A DNA stretch of 64,000 nucleotides from Janthinobacterium rivuli (lineage in GTDB: Bacteria > Pseudomonadota > Gammaproteobacteria > Burkholderiales > Burkholderiaceae_D). Of this stretch, positions 1 to 64,000 are shown piece by piece. The stretch is from positions 1,302,001 through 1,366,000 of the forward strand of contig NZ_CP121464.1 in the NCBI RefSeq assembly GCF_029690045.1. The letters are read 5' to 3'. A program made the translations under genes and the position numbers. The notes beneath the pieces are model-generated. The model saw only the letters and a program-made list of their open reading frames with translations. It made no database searches and had not been told where the DNA came from. Numbering within the stretch: position 1 is the stretch's first letter; every line of letters starts with the position of its first letter.

Positions 1-1857
1 CCAGGCGCCGAACTTGCGTGCATAGCGGGCATCGAACGTCGTGAACGCCGGGATCTTGGAAGAACAGGTATTGGCAAAATCGCTGCCATAGCGCTGGCTG
101 TCTACCCATTGGGCGCCGAAGTCCGCGCTCTGGCCATCTTTCGGCACCCACGACAGGCGAGCCGACAGGGTGTTTTTCGGGATCAGTGTCAGTTCCTTGC
201 CCGAGTTGGCCCCTTCGGTGAAGGTCGCTTTCACGTGCTGATAGTGGCCGCTGACTCTCCAGTCAGCGGCGATATTCGCGCTGGCGTCGAGCTCAAAACC
301 CTGGTGCTTGGTTGGATCCAGGTTGGTATTGGCGCCCCAGCCCGATGCACCTGCCGTCGGATCGAAATATATTTCGTTGGTTAGCTTGTGGCGGAAGACG
401 CGGGCATCGAGCTTGACGATGCTGTTGTCGTAGGTCGCGCCCAGTTCCAGGTCATGCGAGGTCTGGCCTTGCAGGGGCTTGTTTGCAACGGGGGTGGAGT
501 TGTTTTCATCGGCGTTCGCCACGCGATAGCTCTGGCCGGCCTTGGCGTACAGATTTACCTGCGGCACGACATCGAAGCTGCCTTGTACGTCCCAGGCATT
601 GAAGTTCTGCTTGATGTTGTAGGCTGTCGTGGGGTATCCGATAGGGTCGTTGAAGTCCTTATCGAAGGTTTCGTGGCGTACGCCTGCGGCGATGCGGAAG
701 TTTTGCGGGCTGGCGAATTTCAGTTCATCGCGCACATAGAATGCCTGCGATTTCTGATCCGCCTTGGCCAGCGAATAGGAGCTGTCGATGTTGGAGTCCC
801 ATTTGATGAAGTCGACACCTGCGACGATCTCATTGAGCATGCCGTCAAACTGGCCCAGGTGACGCAGGCGTGGTGAAAACTGGTTTTGTTTGGTTTTGGC
901 CTGCCTTGGGCTTCCGAAGATCGACTTGGCTGTCTTTTCGCTGCGAGATAATTCCGCTGCCAGATCCACTGCTCCCAGGCGTCCCTCGGCGAACGCGGTG
1001 TAGCGGTCGCTGTCGATCGAACCGAAATCTTTTGGCGTGTTTGTCTGGCGTGGATTGGCTTCAAACTGGGCCATTGTGAGGCTACCCGGGAAGCGGATAT
1101 CCTGGCGCGTGCTGTCGATACGCAGGCCGGCGCGAATATCCTTGCCGCTCCATTGCGCGCCGCCGCTGAAGGTATTTTGCTTGTATTCGTTGTTATCGCG
1201 GTAGTTGTCCGTTTCCAGCCGGCCGATGGCGGCGTTCAGCGCCACGTTGTCCCAGGATTGTGCAACGGAGCCGCGCACTTCGCGCTGGCCCAGTTGGCCT
1301 GCTTCCGCAAATACGGTGCCACGGCCTGCCTGCTTGCCTGGACGCTTGGTGACGATATTGATGATGCCGCCCGTCGCGCCGTCGCCGTACAGGACGCTGC
1401 TGCCGCCGCGCGTGATTTCGATGCGCTCCACGCTATCGATGGGAATAGTTGTCAGCAGGGGATCGGCCAGCTCATTTTCCGACAGGCGCACGCCGTCGAG
1501 CACCACGACCATGTTAGGGCTGGCGGTGGCGCCGAAACCGCGCAGGTCCAGGGTGAAGTTATCCGGATTGCCAGCCAGGCCTTGGCGGCCGTAGACGCCA
1601 CCGATCTTGCGGATGGCCTGGTTCACATCCGTGACGCCCGCGCGGCGGATTTCATCGGCCGTGATGATGGTGGCACCGATCGGCTGCAGTGCCGGATCGC
1701 TGTTGAAGCGGGAGCCCGTGACGACGATCTGGTCCAGCGTCTTGTTCGCGGTTTGCGCGAAGGCGGGAGCGGCGGCGATGAAGCACAGGGAAATGGCGGA
1801 AACCAGGGCGCGCGGCGCCATTGCCGGCGCGCGGCGGTGTAATACGGGAGCAGTCAT
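1..1857 (-). CDS. btuB: TonB-dependent vitamin B12 receptor, BtuB-like (3' end cut by window edge)
   Basis: Outer-membrane TonB-dependent transporter; 619 codons are visible and the frame is still open at base 1, so the end of the barrel is missing. The N-terminus has a signal peptide (ALVSAISLCFIAAAPAFA) followed by a TonB box-like stretch LDQIVVTGSR, then a plug domain with ADEIRRAGVTDVNQAIRKIG, LRGFGA and a VERIEITRGGSSVLYGDGAT segment, then beta-barrel repeats rich in aromatic residues. The start is the ATG at 1857; a second in-frame ATG 12 codons later is also possible. The assignment to cobalamin rather than a siderophore rests mainly on the B12 riboswitch immediately upstream and on the cobTSC genes beyond it. 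As I infer it, the gene is repressed when intracellular cobalamin is high. Confidence 0.88.
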   Translation of the reverse strand, partial: MTAPVLHRRAPAMAPRALVSAISLCFIAAAPAFAQTANKTLDQIVVTGSRFNSDPALQPIGATIITADEIRRAGVTDVNQAIRKIGGVYGRQGLAGNPDNFTLDLRGFGATASPNMVVVLDGVRLSENELADPLLTTIPIDSVERIEITRGGSSVLYGDGATGGIINIVTKRPGKQAGRGTVFAEAGQLGQREVRGSVAQSWDNVALNAAIGRLETDNYRDNNEYKQNTFSGGAQWSGKDIRAGLRIDSTRQDIRFPGSLTMAQFEANPRQTNTPKDFGSIDSDRYTAFAEGRLGAVDLAAELSRSEKTAKSIFGSPRQAKTKQNQFSPRLRHLGQFDGMLNEIVAGVDFIKWDSNIDSSYSLAKADQKSQAFYVRDELKFASPQNFRIAAGVRHETFDKDFNDPIGYPTTAYNIKQNFNAWDVQGSFDVVPQVNLYAKAGQSYRVANADENNSTPVANKPLQGQTSHDLELGATYDNSIVKLDARVFRHKLTNEIYFDPTAGASGWGANTNLDPTKHQGFELDASANIAADWRVSGHYQHVKATFTEGANSGKELTLIPKNTLSARLSWVPKDGQSADFGAQWVDSQRYGSDFANTCSSKIPAFTTFDARYARKFGAW

Positions 1858-1949
1858 GATATCGTTTTCTTCGGAAAAAGCACCCGGCTCGCGTCCCCGC
1901 AAGCCAGATTCAACGGAAGGCGCGGCGCCCGGCAAGGCCCGCACTTCCA

Positions 1950-2165
1950 CCTGTCCTGGCCGGTATCCGGGCTGGCAAGTACCGCTATCCCACCTTCCCA
2001 TGCTCGATGATTGCAAGCACAGTGGTTGTCAGAGATAGCTTGTCGCCCGCTTCCTGTTGCGAGGGGCGACACTTGCTTACCGTTGCGGGGGCAGCACACG
2101 TTCGCCGCGACTGCGGCATCGTGTTTCCCGTTTAACTGCGCTCATGGACATGAACGCGGGCACCA
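1950..2165 (-). promoter_or_regulatory. Cobalamin (B12) riboswitch
   Basis: Read on the minus strand, the segment carries the hallmark core GCTGCCCCCGCAACGGTAAG at about 2094-2075. It then has the B12 box region ACCACTGTG near 2020 with CATGGGAAGG following, and a closing CCGGATACCGG/CCAGGACAGG element near 1978-1951. The order and spacing match the adenosylcobalamin riboswitch family. About 90 bases separate it from the receptor start codon, enough for an expression platform. It controls the receptor rather than cobTSC, which lie upstream of it. Exact ends are estimates. Confidence 0.92.
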
Positions 2166-2226
2166 AAACCCCGCCATTATACGTGCAGCAGGCGTGGACT
2201 GAAATGGCTGGCTGGACGATTCGATA

Positions 2227-2781
2227 TCAGAAATCGACGACGACCGTCGCACCGTAGGCGATTTTATGGGCGGAACGGGCGGCCAGCAGAGCCGCTTCCT
2301 CCAATGGCAGCCGGGCTTGCAGTGCCGACAGCAGGCGGATGGTGCCCGCATGGCAGATGAGGATGGCCGTTTCGTGTTGTTCGCGCAACAGATCGCCTAA
2401 AAATGCATCGACACGGGTGGCCATCGCCAGCACATTCTCGCCTCCGCCGGGGCGATACCAGGCCAGGTCGGCCGCCCAGGCATCGATGTCCGCGCGCGCA
2501 ATCGCGTGCCAGGGCTGCATTTCCCATGTGCCGAAATCCATCTCGGCCAGCCGCGCGTCAAGGCGCAGGGCGCTGGAAGGCAGGTCTTGCGCCAAGGCTG
2601 TCGCCAGGCCGGCGCAGCGGCGCAGCGGACTGGCGTAGAGCGGTACGCCGGCCGGCAAAGTCGCTTGCAGGCTGGCGCGCACCGTGGCCATTTCGTGCGG
2701 CGCCACCGCCACGTCGCTGCGGCCATAGCAGGTGCCGCTGGTGACTTGCGGCGTGGGGTGGCGAACGAGGATCAGGCGCAT
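2227..2781 (-). CDS. cobC: Alpha-ribazole phosphatase (histidine phosphatase family)
   Basis: Removes the 5'-phosphate from alpha-ribazole phosphate or adenosylcobalamin phosphate in the late nucleotide-loop assembly steps. The 184-residue protein begins with the phosphohistidine motif LILVRH (residues 3-8) and carries the second catalytic histidine in CHAGTIR near residue 141, the usual layout of the RHG phosphatase fold. It starts 6 bases after cobS and is the last gene of the cobT-cobS-cobC unit, which supports the specific function; by sequence alone it could be a generic phosphoglycerate-mutase-like phosphatase. The gene ends about 60 bases before the riboswitch of the receptor gene. Confidence 0.85.
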   Translation of the reverse strand: MRLILVRHPTPQVTSGTCYGRSDVAVAPHEMATVRASLQATLPAGVPLYASPLRRCAGLATALAQDLPSSALRLDARLAEMDFGTWEMQPWHAIARADIDAWAADLAWYRPGGGENVLAMATRVDAFLGDLLREQHETAILICHAGTIRLLSALQARLPLEEAALLAARSAHKIAYGATVVVDF

Positions 2782-2787
2782 GCTTGT

Positions 2788-3594
2788 TTAGTAGAAGCGC
2801 AATGGAGGTTGAAAGCTGGACAGGATGGCCAGGTAAATCGCCACTTCCGCCACCTGCTGCACGGCGCCCAGGCAGTCGCCCGTGTAGCCTTGCAGGCGGC
2901 GCTGGCATTTGCGGCCCAGCCAGAATGCGGCAGCTGCCGCCGCCACGAAGGCAAAGACCAGCGTGGCCCAGTCAAATATACCCAGCAGGCCGCAGGCGAT
3001 GGCGGGCAGCAGGCCGCAGAGGGTGGCGATGATGAATTCTTCCGTCGTCATCTCTTGCGCCATCGGCTTGGCCTTGCCTTCGTCGCGTGCGTAGTTCATG
3101 AGCCAGATCAGCGACACGGCGGCCAGGCGCGAGAGCGGGTGGGCGATGAATAATGTCGCTACTACTGTGGCAGGCGGCAGCGAAGCGAGCGCCGCGCACT
3201 TGATGGCCAGCAGGCAGAGGATGCCGATGGCGCCATACGCGCCGATGCGCGAATCCTTCATGATTTCCAGCACCCGCTCGCGCGTCATGCCGCCGCCGAA
3301 ACCGTCGCACATGTCGGCAAAACCGTCTTCATGGAAGGCGCCCGTCAGGTAGATGCCGGCGGCGACGGCCAGCAGCACGGCCACGGCCGAAGGCAGGAGA
3401 CAGCTGGCCACCAAATACACGGCGCCACTGATGGCCGCCACCACCACGCCGACCAGCGGGAAGTAGCGCGAGGCGTGCTGCAGCCAGGCCGGCTCGAAAC
3501 CCACCCAGCGCGGTATTGGCAGGCGCGTGAAGAACTGCAGCGCGATGAAGAACAATCGGCACTGGTGGATGGCGGCGGAAACGGGATTGGTCAT
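2788..3594 (-). CDS. cobS: Adenosylcobinamide-GDP ribazoletransferase (cobalamin synthase)
   Basis: Integral membrane enzyme that joins adenosylcobinamide-GDP to alpha-ribazole (phosphate). The predicted protein is 268 residues, normal for the family. It begins MTNPVSAAIHQ and shows the family hallmarks FFTRLPIP near residue 21, the acidic GAFHEDGFADMCDGFGGG segment near residues 86-103 and several hydrophobic helices (for example IGILCLLAIKCAALASL). I chose the ATG at 3594, 4 bases past the cobT stop; a longer open frame reaches back into cobT but encodes only an out-of-frame translation of that gene. Confidence 0.93.
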   Translation of the reverse strand: MTNPVSAAIHQCRLFFIALQFFTRLPIPRWVGFEPAWLQHASRYFPLVGVVVAAISGAVYLVASCLLPSAVAVLLAVAAGIYLTGAFHEDGFADMCDGFGGGMTRERVLEIMKDSRIGAYGAIGILCLLAIKCAALASLPPATVVATLFIAHPLSRLAAVSLIWLMNYARDEGKAKPMAQEMTTEEFIIATLCGLLPAIACGLLGIFDWATLVFAFVAAAAAAFWLGRKCQRRLQGYTGDCLGAVQQVAEVAIYLAILSSFQPPLRFY

Positions 3595-3598
3595 CGTC

Positions 3599-4639
3599 TT
3601 AGTCTGGCGTGGACTTTTCGCTGACCTGGGCCGAGGCAAACGTCGCCATCTCGCGCATGAAGTTGACGGCCGCGTGCAGCAGCGGCAAGGCCAGCGCCGA
3701 ACCCGTGCCTTCGCCGAGGCGCAAATCGAGGTGCAGCAGCGGACGTGCGTCCAGGCTGGCCAGCAACTGGCGATGGCCGTTTTCATCGGAGCAGTGCGAA
3801 AACACGCAATAATCGAGGATGGCCGGCTGCAAACGGGCCGCCACCAGCAGGGCGCTGCTGACGATGAAGCCGTCGATCAGCAGAATCATGCGCCGTTCGG
3901 CCGCCTTGAGCATGGCGCCGGCCATCATGGCGATTTCGAAGCCGCCAAAGGTGGCCAGCACGTCGAGCGGCTCATTGACTGTCGCGTGATGGGCAGCGGC
4001 CGCTTCGATCACTCGTTGTTTATGCAACACGCCATCTTTCGACAGGCCGGTGCCGGCGCCCACGCAATCGGCGACGGGTGTGCCCGTCAGCTTGTGCATC
4101 AGTGCCGCGGCAGTGGTGGTGTTGCCGATACCCATTTCGCCAAAGCCCAGCACATTGCCATCCAGGGTGGCGACCAGCTCCATCCCCGCTCGCATGGCGG
4201 CCAGGCATTGCTCTTTGCTCATGGCGGGCTCTTTGGCGAAGTTGCGGGTGCCGTGGCCTTGCTTGCGGTCAAGCAAGCCGTCGCGCGGGCCGAAATCATG
4301 GTTCACGCCAGCGTCTACTATATAGAGGGCGCAATCTGCCTGGCGGGCGAAGACATTGATGGCGGCGCCGTTGCCGAGGAAGTTCTCCACCATTTGCCAG
4401 GTCACGCTTTGCGGATAAGCGGAAATGCCTTCCGCGACGACGCCATGATCGGCCGCGAAAACGATGATGGCAGGCTGGTGCAATGCCAGTTGCGTGCCTT
4501 GCTGGATCAGCCCGATCTGATGGGCCAGGGTTTCCAGCATGCCGAGGCTGCCCAGCGGCTTGGTCTTGCTATTGATGGCGTGTTGGAGTGCGCTGGCCAG
4601 GGCGGGATTGGCGGTAGATGTAATGTGTGGGATAGGCAT
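3599..4639 (-). CDS. cobT: Nicotinate-nucleotide--dimethylbenzimidazole phosphoribosyltransferase
   Basis: Makes alpha-ribazole phosphate from nicotinate mononucleotide and 5,6-dimethylbenzimidazole. At 346 residues it has the family length. Recognisable blocks are SKTKPLGSLG near residues 24-33, FAADHGV near 61, GFGEMGIGNTTTAAAL near 166-181 and the C-terminal LRLGEGTGSALALPL, which contains the conserved catalytic glutamate. It is the first gene of the minus-strand cobTSC operon. Only about 80 bases separate its start from the divergent rrn promoter, and no riboswitch is visible there, so control of this operon is unclear. cobU, normally a partner, is not within the window. Confidence 0.94.
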   Translation of the reverse strand: MPIPHITSTANPALASALQHAINSKTKPLGSLGMLETLAHQIGLIQQGTQLALHQPAIIVFAADHGVVAEGISAYPQSVTWQMVENFLGNGAAINVFARQADCALYIVDAGVNHDFGPRDGLLDRKQGHGTRNFAKEPAMSKEQCLAAMRAGMELVATLDGNVLGFGEMGIGNTTTAAALMHKLTGTPVADCVGAGTGLSKDGVLHKQRVIEAAAAHHATVNEPLDVLATFGGFEIAMMAGAMLKAAERRMILLIDGFIVSSALLVAARLQPAILDYCVFSHCSDENGHRQLLASLDARPLLHLDLRLGEGTGSALALPLLHAAVNFMREMATFASAQVSEKSTPD

Positions 4640-4719
4640 GGGAATCTATATGGATGAGGCAGGGTATGGTCGGCACTACGATATCACACAGCAATATTTC
4701 CCCAGATGCAAATTAGCGC

Positions 4720-4748
4720 TTGCGGGGAGTTCGGGCCAGGGCTATAAT
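4720..4748 (+). promoter_or_regulatory. rrn operon 1 promoter P1
   Basis: A -35 TTGCGG (4720-4725) and a perfect -10 TATAAT (4743-4748) are separated by 17 bases, followed by a GC-rich discriminator. The second rrn operon has the same arrangement; sequence upstream of the -35 differs between the two, while sequence from the -10 onward is nearly identical. Confidence 0.8.
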
Positions 4749-4806
4749 TCGCCCCCTCGCTGAACGACGCATGCAAATGCCGAGTGAGACGAGAGAAAAG
4801 AAGGAG

Positions 4807-4835
4807 TTGACGGATTTAGCGAAATGCTTCATACT
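4807..4835 (+). promoter_or_regulatory. rrn operon 1 promoter P2
   Basis: TTGACG (4807-4812), a 17-base spacer and CATACT (4830-4835), about 60 bases downstream of P1. The element is conserved in the second operon. This tandem P1/P2 layout is common in proteobacterial rrn operons. Confidence 0.6.
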
Positions 4836-4899
4836 CTTCCTTCTTCGCAGCTGACAAACACAACGCTTTGTCGATAGCGCGAAAGCAGTACCGAATACA

Positions 4900-4912
4900 G
4901 TTCTTTAACAAT
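4900..4912 (+). promoter_or_regulatory. boxA antitermination site, rrn leader 1
   Basis: GTTCTTTAACAAT matches the rrn boxA element bound by NusB/S10. It lies about 190 bases before the 16S gene, and further copies occur before the 23S genes. Confidence 0.8.
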
Positions 4913-5103
4913 TAACAGTCGATAAGTGTGGGCATTTGATGTAAGTGCAGCGACAATCTTCGGATTGGCGTAAAACTTAAAATATCAAATGTTCACAAGA
5001 AATAATGAAATAGGATACTTCTTCGGAAGTAGCCTGTCAGTTTTTTGAGTGAGCGACCCGTCAGCAATGACGGTGCCAATAAAATGGCAAAGTAACAGAG
5101 ATT

Positions 5104-6637
<1,534 letters not shown>

Positions 6638-6732
6638 GAGTTTGCACGAATCAGTAATGGTTCACGCATCAAATGTTCACACTTATCGGCTGTTAAATGA
6701 AGAAGAAACAGTAGTCGTAGTAGTTCCGCGTT

Positions 6733-6809
6733 GGGGCTGTAGCTCAGCTGGTTAGAGCACCGTGTTGATAACGCGGGGGTCGTTGGTTCGAGTCCAACCA
6801 GCCCTACCA
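6733..6809 (+). tRNA. ileT: tRNA-Ile (GAT), operon 1
   Basis: A 77-base cloverleaf in the 16S-23S spacer with acceptor stem GGGGCTG/CAGCCCT, anticodon loop TTGATAA, T-arm GGTTCGAGTCC and an encoded CCA end. Identical to the copy in operon 2. Confidence 0.97.
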
Positions 6810-6821
6810 GCAGAAACAGAC

Positions 6822-6860
6822 CCGGGGGTAAGGTGGACGCTAGTCCAGCCAGACCTACCA
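6822..6860 (+). repeat. Degenerate duplicate of the 3' half of tRNA-Ile in the spacer
   Basis: After the intact tRNA-Ile the spacer repeats a decayed version of its 3' half: a GGGGGT stretch, then AGTCCAGCCAGACCTACCA at 6842-6860, which matches the tRNA 3' end AGTCCAACCAGCCCTACCA at 17 of 19 positions. The corresponding spacer in operon 2 is only 26 bases long and lacks it, so this looks like a local duplication or a remnant of a former tRNA gene. Confidence 0.75.
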
Positions 6861-6877
6861 GTAATGTAATACCCACA

Positions 6878-6953
6878 GGGGGATTAGCTCAGCTGGGAGA
6901 GCACCTGCTTTGCAAGCAGGGGGTCGTCGGTTCGATCCCGTCATCCTCCACCA
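6878..6953 (+). tRNA. alaT: tRNA-Ala (TGC), operon 1
   Basis: A 76-base cloverleaf with acceptor stem GGGGGAT/ATCCTCC, anticodon loop TTTGCAA, T-arm GGTTCGATCCC and an encoded CCA. Standard second tRNA of the rrn spacer. Confidence 0.97.
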
Positions 6954-7024
6954 AAGTTTTACTCGAAAGTGCAAACGTAAGCCAGTAGGTTTAGGTTTGA
7001 TCTTTTAGCGATCAAAGCTGTTTC

Positions 7025-7037
7025 GTTCTTTAACAAT
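7025..7037 (+). promoter_or_regulatory. boxA antitermination site before 23S, operon 1
   Basis: GTTCTTTAACAAT again, identical to the leader boxA, in the spacer about 155 bases before the 23S gene. Confidence 0.75.
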
Positions 7038-7191
7038 CTGGAAGAAGTAAAGATTATTTATTGATCGGTTTGCCGTAAAAAGCGAATCGATGGGTAATGA
7101 TTGTATGTATCAACAAACAAGCAACAACGTTGTACTTTCTTATCCCTGTAGCGCTCTTTTCGTTTGAAAGAATGAAGAGGCTAACGTTATA

Positions 7192-10068
<2,877 letters not shown>

Positions 10069-10204
10069 ATAACCTTAGCAGGTACAGAGGATAAGACGGT
10101 ACAACGTTGTGCGTTTGTTGATACTACCAGTCATTACCCCAATCTTTGCTTCTTCCAGATTCAGGCTTTGTCGCTCCATCGAGGACAAATGCCAGTACAA
10201 GTTA

Positions 10205-10320
10205 TGCCTGATGACCATAGCAAGTTGGTCCCACCCCTTCCCATCCCGAACAGGACCGTGAAACAACTTTGCGCCGATGATAGTGCTGCAACCAGTGTGA
10301 AAGTAGGTTATCGTCAGGCT
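10205..10320 (+). rRNA. rrf: 5S ribosomal RNA (operon 1)
   Basis: A 116-base 5S gene. The ends TGCCTGATGACC and GTTATCGTCAGGC(T) pair in helix I, and the loop segments CCCATCCCGAACAGG and GCGCCGATGATAGTG are typical. It is followed directly by the operon terminator. Confidence 0.95.
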
Positions 10321-10329
10321 TGTTATTCG

Positions 10330-10366
10330 AAAAAACCCCTTCCGGTGATCCGGTTGGGGTTTTTTT
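10330..10366 (+). terminator. rrn operon 1 terminator
   Basis: Hairpin AACCCCTTCCGG-TGAT-CCGGTTGGGGTT followed by a run of T. The same hairpin ends operon 2. Confidence 0.9.
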
Positions 10367-10431
10367 ACGTCTGGTGGTTTTGTCTGGCGCTGTCGGATTA
10401 CACGTGCGGTGACACAAATACGTGTTGCAGC

Positions 10432-10448
10432 TGTTCCAAATTGATACA
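10432..10448. promoter_or_regulatory. 17-bp dyad, candidate activator site (pedF-like operon)
   Basis: TGTTCCA-AAT-TGATACA, an imperfect palindrome 31 bases upstream of the sigma-54 promoter. The same 7-3-7 element (TGTTCCA-GTC-TGGTACA) lies upstream of the aldehyde dehydrogenase promoter at 15251. Assignment to the AcoR-like activator encoded at 23.9-25.8 kb is my inference. Confidence 0.45.
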
Positions 10449-10477
10449 TGGGCGGTCGGATGTGGGGCATAAGTGCA

Positions 10478-10493
10478 TGGCATGGCATTTGCT
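10478..10493 (+). promoter_or_regulatory. Sigma-54 (-24/-12) promoter of the cytochrome c550 operon
   Basis: TGGCATG-GCAT-TTGCT fits the RpoN consensus TGGCAYG-N4-TTGCW at every defined position, with GG and GC 12 bases apart. The expected start of transcription is near 10503, leaving a leader of roughly 28 bases before the ATG at 10531. Confidence 0.85.
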
Positions 10494-10530
10494 CTTCTTG
10501 GGTATTGACTAAAAAACCAAGGAGACCAGC

Positions 10531-11016
10531 ATGACCTATTCCATTCGTACCCTGCTCGGCGTTGCCGCCGCCGGCGCCGTTGCCCTCACTTCCCTGCTGA
10601 CCTTGCCGCATGCCTATGCGCACGGTAATGTCACGCCGCAAGGCGTCGACACCACCGGCTTGCCCAAGGTGGGCGACAAGTGGCTCGAACAAAACCCGTA
10701 TCGTGGCAACAAGCTGGCCTTGACTGTAGGCACCTCGGCCTACAACCAGAATTGCGCCCGCTGCCACGGCATCGAAGCCATCTCGGGCGGCATCGCGCCG
10801 GACTTGCGCCAGTTGGACCGCGATTGTTTTGGTATCAAGAATGAGACAAAGAAACAGGCTTGCTACAAGGAGACGGACAATTACTACCTGACCACCATCC
10901 GCCACGGTAAAGTGCGCAATGGCGCCGTGTACATGCCGCCGTTCGAAGGCGTATTTAATCAGGAAGCCATGTGGGCCATCAAGACCTATCTGGAAACCCG
11001 TAGAGAATCGAACTGA
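10531..11016 (+). CDS. pedF: Cytochrome c550, PedF type
   Basis: Periplasmic monohaem cytochrome c that takes electrons from the PQQ alcohol dehydrogenase. The 161-residue precursor has a signal peptide ending PHAYA (residue 30), one haem site CARCH (residues 75-79) and a probable axial Met in AVYMPPFEG (Met135). Two extra cysteines (99 and 111) flank a charged loop and may form a disulfide. The ATG at 10531 follows a strong AAGGAG. It is first in a two-gene unit with the solute-binding protein and has its own sigma-54 promoter. PedF/ExaB-type cytochromes accompany quinoprotein ethanol dehydrogenases in pseudomonads, which matches the dehydrogenase found 7 kb downstream. Confidence 0.9.
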   Translation: MTYSIRTLLGVAAAGAVALTSLLTLPHAYAHGNVTPQGVDTTGLPKVGDKWLEQNPYRGNKLALTVGTSAYNQNCARCHGIEAISGGIAPDLRQLDRDCFGIKNETKKQACYKETDNYYLTTIRHGKVRNGAVYMPPFEGVFNQEAMWAIKTYLETRRESN

Positions 11017-11031
11017 TCACGAAGGAGTCCC

Positions 11032-11865
11032 ATGCGTTCATTTCAATTCCGCGGCGCGCGCGCGATGATCTCGCTCGCTTGCCTGGCGCTGTGCGCAGCC
11101 GCGCCGGCGCGCGCCGACTGGCAGAAAGTGCAGCAGTCGGGCAGCCTGAAAGTGGCTGTGTACAACGAGTTCGCGCCGTTTTCCGACAAGGGGGCGGGCA
11201 TCGATATCGACATCGCCGAAGCGCTGGCGAAAAAGTTGGGCTTGAAACTGAGCTTGCTGCCATTTCCCGCCGGCGAAAACCTGAACGATGACTTGCGCAA
11301 TATGGTGTGGAAGGGGCATTACCTCGGTTATGGTCCTGCCGATGTGATGTTGCACGTGCCGGTCGACAAGAAGTTGATGGCGGATAACGACAAGGTCGAG
11401 ATCTTCGCGCCGTATTACGTGGAAACCGTGCGCCTGGCGCGTAGCGCGCAAGCCGTGCCGCAATTCGATGGCGTCGCTTCGCTGGCTGGCAAGCGCATCG
11501 GCGTGGAAAAGGTATCGATCGCCGCCATGCTGATGCTGGGCGAAGATAATGGCAAGTACCGCGACGATGTGCGCATCTTCGATACGGCGGCCGAAGCCTT
11601 GCAGCAATTGCAGGCGGGCAAGCTCGACGCCGTGCTGGCCAATCGTTCGGAAATCGAATCGGTGCTGAAAAGCGATCCCGCTTTCCCCTTGAGCGAAGTG
11701 GCGTTCGCCCGCTTGCCGCGCGCGGGCTGGGCCGTGGGCCTGGCCGTCAGCAAGCAACAACTCGACGTGGCCAGGTTGCTGCAAGAAGCCATGAACGAGA
11801 TGGCGGCCACCGGCGAATTGAAAACCATCTTTGAAAAGTATGGCGTGAAGGAAGCGCGGCCGTAA
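11032..11865 (+). CDS. Quinoprotein dehydrogenase-associated periplasmic solute-binding protein
   Basis: A 277-residue family 3 extracellular solute-binding protein with a signal peptide ending APARA. After it come the typical openings GSLKVAVYNEFAPFSDKGAGIDIDIAEALAKKLG (split over residues 40-75) and the C-terminal MNEMAATGELKTIFEKYG. Proteins of this type are found beside PQQ alcohol dehydrogenases (PedG- or MoxJ-like) without cognate ABC permease genes, as here, so a role in dehydrogenase maturation or cofactor handling is more likely than transport. It starts 15 bases after the cytochrome gene behind GAAGGAG, so the two are cotranscribed. The ligand is unknown. Confidence 0.85.
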   Translation: MRSFQFRGARAMISLACLALCAAAPARADWQKVQQSGSLKVAVYNEFAPFSDKGAGIDIDIAEALAKKLGLKLSLLPFPAGENLNDDLRNMVWKGHYLGYGPADVMLHVPVDKKLMADNDKVEIFAPYYVETVRLARSAQAVPQFDGVASLAGKRIGVEKVSIAAMLMLGEDNGKYRDDVRIFDTAAEALQQLQAGKLDAVLANRSEIESVLKSDPAFPLSEVAFARLPRAGWAVGLAVSKQQLDVARLLQEAMNEMAATGELKTIFEKYGVKEARP

Positions 11866-11882
11866 CAGTCCATGCTGTATGT

Positions 11883-11918
11883 GAAGCCCGCACATCGGAA
11901 GATGTACGGGCTTTTTGT
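11883..11918. terminator. Bidirectional terminator between convergent genes
   Basis: Hairpin AAGCCCG-(C)ACATC / GATGT(A)-CGGGCTT with a T run on the plus strand. It lies between the solute-binding protein gene and the converging TonB receptor gene. Confidence 0.85.
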
Positions 11919-11919
11919 T

Positions 11920-14073
11920 TTAGAAACTATATTGGGCGCTGACACCCAGCAGCCAGTTGCGGCCAGGCGCCGCTTCATAGTAGCGCTTGTTGCTGTCGCC
12001 GACGATGACGGAGCCCACGTAGGTCTTGTCGAAAAGATTGTTCAGGCGGGCAAATTCCTTGAAGCGCCAATTCCCCACGTTTTGTTTGGCGTTGAAGCGC
12101 GCATTGAACACCGTATAGCCGGGCGCCGGTTTTTCGATGTTGCTGTCTTCCGCGTAGACCTGGTTGCTGGCCACGCTTTCCAGCGCCGCGCCAAAACGGT
12201 CGAGCGTGTCTTTCCAGGCCAGTTCCGCGAACAGATTGGCGCTGGGCACGCCCGGCAAGCGGCTGCCTTCGCGCACGCTGCCAAACGCCTGGTCATACAC
12301 GGCGTGCAGGCTGGTGAGGGCTACTTTTGTCGTGAAGCCATATGGCAAGTTCGAGTCCAGCGACACTTCCATACCCTGACGCAAGGTTTTACCTGCATTG
12401 CGATAGCTGGTGCGCCCGCCGCTGGACTTGTCGACCACCAGCTCGTCGTTGGTCTTGATCTGGAACACGGCCGCGTTTACGTGGGTGTTGTTGGCGATTC
12501 TGGCCTTGATGCCCGCTTCCAGGTTGGTGCTGGTGGCTGGTTTCAGCTGGTAATTGAAGCCGCCGCCCGTGCCCGAGTAAAACAGTTCATTCAAGGTAGG
12601 TGCCTCAAAACCGCGCGCGGCGCTGGCGTAGACGTTGACGTTCGGCGTCAGTTTATACAGCAGACCCAGCACCGGTGTCGTGTGGCTGAACTCCAGGCTG
12701 CCGCTGTCGTTGCCATTGCTGAGATAGTGGTCGTCGACCGCCACTTTCATCTTGCTGTAGCGCAAACCTGCGCTGAGCAGCCATGGGCCGCTTTGCCATT
12801 CCGCCTGGATATAGGGATCGAGGCTGGAGACGACATTTTGCTCGTCGCGGCGCAGCTTGCCTTTTACGCCAAACGTGTTGCCGATGTAATTTTCATAACC
12901 CGTGCGGTCGTCGCTGGAGCGGCCGTAATCGATGCCGATGGTGGTGCTCAGCTTGCCGCCTGCCAGCTGGTTCACGTGCAGCCAGTTGGTGTCGATGCCG
13001 TAGAACTCACGCTGGAAGTCGACCACGCCGCCTGAATGTGTGAGTATTCCATTAATAGTTTGATTTTGTAGGAACTTGGAGAAGGCCTGATATTGGATCA
13101 CCTCGCGGTTGCCGCCATACACCATTACATGCAGGCGGTCGTCGCCGAACGACTGTTCATAGGTGGCGCCGATTTGCTGGTGGTCGATACTCTTGCGCGT
13201 GTTGTAGCGCTCGGCCAGGGTGCGCTTCGGGTTCTGCGTGTCGCTCGCATCGGTTTCTCCGGCGCGCGGGTCGCGGGCAAACGTGGCCCAGGTGGCGCCC
13301 AGCGGATCTTGTGTGTTGCCCTGATGCAGGCTGTTGGCGACGATGGTCAGCTTGCTGTCCGCCGTCGGCTTGACGGTGATCTTGCCGAACGCCTGTTCGC
13401 GCGTGGCGGCGCTGTGGTCGCGGAAACCATCGGTGCGGAAGCGCGAGCCGTCGAGCACGTAGCCGATGCCGCCGGCCTGGCCTTGCGCCGTCAAGTCCAC
13501 CTTGTTGGTGCCATAGCTGCCGCCCGTCACATTCAATTCGACGGACGGGGGATTTTGTCCATCCTTGGAAAACAGCTGGATCACGCCGCCCGAATGGTTG
13601 CCGTAGATGGCAGAAAACGGTCCACGCAGTACTTCGATGCGCTCGGCCGTGTCGAGGTTGAAGGTGGCGGCCTGGCCCTGGCCGTCCGGCATGCTGGCGG
13701 GAATGCCATCGCTGATCAGTTTGACGCCCCGCACGCCGAAAGCCGAGCGGGCGCCGAAGCCGCGCGACGAGATCTGCAAGTCTTGCGCATAGTTCTGACG
13801 ATTTTGCACGACCAGGCCCGGCACGGCGGCCAGCGCTTCCGACGCGTTGACGCGGATTTGGCCATCCTGGATACGGGCGCTGTCGACGACGTCGATCGAG
13901 GCCGGCACTTCCTGGCTGGGGTGGGCGATGCGGCTGCCGCTGACGACCACCGTATCCATCAGTTGCCCGTTGGCCAGGTCAGCTGCCTCGGCGGCAAAGA
14001 CGTGGGGGGCGAGGGTGGCGCTACCAGCGACAAACAGGCTGGCGATGGTGTTCAGGCGGAAACGATGCTGCAT
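11920..14073 (-). CDS. TonB-dependent outer-membrane receptor of the alcohol dehydrogenase cluster
   Basis: A 717-residue TonB-dependent receptor with signal peptide MQHRFRLNTIASLFVAGSAT..FA, TonB box-like DTVVVSGSR (about residues 39-47), a plug with SSRGFGARSAFGVRGVKL and RIEVLRGPFSAIYGNHSGGVIQLF, and a barrel ending in an aromatic residue (SAQYSF). I chose the ATG at 14073 because GGAGA precedes it at good spacing; a longer frame begins at 14160 but would start inside the promoter. The gene sits in the middle of the quinoprotein cluster and has its own sigma-54-like promoter, so it is probably co-regulated with alcohol oxidation. The ligand cannot be read from sequence; a lanthanide chelate or a PQQ-related compound are candidates by context, a ferric siderophore the default alternative. 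Confidence 0.88.
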   Translation of the reverse strand: MQHRFRLNTIASLFVAGSATLAPHVFAAEAADLANGQLMDTVVVSGSRIAHPSQEVPASIDVVDSARIQDGQIRVNASEALAAVPGLVVQNRQNYAQDLQISSRGFGARSAFGVRGVKLISDGIPASMPDGQGQAATFNLDTAERIEVLRGPFSAIYGNHSGGVIQLFSKDGQNPPSVELNVTGGSYGTNKVDLTAQGQAGGIGYVLDGSRFRTDGFRDHSAATREQAFGKITVKPTADSKLTIVANSLHQGNTQDPLGATWATFARDPRAGETDASDTQNPKRTLAERYNTRKSIDHQQIGATYEQSFGDDRLHVMVYGGNREVIQYQAFSKFLQNQTINGILTHSGGVVDFQREFYGIDTNWLHVNQLAGGKLSTTIGIDYGRSSDDRTGYENYIGNTFGVKGKLRRDEQNVVSSLDPYIQAEWQSGPWLLSAGLRYSKMKVAVDDHYLSNGNDSGSLEFSHTTPVLGLLYKLTPNVNVYASAARGFEAPTLNELFYSGTGGGFNYQLKPATSTNLEAGIKARIANNTHVNAAVFQIKTNDELVVDKSSGGRTSYRNAGKTLRQGMEVSLDSNLPYGFTTKVALTSLHAVYDQAFGSVREGSRLPGVPSANLFAELAWKDTLDRFGAALESVASNQVYAEDSNIEKPAPGYTVFNARFNAKQNVGNWRFKEFARLNNLFDKTYVGSVIVGDSNKRYYEAAPGRNWLLGVSAQYSF

Positions 14074-14143
14074 GCGGATTCTCCAATGTGAATAAAAGCC
14101 TGCTTTGGTCGCGTGCGCGGCGCAGGTCTGCATAGTTGTATCA

Positions 14144-14159
14144 AGCAATATGCCTGCCA
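14144..14159 (-). promoter_or_regulatory. Sigma-54-like promoter of the TonB receptor gene
   Basis: On the minus strand TGGCAGG-CATA-TTGCT, one mismatch to the RpoN consensus, with the invariant GG and GC correctly 12 bases apart. It is 71 bases upstream of the receptor ATG. Confidence 0.65.
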
Positions 14160-14196
14160 TGTCTCCATTGGTGGGCTGAAATTATACGCGTGTCAG

Positions 14197-14212
14197 TGGC
14201 ACGGCGTTTGCA
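14197..14212 (+). promoter_or_regulatory. Sigma-54 promoter of the beta-propeller gene
   Basis: TGGCACG-GCGT-TTGCA, a full match to the RpoN consensus, 67 bases before the ATG at 14279. It is divergent from the TonB receptor promoter about 40 bases away, so both may share activator sites. Confidence 0.85.
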
Positions 14213-14278
14213 TGCAGCAATGTTCAGATGCGCCGATGCCGCGCGCTTTTCCTGTGTTTTGCCATTGAAAAGGTGATT

Positions 14279-15235
14279 ATGCCCAACTTCTTCCTGCGCT
14301 TGCGCCAAGTTTTCTGGCTGTTGCCGGCGCTCGCCAGCACCGCCGTCCAGGCCGTCCCCTTTGCCTATGTTCCCAATGAAAAATCGGGCACCCTGAGCGT
14401 GATCGATACGGCCACCGATCAGGTCGTGCGCCAGATCGCCGCGGGCAAGCGTCCGCGCGGCATTGCCGCCAACCCCAGCGGGCGGCAATTGTTTGTCACG
14501 GACGCGGCCAGCAGCGCCTTGCTGCTGATCGATAACGCTGGCGGCGCGCCCGTGCGCACGGTGGCGCTGGGCAAGTCGCCGGAAGGTGTCAGCGCTTCGC
14601 AAGATGGTAGCCACGTGGCCGTGGCCGTCGAGGAAAACAATAGCGTGGCCTTGCTCGACGGGCATACAGGCAGCTTGCTTGCCGATATCAAGGTGCACGG
14701 ACGTAACCCGGAACATGCCGTGTTCAGCCCCGATGGGCGCTGGCTGCTGGTCAGCGCGGAAGAGGCCGAGCAAGTCGACGTCATTGATGTGGCACAACGC
14801 CGCCAGGTCGCGTCCATTGCCGTGGGACTGCGTCCGCGCGGCATCGGCTTCAGTCCGGACTCGGGCCGTGCCTACGTGGCGTGCGAACTGGTCAATGCCG
14901 TCTACGTCATCGACATGGCCGCGCGCAAGGCTATTGCCACCATTCCCGCTGGCAAGAATGCGAATGGCATCGTGGTCCATCCCGGCGGCAAGCAGGTGTA
15001 TGTCTCGAACGGTATCGACGGCACGGTGATGGTGATCGACACGGCCAGCAACAAGGTGACGGCCACCATTCCCGTCGGCAAGCGCCCGTGGAATATGGCC
15101 ATCACGCCCGATGGCGCCAAGCTGTACGTGGCCAATGGCCGCTCGAACAGCGTTTCCGTCATCGACACGGCCAGCGCGCGCAAGGTGGCCGATATTGCCG
15201 TGGGCGAATTGCCATGGGGCGTGGTGATTCGCTAG
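14279..15235 (+). CDS. PQQ-dependent catabolism-associated beta-propeller protein (YVTN repeats)
   Basis: A 318-residue exported protein with a signal peptide ending STAVQA, followed by about seven repeats of the YVTN type. They recur as AYVPNEKSGTLSVIDTAT, VYVSNGIDGTVMVIDTAS and LYVANGRSNSVSVIDTAS, each with a G(K/L)RPxG/PWN turn. This repeat family is regularly encoded next to quinoprotein alcohol dehydrogenases; the molecular role is not established and binding of PQQ or of the dehydrogenase is only a suggestion. The ATG at 14279 (after AAAAGGTG) gives a proper signal peptide. It is monocistronic behind its own sigma-54 promoter. Confidence 0.87.
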   Translation: MPNFFLRLRQVFWLLPALASTAVQAVPFAYVPNEKSGTLSVIDTATDQVVRQIAAGKRPRGIAANPSGRQLFVTDAASSALLLIDNAGGAPVRTVALGKSPEGVSASQDGSHVAVAVEENNSVALLDGHTGSLLADIKVHGRNPEHAVFSPDGRWLLVSAEEAEQVDVIDVAQRRQVASIAVGLRPRGIGFSPDSGRAYVACELVNAVYVIDMAARKAIATIPAGKNANGIVVHPGGKQVYVSNGIDGTVMVIDTASNKVTATIPVGKRPWNMAITPDGAKLYVANGRSNSVSVIDTASARKVADIAVGELPWGVVIR

Positions 15236-15250
15236 TGGCACAGGCGCAGG

Positions 15251-15267
15251 TGTTCCAGTCTGGTACA
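15251..15267. promoter_or_regulatory. 17-bp dyad, candidate activator site (aldehyde dehydrogenase operon)
   Basis: TGTTCCA-GTC-TGGTACA, a near-perfect palindrome, followed at 15270 by another TGTTCCA half site. It lies about 117 bases upstream of the -24 element, the usual distance for an enhancer-binding protein. It matches the dyad at 10432 in architecture and sequence. Confidence 0.55.
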
Positions 15268-15383
15268 CCTGTTCCATTGTGCAGCGGCTCAAGCCCGGGC
15301 ATGCGCTGAAAAGCGCGCCGGTATTGATGCCGCGCCCTTGCAACAAGAGTAAAACCGGCTAAGTTTGTAGTGGGATGGCGAGC

Positions 15384-15398
15384 TGGCACGGCATTTGC
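15384..15398 (+). promoter_or_regulatory. Sigma-54 promoter of the aldehyde/alcohol dehydrogenase operon
   Basis: TGGCACG-GCAT-TTGC fits the core RpoN consensus and lies 88 bases before the aldehyde dehydrogenase ATG. Downstream genes up to 19246 follow with short gaps, so the PQQ dehydrogenase is probably transcribed from here. Confidence 0.88.
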
Positions 15399-15486
15399 GG
15401 AAGACTCCGTGTACTCACCCCATCTGTACCAGGACGTTTGATTTTAATTAAGTAATTCCATTCTAATTAACCCGATAGAGGACGAC

Positions 15487-17007
15487 ATGAATCTCGCAGA
15501 CATCAGCAAACTGGGCGTAGCCAATCCCTTCAAACAACGCTATGACAATTACATCGGCGGCAAATTCGTTGCCCCAGTAAAAGGTGAATACTTTCCTAAC
15601 ATCACGCCGATCACCGGCTTGCCGTTTTGCGAAATCGCCCGCTCCACGGCCGAGGACGTCGATCTGGCCTTGGACGCCGCGCATGCCGCCAAGGATGCCT
15701 GGGGCAAGACCTCGCCTGCCGAGCGCGCCAATATCCTGAACCGCATCGCCGACCGCATCGAGCAGAACTTGAGCCTGATCGCCACGGCGGAAACCATTGA
15801 CAACGGCAAGCCGATCCGCGAAACGATGAATGCCGACATTCCGCTGGCCATCGACCATTTCCGTTATTTTGCCGGCTGCATCCGCGCGCAGGAAGGTTCC
15901 GTCGCGCAAATCGATGCGGAAACCTATGCCTACCACTACCACGAGCCGCTCGGTGTCGTGGGTCAGATCATTCCATGGAATTTCCCGATTCTGATGGCCG
16001 TGTGGAAACTGGCGCCAGCCCTGGCCGCCGGCAATTGCGTGGTACTCAAGCCGGCCGAGCAGACCCCAGCGTCCATCATGGTGTTGATCGAGCTGATCGG
16101 CGACTTGCTGCCACCGGGCGTGCTGAACATCATCAACGGTTTCGGCCTGGAAGCGGGCAAGCCGCTGGCCTCGAGCAAGCGCATCGCCAAGATCGCCTTT
16201 ACGGGCGAAACGGGCACGGGCCGCTTGATCATGGGGTACGCGGCGCAAAACCTGATTCCCGTCACCCTGGAGCTGGGCGGCAAGTCGCCGAACATCTTCT
16301 TTGAAGACGTGATGGATGCTGACGATGACTATTTCGACAAATGCCTCGAAGGCTTCACCATGTTTGCGCTGAACCAGGGCGAAGTGTGCACCTGCCCGTC
16401 GCGCGTGCTGATTCAGGAATCGATCTACGAGAAATTCATCGAACGGGCCCTGAAGCGCGTGGCGGCCATCAAGCAGGGCAACCCGCTTGACTCGTCCACC
16501 ATGATCGGTGCGCAGGCGTCGCAGGAGCAGCTGGAAAAAATCTTGTCCTACCTCGACATCGGCCGTCAGGAAGGCGCGGAAGTGCTGGCCGGCGGCGAGC
16601 GCAACACGCAGGCGGGTGACCTGGAAGGCGGCTATTACGTGCGTCCGACCGTGTTCAAGGGCAACAACAAGATGCGCATCTTCCAGGAAGAAATCTTCGG
16701 CCCCGTCGTGTCCGTGACCACCTTCAAGGATGAGGCCGAAGCGCTGGCGATTGCCAACGACACCTTGTATGGCCTCGGTGCCGGCTTGTGGACGCGTGAC
16801 GGTTCGCGCGCCTTCCGCATGGGACGCGCCATCCAGGCGGGTCGCGTGTGGACCAATTGCTACCACCTGTATCCAGCTCACGCCGCGTTCGGCGGTTACA
16901 AGCAATCGGGTATCGGCCGCGAAAACCACAAGATGATGCTCGATCACTACCAGCAAACGAAGAACTTGCTGGTGAGCTATAGCCCGAAAGCGCTGGGCTT
17001 CTTCTAA
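15487..17007 (+). CDS. exaC: NAD-dependent aldehyde dehydrogenase, ExaC type
   Basis: Oxidises the aldehyde made by the quinoprotein alcohol dehydrogenase to the acid, in the cytoplasm. The 506-residue protein shows the ALDH blocks IIPWNFP near residue 161, the cofactor-binding FTGETGTGR near 240 (NAD specificity likely), the general-base [11 protein letters not shown] near 261 and the nucleophile in [11 protein letters not shown] near 302. It ends [15 protein letters not shown], typical of the acetaldehyde dehydrogenase ExaC/AldA group. GAGGAC precedes the ATG. It is first in the operon with DUF779 and the PQQ dehydrogenase. Confidence 0.92.
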
Positions 17008-17061
17008 ACCGGTACACGCGCCGCGCTTGTAGTCCGGGCGCGGCGCGCAGAAAGGGATGCC

Positions 17062-17451
17062 ATGAGTGCAGCAATTGCCCGGGTGGTCGCCACCGATGCG
17101 GCGCTGGAAATGATGGAAAAATTGCGCCAGCGTCACGGCCCGCTGATGTTTTTCCAGTCGGGCGGCTGCTGCGACGGCAGTACGCCCATGTGCTACGCGC
17201 TGGGCGAGTTCGATGTCAGCGACACCGACATCTATCTCGGCAATTTGAATGGCACACCGTTTTACATGGGACTCGAGCAATTCGAGTACTGGGAGCATAC
17301 CCAGTTGATTATTGATGTGGTCGATGGCAATGGCGGCATGTTTTCACTCGACAACGGTACGGGCAAGCGCTTTTTGACGCGCTCGCGCCTGTTCACCGAT
17401 GAAGAGTGCGCGCTGTTGCATGCCCAGCCGCATGAGCACCGCAAGACTTGA
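17062..17451 (+). CDS. DUF779 family protein
   Basis: A 129-residue soluble protein of the DUF779 family, recognisable by [16 protein letters not shown] (residues about 30-45) and the [15 protein letters not shown] stretch. The family often sits beside aldehyde dehydrogenases of the ExaC type, as here, but its function is not established. The clustered cysteines (CC and C) near the N-terminus suggest metal or redox chemistry; that is inference. It is the middle gene of a three-gene operon, 54 bases after the aldehyde dehydrogenase and 34 bases before the alcohol dehydrogenase, with AAAGGGA before its ATG. Confidence 0.85.
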
Positions 17452-17485
17452 TACACACATACTAATAAAACAGAGGGAGATGATT

Positions 17486-19246
17486 GTGCAGAAAAAAATC
17501 ATGGGGATCGTCGTCGGTTTGGGATTGGCATCCTTGGCCTCATTGGTCCAGGCGGCCGACGTGGGCAATGTCACGAATGCCATGCTCGACAGCACGGCGA
17601 AGAATCCGGCCAGCGTGCTGTCGTTTGGCATGGGCACGCAGGGCCAGCGTTATTCGCCGTTGACGCAAATCAATGACAAGACCGTGGCCAGGCTGGTGCC
17701 GGCCTGGTCGTTCTCGTTTGGCGGCGAAAAGCAGCGTGGCCAGGAATCGCAGCCGCTGATTCATAACGGCAAGATGTTCGTCACGGCATCGTATTCGCGC
17801 ATCTTTGCCGTCGACTTGAAAACGGGCGCCAAGCTGTGGAAATATGAGCATCGCTTGCCGGACGGCATCATGCCCTGCTGCGACGTGGTCAACCGCGGCG
17901 CCGCCCTGTATGGCAACCTGGTGATTTTCGGCACGCTCGACGCCTACCTGGTGGCGCTGGACCAGAACACGGGCAAGATCGTCTGGAAGGAGAAAGTCGA
18001 CGATTATGCGGCAGGCTACTCGATGACGGCCGCGCCGCTGATCGCCGAAGGCTTGCTGCTGACGGGCGTGTCGGGCGGGGAATTTGGCATCGTCGGCAGG
18101 GTCGAAGCGCGCAACCCGATGACGGGCGACCTCGTGTGGACTCGTCCAACGGTAGAGGGGCACATGGGCCACCGCTACGACAAGGATGGCAAGGCCATCG
18201 ATAACGGCATTTCGGGAACGGTGAACAAGACCTGGCCGGGCGACCTGTGGAAAACGGGCGGCGCCTCGACGTGGATGGGCGGCACCTACGATCCGCAAAC
18301 CAAGCTCGCGTATTTCGGCACGGGCAACCCGGCGCCGTGGAACAGCCACTTGCGTCCCGGCGACAACCTTTACTCTTCCTCCACCGTGGCGCTGGACGTG
18401 AAAACGGGCCAGATCAAATGGGCGTATCAAAACACGCCGAACGATGCCTGGGATTTCGATGGCGCCAACGAGTTCGTCACCTTCGACATGGATGGCAAGC
18501 GCTACGGCGGCAAGGCCGACCGCAACGGTTTCTTTTATGTGATCGACGCCAGCACGGGCAAGCTGCAGAACGCCTTTCCGTTTGTGAAGAAAATCACCTG
18601 GGCCAGCAGCATCGACCTGAAGACGGGCCGGCCAAACTACATCGCCGCCGGCCGTCCTGGCGACCCGACCAAGGGAGAGGAGGGCAAGAAGGGCACGACC
18701 GTGTTTGCCGCGCCCGCTTTCCTCGGCGCCAAAAACCAGATGCCGATGGCGTACTCGCCGCAAACCAAGCTGTTCTATGTGCCGGCGAACGAATGGGGCA
18801 TGGATATCTGGAACGAGCCGATCAGCTACAAGAAGGGCGGCGCTTTCCTCGGTGCCGGTTTCACCATCAAGCCCTTGTTTGACGACTACATCGGCGCCAT
18901 GCGCGCCGTCGATCCAAAGACGGGCAAGATCGTCTGGGAAATCAAGAACAACGCGCCGCTGTGGGGCGGTGTGATGAGCACGGCCGGCAACCTGGTGTTC
19001 TACGGCACGCCGGAAGGTTTCCTGAAAGCCGTCGACGCGAAGACGGGCAAGGAGCTGTGGAAATTCCAGACGGGCTCCGGCGTCGTGGCGCCGCCCGTCA
19101 CCTGGCAGGATGGCGACACGCAATATGTAGCCGTCGTTTCCGGCTGGGGTGGCGCGGTGCCGCTGTGGGGCGGCGAAGTGGCGAAGAAGGTCAACTTCCT
19201 GGAGCAGGGCGGTTCCGTGTGGGTTTTCAAGCTGGCATCGAAGTAA
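17486..19246 (+). CDS. pedH: PQQ-dependent alcohol dehydrogenase, lanthanide type (PedH/ExaF-like)
   Basis: Periplasmic quinoprotein that oxidises primary alcohols and passes electrons to cytochrome c550. It is an eight-bladed propeller of 586 residues with signal peptide ending LVQA, adjacent cysteines Cys131-Cys132 (MPCCDV) that form the disulfide next to PQQ, and W-motifs such as [14 protein letters not shown]. The catalytic Asp323 lies in AWDFDGANE and is followed two positions later by Asp325. That extra Asp marks lanthanide-binding enzymes (XoxF, ExaF, PedH), whereas calcium enzymes have Ala, Ser or Thr there. I prefer the GTG at 17486, seven bases after GAGGGA; an ATG at 17480 would lie too close to it. 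No PQQ synthesis genes are in the window. Confidence 0.92.
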
Positions 19247-19309
19247 CGGGGTGAAGCATCCGGGCCACTCGGATGGGTGTCTCCCTGTCCGCCGGGTGTT
19301 TTCTTTTTG

Positions 19310-19336
19310 CTGACGGTCCAGGCCGTCAGTTTTTTG
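19310..19336 (+). terminator. Terminator after the PQQ dehydrogenase gene
   Basis: CTGACGG-TCCAGG-CCGTCAG followed by six T. It separates the dehydrogenase operon from the porin promoter. Confidence 0.85.
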
Positions 19337-19454
19337 TTTACCTGTATGCCCGATACGCCTGCTTGCGGTCAAAAAATGAACACTGTCAGTGGCGATTGAT
19401 CCGCCGCTGCACACCTTAAATACGCTTTTTCTCTTTCTCCCTCTGAGCCGTGCT

Positions 19455-19469
19455 GGGCACGCTTATTGC
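19455..19469 (+). promoter_or_regulatory. Sigma-54-like promoter of the porin-nosR-apbE operon
   Basis: GGGCACG-CTTA-TTGC matches the RpoN consensus with one mismatch (the first T), and the GG/GC spacing is correct. It lies 65 bases before the porin ATG. Confidence 0.75.
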
Positions 19470-19533
19470 CAAAGCTTGAGGTACATCAATCACTGGTGTG
19501 CACACTAAAAACAGAGAAGAAAGAGGAGAAGCA

Positions 19534-20694
19534 ATGAACACATGGATCAAGCTGGGGAGCCTGGGTGTCATGACAATCGCAACGGTGGGACAGGCGCAAG
19601 CCGTCGATATCAAGGCTGGCGACTGGACCGTGTCGGTGGGCGGCATCGTCAACGCCTATTACACGCAAGTGTCGTGTTCGGGCGATGCGGTGGGCGGGCT
19701 GGCGCTGGGCGGCCAGGCGCTCGGTTGCGGCGGAGAGAAGGACCGCACCACCATCGGCAATGGCTTGCTGCCGAACGGCTTGATCACCTCGGCCTCATCG
19801 CGGCTGGGCGAGTACGACGTGAAAGCCTTGATCGGCATCTACAACTCGACGGCCACGGACAGCGCCATCAGCCAGAACAGCGTGGTCGACGTGCGCCAGG
19901 CCTTCTTTACGTTTGGCAATGAACACATGGGCACCTTCAAGCTGGGCCGCGACTATGGCATCTTCGGCGCAAATGCGATTTTGTCCGACATGACCTTGTT
20001 GGGCTCGGGCGCACCGGTGCAGGCGACGCAGCGGGGCCGGGTGACCCTGGGCCATATCGGCGCCGGCTACACGTATCTGGGCAACTATGGCCAGATCATG
20101 TACAGCTCGCCGAAGTCGGGCGGCGTTGGCGTCGACGTGGCGCTGGTCAGTCCCGTCTCCGATACGCCCATCGTGGCAGGCTCGACCTATTCCTCGAAGT
20201 CGAGTCCGCAAGTGCAGGCGCAGCTGACGTATGCGCAGGAAGGCTTGAAGGCGTGGCTGGGCGTGAAGTCGCAAAAATTCACGTCGAAAACGCCAGGTGT
20301 TGATGACCTGACCATGCGCGGCGTGGAAGTGGGCGGCTCGTACCAGATGGGGCCGGCTGGCGTGCTGCTCAACTTCCAGGGCGGCAAAGGATTGGGGATT
20401 CTCTCCGATGCGGACCAGGGCGATACCAAGTCGAAGAACTGGCTGCTGCAAGGCACGTATAAAACGACGGACAAGCTGAAGCTGGGCTTGTCCTATGGCA
20501 TCAGCAAGAACGACGACAACACGGCCGGCACGGGCGGCTTGAAGTCGAACGCCAACCTGACCCTGGGCGCGTACTACTCGCTCAACAGCGCGATCACCCT
20601 GGTGGGCGAGCTGGGCCAGACGCGCTCGAAAGGCTTTACGGGCGGCGAGGCAAAGATGAATGGCGTGTCCTTGGGCGGCATTATTTTCTTCTAA
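19534..20694 (+). CDS. Outer-membrane porin of the alcohol oxidation cluster
   Basis: A 386-residue betaproteobacterial-type general porin. It has a signal peptide ending GQAQA, an opening strand VSVGGIVNAYYTQV, a DVRQAFFTFGNEHMGTFKLGRDYGI segment typical of the loop-3 approach in Gram-negative porins, and a C-terminal strand ending GVSLGGIIFF with a terminal Phe. The ATG at 19534 follows AGAGGAG; an upstream ATG at 19498 has no ribosome site. Its position behind a sigma-54 promoter and before nosR/apbE suggests it admits alcohol substrates or small solutes for this pathway, which is inference. Confidence 0.88.
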   Translation: MNTWIKLGSLGVMTIATVGQAQAVDIKAGDWTVSVGGIVNAYYTQVSCSGDAVGGLALGGQALGCGGEKDRTTIGNGLLPNGLITSASSRLGEYDVKALIGIYNSTATDSAISQNSVVDVRQAFFTFGNEHMGTFKLGRDYGIFGANAILSDMTLLGSGAPVQATQRGRVTLGHIGAGYTYLGNYGQIMYSSPKSGGVGVDVALVSPVSDTPIVAGSTYSSKSSPQVQAQLTYAQEGLKAWLGVKSQKFTSKTPGVDDLTMRGVEVGGSYQMGPAGVLLNFQGGKGLGILSDADQGDTKSKNWLLQGTYKTTDKLKLGLSYGISKNDDNTAGTGGLKSNANLTLGAYYSLNSAITLVGELGQTRSKGFTGGEAKMNGVSLGGIIFF

Positions 20695-20702
20695 CCAATA
20701 AA

Positions 20703-20729
20703 TGCGGCGCCTTGCGACAGGGCGCCGCA
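20703..20729 (+). other. Intercistronic hairpin between porin and nosR-like gene
   Basis: TGCGGCGCC and GGCGCCGCA form a perfect 9-bp stem around a 9-base loop in the 48-base gap. No T run follows, so it is more likely an mRNA-stability or attenuation element than a full terminator. It would allow more porin than NosR-like protein from one transcript. Confidence 0.6.
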
Positions 20730-20742
20730 CGGAGCACCATGC

Positions 20743-22854
20743 ATGCGGATAATGCGCTTGTTCATAGCCTGCTGGCTATTTCTGTTTATCCTGGGACAGG
20801 CTTGGGCCGGTGTGCTGACCAAAGCCGAACTGGCGCGGCGCTTTCCTGCGCCCATCGTCATCGGCGACAAGGAGAGCGATTTTCCCGTCTGGCCCTTGTT
20901 CCGGCAAAACGCCACGGCGACAGAGCTGGCCGGCTACGTTTTCGAATCGGTGGACCTGTCGCCGATTCCCGGCTTTTCCGGCGTGCCCGTCAATCTGCTG
21001 ATCGCCATCGATCCGAAAGGCAGTTTTCTCGCCGTCGCCGTGCTGTCGCAGCACGAACCCGTGTTTCTCGACGGTCTAGGTGAAGCGCCGTTGTTCCAGT
21101 TCGTCAAACAGTACCAGGGCTTGTCGCTGAAACAGAATATCGCCATCGATGCGCGCACCAAGCGCGCGCCAGATGCGACCCATGCCGATATCGATGGCGT
21201 GTCGAAGGCCACGGCCTCCGTGCGCATCATCAACCAAAGCGTGCTCGCGTCGGCATTGAAAGTGTCGCGGAAAAAACTGGGTTTCGCGCAAGGCCGCGAC
21301 CCGGACCAGATCGCCCGCATCCGCATGGAGGTATTCGAAAAACGCAGCGTGACGCAGATGCTCGCACAGGGCTTGATCCAGCATGTGCGTTTGAGCAACA
21401 AGGAGGTAGAGACTTTGTTTGCCGGCAGTCCCGGAGCGGGACTCGATGTGGAAGCGACGCGCGAACCGGACGGCGTGTTCATCGACCTGTACCTGGCGTA
21501 TGTATCCGTGCCCAGCGTGGGACGCAATCTGTTGACGGAACGCAGCTGGAACAAATTGCGCAACCGCTTGGAGGAGGGCGACCACGCCATCCTCATCATG
21601 TCGCGCGGGCGCTACAGCGTGCTGGGCGACGATTTCGTGCGCGGAACAGTCCCGGACAGGCTGTTACTGAAGCAAGATGGCTTGCCCATCGACATGCGCG
21701 ACCTGGACCTGGAATTGAGCTTGTCCGATACGGCTACGTTGCCGACGGAAAATGTCGCCGTGTTTCGGATCATCAGCCAGGCGGGGCTCGATGCGGCCAG
21801 TCCGCTGGCGTTCACGCTACCGATCACGCGCAGCAAGGGCATCGTGTATCCGGAGCGCATCGCTCGCAACGTCGATTTCAACTACCGTTTGCCGGCCGAA
21901 TTCTATACTGCGCCGCAAGGCGACGATGCCACGTGGCGCGGCACGTGGAAAAACCGCAAGGCTGAGTTGCTGTTCTTGGCCGCCGGGCTGGCGCTGCTGG
22001 CCGGCGCATTGACATGGCAGAAACGCCTGGTGCGCGACGGGCGGCAATTTGCCTGGTTCCGCCGTCTGTTCCTGTTGTTTACCATCGGCTTCATCGGCTA
22101 TTACGCGCAGGGGCAGTTATCGATTGTCAATATCACGGGTGTCATCCAGGCGCTGCTGGCGGGGCGCAGCCTGAGCTTTTTTCTGTTCGATCCGATGACG
22201 GTGATCCTGTGGGCGTTCGTGCTGCTCAGTCTGTTTATCTGGGGGCGCGGCACGTTTTGCGGCTGGCTGTGTCCGTTTGGCGCGCTGCAGGAATTCACGG
22301 GCAAGCTGGGCCAGTGGTTGCGCTTGCCTCAGTGGAAGATCAAGCCGCGTCTCGATGGCCGCTTGAAATGGATCAAGTATGGCTTGCTGGCGGCCATACT
22401 TGGCAGCAGCCTGTTTTCCAGCCAGATCACGGACAAGCTGGTCGAGCTGGAGCCGTTCAAGACGGCCATTACCCTGAACTTCGTGCGCGCCTGGCCGTTC
22501 GTCGCGTATGCCGTGGGCTTGCTGCTGCTCAGCAGTGTTTCCTACAAATTCTTTTGCCGCTACCTGTGCCCGTTTGGCGCGGCGCTGGCGCTGCTGGGGC
22601 GGTTTCGCGTGTTCAACTGGATTCCGCGTCGCAAGGAGTGCGGCACACCGTGCCAGACGTGTCGCCACCGCTGCGAACATCACGCCATCGCGCCGAGCGG
22701 GAAAGTCGATTACGGCGAATGTTTCCAGTGTATGGATTGCGTGGTGATTTACGCCAGCGATGAAAAATGCGCCCCCTTGATGCTGGAAATCAAGCGTGCC
22801 CGCACCATTCCCATTGTCCGGGCCACGGCAGAGGAGAGCAGCAATGCAGCGTAG
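20743..22854 (+). CDS. NosR-like FMN-binding and iron-sulfur membrane protein
   Basis: A 703-residue protein with the domain order of NosR. It has a signal sequence (ending AWA), a periplasmic FMN-binding domain with the flavin-attachment motif DGVSKATAS (Thr157 as acceptor), about five membrane segments starting near residue 407, and a polyferredoxin-like C-terminus. Cysteine motifs are CGWLCP (506/510), CRYLCP (605/609), CGTPCQTCRHRC (633-644) and CFQCMDC with a distant fourth Cys (660-677), as in NosR itself. No nitrous oxide reductase genes are near. The ApbE gene overlaps its 3' end. An electron-transfer role for the quinoprotein system, or for metal/PQQ maturation, is my inference. Confidence 0.88.
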   Translation: MRIMRLFIACWLFLFILGQAWAGVLTKAELARRFPAPIVIGDKESDFPVWPLFRQNATATELAGYVFESVDLSPIPGFSGVPVNLLIAIDPKGSFLAVAVLSQHEPVFLDGLGEAPLFQFVKQYQGLSLKQNIAIDARTKRAPDATHADIDGVSKATASVRIINQSVLASALKVSRKKLGFAQGRDPDQIARIRMEVFEKRSVTQMLAQGLIQHVRLSNKEVETLFAGSPGAGLDVEATREPDGVFIDLYLAYVSVPSVGRNLLTERSWNKLRNRLEEGDHAILIMSRGRYSVLGDDFVRGTVPDRLLLKQDGLPIDMRDLDLELSLSDTATLPTENVAVFRIISQAGLDAASPLAFTLPITRSKGIVYPERIARNVDFNYRLPAEFYTAPQGDDATWRGTWKNRKAELLFLAAGLALLAGALTWQKRLVRDGRQFAWFRRLFLLFTIGFIGYYAQGQLSIVNITGVIQALLAGRSLSFFLFDPMTVILWAFVLLSLFIWGRGTFCGWLCPFGALQEFTGKLGQWLRLPQWKIKPRLDGRLKWIKYGLLAAILGSSLFSSQITDKLVELEPFKTAITLNFVRAWPFVAYAVGLLLLSSVSYKFFCRYLCPFGAALALLGRFRVFNWIPRRKECGTPCQTCRHRCEHHAIAPSGKVDYGECFQCMDCVVIYASDEKCAPLMLEIKRARTIPIVRATAEESSNAA

Positions 22855-23854
22855 AACGTTTATTTCCGCAGCGATCGGCAGCGTGGCCGGCATGGCGGGC
22901 GTTATTTTGCCTGGCAGCATGGCGCGCGGTACGGCCACGGCGTCTGGCGTGCGGCCTTATCAAGGCGCCGCGCTGGCGTTTGGCACGACGATCGCCGTCA
23001 CCGTGTTGCACCACGATCAGCGCCAGGCGGAACTGGCCATCGAGGATGCCTTGCATGCGGCCAGGAATATCGACCGCCTGATGAGTATTTACAGCCCGAG
23101 CAGCCAAGTCTTCCGGCTGAACCGTGACGGCCGCCTGGCCCGGCCTGACGTCCATTTGCTGGCGGTGCTGGCGCAGGCGCAAGCCTTGTCGCAATGGAGC
23201 GATGGGGCATTTGATATCACCGTGCAACCTTTATGGCAGCTGTTTCGCGCGGCGGCAGACCAGGCAAGCTTGCCGACGGACACATTGCGTCGCGCAGCGC
23301 AGGCGCGGGTCGGCTGGCGGCAACTGGCGTGGGATAGCCGCGAAGTGCGTTTTTTTCAGCCCGGCATGGCGCTGACCTTGAATGGCCTGGCGCAAGGCTA
23401 CGCGGCGGACATGGCGCTGGCCGCCGTGCAGGCGCGCGGCATACGGCACGCCTTGCTGGACACGGGCGAATTCGTTGCGCGCGGGCAGCGTTCCGTGCGC
23501 CGTCCCTGGACCCTGGGCATCCAGGATCCGCGTGACGCAGAAATACTCGCGGCCACCTTGAAAGTGGAAGGGCGCAGCGTGGCCACGTCGGGCGATTACG
23601 AGTGTACGTTCACGCCCGACTTCGTGCATCACCACATCTTCGATCCATCGAAGGGGGATTCGCCGCGCGAATTGGCCAGCGTGACCGTGCTGGCACCCAC
23701 GGGTTTGCTGGCCGATGGCTTGTCGACGACCTTCATGGTAACGGGTGCGGCGCGCGCGCATGCGATGGCCGCGCAAATGGAAGGCGTTGACCTGATGAGC
23801 ATCGACAAGCAGGGCCGGCGCGAGATGTCGCCCGGCTTTTCCCTTCTAATGTAG
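22844..23854 (+). CDS. apbE: FAD:protein FMN transferase (ApbE family)
   Basis: Attaches FMN covalently to a threonine of exported flavoproteins; the obvious client is the NosR-like protein encoded just upstream. The 336-residue product begins MQRRTFISAA, a twin-arginine-like signal, and shows FGTTIAVTV, the FDITVQPLW segment, ALTLNGLAQGYAAD and the C-terminal HHIFDPSKGDSPRELASVTV region with LLADGLSTTFMV, the usual ApbE blocks. The GG(D/N) turn appears as LLDTGEF here, a small deviation. The ATG at 22844 overlaps the nosR-like stop by 11 bases, showing translational coupling. Confidence 0.9.
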   Translation: MQRRTFISAAIGSVAGMAGVILPGSMARGTATASGVRPYQGAALAFGTTIAVTVLHHDQRQAELAIEDALHAARNIDRLMSIYSPSSQVFRLNRDGRLARPDVHLLAVLAQAQALSQWSDGAFDITVQPLWQLFRAAADQASLPTDTLRRAAQARVGWRQLAWDSREVRFFQPGMALTLNGLAQGYAADMALAAVQARGIRHALLDTGEFVARGQRSVRRPWTLGIQDPRDAEILAATLKVEGRSVATSGDYECTFTPDFVHHHIFDPSKGDSPRELASVTVLAPTGLLADGLSTTFMVTGAARAHAMAAQMEGVDLMSIDKQGRREMSPGFSLLM

Positions 23855-23855
23855 G

Positions 23856-25844
23856 CTATTTCAGATGCGGCACCTTGCGATAGATCGTGTTGCGGGACAC
23901 GCCCAGGGCCCGCGCCGTGGCCGAGACGTTGCCACCGTGGGCATCGAGCGATTTGAGAATGACGCTTTGCTCCATTTCTTCCAGGTTGGCGCCGGCCGCG
24001 ATCATGCGGTCCGTGCTGGCGCTGGCGGCAGTCGCTTGCGTCATCTCAATATCGTCGAGGAAATCATCGGGCATGTGGCGCAGACAGATTTCATGCTCGT
24101 CGCCCGCCATGACGATGGCCGTGCGCAACAGATTCGTCAACTGGCGGAAATTGCCCGGCCATTTATGCTGGTGGAACATGCGCAGAATATCCGGCGCCAC
24201 CGTGTAGCGCGTGTCGGGCGCTTCCGTTGCGAGGATTTTTTTTACGACCGTGTCCAGGTCCGTGCGTTCGCGCAGCGGCGGCAGTTTTACCACCAGGCCA
24301 TTCAGGCGGTAATACAAATCTTCGCGGAACAGTCCTTTGGCCATGCGTTCGCGCAAGTTGTGATTCGTGGCACAAATGAGTTCCACATTGACGGTGATCG
24401 ATTTGCTGCTGCCCAGCGGGGTGACCATGCGTTCCTGCAACACGCGCAACAGCCGTGCCTGCAAGCCAAACGGCATGTCGCCGATTTCATCGAGGAACAG
24501 GGTGCCGCCATTGGCTTGCAAGATCTTGCCGATGGCGCCTTTCTTGCGCGCACCCGTAAACGCCCCGTCCTCATAGCCGAACAGTTCGGACTCGATCAGG
24601 GTTTCCGGAATCGAGGCGCAATTGACGGCAATGAACGGTCCCATGGCCCGTGGCGAATCGTTGTGGATGGCTTGCGCCAGCAATTCCTTGCCGGTGCCCG
24701 TTTCTCCCATGACGAGGATGGGGATGTCGCGCCCCAATACTTTGTTGACCTTTTCGATCACCAGTTCCAGCTGCGGATCGCCCGTGCGCAGATAGCGCAG
24801 GCCGGACAGGCGGCGCGCCGCGTTGGCCGCATGGCTGGCCGGCGCGGGAACCTGGGCCGATGCGGCATTGATATCGCTCTGGTCGGTGCTGGCAGCAAAG
24901 CCGTGCTGGAAGACGCTATTGGACAGGCGCAACTGCGCGCGCCCATACACGCGCACGCCGCTGTGCATGCACAGGTTCAGCAAGCCGGGCGAGGCAGTGC
25001 GGTAATGGTCGTACAGGGCGGACACGGGCAAGCCGAACAGGGAACTGAATGTGTGCGATTGCAGCGCGGCAAATGACAGGCCCAGTTGGAACAGGCCATT
25101 CTTGTTGGCGGATAAAAACCGTCCACCCGGCGTGAACGAGGCGATGCCTTCCATCAAGGTGCCGATGAATTCGGGGCGCGCGTGGAAGTGCACGGTGATG
25201 GCATCTTCGAAGGTGGCGGAAAACAGCTGGTTCTCGATCATCAGCGCCGACATGCGCACGAGGGCCATCGTATGCTTGTGGAAACTACGCTGGTCGCTCG
25301 AGACGTCCAGCACGCCGATGACGTTGCCCCGGTGGTCGGTGATCGGTGCGGCGGAGCAGGTCAGGAAATGATTGGCGGCCAGGTAATGCTGGTCCGCATG
25401 GACCAGGGTCGGTACTTTTTCCGTGATGGCCGTGCCGATGGCATTCGTGCCGCGGCTTTGTTCCGACCATGCCACGCCCGGTTGCAAAGCGACCCGGTTG
25501 GCTTTTTCCAGAAAATCATCGTCACCCAGTGAATGCACGATGACGCCGTTGGCATCCGTCAAGATCACCATATTGTGGGTGTTGACGATTTGCTGGTACA
25601 GGGTTTCCATGGCGGGCAGCGCGTGCGTGTGCAGCAAGCGGTTTTGCTCGATCAGCAAGGACAGGTCGGATTTGCCGGCCGGCGTAAAGTCGGGCGTGGC
25701 CGTGGGCGACAGGCCAAAGGCGACGGAGCGCTGATGGGAAGTTTCAATGATGACGGGGACGTTGTCCTGTCCTGCCGGCAAAATGTTCGCGTCCGCGATG
25801 GACGAAAACGGTGCGCTACGGTAAGTAGCTGACGGTTGATACAT
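23856..25844 (-). CDS. Sigma-54-dependent transcriptional activator, AcoR family
   Basis: A 662-residue enhancer-binding protein. The N-terminal third holds a GAF-type sensor ([38 protein letters not shown]). The centre is an AAA+ domain with Walker A GETGTGKE (residues 380-387) and the sigma-54 contact loop GAFTGA (427-432). The C-terminus is a Fis-type HTH ([21 protein letters not shown]). The ATG at 25844 has GGAGG upstream; a longer frame to 25916 lacks this. It converges on apbE with 1 base between stops. It is the only regulator in a cluster with five sigma-54 promoters, so it very likely drives them, probably sensing an alcohol or its oxidation product. No acetoin genes are present. 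Confidence 0.93.
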
Positions 25845-26063
25845 GATCTCGTTGCCTCCGTTGGGCCCTGTACCGGGCGCTCTTTTGAATATCGAGAGTG
25901 TTCCATAATGTAGCACCTGTCACAGATGGGAGCAAAGCAAAGCGAACCGGGCTATCCCCAGTGTTGCTGCCAGGCCCAGAGTTGCTCCCATCAGTGGACA
26001 GTGCATAGGGCTGTATAAGCAAGTGTGGTGCCAGGGCCGTTTCGCAGGACGGAAAAATAGCGC
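25845..26063. other. Intergenic region between activator gene and rrn promoter 2
   Basis: About 220 bases containing the divergent 5' region of the activator gene. Apart from the GGAGG before its start codon I see no clear promoter or operator here, and no -24/-12 element, so the activator itself does not appear to be sigma-54-dependent. Confidence 0.5.
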
Positions 26064-26092
26064 TTGCGGCGCGCGCGGAGCAGGGCTATAAT
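26064..26092 (+). promoter_or_regulatory. rrn operon 2 promoter P1
   Basis: TTGCGG, 17 bases, TATAAT, as in operon 1. The spacer sequence differs (GC-rich CGCGCG run), while the region from -10 onward is the same. Confidence 0.8.
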
Positions 26093-26148
26093 TCGCCCCC
26101 TCGCTGAACGACGCATGCAAATGCCGAGTAAGGCAGGAAAAGAAGGAG

Positions 26149-26177
26149 TTGACGGATTTAGCGAAATGCTTCATACT
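26149..26177 (+). promoter_or_regulatory. rrn operon 2 promoter P2
   Basis: TTGACG, 17 bases, CATACT, identical to operon 1. Confidence 0.6.
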
Positions 26178-26241
26178 CTTCCTTCTTCGCAGCTGACAAA
26201 CACAACGCTTTGTCGATAGCGCGAAAGTAGCACCGAATACA

Positions 26242-26254
26242 GTTCTTTAACAAT
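26242..26254 (+). promoter_or_regulatory. boxA antitermination site, rrn leader 2
   Basis: GTTCTTTAACAAT, same position relative to 16S as in operon 1. Confidence 0.8.
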
Positions 26255-26444
26255 TAACAGTCGATAAGTGTGGGCATTTGATGTAAGTGCAGCAGCGATT
26301 TTCGGATCGCTGTAAAACTTAAAATATCAAATGTTCACAAGAAATAATGAAATAGGCGCTACGAAAGTAGTGGCCTGTCAGTTTTTTGAGTGAGCGACCC
26401 GTCAGCAATGACGGTGCCAATAAAATGGCAAAGTAACAGAGATT

Positions 26445-27978
<1,534 letters not shown>

Positions 27979-28056
27979 GAGTTTGCACGAATCAGGTAAC
28001 TGGTTCACGCATCAAATGTTCACACTTATCGGCTGTTAATATAAAGAACAGCATTT

Positions 28057-28133
28057 GGGGCTGTAGCTCAGCTGGTTAGAGCACCGTGTTGATAACGCGG
28101 GGGTCGTTGGTTCGAGTCCAACCAGCCCTACCA
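28057..28133 (+). tRNA. ileT: tRNA-Ile (GAT), operon 2
   Basis: Identical 77-base cloverleaf with encoded CCA; see operon 1. Only 26 bases separate it from tRNA-Ala here. Confidence 0.97.
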
Positions 28134-28159
28134 GTTTCTGTAGTCTGGAAATACCCATA

Positions 28160-28235
28160 GGGGGATTAGCTCAGCTGGGAGAGCACCTGCTTTGCAAGCA
28201 GGGGGTCGTCGGTTCGATCCCGTCATCCTCCACCA
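28160..28235 (+). tRNA. alaT: tRNA-Ala (TGC), operon 2
   Basis: Identical 76-base cloverleaf with anticodon TGC and encoded CCA. Confidence 0.97.
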
Positions 28236-28309
28236 AAAGTTCAAACGTAAATCAGTGTTGAATTCAACACCGGGATTTAGGTTTGGTCTTTCGAGATCAA
28301 GTGCTGTAT

Positions 28310-28322
28310 GTTCTTTAACAAT
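28310..28322 (+). promoter_or_regulatory. boxA antitermination site before 23S, operon 2
   Basis: GTTCTTTAACAAT. The sequence between tRNA-Ala and this boxA diverges from operon 1, whereas the boxA and what follows are conserved. Confidence 0.75.
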
Positions 28323-28476
28323 CTGGAAGAAGTAAAGATTATTTATTGATCGGTTTGCCGTAAAAAGTAAATCGATGGGTAATGATTGTATGTATCAACA
28401 AACAAGCAACAACGTTGTACTTTCTTATCCCTGTAGCGCTCTTTCATTATGCAAATGATGAGAGGCTAACGTTATA

Positions 28477-31353
<2,877 letters not shown>

Positions 31354-31489
31354 ATAACCTTAGCAGGTACAGAGGATAAGACGGTACAACGTTGCGTGTG
31401 TGTTGATACAACCAGTCATTACCCCAATCTTTGCTTCTTCCAGATTCAGGCTTTGTCGTCCAATTGGAGACAAATGCCAGTACAAGTTA

Positions 31490-31605
31490 TGCCTGATGAC
31501 CATAGCAAGTTGGTCCCACCCCTTCCCATCCCGAACAGGACCGTGAAACAACTTTGCGCCGATGATAGTGCTGCAACCAGTGTGAAAGTAGGTTATCGTC
31601 AGGCT
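31490..31605 (+). rRNA. rrf: 5S ribosomal RNA (operon 2)
   Basis: Identical to the first 5S copy through the closing helix. Confidence 0.95.
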
Positions 31606-31614
31606 TGTTATTCG

Positions 31615-31650
31615 AAAAAACCCCTTCCGGTGATCCGGTTGGGGTTTTTT
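31615..31650 (+). terminator. rrn operon 2 terminator
   Basis: Same hairpin as operon 1 (CCCCTTCCGG-TGAT-CCGGTTGGGG) with flanking A and T runs. Confidence 0.9.
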
Positions 31651-31683
31651 ACGTCTGGTGGTTTTGTTTGACGCTGGTGGTGC

Positions 31684-31767
31684 TTGTCGGCTTACGCGCT
31701 GCGCGCTAAGCCGACCTACGGTCATGTAAAGTCCGGTAGGTCGGATTAGCGTGGCGTAATCCGACAA
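31684..31767. repeat. Paired palindromic (REP-like) element
   Basis: Two hairpins face each other. The first has arms GTCGGCTTA (31686) and TAAGCCGAC (31707); the second has GTCGGATTA (31740) and TAATCCGAC (31757). Outside them TGTCGG...CCTACGG and CCGGTAGG...CCGACA form a larger inverted repeat. The GTCGGATTA..TAATCCGAC core with a CCTAC flank resembles palindromic repeats scattered in many proteobacterial genomes. It lies in the gap between rrn operon 2 and the HIU hydrolase gene. Confidence 0.75.
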
Positions 31768-31786
31768 CATTGTTGGCCTCGTGGCA

Positions 31787-32140
31787 TCAGCTACCGCGGT
31801 AAGTAGAATACGACCAGGGCGACACCACCAGCGGCACGTGATAATTTTCATCCGTATGCGCAATACCGAAGGCCAGCGTCACCAGGTCGATAAAGCGGGG
31901 CGAGGGCAATTCCACCCCCTGGGCGGCGAAATAGTCGCCTGCATTGAACACCAGTTCATACTGGCCCGCTTTCATGCTCTCGCCCTCCAGCAATGGCGTG
32001 CTGCAACGGCCATCGCTGTTCGTCATATCCATCTTCAATAGCACTTTTCCTTCCGGCGCGACTGAAAACAAGGCAACCTTGACGCCGGCTCCCGGCCTGC
32101 CGTGGGCGATATCGAGTACATGCGTGCTGAGTTTTCCCAT
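31787..32140 (-). CDS. uraH: 5-hydroxyisourate hydrolase (transthyretin-like)
   Basis: Opens 5-hydroxyisourate, the product of urate oxidation, to OHCU. The 117-residue protein has the two family signatures: KLSTHVLDIAHGRPG at the N-terminus (catalytic His) and the C-terminal tetrapeptide YRGS. HVPLVVSPWSYSTYRGS carries the second block. It has no signal peptide, so it is cytoplasmic or at least not exported by Sec. It is divergent from puuE across 121 bases that hold a palindrome and a shared motif. The next enzyme, OHCU decarboxylase, is not in the window. Confidence 0.95.
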   Translation of the reverse strand: MGKLSTHVLDIAHGRPGAGVKVALFSVAPEGKVLLKMDMTNSDGRCSTPLLEGESMKAGQYELVFNAGDYFAAQGVELPSPRFIDLVTLAFGIAHTDENYHVPLVVSPWSYSTYRGS

Positions 32141-32186
32141 TTGCTATCCTGTATATAGGGTGAGTGAATGTGCTTATCGTGCAAAT

Positions 32187-32232
32187 CATATACCGGTGAC
32201 TGCGCCTGGCTATATGATTGGGCATATAGCCA
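32187..32232. promoter_or_regulatory. Operator candidates between uraH and puuE
   Basis: Two elements. CATATACCGGTG at 32187-32198 recurs as CATATGCCGGTG before xdhA (33268). A perfect palindrome follows with 10-bp arms TGGCTATATG (32207-32216) and CATATAGCCA (32223-32232) around ATTGGG; its GCATATAG core also recurs before xdhA (33254). Probably binding sites of a urate/xanthine-responsive regulator that is not encoded beside them. Confidence 0.5.
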
Positions 32233-32261
32233 ACATTGTCCTCCTATAGGCGCGCCTCCGC

Positions 32262-33215
32262 ATGAACAATTACGAAGATTATCCACGCGACTTGATCGGC
32301 TATGGCCGCACGCCACCCCATCCGCAATGGCCGGGCAAGGCCCGCATCGCGCTGCAATTCGTCCTCAATTACGAGGAGGGGGCGGAAAACAGCGTGCTGC
32401 ATGGCGATCCCGCGTCGGAAACGTTTTTATCGGAAATGATCGGTGCGGCCGCCTTTCCCGCGCGCCATCTGAGCATGGAGTCGATTTATGAATACGGCTC
32501 GCGCGCCGGGCTGTGGCGCTTGCTGCGCATGTTCGAGGAGCGGCGCCTGCCATTGACGGTCTTCGGCGTATCGATGGCCTTGAAACGCAATCCGGAGGCG
32601 GTGGCCGCCTTCCAGCAATTGGGGCATGAAATCGCCTGCCATGGCTTGCGCTGGATTTCCTACCAAAACATGGACGAGGCGACGGAACGCGAACACATGC
32701 GCGAAGCTGTGCAGATCATTCGCGAATTGACGGGTTCCGCCCCGCAAGGCTGGTATACCGGGCGCGATTCGCCGAATACGCGCAAACTGGTGGTCGAGCA
32801 TGGCGGTTTCCGCTATGACGCTGATTATTACGGAGACGACCTGCCATTCTGGGACAAGGTGGCGTACACGGATGCCGCCGGCATGCCGGCCGTGCAGCCG
32901 CAACTGATCGTGCCCTATACCCTGGATACGAACGATATGCGCTTTGCCGCCATGCAAGGCTTTAATTCGGGCACGCAGTTTTTTGACTATCTGAAGGATG
33001 CCTTTGATGTGCTGTACGCGGAAGGCGATCCGAACGGCTTGAATCAGCCGAAGATGCTGTCGGTGGGCTTGCATTGCCGCCTGGTGGGACGGCCTGGACG
33101 GGCCGCGGCGCTGGCGCGCTTCCTCGACTATGTGCAGGGCCATGAGCAGGTATGGATCACGCGCCGCATCGATATCGCCGAACATTGGCATGCGACGCAT
33201 CCATTCCAGGACTGA
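32262..33215 (+). CDS. puuE: Allantoinase, PuuE type (polysaccharide deacetylase fold)
   Basis: Hydrolyses allantoin in ureide catabolism. The metal-independent PuuE family is unrelated to the classical DAL1 enzyme. The 317-residue protein opens YPRDLIGYGRTPPHPQWPG, a hallmark of PuuE, and contains VLNYEEGAENSVLHGD, LTVFGVSMAL, GHEIACHGLRWI and PQGWYTGRDSPNTRKL, as expected for this deacetylase-like family. Polysaccharide deacetylase is the fallback annotation, but the neighbouring HIU hydrolase and xanthine dehydrogenase make allantoinase the better call. Start is the ATG at 32262. Confidence 0.93.
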   Translation: MNNYEDYPRDLIGYGRTPPHPQWPGKARIALQFVLNYEEGAENSVLHGDPASETFLSEMIGAAAFPARHLSMESIYEYGSRAGLWRLLRMFEERRLPLTVFGVSMALKRNPEAVAAFQQLGHEIACHGLRWISYQNMDEATEREHMREAVQIIRELTGSAPQGWYTGRDSPNTRKLVVEHGGFRYDADYYGDDLPFWDKVAYTDAAGMPAVQPQLIVPYTLDTNDMRFAAMQGFNSGTQFFDYLKDAFDVLYAEGDPNGLNQPKMLSVGLHCRLVGRPGRAAALARFLDYVQGHEQVWITRRIDIAEHWHATHPFQD

Positions 33216-33253
33216 GTTCTATTGAGATAAGATGATAAGTAAAATCAGTCTTT

Positions 33254-33279
33254 GCATATAGTTGTCTCATATGCCGGTG
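33254..33279. promoter_or_regulatory. Operator candidate upstream of xdhA
   Basis: GCATATAG-TTGTC-TCATATGC is an imperfect palindrome that overlaps CATATGCCGGTG. Both parts match the uraH/puuE intergenic elements, suggesting a common regulator. It ends 35 bases before the xdhA ATG. Confidence 0.5.
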
Positions 33280-33314
33280 TTAATCTCCTATACTGGGACT
33301 ATACCGAGGCCAGC

Positions 33315-34781
33315 ATGTCAGAACCGATCCGCTTTTACTATCGTGGTGCCGTACAGGAAGTACGTGACGCCGCCCTTACGCAGACTGTGTTGCAGCACCT
33401 GCGCGAGGACTTGCATTGCACGGGCACCAAGGAAGGCTGCGCCGAGGGCGATTGCGGCGCCTGCACGGTGGTCATTGGCAGCCTGGTCGATGGCCAGGTC
33501 GAGATGAAGGCTGTCAACGCCTGCATCCAGCTCACGCCCACCCTCGATGGCAAGGCCCTGTTTTCCGTGGAAGACTTGCAGCAACCCGACGGCGCCTTGC
33601 ACCCGGTGCAACAGGCGATGGTCGAGTGCCACGGTTCCCAGTGCGGTTTTTGCACCCCCGGCTTTGTCATGTCCTTGTGGGGCATGTATCTGAAAAAAAA
33701 CGGCGAGACGCCCACGCGTTGCGAAATCGACGACAGCCTGTCGGGCAATCTGTGCCGTTGCACCGGCTACCGGCCCATCATCGATGCAGCCAGGCGCATG
33801 GGCGAACTGCCGCATGTTGCGTTCGATCACGATGCGTTGGGAGTGCAATTGCAGGCGCTGCAGCGCGGCAGCCTGAGCACCTATGAACATGGCGGCCAGT
33901 ACTTCCACGCGCCGCGCACCATTGAGGAACTGGTGGCGCTGCGCGGGGAAAAGCCGCAAGCCTGTCTGCTTGCCGGCTCCACCGATATCGGCTTGTGGGT
34001 GACCAAGCAATTGCGCGACTTGGGCGACATCATTTATCTCGGCAACGTCGCCGCGCTGAAAAGCATCGCCGTGGACGATGGCAAGCTGCACATCGGCGCC
34101 GGTGCCAGCCTCAACGATGCCTATGCGGCGCTGTGCCAGCATTATCCTGATGAGCTGTCGGAACTGTGGCAACGCTTTGCCTCCTTGCCAATCCGCAACG
34201 CGGGTACCCTGGGCGGCAATGTGGCGAATGGCTCGCCCATCGGCGACTCGATGCCATGGCTGATTGCGCTGGGCAGCGAGATCGTGTTGCACGGTCCAAG
34301 TGGCCAGCGGATCATGCCGCTGGAAAACTTCTATCTGGCTTACCAACAGAAAGATCTGCAACCCGGAGAATTCGTCGAAGCCGTGCGCGTGCCCTTGCCG
34401 CGTGCCGACGTGCATTTCCGCACGTATAAACTGGCGAAACGCTTTGACCAGGATATTTCGGCCGTGTGCGCCGCGTTTGCCTTTGAACTCGATGGCGAGC
34501 GCATCGTCGATGCGCGCATCGCCTTTGGCGGCATGGCGGGCACGCCGCAGCGCGCCGCGCAAACGGAAGCGTTTTTGCGCGGACAGGCGTGGACGGAAGA
34601 CAATCTGCTCATCGCCATGCGCTTGCTGGCCGACGATTACGCGCCCCTGTCCGACATGCGCGCGTCGAATACCTACCGCATGACGACGGCGCAAAACCTG
34701 TTGCGCCGCTTCTGGCTGGAAACACGCCCCGGTGCGCCTTTGCAACGCGCCGCCGTCAACGCCTACGCTTGCCGCGCCTGA
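33315..34781 (+). CDS. xdhA: Xanthine dehydrogenase small subunit (FeS and FAD domains)
   Basis: Electron-transfer subunit of the XdhAB heterotetramer, 488 residues. The N-terminal plant-type [2Fe-2S] cluster uses C42, C47, C50 and C70 (GCAEGDCGAC...NAC). The second [2Fe-2S] cluster uses C110, C113, C147 and C149 (SQCGFC, LCRC). From about residue 190 follows the FAD-binding domain with ACLLAGSTDIGLW and LPIRNAGTLGGNVANGSPIGDSMP, and then the CO dehydrogenase flavoprotein C-terminal domain. I prefer the ATG at 33315 over one 63 bases upstream, which would place the palindrome inside the coding sequence. It is followed 10 bases later by xdhB. Confidence 0.96.
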   Translation: MSEPIRFYYRGAVQEVRDAALTQTVLQHLREDLHCTGTKEGCAEGDCGACTVVIGSLVDGQVEMKAVNACIQLTPTLDGKALFSVEDLQQPDGALHPVQQAMVECHGSQCGFCTPGFVMSLWGMYLKKNGETPTRCEIDDSLSGNLCRCTGYRPIIDAARRMGELPHVAFDHDALGVQLQALQRGSLSTYEHGGQYFHAPRTIEELVALRGEKPQACLLAGSTDIGLWVTKQLRDLGDIIYLGNVAALKSIAVDDGKLHIGAGASLNDAYAALCQHYPDELSELWQRFASLPIRNAGTLGGNVANGSPIGDSMPWLIALGSEIVLHGPSGQRIMPLENFYLAYQQKDLQPGEFVEAVRVPLPRADVHFRTYKLAKRFDQDISAVCAAFAFELDGERIVDARIAFGGMAGTPQRAAQTEAFLRGQAWTEDNLLIAMRLLADDYAPLSDMRASNTYRMTTAQNLLRRFWLETRPGAPLQRAAVNAYACRA

Positions 34782-34791
34782 AAGGACCAGC

Positions 34792-37137
34792 ATGAACCAT
34801 CCTGCCACGCCCGAATTGCAAGCAGCCGCCTGGGCCGCCGTGGGCAAACCCAGCCCGCATGAGTCGGCGCAATTGCATGTGCTGGGGCAAGCCACGTACA
34901 CGGACGATATCGCCGAGTTGCAGGGCACCTTGCACGCAGCGCTGGGCCTGTCGCAAAAGCCGCACGCGCGCATCACGGCCATGGATTTGTCGGCCGTGCG
35001 CAACGCGCAGGGTGTCGTTGCCGTCTATACGGCACACGACATTCCCGGCACCAATGATTGCGGCCCCATCATCCATGACGACCCGATCCTGGCTGCGGAA
35101 CTGGTGCAATACGTGGGCCAGCCCATCTTCATCGTGGTGGCCGATACGCATGACCATGCGCGCCGCGCCGCCCGCCTGGCGCAGGTGTCGTACGATGAAT
35201 TGCCCGCGATCATGACGCCGCAAGCGGCCAAGGCCGCGCAATCGTATGTGCTGCCGCCGATGCAGCTGACGCGCGGCAATTACCAGGCAGCGTTCGAGGG
35301 CGCGCCGCACGTGGTCAAGGGGCAGTTGTATGTAGGCGGGCAGGAACAGTTTTATCTGGAAGGACAGATTTCCTACGCGATTCCGAAAGAAGCGCAGGGC
35401 ATGCTGGTGCTGTGTTCGACCCAGCATCCGAGCGAAATGCAGCACGTGGTGGCGCATGCGCTGGGCGTGCATTCGCACAACATCACCGTCGAATGCCGGC
35501 GCATGGGTGGCGGTTTTGGCGGCAAGGAATCGCAGTCGGCCCTGTGGGCGGCGGCCGCGTCGATCGCGGCGGCGAAACTGAAGCGTCCCGTGAAATTGCG
35601 CGCCGACCGCGACGACGACATGCTGGTGACGGGCAAGCGCCACTGTTTCTACTATGAATACGAGGTGGGCTACGACGACGATGGCCGTATCCTCGCCGCC
35701 AAGGTCGACATGACCACGCGCGCCGGCTACTCGGCCGACTTGTCCGGCCCCGTCGCCACGCGCGCCGTCTGCCACTTCGACAACACCTATTATTTGTCCG
35801 ACGTGGACATCCGCGCCGCCTGCGGCAAGACGAACACGCAGTCGAACACGGCTTTCCGCGGCTTTGGCGGGCCGCAGGGCGCCATTGCCATCGAGTACGT
35901 GATCGATGAAATCGCCCGCCACTTGCAACGCGATGCGCTCGATATCCGCCTGCTCAATTTCTACGGCCGCAACGATGTAGAAGGGCGCAACGTCACGCCG
36001 TATGGCCAGAAAATCGTCGACAACGTGATCCATGAACTCGTTGCCGAACTGGAAGAGAGCAGTGATTACCGGGCGCGCCGCCGCGCCATCGATGCGTTCA
36101 ACGAGGCCAGCCCCATCCTGAAAAAGGGCTTGGCATTCACGCCCTTGAAATTCGGCATCGCCTTCAACGTCACGCATCTGAACCAGGCCGGTGCTCTCGT
36201 GCACGTGTATGTGGATGGTTCCGTCTTGGTCAACCATGGCGGCACGGAAATGGGGCAGGGCATCAATACCAAGGTCATGCAAGTCGTGGCGCACGAGCTG
36301 GGCCTGGACCTGGAGCGCGTGCGGGCCACGGCCACCGACACCAGCAAGGTGGCGAACACGTCGGCCACGGCGGCGTCCACCGGTGCCGACCTGAACGGCA
36401 AGGCGGCGCAGGATGCGGCGCGCCAGATCCGTGAACGCCTGGCCGATTACGCGGTCAAACTGTACGGCGGTGAAGCGGCGTCCGTGCGTTTCTTCGACAA
36501 CCATCTCCACGTGAATGGTCACGTCGTTGCGTTTGCCGAACTGGTGCAGAAGGCGTATCTGGCTCGTGTGCAACTGTGGTCGGACGGTTTTTATGCCACG
36601 CCCGGCTTGTCGTGGGATGCAAAGACGATGACGGGGCATCCGTTTTCGTATTATGCGTATGGCGCGGCTGTGGCCGAAGTGGTGGTCGATACCCTGACCG
36701 GTGAATGGAAGTTGCTGCGCGCCGATGCCTTGTACGATGCGGGCCAGTCGCTCAATCCCGCGATTGATCTGGGTCAAGTGGAAGGCGCATTTATCCAGGG
36801 CATGGGCTGGCTGACGACGGAGCAGCTGTGGTGGAATGCGGCGGGCAAGCTGATGACGCACGCGCCATCGACGTATAAAATTCCCGGCATTTCCGATTGC
36901 CCGGAAGACTTCCGTGTGAACCTGTTCCAGAACCGCAATGTGGAAGACAGCATCCACCGTTCCAAAGCCGTGGGCGAGCCACCGCTGTTGCTGCCGTTTT
37001 CCGTGTTCTTTGCCATCCGCGACGCCATTTCCAGCGTGGGCCATCATGCCGTGCAGCCACCGTTGAATGCGCCTGCCACCAGCGAGGAAATCCTCAAGGC
37101 GGTCATGGCCGTGCAAGCGGCGCATGCCGGCGCCTAG
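34792..37137 (+). CDS. xdhB: Xanthine dehydrogenase large subunit (molybdopterin)
   Basis: Catalytic Moco subunit that hydroxylates hypoxanthine and xanthine to urate; 781 residues, normal length. Blocks visible are GQATYTDDI near the start, the EGQ region (QEQFYLEGQISYA), RRMGGGFGGKE, AFRGFGGPQG, GGTEMGQGINTKV and the catalytic glutamate in SKAVGEPPLLLP near the C-terminus. The ATG at 34792 follows AAAGGA. It forms an operon with xdhA and xdhC. No signal peptide, so cytoplasmic. Confidence 0.97.
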   Translation: MNHPATPELQAAAWAAVGKPSPHESAQLHVLGQATYTDDIAELQGTLHAALGLSQKPHARITAMDLSAVRNAQGVVAVYTAHDIPGTNDCGPIIHDDPILAAELVQYVGQPIFIVVADTHDHARRAARLAQVSYDELPAIMTPQAAKAAQSYVLPPMQLTRGNYQAAFEGAPHVVKGQLYVGGQEQFYLEGQISYAIPKEAQGMLVLCSTQHPSEMQHVVAHALGVHSHNITVECRRMGGGFGGKESQSALWAAAASIAAAKLKRPVKLRADRDDDMLVTGKRHCFYYEYEVGYDDDGRILAAKVDMTTRAGYSADLSGPVATRAVCHFDNTYYLSDVDIRAACGKTNTQSNTAFRGFGGPQGAIAIEYVIDEIARHLQRDALDIRLLNFYGRNDVEGRNVTPYGQKIVDNVIHELVAELEESSDYRARRRAIDAFNEASPILKKGLAFTPLKFGIAFNVTHLNQAGALVHVYVDGSVLVNHGGTEMGQGINTKVMQVVAHELGLDLERVRATATDTSKVANTSATAASTGADLNGKAAQDAARQIRERLADYAVKLYGGEAASVRFFDNHLHVNGHVVAFAELVQKAYLARVQLWSDGFYATPGLSWDAKTMTGHPFSYYAYGAAVAEVVVDTLTGEWKLLRADALYDAGQSLNPAIDLGQVEGAFIQGMGWLTTEQLWWNAAGKLMTHAPSTYKIPGISDCPEDFRVNLFQNRNVEDSIHRSKAVGEPPLLLPFSVFFAIRDAISSVGHHAVQPPLNAPATSEEILKAVMAVQAAHAGA

Positions 37138-37146
37138 GAGACGAGG

Positions 37147-38214
37147 ATGAGCGACTGGCTGACAGCAATCGAGAATGACACGCAAGCATCCGTGCTGGTG
37201 ACGGTCGCCCTGGTGGAAGGTTCCGGACCGCGCGAGGCGGGTGCGAAGATGCGCGTCACGCTTGATGGTCAAATGGACACTATCGGCGGCGGCCACCTGG
37301 AATTGCGCGCCGTGGAAATCGCCAAGACCATGCTGGCGACGGCAGATACCCATGCGCGGCTCGAACGTTTCGCGCTTGGCCCCAGTCTGGGGCAATGCTG
37401 CGGTGGCGTCGTTCACCTGGCTTTTGAATATGTCGATGCCAGCCTGCATGCATTGCTGGCCGCCTTGCGCGAACGCCGTCAGCAAGACAGCTGGCGTTTG
37501 ACGGCGCTCGACGGGGAACCCGCCTCGGCCCTGTTCGATGTTGCCGGTCGCTTGATCGCCGGCACTGGCGAACAGGCACCCGACACGTTTTCCCGCGAGC
37601 GCGCAACCCATGTCGCGCAGGGCAGCGAAGGGCGGCGCTGGCTGGTCGATCCCTGCCTGGCCCCGCGCGCGCACCTGACCTTGTTCGGCGCCGGCCACGT
37701 GGGCGCCGCCATCGTGCGCGCGCTGGCCCACTTGCCCTGCAATATCACCTGGGTCGATGAGCGCGAAGACATGTTTCCTGCGCAATTACCCGATAATGTG
37801 CGCATCGCCGCCACCGATACGCCCGAGGAGTTTGTCGCCATGGCGCCGCCGGGCGGCAGTTTTCTTGTCATGACGCATAGCCATGCGCTCGATCAACGCT
37901 TGACGCAAGCCATCATGGAGCGCGAGGATGCGGGCTGGTTCGGCTTGATCGGTTCGCACACGAAACGCAAGCAGTTCGAGCACCGCCTGCAGGCGCGCGG
38001 CGTGCCGGATGAGCGCATCGCCGCCATGGTGTGCCCGATCGGCATGCCCGGCATCCGCAACAAGGCGCCGGCCGTGATCGCCGCCTCCGTTGCCTGTCAA
38101 TTACTGATGGTGTGGGAGGAAGCGGCTGCGGCCGCCCTGGCCGCACCGCTGCGGCTGGCCTCTGCCAGCGCGCCACCGCGCCGCCCAATACGCGCCGCCA
38201 TTCACCCGTTATAG
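37147..38214 (+). CDS. xdhC: Xanthine dehydrogenase accessory protein XdhC
   Basis: Binds and sulfurates molybdenum cofactor and hands it to XdhB. The 355-residue protein has the N-terminal XdhC/CoxI domain (VEGSGPREAGAKM, GGGHLE, LGQCCGG with a cysteine pair) and a C-terminal Rossmann domain (LTLFGAGHVGAAIVRAL near residue 180; GLIGSHTKRKQFEHRL near 260). The ATG at 37147 lies 9 bases after xdhB. The last 35 residues are Ala/Arg/Pro-rich and probably disordered. Confidence 0.94.
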   Translation: MSDWLTAIENDTQASVLVTVALVEGSGPREAGAKMRVTLDGQMDTIGGGHLELRAVEIAKTMLATADTHARLERFALGPSLGQCCGGVVHLAFEYVDASLHALLAALRERRQQDSWRLTALDGEPASALFDVAGRLIAGTGEQAPDTFSRERATHVAQGSEGRRWLVDPCLAPRAHLTLFGAGHVGAAIVRALAHLPCNITWVDEREDMFPAQLPDNVRIAATDTPEEFVAMAPPGGSFLVMTHSHALDQRLTQAIMEREDAGWFGLIGSHTKRKQFEHRLQARGVPDERIAAMVCPIGMPGIRNKAPAVIAASVACQLLMVWEEAAAAALAAPLRLASASAPPRRPIRAAIHPL

Positions 38215-38223
38215 AAAGAAGTC

Positions 38224-39540
38224 ATGCCGATTGTTCCTGCTACATTGCAAGCTTACCGTGCCAGCTTGCTGCACTTCCACGCCGATCCCGCCTTTAGCGA
38301 GGAGGCGCACGCCTGGCATGCGGATGGCTTGCTGATCGTGGCCGATGGCAAGGTCGTGGCCGCCGGCGATTATGCGCAGTTGCAACCGACTTTGCCGCTC
38401 GGCACGCAGATCGTCGATTACCGGGGCAAGCTGATCGTGCCAGGTTTCATCGATACCCATCTGCACTTCCCGCAGACGGAAATGATCGCCTCGCCCGCGC
38501 CCGGTTTGCTGCCGTGGCTGGAAACCTATACCTTCCCTACCGAGCGCGCGTTTGAAGACCCTGCCCATGCGCGCAACGTCGCCGAGTTTTTCCTTGATGA
38601 ACTGCTGCGCTGTGGCACCACGACGGCCATGGTGTATGGCAGCGTGCATCCGCAATCGGTCGATGCCTTCTTTGGCGCCAGCGAGGCGCGCGGCTTGCGC
38701 ATGGTGGCGGGCAAGGTCATGATGGACCGCAACTGTCCCGAGTTCCTACGCGATACAGCCGAGTCGGGCGCGCGCGAAAGCGAGGAGCTGATCCAGCGCT
38801 GGCACAAGCACGGCCGCTCGCTGTACGCGATCACGCCGCGTTTCGTGCCGACGTCGACGAATGAACAGATGCACTTGGCGGGCGAGCTGGCGCGCGCCTA
38901 CCCGGATACCTATTTGCAGACGCATGTATCGGAAAACGAGGATGAATGCCGCTGGGTGCGCGAACTGCACCCGCAGGCGCGCAGCTACCTCGATGTATAT
39001 GACCAGTACGGCATGCTGCGCCCGCGCGCCATGTTCGGCCATTGCATCTGGCTTGACGAGCGCGACCGCGCGCGCATGGCGGAAACGTCTTCGGCGGCCG
39101 CCATTTGTCCTACGTCAAACCTGTTTCTCGGTAGCGGCCTGTTCGATTTCGAGCGGGCCGATGCGGCGAAAGTGCTGCTATCGCTGGCGACGGATGTGGG
39201 GGGCGGCACCTCGTTCTCGATGTTGCAAACCATGAACGAAGCCTATAAAGTAGCACGCTTGAAAGGCAGCTATCTGCCCGCTTTGCGCATGTTTTACCTG
39301 GCGACTCTGGGCGCCGCGCGCGCCATGCAACTGGAAGGCACGCTGGGCAATTTCACGGCTGGCACGGAAGCGGATTTTATTGTGCTCGACAAGCAATCGA
39401 CGCCGCTGCTCGAGCGCCGCACGGCTGGCTGTCAAAGCCTGGAGGAATTGCTGTTTGCCTTTGCGCTGCTGGGCGACGACCGCGCCGTGGCCGCCACCTA
39501 TTCAGGCGGGCAATGCGTGCATGTGCGGGGGCAGGGCTGA
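38224..39540 (+). CDS. guaD: Guanine deaminase
   Basis: Converts guanine to xanthine, the XdhAB substrate. The 438-residue amidohydrolase shows PGFIDTHLHFPQTEM near residue 77 (HxH zinc ligands), LQTHVSENEDEC near 230 (third His), MFGHCIWL near 270 and the metal-binding Asp in LATDVGGGTSFSML near 320. MDRNCPEFLRD and PRFVPTSTNEQM are typical guanine deaminase stretches. It begins 9 bases after xdhC, so xdhABC-guaD form one operon. Confidence 0.96.
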   Translation: MPIVPATLQAYRASLLHFHADPAFSEEAHAWHADGLLIVADGKVVAAGDYAQLQPTLPLGTQIVDYRGKLIVPGFIDTHLHFPQTEMIASPAPGLLPWLETYTFPTERAFEDPAHARNVAEFFLDELLRCGTTTAMVYGSVHPQSVDAFFGASEARGLRMVAGKVMMDRNCPEFLRDTAESGARESEELIQRWHKHGRSLYAITPRFVPTSTNEQMHLAGELARAYPDTYLQTHVSENEDECRWVRELHPQARSYLDVYDQYGMLRPRAMFGHCIWLDERDRARMAETSSAAAICPTSNLFLGSGLFDFERADAAKVLLSLATDVGGGTSFSMLQTMNEAYKVARLKGSYLPALRMFYLATLGAARAMQLEGTLGNFTAGTEADFIVLDKQSTPLLERRTAGCQSLEELLFAFALLGDDRAVAATYSGGQCVHVRGQG

Positions 39541-39583
39541 CCTACCCGTTGTTCCATACGATTTATCCTGAGCGAGAACGCGA

Positions 39584-41071
39584 ATGCACAAGAAACTCAC
39601 TGGCCTGGCGCTTGGCGCCGCGCTGGCATTGACCGGAACGGCGCAGGCCGCCCCGTCTTCCAACGAAGCGGCCACCGCGCGCCATTTTGCCGCCCTGGTC
39701 TCGGGCACCCAGCCGAAGACAGCCGAGTTGAGCCTGTTCTTTTCCATGATGCCCAAGGGCGGTGATCTGCATCATCATTACTCGGGCGCCATTTACGCCG
39801 AGCAATTCCTTGACTGGGTCGACAAGGAAAACTATTGCGTCAACAAGACGACCTATCGCATCGAAAGCAACAAGGATGTCGTGGCAGCCGAGCGCGCCAA
39901 GCCGGCCTTGCAGCGTGGCTGCCTGTCGTCTACGGAAGTGTTTGCCGATGCGGGCCTGTATGCGCAATTGCTGCAGCGCTGGTCAACCAAGGATTTCTAT
40001 AACCACGGCGCCATCCAGACGCCGCCGGACCGCACTTTTTTTGACACCTTCGGTTACTTCGGCCCCGTCGCGTCGAGCAACACGGCCGATGGCCTGAAAA
40101 CCCTGAAGCAGCGCGCCATCGCGGAAAACCTCAGCTATATCGAGACGATTTTCGAACTGTCGCCATTCGTGCAAAGCACGCAGTTCGACCAGCAAGTGCT
40201 GGCGCTGGGCTTGCAGCCGGCGGCGTTACAAGCCGTGCTGGCCAACTGGACTCAAAACCTGGAGCAAGACGCCAGCTTCCAGAAAAGCATCACCGCCTAC
40301 AACGACAACGTCAACGCCAGCAGCGCCGGCATTGACGATGCGAACTTCACCATGCGCTACCAGGCGTATGTGCTGCGTTTCCAGTCGCCATCGCAAGTGT
40401 TCTCGTCCATGGTGGCCGCGTTCAAGGCAGCGAGCCTGAATCCGCTGCTGGTGGGCGTGAACATCGTGGGCCAGGAAAGCGTGAACGTGTCCATGCGCGA
40501 CTACAGCCTGCACATGGAAATGTTCAAATTCCTCAAGGCTAAGTATCCGAACGTCAAGATCGCCCTGCACGCGGGTGAGCTGGCGCTGGGCATGGTGCCG
40601 CCGGAAGGCATGGCTTTCCATATCGCCGAAGCCGTCGATGTGGCCGGTGCGGACCGTATCGGCCACGGCATGGATATCGCGTACGAGCACAATGCGCTGG
40701 CGACCATGCAGAAAATGCGCGAGCGTAACATTCCCGTGGAAGTGAACCTGACCAGCAACGATTACATTCTTGGTATCAAGGGACAGGCACATCCGATCAC
40801 CCTGTACCGCAAGTATGGCGTGCCCTTCGTCATTTCCACCGATGACGCGGGCGTGTCGCGCAATACCTTGTCGAATGAATACGTGCTGTTTGCCAGCCAG
40901 TACAAGACCGATTATGCGGAAATCAAAAAGCTGTCCTACAACAGCCTGCGTTATTCGTTTTTGGCGGAAGCGGACAAGCAACGCTTGCTGAAAGCACTCG
41001 ATGCCCGTTTCACCCGTTTTGAAGCCTTGATCGCAAATAGTGATCGCAAAGCAATTGTTGTAAAACCGTAA
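39584..41071 (+). CDS. Exported adenosine deaminase
   Basis: A 495-residue adenosine deaminase-fold protein with a clear signal peptide (LTGLALGAALALTGTAQA), so it acts in the periplasm or outside. Active-site blocks are MPKGGDLHHHYSGA near residue 55 (zinc histidines), IALHAGE near 328, DRIGHGMD near 352 and ISTDDAGVSRN near 420. It is larger than cytoplasmic Add (about 330 residues) because of an insert between the first two blocks, and resembles the secreted ADGF-like group. It follows guaD by 43 bases. It would turn extracellular adenosine or deoxyadenosine into (deoxy)inosine before uptake. Confidence 0.9.
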   Translation: MHKKLTGLALGAALALTGTAQAAPSSNEAATARHFAALVSGTQPKTAELSLFFSMMPKGGDLHHHYSGAIYAEQFLDWVDKENYCVNKTTYRIESNKDVVAAERAKPALQRGCLSSTEVFADAGLYAQLLQRWSTKDFYNHGAIQTPPDRTFFDTFGYFGPVASSNTADGLKTLKQRAIAENLSYIETIFELSPFVQSTQFDQQVLALGLQPAALQAVLANWTQNLEQDASFQKSITAYNDNVNASSAGIDDANFTMRYQAYVLRFQSPSQVFSSMVAAFKAASLNPLLVGVNIVGQESVNVSMRDYSLHMEMFKFLKAKYPNVKIALHAGELALGMVPPEGMAFHIAEAVDVAGADRIGHGMDIAYEHNALATMQKMRERNIPVEVNLTSNDYILGIKGQAHPITLYRKYGVPFVISTDDAGVSRNTLSNEYVLFASQYKTDYAEIKKLSYNSLRYSFLAEADKQRLLKALDARFTRFEALIANSDRKAIVVKP

Positions 41072-41458
41072 AAGTATTTCACCCCTCCTGCCTGCCACGC
41101 GACCGCAACTAGCGGTCGCGTAAGCTCCTGATCTTCATAGTTACAAAACCCTCCTTTTATCGTTTTTGTTGTGTCTTTACGACAAAAAATGATGCGCTGG
41201 TAGTGCTTTCTTGCAATTATTTTCTGAAACAATTTCCAAGTGTTGCCGCTCATCTATAATTTCGCCCCGATGAGGTGAGCTTGCTCGGTTGATACAAAAA
41301 ATGCGGCTTCCAGCGGTGATTTATATTTTTTATATATAAATTATTAAAAAAAAACGTATTTGTCAGCCTACAGACCTTAATGCATAGTTGGACGGCGAAG
41401 AGTTGAATAAGTCATTTTTGCTATCGCTTTTGTGACAATTCAGGATGTCTAGCGGCTC
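41072..41458. other. AT-rich intergenic region with hairpins
   Basis: A long gap, markedly AT-richer than the surroundings. It has a perfect hairpin CGCGACCGC-AACTA-GCGGTCGCG (41098-41120), a likely transcript end for the xdh-guaD-ada unit though without a T run. A second stem-loop has arms TTTTTGTTGT (41163) and ACGACAAAAA (41179). Runs of A and T near 41320-41360 could be curved DNA or UP-like sequence. I see no gene. Confidence 0.55.
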
Positions 41459-41514
41459 CTGTCACATTGCGGTCATATCCGTGTAACGGATTTGAAATAT
41501 TCGATCTTTATACT
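41459..41514 (+). promoter_or_regulatory. Candidate Pho box and -10 of the TonB receptor gene
   Basis: Three 7-base units with 4-base spacers, an 11-base period: CTGTCAC (41459), CGGTCAT (41470), GTGTAAC (41481). A weaker fourth unit TTGAAAT (41492) follows. A -10 TATACT at 41509 comes 10 bases after the fourth unit, the spacing seen in PhoB-activated promoters, and no good -35 is present. The first two units resemble the PhoB consensus CTGTCAT. Confidence 0.55.
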
Positions 41515-41602
41515 GCCGTGTCTAGTTGGATAGTTTCCGTGTTTCACCACAATATAAGCAAGTCAAAATCTTGTAAGTTACAACACACTCTAGGGGGTTC
41601 AA

Positions 41603-43966
41603 ATGCAGTTCATTCAACAACCAAAATTGCGACTAAGTATGATCGCAGTGGCATGCCAACTGGCTTGCTTCGGCATCTCCACTGCGCATGCGCAAAGTGC
41701 TGACGAAGCCACAAAAGTGGTCATTACCGCGAAAAAAACCGGTATGGGCCTGATGGTGACGGAAGATGCGCCAAAAGCACGCAGCACGATTACGGCAGAA
41801 GAACTGGAAAAGCAGCGTCCAACGGGCAATGCGTACGAAGCCCTGGAGATGTTGCCAGCTGTTAATAGCTACAACTACGATGCAACCGGCCTGTTCGGCG
41901 GCGGCCTGACACTGCGCGGTTTTAACTCCGACCAGATCGGCGCCACGATCAATGGCGTGCCGGTGAATGACTCCGGTAGTTTTGCCATCTACCCACAAGA
42001 ATATGTCGACCAGGAAAATACCTGCTCGCAAACCGTGACCCAGGGTTCGACCGATGCCGATTCGCCACAAGTGGGCGCTACCGGCGGCAACTTTGGTATC
42101 AATACCTGCAATCCTGAAGATAAGCACCGCCTGCGCATGATGCAGACCTTCGGTCAACTGAACATGAAGAAAACCTTCGTGCGCGTCGACACTGGCCTGT
42201 TCTCGGACAAGCGCACCAAGATGTTCGTGTCCGCTTCGCATGCTGAAGCCGACAAATGGAAAGGCAAGGGCGGCGCCAAGCGCGACCATATCGATGCCGG
42301 CATCAACTACGACTGGGATCGCTTCAACTATATTCACGCCACCTTGCTGTACAACGAGGCGATGAACAACAACATCAATAACCTGACCTTGGCTGAAATC
42401 AACAAGAACGGTTATAACTTCGACTATGCCGATACTTTCCAAGGCCATCTGACCCCGGTGAAAGGTGGTTTGCCGCAAGTTGAAAAAAACCAGTCCCCAG
42501 CCTTCTACAAACTGGGCATCAACCCATTCAAGAATGCCATCGCTTCGGCAACGGCCAAGTTCCGCCTGAACGAGAACCTGGACCTGAAAGTATTGCCATA
42601 CATCTGGTACGGCTACGGTAACGGCGGCGTGCAACAGCGCGCCCAGTCGGAAAAAGCTTTCTATGACGCAGCCACTGGCTTGCGCAATGGCACCGTGGAC
42701 CTGAACGGCGACGGCGACACGATCGACACCGTCGTGGTCGCCAACGCCAGCGTCACCAAGACCTTCCGTCCAGGTGTGACCGCGTCGCTGAACTGGTCGT
42801 CGGGTAACCACGATGTGCTCGGTGGTTTCTGGTACGAGCGCGCTCGCCATCAGCAAACGGGTCCGATGCTGGCATTGAGCAATGATGGTATCTCGCAAGA
42901 TCCTTGGCTGCAAAATGGCCAGATCCTGCGCCCGGATGGCACGCCAGCGCAAAGCCGCAACTGGATGTCGATTTCGACCGCCTATCAGTTCTTCCTGCAA
43001 GACACGATCAGCCTGAATGATGACAAGCTGAAGATCAATATCGGCGTGCGCAGCCCCAACGTGAAGCGTGACTTCACCAACTACGGCGACGAAAACAACA
43101 ACGTCAAGCCGTACAACCTGATCAAGAAGTACAGCACTCTGCTGCCGCAACTGGGTGCACGTTACCGCATCACCAACGACGATCAAGTGTTCATTTCGGT
43201 TGCCAAGAACGTCAAAGCCCCCCCTAACTTCGTGTTTGGCAACATCGGCACCAGCGTGAAAGTGGTCAATGGCGTCGCCAACTTTGTTGGTGATGTGAAA
43301 CAAGAATCCTCGTGGAACACCGATATCGGCTATCGTCACCAGGATGACAAGTTCATCGCTTCGGTGACGGCATTCTTCATCGATTTCAAGGATCGCCAGG
43401 CAACCACCTTCGATCCAATCACGCAAGCGAGCAGCTATACCAACGTGGGCCGCGTCAGCAACAAGGGTCTGGAATTCGAAATCGGCAATACGCCGATCAA
43501 TGGTTGGGCGATGTACGGTTCGCTGGGTTTCAATAACAGCAAGATCAAGGACGACATGCTGTCCGCGACGAATGTGTACCTGCCAACGGCTGGGAAGGAA
43601 ATGATCAACACGCCGAAGAAGAAAGCCGGCCTGTCGATCGAATACCAGAATGGTTCGTTCTGGACCCGCGTGAAAGCGCGCGCCACCGGCCAGCAGCAAG
43701 CATCGATGGTCAATGATGAAACGGCACCAGGCTACACCACCTTCGGTATCGATGGCGGCTACACCTTTGCCAACTTCGGTTACATCAAGCGTCCGAAGCT
43801 GACGTTTAACCTGAGCAACATCACGGACAAGCAGTACCGCAATCCGTCCTCGACCACCGTCAAGAACACCCAGGCTATCCCTGGTGTGACGACGGCCGTT
43901 GATACCCAGCGTTACTACCTGGGCGCACCACGCTTCGTATCGGTCACCCTGTCGATCGATATCTAA
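41603..43966 (+). CDS. TonB-dependent receptor, candidate nucleoside/nucleotide-related uptake
   Basis: A 787-residue outer-membrane receptor with signal peptide ending STAHA, a TonB box-like TKVVITAKK, a plug with TAEELEKQRPTGNAYEALEMLPAVN and LRGFNSDQIGATINGVPVNDSG, and a barrel ending FVSVTLSIDI. A cysteine pair near residues 145 and 172 (NTCSQ, NTCNP) may tie an extracellular loop. Its location between an exported adenosine deaminase and a 5'-nucleotidase, and the Pho-box-like promoter, suggest uptake of nucleic-acid breakdown products or another phosphorus-bearing ligand. The ligand cannot be read from sequence. AGGGGG precedes the ATG. Confidence 0.88.
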   Translation: MQFIQQPKLRLSMIAVACQLACFGISTAHAQSADEATKVVITAKKTGMGLMVTEDAPKARSTITAEELEKQRPTGNAYEALEMLPAVNSYNYDATGLFGGGLTLRGFNSDQIGATINGVPVNDSGSFAIYPQEYVDQENTCSQTVTQGSTDADSPQVGATGGNFGINTCNPEDKHRLRMMQTFGQLNMKKTFVRVDTGLFSDKRTKMFVSASHAEADKWKGKGGAKRDHIDAGINYDWDRFNYIHATLLYNEAMNNNINNLTLAEINKNGYNFDYADTFQGHLTPVKGGLPQVEKNQSPAFYKLGINPFKNAIASATAKFRLNENLDLKVLPYIWYGYGNGGVQQRAQSEKAFYDAATGLRNGTVDLNGDGDTIDTVVVANASVTKTFRPGVTASLNWSSGNHDVLGGFWYERARHQQTGPMLALSNDGISQDPWLQNGQILRPDGTPAQSRNWMSISTAYQFFLQDTISLNDDKLKINIGVRSPNVKRDFTNYGDENNNVKPYNLIKKYSTLLPQLGARYRITNDDQVFISVAKNVKAPPNFVFGNIGTSVKVVNGVANFVGDVKQESSWNTDIGYRHQDDKFIASVTAFFIDFKDRQATTFDPITQASSYTNVGRVSNKGLEFEIGNTPINGWAMYGSLGFNNSKIKDDMLSATNVYLPTAGKEMINTPKKKAGLSIEYQNGSFWTRVKARATGQQQASMVNDETAPGYTTFGIDGGYTFANFGYIKRPKLTFNLSNITDKQYRNPSSTTVKNTQAIPGVTTAVDTQRYYLGAPRFVSVTLSIDI

Positions 43967-44014
43967 TCGGCGCTGACGCGCAGCCTGCAGGCCAGGCTGC
44001 GCGCGATGTGTTGC

Positions 44015-44040
44015 AACGGGCCTCAGGGCCCGTTTTTCTT
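44015..44040 (+). terminator. Terminator after TonB receptor gene
   Basis: AACGGGCC-TCAG-GGCCCGTT followed by a T-rich tract. It partly isolates the receptor from the 5'-nucleotidase gene. Confidence 0.85.
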
Positions 44041-44124
44041 TTCTGCCGGCGTTGTGCAGCCGGACCTTGTTTAACCCGTTTGCGCAATGCCGTATCCCGG
44101 CCCTTGCGCTATGCTGCGAAGCCT

Positions 44125-45810
44125 ATGAAAACACTGCCCTTATCCCTGATCGCGGTGGCCATCGCCGCCGCCATGTCCGGTTGCGCCACCCATCCCGTGG
44201 CGCCCATCGACATCAACCTGGTTGCCCTGAACGATTTTCACGGCAATCTCGACCGCAGCAAATTTAGCTACACGAGCGTTGCCGATGCCGAGCGCAAGAC
44301 GGTGCAGGCTGGCGGTATCGATACTTTGTCCGGCGCCCTCACCGCATGGCGGCGCGAAGATGCGCAGCTGATTTTTGTCGGCAATGGCGACCTGGTCGGT
44401 GCCAGTCCCGCCATGTCGGCGCTGTGGGCGGACGAGCCGAGCATCGTGGCCATGAATATGCTGGGCATGAAGGCCAGTTCTGTCGGCAACCACGAATTCG
44501 ACCAGGGCAAGGCGGAATTGCTGCGCCAGCAGCGCGGTGGCTGTGAATCGTCGCGCGCCGACAAGGCGTGCAAGTTCACGCCGGACTTCAAGGGCGCCAG
44601 CTACACCTATATGGCGGCCAATGTCATCGATACACAAACGGGCAAGCCCCTGCTGCCGGCCTACCGCATCGAAGAGGCGCATGGCGTCAAGGTGGGCCTG
44701 ATCGGCGCCGTGCTGAAAGATACGCCGTCCGTCGTGACGGCCGCCGGTATTGCCGGCCTGCAGTTCGGCGATGAGGCGGACGCCATCAACGCCACCTTGC
44801 CGCAACTGCGCGCGCAGGGCGTGGGCGTGTTTGTCGTGCTGCTGCACCAAGGCGGCGAGACGAAGGAAGCCGTCGACCAGCCCGATTGCAGCCAGTTGAA
44901 AGGCGAAGTGGTCGACGTGGTGAAACGCCTCGACCCGGCCATCCAGCTGGTCATCAGCGGCCATTCGCACCAGGGTTATCTGTGCCGTGTCGATGGCCGC
45001 CTCGTGACGCAAGCACAGATGGGTGGACATATGTTGACGCGCATCAAGCTCAAGGTTGATCCCGTCAAGAATGCCGTCGTCGATGCCAGCGCGCAAAACG
45101 TCGTCATGCTGCCAGGCATGTATGAGCCGGACCCGGCCGTCGCAGCCTACCTGGAATCGGTCAAGCAGCGCAGTGCGGCGGAATTGTCGCGTCCCGTGGC
45201 CGCCATCGCCGTGCCGAACGTGGGCCGCAGCACCAAGGGCGGCGGCGCTTCCCCGCTGGGCGACCTGGTGGCCGACAGCACCCTGTTCGGCGCGCGCGCT
45301 GCCGGTGCGCAAATCGGTTTGATGAACAATGGCGGCATCCGCAAGGACCTGGAAGCGGGCGCCGACCTGATGACGAACGTGGGCCAGAACCAGGCAGTTG
45401 TCCCGTTCGGCAATACGCTGATCGTCGTGAGTCTTTCCGGCGCGCAAATCCGTACCTTGCTCGAGCAGCAATGGCCAGGAGCAGAGGCGGGCGAGGGCAA
45501 TCTGCTGCAAGTATCCGAAGGGTTTACTTATCGCTGGGACAGCACCAAGCCGCAGGGGCAGCGTGTGCTGCCGGGCAGCATCATGCTGAATAGCATTCCT
45601 CTTGAAGACAATCAACAATACAGAGTTGCCGCCAACAGTTTTCTGGCCGGCGGCGGCGACCGCTTCACCGTGTTGGCGGCCGGCACGCGCCGGCTCGACA
45701 CGGGCGTGCGCGACATCGACGCCTTCAGCAATTACCTGATCGACCGCGCCCGTGCCGGCAAGCCAGCGGGCAGCGCCACGGCGGCCGGCCGCATCGTGCG
45801 CGTCAAATAA
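44125..45810 (+). CDS. Lipoprotein 5'-nucleotidase / metallophosphatase
   Basis: Strips phosphate from extracytoplasmic nucleotides. The 561-residue protein has a lipobox AAAMSGC (Cys near residue 19). It has an N-terminal calcineurin-like metallophosphatase domain with LVALNDFHGNL, FVGNGDLVGASP, SSVGNHEFDQG and ISGHSHQG, and a C-terminal 5'-nucleotidase domain with GLMNNGGIRKDL and VPFGNTLIVVSLSG. This is the UshA-like two-domain order. The ATG at 44125 gives the lipoprotein signal. It is followed 16 bases later by the PLD-like gene and then a nuclease gene, forming an export-directed operon. Confidence 0.93.
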   Translation: MKTLPLSLIAVAIAAAMSGCATHPVAPIDINLVALNDFHGNLDRSKFSYTSVADAERKTVQAGGIDTLSGALTAWRREDAQLIFVGNGDLVGASPAMSALWADEPSIVAMNMLGMKASSVGNHEFDQGKAELLRQQRGGCESSRADKACKFTPDFKGASYTYMAANVIDTQTGKPLLPAYRIEEAHGVKVGLIGAVLKDTPSVVTAAGIAGLQFGDEADAINATLPQLRAQGVGVFVVLLHQGGETKEAVDQPDCSQLKGEVVDVVKRLDPAIQLVISGHSHQGYLCRVDGRLVTQAQMGGHMLTRIKLKVDPVKNAVVDASAQNVVMLPGMYEPDPAVAAYLESVKQRSAAELSRPVAAIAVPNVGRSTKGGGASPLGDLVADSTLFGARAAGAQIGLMNNGGIRKDLEAGADLMTNVGQNQAVVPFGNTLIVVSLSGAQIRTLLEQQWPGAEAGEGNLLQVSEGFTYRWDSTKPQGQRVLPGSIMLNSIPLEDNQQYRVAANSFLAGGGDRFTVLAAGTRRLDTGVRDIDAFSNYLIDRARAGKPAGSATAAGRIVRVK

Positions 45811-45826
45811 TTTACAAGGAAAAACC

Positions 45827-47056
45827 ATGCGTCGTTTATTTGTTTCCCTGCTCGTCACTACCCTGTTCGCGGGCACGGCCCACGCGGACTTCACCATTCC
45901 CGGCTTTGAACTCGTGCACACCTCGCCCGTGGAAACCAGCCTGACGAATCCCGACCTGCGCGAGCCTGTTGCCGTGTGGAGCGAGCTGTTTGATTCGGCC
46001 AAGAAAGAGATCGTCATCGCGCAGTTCTATGCCGTCAGCAAACCGGGCACGGCTTTTGAAAAGGTGCTGGCCAGCCTGACGGCGGCCGGCCAGCGCGGCG
46101 TGAAGATCCGCTTCCTGCTGGACCAGAAGGGCGTGGGCTTGTCGGAAGAGGCCACCATCGCGCAGATCAAGGCGATTCCCAATCTGGACTTGCGCCTCAT
46201 CGATTTCAATAAAGTCACGGGCAACGGCATCGTGCACGCCAAATACCTGGCCGTCGATGGGCAGCTGGCGTACATCGGCAGCCAGAATTTCGACTGGCGC
46301 TCGTTCGAGCACATCCATGAGACGGGCTTGAGAATCACGGAGCCCGCCATGGTGAGCCAGGTGCAAGCCATCTTCGAGCAGGATTGGCAAGCCCAGGCAT
46401 TGACGTCGCAAGGCAGCCGCGCCACCGTACTTAACAGCAAGGTGGTGCCTGCCAATTACGCGCAAAACGCTTTCCTGCTGGCCAGTCCGAATGCCTACAA
46501 CCCGGCTGGCGTGGGCGACTCGGAAACGGGCTTGCCCGCCTTGCTGGCGGAAGCAAAAAGCGAAGTGCGCATCCAGCTGCTCGACTACGCGCCGCTGTCC
46601 TACGGCCCGAACCGCACGCGGCCGTACTACGCCGTGATCGACAATGCCGTGCGCGCCGCCGCCCAGCGTGGCGTGAAAATCAAGCTGATGGTGTCAAGCT
46701 GGAACACGGAAGCGCCGGCCATCGCCTACCTGAAAAGCCTGGCCTTGGTGCCGAACGTGGAAATCCGTATCGTGACGATTCCCACGGCGTCGACCGGTTT
46801 CATCCCGTTCGCGCGCGTGATCCACAGCAAGACCATGAGCATCGACGGCAAGCTGGCCTGGGTCGGCACGAGCAACTGGGCCGGTGGTTATTTCGACCTC
46901 TCGCGCAACCTGGAAGTGGTGCTGCGCAACGAACAGATGGCGCAGCGCATTGCCGCGCTGCATGAGCAGACGTGGAGCTCGGCGTATGCGCAGCCGATCG
47001 ACATCAACAGGCAGTATCCGAAGCCGGCCAAGGCCGCGCCGCAAGGCAAGGAGTAA
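45827..47056 (+). CDS. Exported phospholipase D-family protein (possible nuclease)
   Basis: A 409-residue protein with a signal peptide ending GTAHA and two PLD/HKD motifs: HAKYLAVDGQLAYIGSQNFDWRS near residue 140 and HSKTMSIDGKLAWVGTSNW near 330 (each H-x-K-x4-D with the downstream G-S/T-x-N). The family includes phospholipases, cardiolipin synthases and Nuc-type endonucleases. With a 5'-nucleotidase upstream and an S1/P1 nuclease downstream, an extracellular nuclease or phosphodiesterase role fits, but that is inference. The ATG at 45827 follows AAGGAA. Confidence 0.85.
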   Translation: MRRLFVSLLVTTLFAGTAHADFTIPGFELVHTSPVETSLTNPDLREPVAVWSELFDSAKKEIVIAQFYAVSKPGTAFEKVLASLTAAGQRGVKIRFLLDQKGVGLSEEATIAQIKAIPNLDLRLIDFNKVTGNGIVHAKYLAVDGQLAYIGSQNFDWRSFEHIHETGLRITEPAMVSQVQAIFEQDWQAQALTSQGSRATVLNSKVVPANYAQNAFLLASPNAYNPAGVGDSETGLPALLAEAKSEVRIQLLDYAPLSYGPNRTRPYYAVIDNAVRAAAQRGVKIKLMVSSWNTEAPAIAYLKSLALVPNVEIRIVTIPTASTGFIPFARVIHSKTMSIDGKLAWVGTSNWAGGYFDLSRNLEVVLRNEQMAQRIAALHEQTWSSAYAQPIDINRQYPKPAKAAPQGKE

Positions 47057-47064
47057 TAGTGAAC

Positions 47065-48135
47065 ATGAAAAAACTGCTGTGCGTGCTGGCGCTGGGCGCC
47101 GCTTTTGCTTCCGGCAACGTCCTGGCCTGGGGCAACGACGGCCACCGCGCCGTGGGCGCCATCGCCGATCAATTGCTCAAGGGCAGCGCTGCCCAGGCGC
47201 AAGTGGCCAAATTGCTGCTGCCGGGCGAAAGCCTGGAAAAGATCGCCAACTGGCCCGATTGCGTGAAAGGCACGTATTGCGGCCCGCAAACACCGGAAAT
47301 GCTGACGTATGTGGCGGCGAACCCGAAACACGGCGAATACCATTACACGAACGTGCCGTTCCAGAACGCGCACTATCACGACCATGGCGTGGGCACGGCC
47401 GATGACGATATCGTGCAAACGCTCAAGCAGGCGATCCTGGTATTGCAGGGCAAGGCTGACGCGGCCAGCAATCCGCATGGTTTCAGCCAGCGCGAAGCCC
47501 TGATCCTGATCACGCACCTGGTGGGCGACATCCACCAGCCGCTGCATGTGGGCAATGCGTTTCTCGGCAAGGATGGCCAGTTTTTCGTGCCCGCCACGCA
47601 GGCGCAGATTGATGACGTCGCCATTTTCAACGCGCGCGGCGGCAATGACTTGCTGCTCGACGATGCGAAGATGACGGCGCTGTCGGACGCTGTGATTCCC
47701 GCGCCGCTGCCGGCCGAGGATGGCGCTGCCAAGCCGGCAAGCAGCTATCCGAAGTCGCCCACCAAGCCCCTGCATTCGTATTGGGACACGACCGTGGTCG
47801 ACTACGCCATGCGCCGCCTGAGCACGCGCACGCCGCAGCAGTTCGCCCGCACCGTGATCGCCAGCGCGCCGGTAGTGAGCGCAAACACAGGCGACCCCGC
47901 CACCTGGCCGTATCAGTGGGCCGATGCCTCGCTGGCGGCATCGAAGCTTGCTTTCACGGATGTGGTGGCTGGCTCTGCCACGCAGCAGACGAGCCGCAAG
48001 GGCGAGGTCTACAACGTCTGGAGCTTGACGGTGCCCGACAACTATCCCGTGCCCAGCTCGGCACTGGCGAAGCAGCAGCTGATCGAGGGCGGCTATCATC
48101 TGGCCGCCGTGCTGCAGGCGATTTGGCCGCAATAA
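47065..48135 (+). CDS. Exported S1/P1-type zinc nuclease
   Basis: A 356-residue precursor with signal peptide MKKLLCVLALGAAFASGNVLA cleaved directly before WGNDGHR. In S1/P1 nucleases the mature N-terminal Trp is a zinc ligand, so the cut site fits the chemistry. Further zinc ligands are in NWPDCVKG, HYTNVPF and LITHLVGDIHQPLHVGN. It would cut single-stranded DNA and RNA to 5'-nucleotides, which the nucleotidase upstream can dephosphorylate. GGAG at 47050 serves either this ATG or a GTG at 47059. Third gene of the 5'-nucleotidase operon; a terminator follows. Confidence 0.93.
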   Translation: MKKLLCVLALGAAFASGNVLAWGNDGHRAVGAIADQLLKGSAAQAQVAKLLLPGESLEKIANWPDCVKGTYCGPQTPEMLTYVAANPKHGEYHYTNVPFQNAHYHDHGVGTADDDIVQTLKQAILVLQGKADAASNPHGFSQREALILITHLVGDIHQPLHVGNAFLGKDGQFFVPATQAQIDDVAIFNARGGNDLLLDDAKMTALSDAVIPAPLPAEDGAAKPASSYPKSPTKPLHSYWDTTVVDYAMRRLSTRTPQQFARTVIASAPVVSANTGDPATWPYQWADASLAASKLAFTDVVAGSATQQTSRKGEVYNVWSLTVPDNYPVPSSALAKQQLIEGGYHLAAVLQAIWPQ

Positions 48136-48148
48136 GCCAAGGAGTGGA

Positions 48149-48172
48149 AAGCGGCCTGCGGGCCGCTTTTTT
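48149..48172. terminator. Terminator between nuclease and DeoR-type genes
   Basis: AAGCGGCC-TGCG-GGCCGCTT followed by T. It lies at the junction of two convergent genes and touches the stop codon of the minus-strand gene. Confidence 0.88.
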
Positions 48173-48936
48173 CATGCCAGTGTGATGGCGATTCCCATCT
48201 CGCGGTAGGGTGCGACCAGGGCGTCGTCCACGTCGCGGTGCACGATGATATCGTTGACCTGGCTCAAGGGCGCGATTTGGAACGGCGAAGCCGTATTGAA
48301 CTTTTCCGGCGACGCCAGCACGATGGTGCGGCTTGACGCCTCACTCAGCGCGCGTTTTACGCACGCTTCCTCATAATCCCCGGTGGTGATGCCCGCTTGC
48401 GGATGCAGGCTGGACACGCCCATGAAATACAAGTCGGCGCGGATGCGGCCGATGGCTTCCACGGTGGCCGCGCCGACGCCCACGATCGAGTGCTTGTACA
48501 GGCGCCCGCCCAGCATCAGCACCTCGATCGATGGGTGATTCAGCAGTTCGACGGCAATCGACGGACTGTGCGTGACGATGGTGGCGCGCAAGTCGCGCGG
48601 CAGCTGGCGCGCCAGTTGCACGGCGGTCGTGCCGCCATCGAGGAACACCACTTGTCCCGTTTGTATCATGGCGCCCGCGGCGCGGCCGATGGCGGGCTTG
48701 GCTTCGGGCGAAATCTGTTCGCGCCCTGCAAACGGCGCCAGCGCGGGCGAGCGCGGCAGCAAGGGCAGGGCGCCTCCATGCACGCGCTCCAACAACCCAT
48801 CTTTTGCCAGTTCGCGCAGGTCGCGCCGTATCGTGTCTTCCGACAAGCCCAGGCTGTCGCTGACGGCCTTGGCGACGATTTGCCCTTCGCGCTGGAGCAA
48901 GTCCAGCAGGTATTGTTTGCGTTGATGTGTCAGCAT
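48172..48936 (-). CDS. DeoR-family transcriptional regulator
   Basis: A 254-residue repressor-type protein with an N-terminal DeoR HTH (QRKQYLLDLLQREGQIVAKAVSDSLGLSEDTIRRDLRELAKDGLLERVHGGA, residues about 4-57) and a C-terminal sugar-phosphate sensor domain (DGGTTAVQLARQLP, MLGGRLYKHSIVGVGAATVE, GVSSLHPQAGITTGDYEEACVKRAL). The effector is probably a phosphorylated sugar, perhaps deoxyribose or ribose phosphate by context. I chose the ATG at 48936; the next upstream ATG (48966) lies inside repeated operator-like sequence. It is divergent from the Nudix fusion gene. Confidence 0.92.
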   Translation of the reverse strand: MLTHQRKQYLLDLLQREGQIVAKAVSDSLGLSEDTIRRDLRELAKDGLLERVHGGALPLLPRSPALAPFAGREQISPEAKPAIGRAAGAMIQTGQVVFLDGGTTAVQLARQLPRDLRATIVTHSPSIAVELLNHPSIEVLMLGGRLYKHSIVGVGAATVEAIGRIRADLYFMGVSSLHPQAGITTGDYEEACVKRALSEASSRTIVLASPEKFNTASPFQIAPLSQVNDIIVHRDVDDALVAPYREMGIAITLA

Positions 48937-48939
48937 GAT

Positions 48940-48980
48940 TTTTCTTGTATTTTCTTGATATTGCATGAGTTTGCATGATA
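48940..48980. promoter_or_regulatory. Helically phased 10-bp tandem repeats between DeoR-type and Nudix genes
   Basis: TTTTCTTGTA/TTTTCTTGAT (48940-48959) and TTGCATGAGT/TTGCATGATA (48961-48980) are two pairs of direct repeats with a 10-base period. Such phasing is expected of an operator bound cooperatively by an oligomeric DeoR-type repressor. A related TTGCAC pair, also 10 bases apart, lies upstream of the BMP transporter gene at 54794. Confidence 0.55.
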
Positions 48981-49021
48981 AAGTCGGCGAAGGCAAGTAC
49001 ATGCAAGCACAAGGAGACACT

Positions 49022-49978
49022 ATGCGCGAAGAAAACAGCAAGCAGGAACGGGTCCGCATCCAGGGCGTGCAGATCCTGTCGCACGACTGGTATCTGCTGC
49101 AAAAGATCACATTCGACTATCTGCGTCATGATGGCGAATGGCAGACGCAGACGCGGGAAACCTATGACCGCGGCGATGGCGCCACCATCCTGCTCTACAA
49201 TAAAATCAAGCGCACGGTGATCCTGATCCGCCAGTTCCGCTTTCCCACCTACCGCGAAGGCCACGATGGTTTCCTCATCGAAGCGGCGGCCGGCTTGCTG
49301 GAAGAGGCCAGCGCGGAACAGCGCATCCGCGCCGAAGTGGAAGAGGAAACCGGTTACCGGGTGGGACAGGTGCACAAGGTCTTCGACGCCTTCATGAGCC
49401 CCGGTTCCGTGACGGAGCGTTTGCATTTCTTTGTCGCCGAGTACGACCCGGCCAGCCGCATCGGCGACGGCGGCGGTCTGGCGCACGAGGGCGAAGACAT
49501 CGAAGTACTGGAGCTGCCCCTGGCGCAGGCCATGCGGATGGTGGCCGATGGCCGCATCTGCGACGGCAAGACCATCATGCTGCTGCAGCATGCGCAATTG
49601 CAACTGATGCCGGTGAAGCGGGGCATGCAGATCCTCGTTGCCGGCCCGTATCGCTCCGGCACGGGCGATGATCCGGCCCTGATGGCGGCGAATGTGGCGG
49701 CCATGCAAGCCGTCTGCCTGCCGCTGTATGCCAAGGGCCACATGCCCGTGCTCGGTGAATGGCTGGCCTTGCCCATGCTGGCGCTGGCAGGCTCAAGCCA
49801 GGTGGGCGACGCCGTGTACGACGAACTATTTCACGCGCATGCGACGCGTTTATTGAGCCATTGTGATGCCGTGCTGCGCCTCGGCGGTGCGTCCCAGGGC
49901 GCCGACCAGATGGTGGAAGTGGCGCGCAGCCTGGGGCTGCCAGTGTTTTTCTCGCTGGACACAATTCTTCAGGCGTAA
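49022..49978 (+). CDS. Nudix hydrolase (NudK-like) fused to a deoxyribosyltransferase-like domain
   Basis: A 318-residue two-domain protein. Residues 1-195 are a NudK-like Nudix domain with the box AGLLEEASAEQRIRAEVEEETGY (split around residues 90-112) and EAAAG before it; NudK enzymes split nucleotide sugars such as GDP-mannose. From about residue 200 a second domain begins ILVAGPYRSGTGDDPALMAANV and ends LGLPVFFSLDTIL, resembling the DUF4406/nucleoside 2-deoxyribosyltransferase-like fold. That second assignment is weaker. NudK alone is about 190 residues, so this is a fusion. The start follows GGAGA. Divergent from the DeoR-type gene and likely controlled by it. Confidence 0.85.
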   Translation: MREENSKQERVRIQGVQILSHDWYLLQKITFDYLRHDGEWQTQTRETYDRGDGATILLYNKIKRTVILIRQFRFPTYREGHDGFLIEAAAGLLEEASAEQRIRAEVEEETGYRVGQVHKVFDAFMSPGSVTERLHFFVAEYDPASRIGDGGGLAHEGEDIEVLELPLAQAMRMVADGRICDGKTIMLLQHAQLQLMPVKRGMQILVAGPYRSGTGDDPALMAANVAAMQAVCLPLYAKGHMPVLGEWLALPMLALAGSSQVGDAVYDELFHAHATRLLSHCDAVLRLGGASQGADQMVEVARSLGLPVFFSLDTILQA

Positions 49979-50007
49979 AAAAGCGAAGCCCGTGAGCTTC
50001 GCTTTTT
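49977..50007. terminator. Bidirectional terminator between Nudix fusion and transporter genes
   Basis: AAAAAGCGAAGC-CCGTGA-GCTTCGCTTTTT, a symmetric hairpin with A and T runs on both sides, between converging genes. Confidence 0.9.
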
Positions 50008-50025
50008 GTCAGCGCTCGCAGAAAC

Positions 50026-50997
50026 TTAGCGGGACTTGACGAATGGAATGCCGATCGCTTTCGGCGCGATGGATTTCGCCATCAAGCCCGCCAGCACGAT
50101 CACGGTGACCACGTACGGCACCATCTGGATCAAGGAGCCGGGGATGCGGCCCACGACGGGCAAGTCCACGCCTTCAATTTGAATCTGGATGGCGGCGAAG
50201 AAGCCGAACATCAGACAGCCGAGGAAGGTGTAGACGGGGCGCCAGTTGCCAAACACCATGGCCGTCAGGGCCAGGTAGCCGGCGCCGGCCGACATGTCGC
50301 GCAGGAAGAAGCCGCTTTGCACGATGGCAAGATATGCGCCCGAGAACGAGCACAGGATGCCGGCCACCAGCATGGCCAGGTAGCGCGTCGCTTCCACGCT
50401 CACGCCGGCCGAGTCGGCCGCATGTGGGTTTTCGCCGCAGGCGCGCAGGCGCAGGCCGAAGCGCGTGTGGTACAGCAGCCAGTGCACGAGCGGAATCAAC
50501 AGGAACGCCACGTAGACGAGGATGGAATGGCCGCCGATCAAGTGGGCATACACCCAGCCGATGAAGGGGATGTGCTCCACGTACTGCGTGCCCGGCAAGA
50601 CCACGTCGAACAGCCGCGCCGAACCGAGGTCGGGCGTGCGGCCGCCTTGCTGGAAGAAGAATTGCGCCAGTACAAAGGTCAGTCCGCTCATGGCGATGTT
50701 GATCGCCATGCCGGCCACGAGCTGGTTGCCCTTTTGCGTGATGCTGACGTAGGCCTGCAGCAAGGCCAGGGCCACGCACACGAGCATGCCGGCAGCCATG
50801 CCGTAATACGGGTTTTGCGTTGTGTAGGCCACGGCGGCGGAAGCGAAGGCGCTGGCCAGGATCTTGCCTTCCAGGCCGATGTCGATCATGCCGCTGCGTT
50901 CGGCAAACAGGCCGGCCATGGCGGCAAAGATCAGGACGGGCGCATTGCGCACGGTCGATACCAGGATGCTGGCGAATTGAAAGTCGTCGAGTGTCAT
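50026..50997 (-). CDS. Nucleoside ABC transporter permease 2
   Basis: A 323-residue inner-membrane permease of the BPD_transp_2 type found in BMP-family nucleoside importers. It has about nine hydrophobic segments and the typical RSGMIDIGLEGKIL stretch near residue 33, LRACGENPHAADSAGVSV near 183 and a C-terminal YVVTVIVLAGL. It is the last gene of the four-gene unit bmp-ATPase-permease-permease and starts 4 bases after permease 1. Pairs of non-identical permeases are the rule in these systems. Confidence 0.92.
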   Translation of the reverse strand: MTLDDFQFASILVSTVRNAPVLIFAAMAGLFAERSGMIDIGLEGKILASAFASAAVAYTTQNPYYGMAAGMLVCVALALLQAYVSITQKGNQLVAGMAINIAMSGLTFVLAQFFFQQGGRTPDLGSARLFDVVLPGTQYVEHIPFIGWVYAHLIGGHSILVYVAFLLIPLVHWLLYHTRFGLRLRACGENPHAADSAGVSVEATRYLAMLVAGILCSFSGAYLAIVQSGFFLRDMSAGAGYLALTAMVFGNWRPVYTFLGCLMFGFFAAIQIQIEGVDLPVVGRIPGSLIQMVPYVVTVIVLAGLMAKSIAPKAIGIPFVKSR

Positions 50998-51001
50998 GGT
51001 G

Positions 51002-52081
51002 TTAGCCTTTGGTGCGCTTGAGCAGGGCGGAAATGGCCGGTGCGTAGAAGTTTTCCATGGCGCCGCAGAACAGGATGATCAAGCCCTGGATGAAAATGAA
51101 AGTTTCCGTCGGGATATTCGGTTTTTCCAGCGACAAGTCGAAGCCACCCTGGATCAGCGCGCCGAACAGCACGGCCGACAGGAAGATGCCGACCGGATGC
51201 TGGCGGCCCATCAGGGCGATGGCGATGCCGATGAAGCCGGCGCCACCGACGAAATTGAGCGACAGATAATGCGTAGAACCCATGATGGAATTGACGGAAC
51301 CGAGGCCCGCCAGCGCGCCCGAGATCAGCATGACGATGATGATCATCTTGCTGATTGACACGCCCGCATAGTGCGCCGCGTGCTTGTTCAGGCCCGTGGC
51401 GCGCAGCTTGAAGCCCCACGACGAGCGCCACACCATCACGCCGTAGATCACCAGCGCGGCGATCGCCAGGATAAAACTGATGTTCAACGGCGTGTCGCCC
51501 AAGGATGGGAACCAGGTACTTAAGCGCGGCATTTCGCCGCTTTCCGCAAACACGCGGCTGGCCGTGTTCTGCTCGCCCGGTGGGATCAGGTATTTCACGA
51601 TCACGAAGTTCATCAGGCTGGCGGCGATGAAGTTGAACATGATGGTGGTGACGACGATGTGGCTGCCGCGCTTCGCTTGCAGGTAGCCAGGCAAAAAGCC
51701 CCACAGCGCGCCGAACAGGGCCGCGCCTATCATGGCCGCTGGAATCAATAGCCAGGCGGGCAGGGTCTGGTCGAAGGCCAGCATGGCCACCGTCAAGCCC
51801 AGGCCGCCGATATACATCTGGCCTTCGGAACCGATATTGAACAGCCCGGCCTGCATCGCCACGGAGACCGACAGGCCCGTGAAAATGAAGGTGCTGGCGT
51901 AGAACAGGGTGTAGCTCAAGCCTTCCGGATTGAGGATGGCGCTGTGGACGAGGATGGACAGCGATTCGGCCGGGTCTTCGCCCAGCATATAAATCACCAG
52001 GGCCGCGACCAGCAAGGCCGACAGCAGGTTTAACATGGGCATGACAAAGGCTGTCGCCCAGCGTGGCAAGTCGTTATTCAT
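51002..52081 (-). CDS. Nucleoside ABC transporter permease 1
   Basis: A 359-residue permease with a longer N-terminus than its partner. It contains QAGLFNIGSEGQMYIGG near residue 80, LQAKRGSHIVVTTIMFN near 140, LRATGLNKHAAHYAGVSI near 230 and MGSTHYLSLNFVGGAGFIGIAIALMGR near 270, the coupling and substrate-path segments of this family. Its ATG overlaps the ATPase stop by 4 bases (ATGA), so translation is coupled. Confidence 0.92.
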   Translation of the reverse strand: MNNDLPRWATAFVMPMLNLLSALLVAALVIYMLGEDPAESLSILVHSAILNPEGLSYTLFYASTFIFTGLSVSVAMQAGLFNIGSEGQMYIGGLGLTVAMLAFDQTLPAWLLIPAAMIGAALFGALWGFLPGYLQAKRGSHIVVTTIMFNFIAASLMNFVIVKYLIPPGEQNTASRVFAESGEMPRLSTWFPSLGDTPLNISFILAIAALVIYGVMVWRSSWGFKLRATGLNKHAAHYAGVSISKMIIIVMLISGALAGLGSVNSIMGSTHYLSLNFVGGAGFIGIAIALMGRQHPVGIFLSAVLFGALIQGGFDLSLEKPNIPTETFIFIQGLIILFCGAMENFYAPAISALLKRTKG

Positions 52082-53631
52082 GATTTATGCATTCCCCCCA
52101 TCAACAGACCGATGCGGGTGGTATCGAATTCTTCAATTTTCAGTTCGCCGGTGATGCGTCCGCCGCACATGACGAGAATGCGGTCGGCCAGCGCCCGCAC
52201 TTCTTCCAGTTCGACGGACACCAGCAGGATCGCCACGCCCGCGTCGCGCAGGGCCAGCAATTGCGTATGGATGCTTTCGATGGTGCCGATGTCGACGCCG
52301 CGCGTGGGCTGGCCTACCAGCATCAGTTTCGGCTTGGCCAGCACTTCGCGCGCGATCACCACTTTTTGCTGGTTACCGCCCGACAGCAAGCCGATGCGCA
52401 AGTCAGGATTGGCCGGGCGCACGTCGAAAGTCTTCAGCAGTTCCGCGCAGCGGGCGCCGATGGCCTTGAAGTTGAACAGGCCCCAGCGGTTTTTCAGGTG
52501 ATCCTGGTAACCGAGGATGGTGTTTTGCATGACGGAGAAATTTTTCACCACGCCATCGCGCAAGCGGTCTTCAGGAATGTGGGCGATGCCCAGCTCGCGG
52601 AAGGCCAGCGGCAAGCCGTCGGCATCGTGGCGTTTGGCAAACGGCAAGTCCTTGTCGAGAAAACGCAGCTTGCCCGAGGTGGGCAAGCGCATGCCCGAGA
52701 GGATTTCCAGCAGTTCGCTCTGGCCATTGCCGGAGACGCCCGCGATGGCGACGATTTCGCCGGCGCGCAAGTTGAAACCGATGTCGGCCAGCAGTTTCAC
52801 CTGTTGCTCATCCGCCAGTTGCAGACCGTCCACTTCCAGCACCGTGGCGCCCGGATTGTACGGTGCACGGGGCAAGTGGCTCTGGATGGGGCGGCCGACC
52901 ATCATGTTGGCCAGTTCCTCTTTCGAGGTGCCGGCCGTCGCCACGGCGCCCACCACCGTGCCGCCGCGCATGACGGTGACGTTGTCGGTGATTTCCAGGA
53001 TCTCTTGCAGCTTGTGCGTGATCAGGATGATGGTCTTGCCTTGTTCCTTGAACAGGCGCAGGATTTCAAACAGCGACGCCGTTTCCTGCGCCGTCAGCAC
53101 GGCCGTCGGCTCGTCGAGGATCAGGATATTGGCGCTGCGGTAAATCTGCTTGAGGATTTCCACGCGCTGCTGCGCCCCGACGGAAAGGTCTTCGATCTTC
53201 GCCAGCGGGTCGACGTCGAGGCGGTAGCGCGCGCAAATTTCGCGCAATTTCGCTTCCGCTTCCGTGCGGTGGCTGGCCAGGCGAAAACCGCCTTCCGTGC
53301 CCAGCATGATATTGTCGAGAACGGTGAAGTTCTCGACCAGCATGAAGTGCTGGTGCACCATGCCGATGCCGAGGTTGATCGCTTCCTGGCTGTTGCGGAT
53401 AGGCTGTACTTTTCCGTCGAGCAGGATTTCTCCGCCGTCGGCACGGTAATACCCGTACAGGATGCTCATCAAGGTCGATTTGCCGGCGCCGTTTTCCCCC
53501 ACCAGGCCATGGATACTGCCCTTGGCGATGGAGAAACTGACGTCGGCGTTCGCCTTCACATGTCCAAACTGCTTGGAAATGCTGCGAAATTCTACTGCTG
53601 GCTGCATAGGTTCATAACTGGATAGTTTCAT
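52078..53631 (-). CDS. Nucleoside ABC transporter ATP-binding protein (two ABC domains)
   Basis: A 517-residue protein with two nucleotide-binding domains, as in ribose and BMP-type importers. Domain 1 has Walker A GENGAGKST (residues 45-53), signature LSVGAQQRVEILK and Walker B ILILDEPTAVLT. Domain 2 has the degenerate Walker A GVSGNGQSEL, signature LSGGNQQKVVIAREV and LMLVGQPTRGVD. The start is taken at 53631; an internal ATG at 53610 is also possible since neither has a strong ribosome site. Energises uptake by the two permeases downstream. Confidence 0.93.
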   Translation of the reverse strand: MKLSSYEPMQPAVEFRSISKQFGHVKANADVSFSIAKGSIHGLVGENGAGKSTLMSILYGYYRADGGEILLDGKVQPIRNSQEAINLGIGMVHQHFMLVENFTVLDNIMLGTEGGFRLASHRTEAEAKLREICARYRLDVDPLAKIEDLSVGAQQRVEILKQIYRSANILILDEPTAVLTAQETASLFEILRLFKEQGKTIILITHKLQEILEITDNVTVMRGGTVVGAVATAGTSKEELANMMVGRPIQSHLPRAPYNPGATVLEVDGLQLADEQQVKLLADIGFNLRAGEIVAIAGVSGNGQSELLEILSGMRLPTSGKLRFLDKDLPFAKRHDADGLPLAFRELGIAHIPEDRLRDGVVKNFSVMQNTILGYQDHLKNRWGLFNFKAIGARCAELLKTFDVRPANPDLRIGLLSGGNQQKVVIAREVLAKPKLMLVGQPTRGVDIGTIESIHTQLLALRDAGVAILLVSVELEEVRALADRILVMCGGRITGELKIEEFDTTRIGLLMGGMHKS

Positions 53632-53688
53632 GGAAACGCGCCGCGCGGAGACTGGCCCCGGCGGCGCGCTAAAAGATACGGAGAAAAA

Positions 53689-54684
53689 TTAAACCGGGCA
53701 GCTGCTGCCGACGCGGTAATCGATCACTTTGATCTTGCCATCGATAATGTCCTTACGCGCACCCAACACGCGCTTTTCGATTTCCGGCGTGATCAGCTTG
53801 CGGTTGTTCGCGTCGAGCGCCCAATCCACGCCGCCTTCTTTCAAGCCTTTATAGCTGACGCCGCCCTTCCAGGTGCCGTTCTTGACTTGCATGAAGCTGT
53901 CGTAGACCGTGTTGTCGACGCGCTTGACCATCGAGGTCAGGATGCTGCCTGGATACAGATGATTCTGGTTCGAATCGACGCCGATGGCCAGCTTGCCTTT
54001 TTCCTTGGCCATTTGCAAGGTGCCCATGCCGCTGCCGCCAGCGACGGCGAAGACGACATCGACGCCGCGCTCGAATTGCGAGCGGGCCAGTTCGCCACCC
54101 TTGGCCGGGTCATTCCAGGCGCCGGACGTGGTGCCGACCATGTTTTGCGTGATTTCCGTCTTCGGATTGACGGCTTTCGCGCCTTGCGCGTAGCCGCAGG
54201 CGAAGTTGCGGATCAGGGGAATATCGATGCCGCCGATGAAGCCGACCTTCTTGCTCTTGCTGGCCATGGCTGCTGCCACGCCCACCAGGTAGGAGCCTTC
54301 TTCTTCCTTGAAGACGACGGAATTGACGTTGCTGCCGGCGGCCTGGCCGTCGATCAGCACGAATTTCACGTTCGGGAATTCCTTGGCGACCTTTTGCACG
54401 GCTTGCGTTTGCGCAAAACCGATGGCCGCGATCATGTCGAGTTTCTTGCGGGCCAGGCCACGCATGACTTGCTCGGCTTGCGTATCGCTCGAGGCTTGTA
54501 CTTCGATGAAGGAAATGCCCGTGTCTTTTTTGAAGCGCGAGGCGCCTTCGAAAGCGGATTGGTTGAACGACTTGTCGAACTTGCCGCCCGCGTCATACAC
54601 GACACCCAGTTTTGGGGTAGCCGCGGACGCTTGAGCAGTCAAAAATACGGCTGCGATCGTCAAACTAAATTGTGTAAGTTTCAT
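53689..54684 (-). CDS. BMP-family nucleoside-binding protein
   Basis: Periplasmic binding protein, 331 residues, signal peptide ending TAQASA. The mature part begins ATPKLGVVYDAGGKFDKSFNQSAFEG, the BMP/PnrA hallmark; other landmarks are AIGFAQTQAVQKVA, GFIGGIDIPLIRNFACGYAQGAKAVNP and FAVAGGSGMGTLQMAKEKGKLAIGVDSNQ, with Asp and aromatic positions of the purine nucleoside site family. AGGAG precedes the ATG. It is first in the transporter operon. Nucleosides are the most probable ligands given the surrounding genes. Confidence 0.93.
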   Translation of the reverse strand: MKLTQFSLTIAAVFLTAQASAATPKLGVVYDAGGKFDKSFNQSAFEGASRFKKDTGISFIEVQASSDTQAEQVMRGLARKKLDMIAAIGFAQTQAVQKVAKEFPNVKFVLIDGQAAGSNVNSVVFKEEEGSYLVGVAAAMASKSKKVGFIGGIDIPLIRNFACGYAQGAKAVNPKTEITQNMVGTTSGAWNDPAKGGELARSQFERGVDVVFAVAGGSGMGTLQMAKEKGKLAIGVDSNQNHLYPGSILTSMVKRVDNTVYDSFMQVKNGTWKGGVSYKGLKEGGVDWALDANNRKLITPEIEKRVLGARKDIIDGKIKVIDYRVGSSCPV

Positions 54685-55072
54685 GAATTGGCTCCTGGAA
54701 GATCGATATTGTATATTTTTTATAGGTGAAACATATAATTTGGGGTCGATTTAGCCTGTTTTTGATGCACGAGGTGATAATTCCTTATCAACATTGCACT
54801 GTATTGCACAAGATCATTGCTGACCTCGTCTGCTTTCATGCCGTCAGTGTGATACTCATGCAACAGTCGCGCCCCGTCTCTTTTATAGGTACAACATCGA
54901 ATGGGGCTGCCGGAGCGGGCTGGGATGCGCCGTCAGATGACGGGCAGGGCAAGCACGGGACCGGCGCCGCGATGGGCGTCCGAATCACTATGCATCATGC
55001 CAGATATGTATGACAAATACGTTTTTGTTTATGTATTTATACGCAGTGCATATAAATAGGTGGTGCCGCCGA
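54685..55072. other. Regulatory region upstream of the nucleoside transporter
   Basis: About 390 bases without a gene. It holds ATTGCAC twice at 10-base spacing (54793 and 54803), similar in form to the TTGCATGA repeats at the DeoR-type gene, and a small dyad TGATAA-TTCC-TTATCA (54775-54790). The part nearest the transporter start is AT-rich. I searched for a purine riboswitch core here and saw none. The remainder shows nothing clear. Confidence 0.45.
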
Positions 55073-55975
55073 TTAGACGGCCGGGGGATTGAGGATATTC
55101 AGGAAAGCCCGCACCACTGGCGCGTCGTCCAGCGTGGTGTAGCTGATGTACAGATTCGCCGACGGCGGATTGGTCTTGATCGGCAGAAACACGACGCCGG
55201 GCCAGCCGATGCGGCTCGTCGTTTCCGGCACCAGGGTCACGCCCAGGCCCGCGCCCACCATGGCCAGCAGGGTTTGCGGTTCGCTCGCTTCCTGGAAAAT
55301 CACGGGTTCGAAACCGGCGTTGATGCAGCATTGCACCAGGTAGCGGGGGAACGCGGATTTGTCGAGGTTCAGGGTCAGCATCGGCTCGTGGGCGATGTCG
55401 ATCAGCTCGATGGACGTGTTTTTCGCCAGCGGATGATGTTCATTGACGGCCACGCAGACGTTTTCGCGGAAGCACAGTTCCTGGCGCAGATTATCGTGGC
55501 GCAAGTCGTCGTCGTTGAGCTTGGGTTCGCGCCAGAAGCCCACGTCGATCTGCTTGGCGCGCAGCGCTTCATATTGCACCGTGGGACCGAATTCATGGAT
55601 GGTCCAGGTGACGCGGGGAAATTTGGTCTGGAATTCTTCCAGCAGGCTGGGGATGGGACCCCACATGGCCGAGCCGACGATGCCCACGCGCAAGCGGCCC
55701 ACTTCGCCGCGGTCGATCTGACGGATGGTGTCGATGGTCATGCGCATCTTGGCCAACAGGTCGGCCGCCTCGTTCATCAGCGCCTTGCCCGCCACGGTCA
55801 GCTCGAAAGTGCGCGTGGTGCGCGCAAACAGGCGCACGCCCAGTTCGCTTTCCAGTTTCATGATCTGCTGGCTCAGGGGCGGCTGCGAGATATGCAGGCG
55901 CTCCGCGGCGCGGCTGAAGCTTTTCTCCTCGGCAACGGCAAGAAAATACTTTAACTGTTTCAGATCGATGGACAT
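55073..55975 (-). CDS. LysR-family transcriptional regulator
   Basis: A 300-residue LysR regulator with N-terminal HTH (LKQLKYFLAVAEEKSFSRAAERLHISQPPLSQQIMKLESELGVRLFAR, residues about 6-53) and a type 2 periplasmic-binding effector domain from about residue 90 (GRLRVGIVGSAMWGPIPSLLEEFQTKFP). The ATG at 55975 follows AAGGAA. It lies 85 bases downstream of psuG on the same strand, so it may be cotranscribed with psuKG or have its own promoter. Pathway assignment is by position only; it could control pseudouridine genes or the nucleoside transporter. Confidence 0.92.
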   Translation of the reverse strand: MSIDLKQLKYFLAVAEEKSFSRAAERLHISQPPLSQQIMKLESELGVRLFARTTRTFELTVAGKALMNEAADLLAKMRMTIDTIRQIDRGEVGRLRVGIVGSAMWGPIPSLLEEFQTKFPRVTWTIHEFGPTVQYEALRAKQIDVGFWREPKLNDDDLRHDNLRQELCFRENVCVAVNEHHPLAKNTSIELIDIAHEPMLTLNLDKSAFPRYLVQCCINAGFEPVIFQEASEPQTLLAMVGAGLGVTLVPETTSRIGWPGVVFLPIKTNPPSANLYISYTTLDDAPVVRAFLNILNPPAV

Positions 55976-56060
55976 GCTTTCCTTGGCGTTGCGTGTTGCT
56001 AGGCGATGGAACGGCGCGCAGACCCGTGAAGGCGCGCGCGCTTTCTTTACAGCAGTCCTA

Positions 56061-56990
56061 TTATCGTGCCACGACTGCCTGCATGGCAATGGCCAGCGCG
56101 GTGCCGACTTGGGCATTGTGCTTGACCAGCGCGATATTCGTCGCCAGGCTGCGGCCGTCCGTCAGTTGCTTGATGCGCGACAACAGGAATGGCGTGACTT
56201 GTTTGCCTTTCACGCCGCCCGCGTCCGCTTCCTGCAGCGCCTGCGTGGTGATGGCATCGATCTCTTCCTTCGGCATCGCTTGCGCGGCCGGCACGGGGTT
56301 GCTGACGATCACGCCGCCTTTCAAGCCCAGCTGCCACTTGGTGCCGATGAAGGCGGCCTGTTCGGCGGCCGTGTCGAGGCGGAAATCGGCCTTGAAGCCG
56401 CTTTCGCGCGTAAAGAAGGCGGGGAAACCTTCCTGGCCCACGCTGATGACGGGCACGCCGTGGGTTTCCAGGTATTCCAGGGTCAGGCCGATGTCGAGGA
56501 TGGATTTGACGCCCGCGCAGACGACGGCGACCGACGTTTGCGCCAGTTCCTGCAAGTCGGCGGAAATATCGAAGCTCGTTTCCGCGCCGCGGTGCACGCC
56601 GCCGATGCCGCCCGTGACGAACACGGAAATGCCCGCCAGTTCCGCGCAGATCATGGTGGCGGCCACGGTGGTGGCGCCCAGTTTACCCTGCGACAGGACG
56701 AACGGCAGGTCGCGGCGGCTGACTTTCATGGCGTCGGGCGAGGTGCCCAGCAATTCCAGTTGCTCGGGCGACAGGCCCACGCAGATCTTGCCGCCGATGA
56801 TGGCGATGGTGGCTGGCACGGCGCCGCCGTCACGGATGATCTGTTCCACTTCGCGCGCCATTTCCACGTTTTGCGGATACGGCATGCCGTGCGAAATGAT
56901 GGTCGATTCCAGCGCCACGATGGCCTTGCCGGCGGCGCGCGCGTCGAGCACTTCTTGCGAGAACAAGAGGAAATTCTGTAATTGGGTCAT
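56061..56990 (-). CDS. psuG: Pseudouridine-5'-phosphate glycosidase
   Basis: Breaks the C-C glycosidic bond of pseudouridine 5'-phosphate to uracil and ribose 5-phosphate. The 309-residue protein has the family blocks [16 protein letters not shown] near residue 27, [16 protein letters not shown] near 66, [25 protein letters not shown] near 89 and [14 protein letters not shown] near 122, and ends with the Lys/Asp-bearing C-terminal part. It begins 3 bases after the kinase gene psuK, forming a two-gene unit that uses the modified nucleoside of tRNA and rRNA. Confidence 0.96.
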
Positions 56991-56993
56991 GGT

Positions 56994-58151
56994 TCAGTCC
57001 TGTTGAAAGAGGGTAGGGGGAGGCGGCGCCAGGTCGGCGTCGTCAATGTTGTCGAGCGCGCCGGCGGAAATCTGGGGCGAGACGGTGGCAGCCGATTCCA
57101 GTGTCATGGCGGCCAGCTTCAGACCGCGCCGGCACGCCAGTTTCAAATCGCTGCTGTCGTGGTAGAGCGACCAGCAGACGGCGGCGGAAAACGCGTCGCC
57201 GGCGCCCGTCACGTCGACGGCGTCCACTTCGCGCGCGGCCAGATGCACGATGGGCGCATCCAGATTGTCGCCATCCGTGAAGTACACGCCTTCGCCGCCG
57301 CAGGTGACGATCACCTGGCGCGCACCCTGGCGTTGCACTTCGCGGCAGGCGGCGCGCAGGTCCGCCGCCGTGGGCAGGGCCCGCGCCACGCGCGTTTCCA
57401 GTTCGCCCCGGTTGAGGATCAGCAAATGCAAGCCCGTCAGGTCTTGCGGCAGGTGCGTCATCTTTGGCTGCGAGACGGCGACGATGACGAGCGGCGTCGC
57501 GTGCGTCGCATCCTGGCGCGCATCGGCCAGCAGGGCCTGCACGCTGTCGTGGCCCAGGTTCAGGTCGCAGACGGTGAGGGCGGCGGCGGCGCGCTGTGGC
57601 TGGCGGCTGTGCAGAAAAGCCGGTGTCAGCTGTTCATAGAGTTGCATGTTGGCCATCGCCAGCAGCATTTCGCCATGTTCGTCGAGCACGGCCGTGTACG
57701 TGCCGCTGCTGGTGTTACTCAGATGCAAGCTGCCGCGCATGTCGATGCCCGCGTCCTCCGCGTGCGTCTGCAGGGCGTGGCCGGCCGCGTCGTCGCCCAG
57801 CGCCGTCAGCAGGGCCACGGGGATAGCCAGGCGGGCCAGGTTTTCCGCGATGTTGCGGCCCACGCCGCCAAACACTTCTTCCGAACGCACGGGATTCGAG
57901 GTGCCCATCTGCAGGGTCGCCAGGGTGCGCATCTTGCGGTCGAGGTTGGCGGCGCCTATGCACAGCACGGGGCGGCTGTCGGGCAGCACGTAGGCGCGCC
58001 CCAGCAGGCGCCGCTCGCGGATCAATCCGGCGATGTGGCCGGCGACGGCCGAGCGCGACAAGCCCAGCTCGCTCGCCAGGTCTTGCTGCGAGATGAAGGG
58101 GTTGTTGCGGATCAGCGTGTACAGCTGGTCTTTTTTATTGGTATCGGTCAC
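56994..58151 (-). CDS. psuK: Pseudouridine kinase with N-terminal HTH (PfkB family)
   Basis: Phosphorylates pseudouridine for PsuG. From a GTG at 58151 the product is about 385 residues. An N-terminal winged-HTH-like segment (QLYTLIRNNPFISQQDLASELGLSRSAVAGHIAGLIRERRLLGRAYVL) precedes the PfkB kinase, recognisable by CIGAANLDRKM, EVFGGVGRNIAENLARLAI and the C-terminal anion-hole motif VDVTGAGDAFSAAVC. Upstream in-frame starts (ATG 58196, TTG 58214) overlap the predicted promoter, so I prefer the GTG although its ribosome site is weak. The HTH suggests the kinase may bind its own control region. Confidence 0.88.
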   Translation of the reverse strand: MTDTNKKDQLYTLIRNNPFISQQDLASELGLSRSAVAGHIAGLIRERRLLGRAYVLPDSRPVLCIGAANLDRKMRTLATLQMGTSNPVRSEEVFGGVGRNIAENLARLAIPVALLTALGDDAAGHALQTHAEDAGIDMRGSLHLSNTSSGTYTAVLDEHGEMLLAMANMQLYEQLTPAFLHSRQPQRAAAALTVCDLNLGHDSVQALLADARQDATHATPLVIVAVSQPKMTHLPQDLTGLHLLILNRGELETRVARALPTAADLRAACREVQRQGARQVIVTCGGEGVYFTDGDNLDAPIVHLAAREVDAVDVTGAGDAFSAAVCWSLYHDSSDLKLACRRGLKLAAMTLESAATVSPQISAGALDNIDDADLAPPPPTLFQQD

Positions 58152-58169
58152 AGGGTTTTCGCTGAGGTT

Positions 58170-58214
58170 TAAACATTTGTCTGGAACTGTAAACATTTGT
58201 CTTATCGGTGTCAA
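58170..58214 (-). promoter_or_regulatory. psuKG promoter with phased direct repeats
   Basis: On the minus strand TTGACA (58214-58209), a 17-base spacer and TACAGT (58191-58186) form a sigma-70-type promoter. TAAACATTTGTCT (plus-strand sense) occurs at 58170-58182 and again at 58190-58202, exactly 20 bases apart, one copy in the spacer and one just downstream of the -10. This is a classic repressor layout, possibly for the HTH of PsuK itself. Confidence 0.6.
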
Positions 58215-58515
58215 GCGCGTCTCAAGTGTGCATAAAAAACCTTCGTATGGAGCTTGTATGCACGGATTTCCCGGGCATGGCGGTCTCGGGCATGCCTCGA
58301 CTATAATATCGGCGATTTATATTTGAATTGTATAAATGGGCAAGAAAAATGGTATTTGCCATACATATTCCGTTTGATGCATAGTGGCGGCAAATAGAGG
58401 CAATACGCATTTCGATATACCTGTAACACCATACATACCCGATACCTGGGCGATACTTTTGGTACACCGTCGCGCAGGCTGCAACCCATCATCATTAGTC
58501 AATCAGAGGATAACC
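58215..58515. other. Divergent intergenic region psuK / purine nucleoside phosphorylase
   Basis: About 300 bases. A TATAAT-like sequence at 58302-58307 has no convincing -35. The middle is AT-rich with TATA-containing stretches. A short leader with CAGAGGAT before the ATG at 58516 supplies the ribosome site. No gene or riboswitch is recognisable. Confidence 0.45.
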
Positions 58516-59355
58516 ATGTCAAACAACACCCCTTTCCACGCCGCCGAAATCATCCGTGCCCGCGCTCCTGAAAATTTCAAGCCGCGCGTGGCGATGATCC
58601 TCGGCTCCGGCCTGGGTGTGTTGGCCGAGCAGATGACGGACGCCGTCAGCATCAGCTTTGACGAATTGCCAGGCTTCCCGATCAGCACCGTGCACGGCCA
58701 TGCCGGCGAACTGGTGATCGGCACCCTGTCGGGCGTCGCCGTCGTCTGCATGAAGGGCCGTGGCCACTTCTATGAAGGCTATGGCATGGGCGTGATGACG
58801 AGCGCCATCCGTACCCTGAAACTGCTGGGCTGCGAAATGCTGTTCGTCACCAACGCCGCTGGTTCCCTGCGCCCTGAAGTGGACGCCGGCAGCCTGGTGG
58901 CCATCAGCGACCACATCAACCTGCTGCCAGGCACGCCGATGGTCGGCCCGAACGACGACCGCTTCGGCCCGCGCTTCTTCAGCATGGCCAACGCCTACGA
59001 TGCGGACTTGCGCAATCTGGTCAAGGACACGGCCGCTTCGAACGGCATCACCCTGCATGAAGGCGTGTTCGTCGCCTACCCTGGTCCGAACTTCGAGACG
59101 GCCGCCGAAATCCGCATGATGGCCCGCCTGGGCGCCGACACGGTCGGCATGTCCGTGGTGCCGGAAGTGGTCTCGGCCCGCCATTGCGACCTGAAAGTGG
59201 TGGGCGTGTCGGTGATTACCAACCTGGCCGAAGGCATGTCGCCATTCGCCCTGTCGCACGAACAAACCCTGAAATACGCGGCCATCGGCGCGAAAGACCT
59301 GGTCAAGCTGATCCTGGCCTTCCTGGCCACCGTGGCCACCAAACCGCAAGCCTAA
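58516..59355 (+). CDS. punA: Purine nucleoside phosphorylase (trimeric type)
   Basis: Splits (deoxy)inosine and guanosine, or xanthosine, with phosphate to base and (deoxy)ribose 1-phosphate. The 279-residue protein has MILGSGLGVLAEQM near residue 23 (phosphate loop), GRGHFYEGY near 83 (His), FVTNAAGSLRPEVDAGSLVAISDHINL near 110-136, YPGPNFETAAEIRM near 190 with the base-contact Glu, and MSVVPEVVSARHCDLKVVGVSVITNLAEG near 215. These mark the PNP-II/XapA group. A longer upstream frame is not supported; the ATG at 58516 follows AGAGGA. Its products feed XdhAB/GuaD (bases) and DeoB (sugar phosphates). Confidence 0.95.
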   Translation: MSNNTPFHAAEIIRARAPENFKPRVAMILGSGLGVLAEQMTDAVSISFDELPGFPISTVHGHAGELVIGTLSGVAVVCMKGRGHFYEGYGMGVMTSAIRTLKLLGCEMLFVTNAAGSLRPEVDAGSLVAISDHINLLPGTPMVGPNDDRFGPRFFSMANAYDADLRNLVKDTAASNGITLHEGVFVAYPGPNFETAAEIRMMARLGADTVGMSVVPEVVSARHCDLKVVGVSVITNLAEGMSPFALSHEQTLKYAAIGAKDLVKLILAFLATVATKPQA

Positions 59356-59475
59356 GCACTTTTCTTGACGCAGTAGCGGCGCGCCATCTACTGGCGCTGC
59401 CGCGCGGCAGGCCGGGAAAATCCGGCCTACACTGTTCGCATCATCCCGCATTACATCCATAAAGCGAGCCTTATC

Positions 59476-60669
59476 ATGTCACGCGCATTTATCCTCCTGC
59501 TTGATTCCTTCGGCCTTGGCGCGACGCCAGACGCCGCCAAGTATGGCGACGCAGGTGCCAATACCTTTGGCCACATTGCCAGCACTGTCGCCAAAAGCGG
59601 CAAGACCTTGAAACTCCCGAACATGGAACGCCTGGGCCTGGGCGCCGCCGCGCACCTGGCCAGCGGCGAATGGGCCACGGGTTTCGACCAGCGCGACGGC
59701 TTCACCGGCGCCTACGGTGCGGCGCGCGAGCGCTCCACCGGCAAGGACACGCAGAGCGGCCACTGGGAAATCGCCGGCGTGCCCGTCGAATTCGACTGGG
59801 GATATTTCCCCCGCACCACGCCATCGTTCCCGGCCGACCTGACCGACAAGCTCAAAGCCATGTCCGGCGTACCGGGCTTCCTCGGCGACTGCCATGCCTC
59901 GGGCACGGACATCATCAACAAGCATGGCGACGAGCACGTCGCCACCGGCAAGCTGATTATCTATACCTCGGGCGACTCGGTGATGCAGATCGCCGCGCAT
60001 GAAGAATCGTTTGGCCTCGAGCGCCTGTACGCAGTGTGCGAAATGGCCTTCAAGCTGGTCGAGCCGTACAACATCGGCCGCGTCATCGCCCGCCCGTTCA
60101 CGGGCAGCAATGGCAACTACACGCGCACGTCCAACCGCCATGACTACGCCGTCGCGCCACCCGCGCCGACCCTGCTCGACCACGTCAAGAATGCGGGCGG
60201 CGAAGTCGTCGGCCTGGGCAAGATCAGCGACATTTTCGCTACCCAGGGAATCTCGCGCGTCGTCAAGGGCGTCGACAACATGGCGCTGTTCGAAGCGCTG
60301 TTGAAGACGGCCGATGAAGTGCAGGACAAGTCGCTCACCTTCGTGAACTTCGTCGATTTCGACCAGGCTTTCGGCCACCGCCGCAACGTCGAAGGCTATG
60401 CCGACGCGCTGCGCGAAATGGATGGTCGCCTGCCGGAATTCATGGACAAGCTCAAGGAAGGCGACCTGGTCGTGATCACCGCCGACCATGGCTGCGACCC
60501 GACCTGGCACGGCTCCGACCATACCCGCGAACACATACCGATGATCTTCTTCGGCCCCGGTGTCGCCCCGCGCGCACTGGGTATTTCCGAGACCTTCTCC
60601 GATATTGGCCAAACCCTCGCCAAACACCTTGGCGTACCACCACTTGCTAATGGAACCAGCTTGTTATGA
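59476..60669 (+). CDS. deoB: Phosphopentomutase
   Basis: Interconverts (deoxy)ribose 1-phosphate and 5-phosphate. The 397-residue protein is of the alkaline phosphatase superfamily, with metal ligands in LLLDSFGLGATPDA near residue 7, the catalytic Thr region STGKDTQSGHWEI near 87, FVNFVDFDQAFGHRRNVEGY near 290, and ITADHGCDPTWHGSDHTREHIP near 333-354, which carries the two-Mn site. Its stop overlaps the deoC start (ATGA), so the two are translationally coupled. A 120-base gap with a small hairpin separates it from punA. Confidence 0.97.
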   Translation: MSRAFILLLDSFGLGATPDAAKYGDAGANTFGHIASTVAKSGKTLKLPNMERLGLGAAAHLASGEWATGFDQRDGFTGAYGAARERSTGKDTQSGHWEIAGVPVEFDWGYFPRTTPSFPADLTDKLKAMSGVPGFLGDCHASGTDIINKHGDEHVATGKLIIYTSGDSVMQIAAHEESFGLERLYAVCEMAFKLVEPYNIGRVIARPFTGSNGNYTRTSNRHDYAVAPPAPTLLDHVKNAGGEVVGLGKISDIFATQGISRVVKGVDNMALFEALLKTADEVQDKSLTFVNFVDFDQAFGHRRNVEGYADALREMDGRLPEFMDKLKEGDLVVITADHGCDPTWHGSDHTREHIPMIFFGPGVAPRALGISETFSDIGQTLAKHLGVPPLANGTSLL

Positions 60670-61625
60670 CACTCATGCACCCCGAATTCAAGCGTAATGA
60701 GGCCGTTGGCCTCGACCTGGGCTGGATCAACCAGATCCGCGTCAACCGCGCCGCGACGGACCGCCGCGCGGCCAGCCTGGCGAACCGCCGTACGGTGAAA
60801 AAGGAATACCAGGCCGCCTGGCTGGTCAAAGCCATCCAGATGATCGACCTGACCACCCTGGGCGGCGACGATACGCCGGGCAAAGTGGAACGCCTGTGCA
60901 TGAAGGCCATGCGCCCGCTGCGCGCCGACCTGATGGACGCCTTGGGCCTGACGCAATTGAGCACCGGCGCCGTGTGCGTGTACCACGAGATGATCCAGCC
61001 TGCCGTGAAAGTCATCCAGGGCCGCTTGCCCATCGCCGCCGTGTCGACGGGTTTCCCGGCCGGCCTGACGAGCATGGAAACGAAGCTGCGCGAGATCGAA
61101 CTGTCGGTCGCCGCCGGCGCTTCCGAGATCGATATCGTCATCACGCGCCAGCACGTCCTGAACGGCAACTGGCAAGTGCTGTACGACGAAATGCTCGCTT
61201 ACCGCAAGGCGTGCGGCGAAGCCCACGTGAAGGCGATTCTCGCCACGGGCGACTTGCTGACCATGGAAAACGTGGCCAAGGCGTCGTGGGTCTGCATGAT
61301 GGCCGGCGCTGATTTCATCAAGACTTCCACCGGTAAAGAGGGCATGAACGCCACCATTCCCGTGGCCCTGACGATGGTGCGCACGATCCGCGAATACCAC
61401 GAGCAGACGGGCTTCCAGGTGGGCTTCAAGCCAGCCGGCGGCGTCAGCTCGGCCAAGAGCGCGCTGCAATACCTGACCCTGATGAAGGAAGAACTGGGCA
61501 ACGAATGGCTGCAGCCGCACCTGTTCCGCATCGGCGCTTCCAGCCTGCTGACCGACATCGAGCGCCAGCTCGAGCACTACGTCACCGGCAGCTACTCGGC
61601 CAATCATCGTCACGCACAACCTTAA
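60666..61625 (+). CDS. deoC: Deoxyribose-phosphate aldolase
   Basis: Cleaves 2-deoxyribose 5-phosphate to acetaldehyde and glyceraldehyde 3-phosphate. The 319-residue protein has the longer N-terminal extension (about 55 residues) of the class seen in many proteobacteria. Key blocks are MIDLTTLGGDDT, AVSTGFPAG, EIDIVITRQHVLNG, KAILATGDL, ADFIKTSTGKEGMNATIPVALTM near 218 (Schiff-base Lys) and VGFKPAGGVSSAKSALQYL (second Lys). Fourth reading unit of the punA-deoB-deoC-aldehyde dehydrogenase run. Confidence 0.96.
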   Translation: MTLMHPEFKRNEAVGLDLGWINQIRVNRAATDRRAASLANRRTVKKEYQAAWLVKAIQMIDLTTLGGDDTPGKVERLCMKAMRPLRADLMDALGLTQLSTGAVCVYHEMIQPAVKVIQGRLPIAAVSTGFPAGLTSMETKLREIELSVAAGASEIDIVITRQHVLNGNWQVLYDEMLAYRKACGEAHVKAILATGDLLTMENVAKASWVCMMAGADFIKTSTGKEGMNATIPVALTMVRTIREYHEQTGFQVGFKPAGGVSSAKSALQYLTLMKEELGNEWLQPHLFRIGASSLLTDIERQLEHYVTGSYSANHRHAQP

Positions 61626-61637
61626 AGAACAATCGTC

Positions 61638-64000
61638 ATGCCAACAATTAACGAGATTCTCAATACTATGGACTACGGCCCTGCTCCCGAAAGTCAAAAA
61701 GAAGCGCAAGCGTGGCTCGATGGCCACCAGCGCACATTCGGTTTGTTCATCGACAATGCCTGGAGCGCGCCGGCGGAACTGTTCGCCTCGACCAATCCTG
61801 CCGACGGCACGCAACTGGCGGAACTGACGCAAGCGACCGACGCCGATGTGGAACGGGCCGTCGAAGCGGCGCGCCGCGCGCTGCCCGTCTGGCAAGGCAT
61901 GGGTGGCCACGGCCGCGCGAAAGTCATGTACGCGCTGGCCCGTCTGCTGCAAAAGCATTCGCGCCTGTTCGCCGTGCTCGAAACCCTGGACAACGGCAAG
62001 ACCATCCGCGAAACGCGCGATATCGACCTGCCGCTGGCCGCGCGCCATTTTTATCACCACGCTGGCTGGGCGCAGCTGCAGTCGGAAGAATTCGCCGACT
62101 ACCGCGCCGTGGGCGTGGTGGGCCAGATCGTGCCATGGAATTTCCCCCTGCTGATGCTGTCGTGGAAAATCGCTCCGGCCCTGGCGGCCGGTAACACGGT
62201 GGTCTTCAAGCCGGCCGAATTCACGTCGCTGACGGCCATGCTGTTCGCCGAATTGTGCGTGCAGGCGGGCGTGCCGGCTGGCGTCGTCAACATCGTCACC
62301 GGCGACGGCAGAGTGGGCTCGGCCATCGTCAACCATCCTGGCGTCGACAAGATCGCGTTTACGGGCTCCACGGAAGTGGGCCGCCTGATTCGCGAAGCGA
62401 CGGCCGGCAGCGGCAAGAAGCTGTCCCTCGAATTGGGTGGCAAGTCGCCGTTCATCGTCTTTGAAGACGCGGACCTGGATGGCGCCGTGGAAGGCCTGGT
62501 CGATTCGATCTGGTTCAACCAGGGCCAGGTGTGCTGCGCCGGTTCGCGCCTGCTGGTGCAGGAATCCATCCAGGAGCGCTTCCTGAACAAGGTGCGCGCC
62601 CGCATGGAAAACCTGCGCCTCGGCTCGCCGCTGGACAAATCGATGGACGTGGGCGCGCTGGTCGATCCGGTGCAGCGCCAGCGCATCGCCGCGCTCGTCG
62701 ATTCTGCCCGCGCCGAAGGCTGCGACGTGTGGCAGCCGGCGTGCGAATTGCCGGCTGACGGCTCGTGGTTCCCGCCGACCCTGATCACGGGCGCGTCGAC
62801 CTCGGCCGCCGTGGCACAGGCTGAAATCTTCGGTCCCGTGCTGGTGGCCATGAGCTTCCGCACGCCGCCTGAAGCGGTGCAGCTGGCGAACAACACGGTG
62901 TACGGCCTGGCCGCCAGCGTGTGGACCGAGTCGATCAGCCTGGCGCTCGATATCGCTCCCGCCATCAAGGCTGGCGTGGTGTGGATCAACAGCGCCAACC
63001 AGTTCGACGCGGCGTGCGGTTTCGGCGGCTACCGCGAATCGGGCTTCGGCCGCGAAGGCGGCCGCGAAGGCATGCTGGAATACATGACGGCCCTGGCCGA
63101 AGATGCGCGCCCGGCCTTGCCCGTGGTGGAAGCGAAAGCCAAGGGCAACGTGAAGCCGGCGCCAGCCGATCCGTTCACCATTGACCGCACGGCCAAGATG
63201 TACATCGGCGGCAAGCAGGCGCGCCCTGACAGCGCCTACAGCACCCCGGTGTTTGGCGCGAACGGCGCCTTGCTGGCCGAAGTGGGCGTGGGCAGCCGCA
63301 AGGATATCCGCAACGCCGTCGAGGCAGCCCATAAAGCGTCCGGCTGGACCGGCGCCACGGCGCACAACCGCGCGCAAGTGCTGTACTACATCGCCGAAAA
63401 CCTGGCCGCGCGCGCCGACGAATTCGCCGCCCGCATCGCCGCCATGACGGGCAATAAAAACCCCGAGAAGGAAGTGCAGGCATCGATCGAACGCCTGTTC
63501 TACTACGCCGCCTGGGCCGACAAGTACGACGGCCTTGCGCACCAGCCGCCCACCAAGGGCATCACCGTGGCGCTGAATGAAGCGGTCGGCGTGATCGGCA
63601 TCGTCTGCCCGAACGAAGCGCCTTTGCTGGGCTTCATTTCGCTCGTCGCCCCGGCCATCGCGCTGGGCAACCGCGTGGTGGTGGTGCCATCGGAAGCGCA
63701 TCCGCTTTCCGCGCTGGACCTGTACCAGGTCTTCGACACGTCCGACTTGCCGGGTGGCGTCGTCAACATCATCAGCGGCAACGCGGATGAACTGGCGCGC
63801 ACCCTGGCCACGCACGCCGACATCGACGCCGTCTGGCGCCATGACGGTTCCGCTGAAGGTTGCGCGGAAGTCGAGCGCCTGTCGGCCGGTACCCTGAAGC
63901 GCACCTGGGTCGGTGGCGCCAAGGGCCGCGACTGGTACAGCGCCGCCCAAAGCGGTGGCCGCGCCGTGCTGGCGCATGCGTCGCAAGTGAAAAACGTGTG
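61638..64000 (+). CDS. Tandem-domain aldehyde dehydrogenase, ALDH16-like (3' end cut by window edge)
   Basis: 787 codons are visible and the frame is open at the window edge. The first unit (about residues 30-500) is a full aldehyde dehydrogenase with IVPWNFPLLMLSWKIAPAL, FTGSTEVGRLI, ELGGKSPFIVF and the nucleophile in NQGQVCCAGSR. From about residue 515 a second ALDH-like unit starts (RTAKMYIGGKQARPDSAYSTPV) with AVGVIGIVCPNEAPLLG and PGGVVNIISGNADELARTLA, but its later half runs WRHDGSAEGCAEVERLSAGT without an ELGGK-type motif, so it is probably non-catalytic. This order is that of ALDH16. It starts 12 bases after deoC and would oxidise the acetaldehyde that DeoC releases. Confidence 0.9.
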   Translation, partial: MPTINEILNTMDYGPAPESQKEAQAWLDGHQRTFGLFIDNAWSAPAELFASTNPADGTQLAELTQATDADVERAVEAARRALPVWQGMGGHGRAKVMYALARLLQKHSRLFAVLETLDNGKTIRETRDIDLPLAARHFYHHAGWAQLQSEEFADYRAVGVVGQIVPWNFPLLMLSWKIAPALAAGNTVVFKPAEFTSLTAMLFAELCVQAGVPAGVVNIVTGDGRVGSAIVNHPGVDKIAFTGSTEVGRLIREATAGSGKKLSLELGGKSPFIVFEDADLDGAVEGLVDSIWFNQGQVCCAGSRLLVQESIQERFLNKVRARMENLRLGSPLDKSMDVGALVDPVQRQRIAALVDSARAEGCDVWQPACELPADGSWFPPTLITGASTSAAVAQAEIFGPVLVAMSFRTPPEAVQLANNTVYGLAASVWTESISLALDIAPAIKAGVVWINSANQFDAACGFGGYRESGFGREGGREGMLEYMTALAEDARPALPVVEAKAKGNVKPAPADPFTIDRTAKMYIGGKQARPDSAYSTPVFGANGALLAEVGVGSRKDIRNAVEAAHKASGWTGATAHNRAQVLYYIAENLAARADEFAARIAAMTGNKNPEKEVQASIERLFYYAAWADKYDGLAHQPPTKGITVALNEAVGVIGIVCPNEAPLLGFISLVAPAIALGNRVVVVPSEAHPLSALDLYQVFDTSDLPGGVVNIISGNADELARTLATHADIDAVWRHDGSAEGCAEVERLSAGTLKRTWVGGAKGRDWYSAAQSGGRAVLAHASQVKNV

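Follow-up and report, generated by a model that had tools for sequence, protein, structure and literature searches.

A predicted sigma-54 alcohol-oxidation regulon in Janthinobacterium rivuli that includes a PqqU-type importer of its own cofactor

The alcohol-oxidation cluster of J. rivuli raises the question of whether its genes share one control, and what that control covers. An initial annotation had read positions 10478..19469 of the 64-kb window (the whole stretch of DNA analysed) as one regulon, unified by five sigma-54 promoters and an AcoR-type activator and wired differently from the pseudomonads. The reading that we favor, with a probability of roughly three in four, is a sigma-54 alcohol-oxidation regulon that includes import of its own cofactor, PQQ.

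Scored against the consensus TGGCAYG-N4-TTGCW, the five -24/-12 sites were all found where they had been placed (Table 1), correctly oriented, with the right GG/GC spacing and 37 to 87 bases 5' of predicted start codons. This part of the initial annotation stood; its match count did not, as two sites match in full, two have one mismatch and one has two, instead of three full matches and two with one mismatch. It had also missed a sixth site, ahead of the activator gene. The window contained 10 matches with at most one mismatch (2.2 expected; 0 of 100 shuffles reached 10). The proposed genome scan with the consensus gave 10 exact matches (reversed-pattern control, 2) and 181 with at most one mismatch (control, 85), and showed the 9-kb span 10478..19469 to be enriched over the genome-wide rate. 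This span contained 2 exact matches versus 0.014 expected (Poisson P = 1e-4) and 4 with at most one mismatch versus 0.26 expected (P = 1.5e-4), values that are only a guide because the pattern was chosen by the initial annotation. Two window matches (5063 and 26404, minus) appear to be accidental; they are situated immediately 5' of 16S genes that are encoded on the other strand. Further matches with at most one mismatch occur at 38314, 48605 and 61628. A scan for IHF-like sites (13-base consensus, at most one mismatch) yielded nothing useful.

Table 1. Predicted genes, promoter elements and candidate activator sites of the cluster (window positions; mismatches of candidate sites are to TGGNACANNTGTNCCA).
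Feature	Position	Strand	Remarks
candidate activator site TGTTGCAGCTGTTCCA	10423..10438	+	2 mismatches; centre 47 bp 5' of pedF -24 element
pedF-sbp -24/-12 element TGGCATGGCATTTGCT	10478..10493	+	0 mismatches
cytochrome c-550 PedF	10531..11016	+	TIGR04494, 199 bits (cut-off 122)
periplasmic substrate-binding protein (sbp)	11032..11865	+	weak match to quinoprotein-associated family TIGR03871, 34 bits (cut-off 212)
predicted PqqU-type TonB-dependent PQQ receptor	11920..14076	-	NF041535 best, 641 bits (cut-off 1200); PQQ-contact residues
pqqU -24/-12 element TGGCAGGCATATTGCT	14144..14159	-	1 mismatch
propeller-gene -24/-12 element TGGCACGGCGTTTGCA	14197..14212	+	0 mismatches
YVTN beta-propeller, PQQ-catabolism-associated type	14279..15235	+	TIGR02276 above cut-off; TIGR03866, 220 bits (cut-off 287)
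candidate activator site	15242..15257	+	2 mismatches; ahead of exaC element
candidate activator site TGGTACACCTGTTCCA	15261..15276	+	full fit; ahead of exaC element
exaC-DUF779-adh -24/-12 element TGGCACGGCATTTGCG	15384..15399	+	1 mismatch
acetaldehyde dehydrogenase ExaC	15487..17007	+	NF050026, 951 bits (cut-off 900)
DUF779 protein	17062..17451	+	PF05610
PQQ alcohol dehydrogenase (adh), PedH-like	17486..19246	+	DxD motif, residues 323-325
porin-nosR-apbE -24/-12 element GGGCACGCTTATTGCC	19455..19470	+	2 mismatches
porin-like protein (label of the initial annotation)	19534..20694	+	no Pfam/NCBIfam match at E 0.001
NosR-like FMN/4Fe-4S membrane protein	20743..22854	+	NF046105, 597 bits (cut-off 1000); PF12801, PF04205
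ApbE family flavin transferase	22796..23854	+	PF02424, 220 bits
AcoR-like sigma-54 activator	23856..25916	-	GAF, AAA+ with GAFTGA, Fis HTH; start uncertain, alternative 25844
imperfect candidate activator site, acoR leader	25909..25924	-	3 mismatches
acoR -24/-12 element TGGCACCACACTTGCT	26018..26033	-	1 mismatch

The elements were followed in 40 fetched regions together with the window, with rows scored at up to one or two mismatches and mononucleotide shuffles as controls, here and for the palindrome described below. At most one mismatch was found ahead of pedF in 31/32 rows, exaC in 26/30, pqqU in 15/20 and the propeller gene in 14/19 (shuffles, 0-0.4%), and ahead of acoR in 15/42. At most two mismatches were found in 30/30 rows for exaC and 13/13 for the porin gene, for which 1/13 had at most one (shuffles, 2.0-4.3%; porin, 3.8%). 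The operon-internal genes sbp (0/28) and DUF779 (0/29) had no site even at two mismatches. In rearranged loci, adh (7/27 rows) and nosR (5/20 rows) had their own site at up to one mismatch; in one further locus (L065) nosR appears to be the first gene, yet has only a distant match with two mismatches. When 22 loci were aligned, one genome being present twice (L061, L145), the two divergent promoters stood out as the long conserved blocks between pqqU and the propeller gene. Where the locus included a PQQ alcohol dehydrogenase, a sigma-54 site preceded pqqU in 43/45 cases; where it did not, one was scored in 10/55, two of these (L121, L122) being scored as sites though the sequence is a palindrome look-alike. 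This count used 117 receptor rows, of which 17 were dropped (10 duplicates and 7 with less than 200 bases upstream), covered all but 4 of the 40 clade-A genomes (G059, G104, G115, G130), and took a linked dehydrogenase as one with at least 38% identity, which for L109, L157, L161 and L166 rests on distant enzymes (40-41%). The GG/GC spacing is right in all sites, the acoR one included. Conservation before orthologous first genes in related genera and absence at internal ones, together with the natural rearrangements, strongly support a predicted sigma-54 regulon.

The protein encoded at the end of the cluster has all the parts expected of the proposed activator, namely GAF (PF01590), AAA+ (PF00158, with GAFTGA in the translation) and Fis-type HTH (PF02954) domains. 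AcoR of Ralstonia eutropha is among the sigma-54 activators that respond to alcohols or acetoin. The J. rivuli protein was not above cut-off in any of the 25 NCBIfam families listed of 27, and the scanned genes of the cluster included none for acetoin; we therefore name it AcoR-like only.

At the exaC and pedF promoters, the activator is likely to bind the palindrome TGGNACANNTGTNCCA, as judged from the conservation of this sequence. It occurred with at most one mismatch at 28/72 exaC promoters (shuffles, 0), and with at most two at 41/58 distinct pedF promoters (shuffles, about 0.5%). The imperfect site in the acoR leader is similar to a sequence that lies, in other genera, in the gap between acoR and pedF where these diverge; 5' of the acoR element, the palindrome was found in 0/16 cases in relatives. 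Near the pqqU, propeller and porin promoters the window has no palindrome with up to three mismatches, and in relatives it is rare there at up to two (pqqU, 4/52; porin, 3/36; propeller, 0/43; shuffles, 0.6-0.9%), so that one palindrome common to all promoters was rejected. We thus infer the control of these three promoters by the neighboring activator from linkage.

Elsewhere in the genome, a histidine kinase/LuxR-type regulator operon carries the same promoter kind and the palindrome. The regulator scored 60 bits as ErdR (cut-off 390), and is hence left unnamed. The interpretation in the initial annotation was therefore borne out in part. The sigma-54 promoters of its single regulon are conserved, whereas the activator's link to receptor, propeller and porin rests on linkage; its "different wiring" is half right, because the promoters here are of the sigma-54 kind but a LuxR-type two-component operon carries both elements too.

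The alternative that survives best, which we hold to be unlikely, retains the sigma-54 promoters but has those of pqqU, propeller and porin opened by another activator, or by the LuxR-type regulator with sigma-54, leaving to the AcoR-like protein only exaC, pedF, its own gene and the two-component operon. It would fit the distribution of the palindrome, which is frequent at the exaC, pedF and kinase promoters alone and has a weak form in the acoR leader, and the presence, in most of 17 aligned loci, of a separate conserved block (TGATCCG...GCACA) 5' of the porin element. On the other side, enhancers are able to act from about 1 kb away and the palindrome at 15261 is 1.07 kb from the propeller promoter; the pqqU promoter, moreover, persists or disappears along with the linked enzyme. 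Precedents point both ways: Azospirillum exaA is controlled by sigma-54 plus a LuxR-type regulator (PMC6115532, in the text available), and BmoR activated its own promoter without the hairpin site (PMC8899819, in the text available).

For the receptor, NF041535, the narrow PqqU equivalog, was the best family by far, yet its score (Table 1) does not allow filing under it. Among solved structures, those of E. coli YncD/PqqU come nearest (507-509 bits; next, 51 bits). At the positions of the published PqqU signature (Tyr/Phe/Trp99, Arg304 and Arg365 in E. coli numbering; accessible part of PMC12124388) the receptor has F113, R324 and R391, and 113/113 receptor sequences carry this signature. The further PQQ-contact residues Q98, K295, Q328, Q330, N496, Y500 and R555 are kept, giving ten conserved positions, one as a Tyr-to-Phe change that the signature accepts. 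By these residues the receptor, whose role the initial annotation had missed, is a predicted PqqU-type PQQ importer.

The linked dehydrogenase is, by its DxD motif, a predicted lanthanide-type quinoprotein alcohol dehydrogenase, the PedH/ExaF type being defined by a second Asp two residues past the catalytic Asp. Its motif is DFD, like that of PedH (6zcw), whereas ExaA (1flg) has DFS, and DxD is kept in 61/61 orthologs with at least 70% identity. Together with the difficulty of judging TonB-receptor specificity by overall similarity (PMC12124388, same part), this could suggest that the receptor imports a lanthanide chelate, like LutH, and not PQQ. We consider this very improbable, and on the residues we reject it in favor of PqqU: the nearest structures and the ten PQQ-contact positions argue against it, and the receptor is also present in genomes without a dehydrogenase match at E 1e-100. 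Least credible of all, and rejected on conservation and rearrangements, is an origin of the sites by chance in a genome rich in GC; the genome counts at one mismatch do indicate a sizeable chance background, but position, orientation, cross-genus conservation and the lack of sites ahead of operon-internal genes speak against it.

A search of the complete J. rivuli genome for two pqq genes gave no match for pqqC and none above cut-off for pqqE, whereas three membrane PQQ dehydrogenases and one alcohol dehydrogenase were above cut-off, suggesting that PQQ probably must come from outside. The membrane dehydrogenases have no sigma-54 site in the 400 bases upstream (best, 3-4 mismatches); as they need PQQ nonetheless, PqqU would serve beyond this regulon. 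E. coli PqqU (YncD) and its relatives are high-affinity PQQ receptors that are widespread, for the most part in bacteria unable to make PQQ, and only 23% of PqqU owners have PQQ synthesis genes (PMC12124388, same part). Among 41 family-sample genomes with an orthologous dehydrogenase, of 145 searched, clade-A PqqU (at least 60% identity) was present in 11/15 without pqqC and 4/26 with it (Fisher P = 4.6e-4), the sample being non-independent in that 7 of the 15 belong to one genus. The simple rule that PqqU replaces PQQ synthesis is only partly true: the sister genomes G022 and G031 combine pqqC with a linked, sigma-54-type pqqU, which indicates that the wiring is independent of the loss of PQQ synthesis.

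In the favored regulon with cofactor import, the AcoR-like activator would probably sense an alcohol or aldehyde via its N-terminal domain, bind the TGGNACANNTGTNCCA palindromes, and open RNA polymerase/sigma-54 at the -24/-12 promoters of pedF, exaC-DUF779-adh, pqqU, propeller, porin-nosR-apbE and acoR. An inducing alcohol would then lead to joint expression of the lanthanide-type PQQ alcohol dehydrogenase, the cytochrome, the aldehyde dehydrogenase and the outer-membrane PQQ receptor, and the distant two-component operon is probably a further target. Since the alcohol enzymes and the PQQ importer share one kind of promoter, the cell probably collects PQQ when alcohol is available.

We lean, by a modest degree, toward a wider reading, in which the substrate induces scavenging of the cofactor. 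Here an alcohol-sensing sigma-54 activator of PQQ-auxotrophic Janthinobacterium and related bacteria, standing above a LuxR-type two-component system, would command a rare-earth alcohol dehydrogenase together with the outer-membrane importer of the cofactor that the cells lack. Import would replace the PQQ synthesis of the Pseudomonas regulon, and the importer's promoter would come and go with the enzyme in evolution. The pqqU promoter is here tied to one consumer enzyme across several related genera. This makes it testable whether bacteria collect PQQ, as a public good, only on demand, and whether they need PQQ-making neighbors and rare-earth metals in order to use ethanol.

A literature search found nothing on control of PqqU by sigma-54 or an alcohol regulator. 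The main text of PMC12124388 has 0 occurrences of "sigma", and its available part describes no link between PqqU and an alcohol regulon; the term "PqqU" is likewise absent from a Pseudomonas review (PMC12997753). What is unreported is the content of the regulon, a predicted PqqU-type importer beside a lanthanide-type dehydrogenase in a genome without pqqC or pqqE. Sigma-54 control of a PQQ alcohol dehydrogenase itself has a precedent in Azospirillum, where a LuxR-type regulator is also involved (PMC6115532); unlike there, the J. rivuli locus has an adjoining AcoR-like activator and several units with one promoter type, the PQQ receptor included. BmoR of Thauera butanivorans is similarly a sigma-54 activator with an upstream inverted repeat and responds to alcohol, but it controls an alkane monooxygenase (PMC8899819). 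The PedH-type enzyme and PedF cytochrome are shared with the Pseudomonas ped/exa system (AgmR, PedS2/PedR2), in which AgmR turns on the pqq synthesis operon along with the ped genes (PMC12997753), a parallel for controlling an enzyme jointly with the supply of its cofactor. Pseudomonas uses LuxR-type regulators and supplies the cofactor through the pqq operon, whereas sigma-54 promoters and PQQ import are found here; within the regulon, import seems to hold the place of Pseudomonas PQQ synthesis.

Sequence conservation bears out the putative sigma-54 regulon of the alcohol oxidation cluster, and its most interesting part is its PQQ-import content. A pattern scan recovered all five -24/-12 elements (TGGCAYG-N4-TTGCW) claimed in the initial annotation. 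Two of these are exact, two carry one mismatch and one carries two, in place of the three full and two one-mismatch matches originally counted. A sixth site, missed at that stage, precedes the activator gene acoR. The complete genome (one contig of 6,325,785 bases, with the window at C1:1302001-1366000) contains 10 exact matches vs 2 for a reversed control, and 181 vs 85 at up to one mismatch. The 9-kb span first assigned to the regulon holds two of the 10 exact matches (0.014 expected) and four of the 181 (0.26 expected).

Coordinates of the features (window positions unless marked genome)
Feature	Position	Strand	Remark
-24/-12 site	10478	+	pedF
-24/-12 site	14144	-	pqqU
-24/-12 site	14197	+	propeller gene
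-24/-12 site	15384	+	exaC
-24/-12 site	19455	+	porin gene
-24/-12 site	26018	-	acoR
-24/-12 site	genome 955664	-	exact; two-component operon
-24/-12 site (L001)	genome 300646	-	exact
Sigma-54-like matches	5063-5078, 26404-26419	-	one mismatch; beside 16S genes
Palindrome	10423		before pedF; imperfect, two mismatches
Palindrome	15261		full match; centre 115 bases before exaC -24 element
Palindrome	genome 744062		full match
Palindrome	genome 955741		one mismatch; 61 bases upstream of genome 955664 site
TGATCCG...GCACA block	19370-19420		before porin element
NosR-like and ApbE genes	20743-23854
rRNA operons	5104-10319, 26445-31604		co-oriented
Cobalamin riboswitch	1941-2182	-

Each 16S gene also has a sigma-54-like match shortly before it, on the other strand; these are probably due to chance and duplicated with the rRNA operon. 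The distant site L001 lies downstream of a reading frame resembling a sigma-54 response regulator, and the frame that it precedes on its own strand resembles a transporter (labels from our reading of the translations).

Conservation of the sites was assessed in the window and in 40 regions around acoR orthologues, taken from genomes that share its genus or GTDB family. Cluster genes were located by tblastn, and the best site was sought in the roughly 320 bases before each. With one mismatch allowed, a site precedes pedF in 31/32 rows, pqqU in 15/20 (absent in L060, L063, L064, L082 and L089), the propeller gene in 14/19 (absent in L067, L077, which has two mismatches, L082, L088 and L089) and exaC in 26/30, rising to 30/30 at two mismatches. 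The porin site is found in 1/13 rows at one mismatch and 13/13 at two. The acoR site (15/42 at up to one mismatch) is restricted to the gene arrangement of the window and near variants. After shuffling of the upstream regions, the rates were 0 to 0.4% with one mismatch allowed and 2.0 to 4.3% with two. The operon-internal genes sbp (0/28 rows) and DUF779 (0/29) have no site even at two mismatches, while adh (7/27) and nosR (5/20) have their own site where the gene is separate from its usual operon or follows a gap; in L065, nosR is apparently the first gene, yet lacks a good site. In an alignment of the pqqU-propeller gap from 22 loci (21 genomes), the two divergent promoters were the long conserved blocks, and a TCTCC stretch ahead of the pqqU start was uniform as well. 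In most of 17 aligned loci the porin element is preceded by a conserved block, TGATCCG...GCACA, possibly the site of another regulator. The cluster also encodes a NosR-like FMN/Fe-S membrane protein and an ApbE flavin transferase, and a guess would be that this pair helps to carry electrons from the dehydrogenase.

A 16-base palindrome, TGGNACANNTGTNCCA, is the candidate activator site. It was present at up to one mismatch in 28 of 72 distinct exaC promoters (shuffles 0), and at up to two mismatches in 41 of 58 distinct pedF promoters (shuffles 0.5%). At this latter threshold it was rare before pqqU (4/52; shuffles 0.6%) and the porin gene (3/36; shuffles 0.8%), and absent before the propeller gene (0/43) and before the -24 element of acoR (0/16). 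The acoR leader holds a weak form of it, and where acoR and pedF diverge in other genera, the region between them contains something similar. In the window, the palindrome is not found near the pqqU, propeller and porin promoters even at three mismatches. This distribution is the chief weakness of the case for a single activator.

Genome-wide, the palindrome has two full matches and 19 one-mismatch places. Many of the latter are attributable to chance, because the reversed control also gives 9. One of them stands upstream of an exact sigma-54 site, followed by a two-gene operon for a histidine kinase (nearest NCBIfam models UhpB/NarX) and a response regulator of LuxR/NarL type (GacA/NarL); no model is matched above its cut-off. 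Among the eight of 40 genus genomes searched, both elements are kept in all seven with the kinase, the present one included; the eighth, G009, has neither a kinase match nor an orthologous dehydrogenase. In G130 a distantly related pair (40-42%) adjoins a PQQ alcohol dehydrogenase. Judged from these motifs, the two-component operon is probably under the same switch as the cluster, and the activator assignment is likely for the exaC, pedF and kinase operon promoters. The initial annotation had described the wiring as unlike that of pseudomonads. This contrast is incomplete, because a LuxR-type system carrying the same two elements is also present.

The dehydrogenase is closest among solved structures to PedH (829-831 bits), followed by ExaA (675), and residues 323-325 form the lanthanide motif DFD. 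This DxD motif is present in 61/61 distinct orthologues at ≥70% identity, and DFS, as in calcium-type ExaA, in five distinct dehydrogenases at 48-60% (L060, L249, L250, L251, L252). Four genus genomes (L060, L249, L250, L251) show an alternative arrangement, in which one strand carries a DFS dehydrogenase (tblastn identity 51-53%), pqqU and a second cytochrome gene; sigma-54 sites precede the dehydrogenase and the first of the cytochrome genes. The dehydrogenase site is exact in this arrangement; therefore, a change of enzyme type has left the type of promoter as it was.

The closest solved structures to the window receptor are E. coli YncD and a PQQ transporter (509 and 507 bits; next 51). 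Mapping of the PQQ-contact positions given in PMC12124388 yielded Q98, F113, K295, R324, Q328, Q330, R391, N496, Y500 and R555; nine are identical, and Tyr99 is replaced by Phe, which the PqqU signature, as set out there, allows. All 113 distinct receptor sequences read carry the signature, even the three that belong to the G071, G075 and G097 clusters and share only 38-41% identity.

Receptor promoters were collected from the best 80 named loci of a public-genome scan (Janthinobacterium, Duganella, Rugamonas, Massilia, Pseudoduganella, then Zoogloea, Aromatoleum and others) and further fetched regions, 100 distinct promoters being kept and 17 of 117 rows dropped. Within this set, a site at up to two mismatches was found in 43/45 promoters of receptors linked to a PQQ alcohol dehydrogenase (≥38% identity, same locus) vs 10/55 without one in the locus. 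In the two linked exceptions (L060, L123) the receptor lies behind other genes on the same strand. Among the ten unlinked receptors with a site, the "sites" of L121 and L122 are the palindrome, four loci (L099, L100, L158, L171) have <4 kb of upstream sequence present, and in L101 (G050) the orthologous dehydrogenase is some 14 kb distant, beyond the fetched stretch. Counted per genome (40 genomes), the site was found in 14/14 with an orthologous dehydrogenase and a receptor promoter read, and in 2/16 (G112, G129) that lack any match to the dehydrogenase at E 1e-100. Five genomes have only a distant match; the site is present in G127, G143, G166 and at one of two G093 receptors, and absent in G141. 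G009 and four genomes with the promoter unread make up the remainder.

The complete genome gave no pqqC match and no pqqE over the cut-off. Four PQQ dehydrogenases did exceed their own cut-offs, three of them membrane enzymes and one of the methanol/ethanol type. Among 40 genus genomes, pqqC was found in 0/24 with a dehydrogenase at ≥97% identity, 4/4 divergent genomes at 81-89%, 0/4 at 55-57% and 1/8 lacking a dehydrogenase match. In the family sample (n=145), 41 genomes have an orthologous dehydrogenase, 15 of them without pqqC. Eleven of these 15 encode a clade-A PqqU (≥60% identity), and the others have a linked 38-40% form (G075, G097), a truncated 48% form beside adh (G095) or a 41% form on another contig (G123). 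Because a linked receptor coexists with PQQ synthesis in G022 and G031, we infer that the import wiring predates the loss of synthesis.

The whole cluster lies between two rRNA operons, and recombination between them could delete it. Many relatives have it on a contig of some 15-26 kb, which would fit assemblies interrupted at the rRNA copies. A cobalamin riboswitch lies outside this interval.

Precedents exist for parts of this wiring. Azospirillum exaA is reported to be under sigma-54 and LuxR-type control (PMC6115532), and a sigma-54 activator that responds to alcohols is known in BmoR (PMC8899819). None of the papers listed for PqqU or YncD dealt with control of PQQ import by sigma-54. Pseudomonas uses the LuxR-type regulator AgmR to activate the ped genes and a separate pqq synthesis operon (PMC12997753). 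That system likewise places enzyme and cofactor supply under one regulator, with the cofactor supplied by synthesis in Pseudomonas, and probably by import in the Janthinobacterium cluster.
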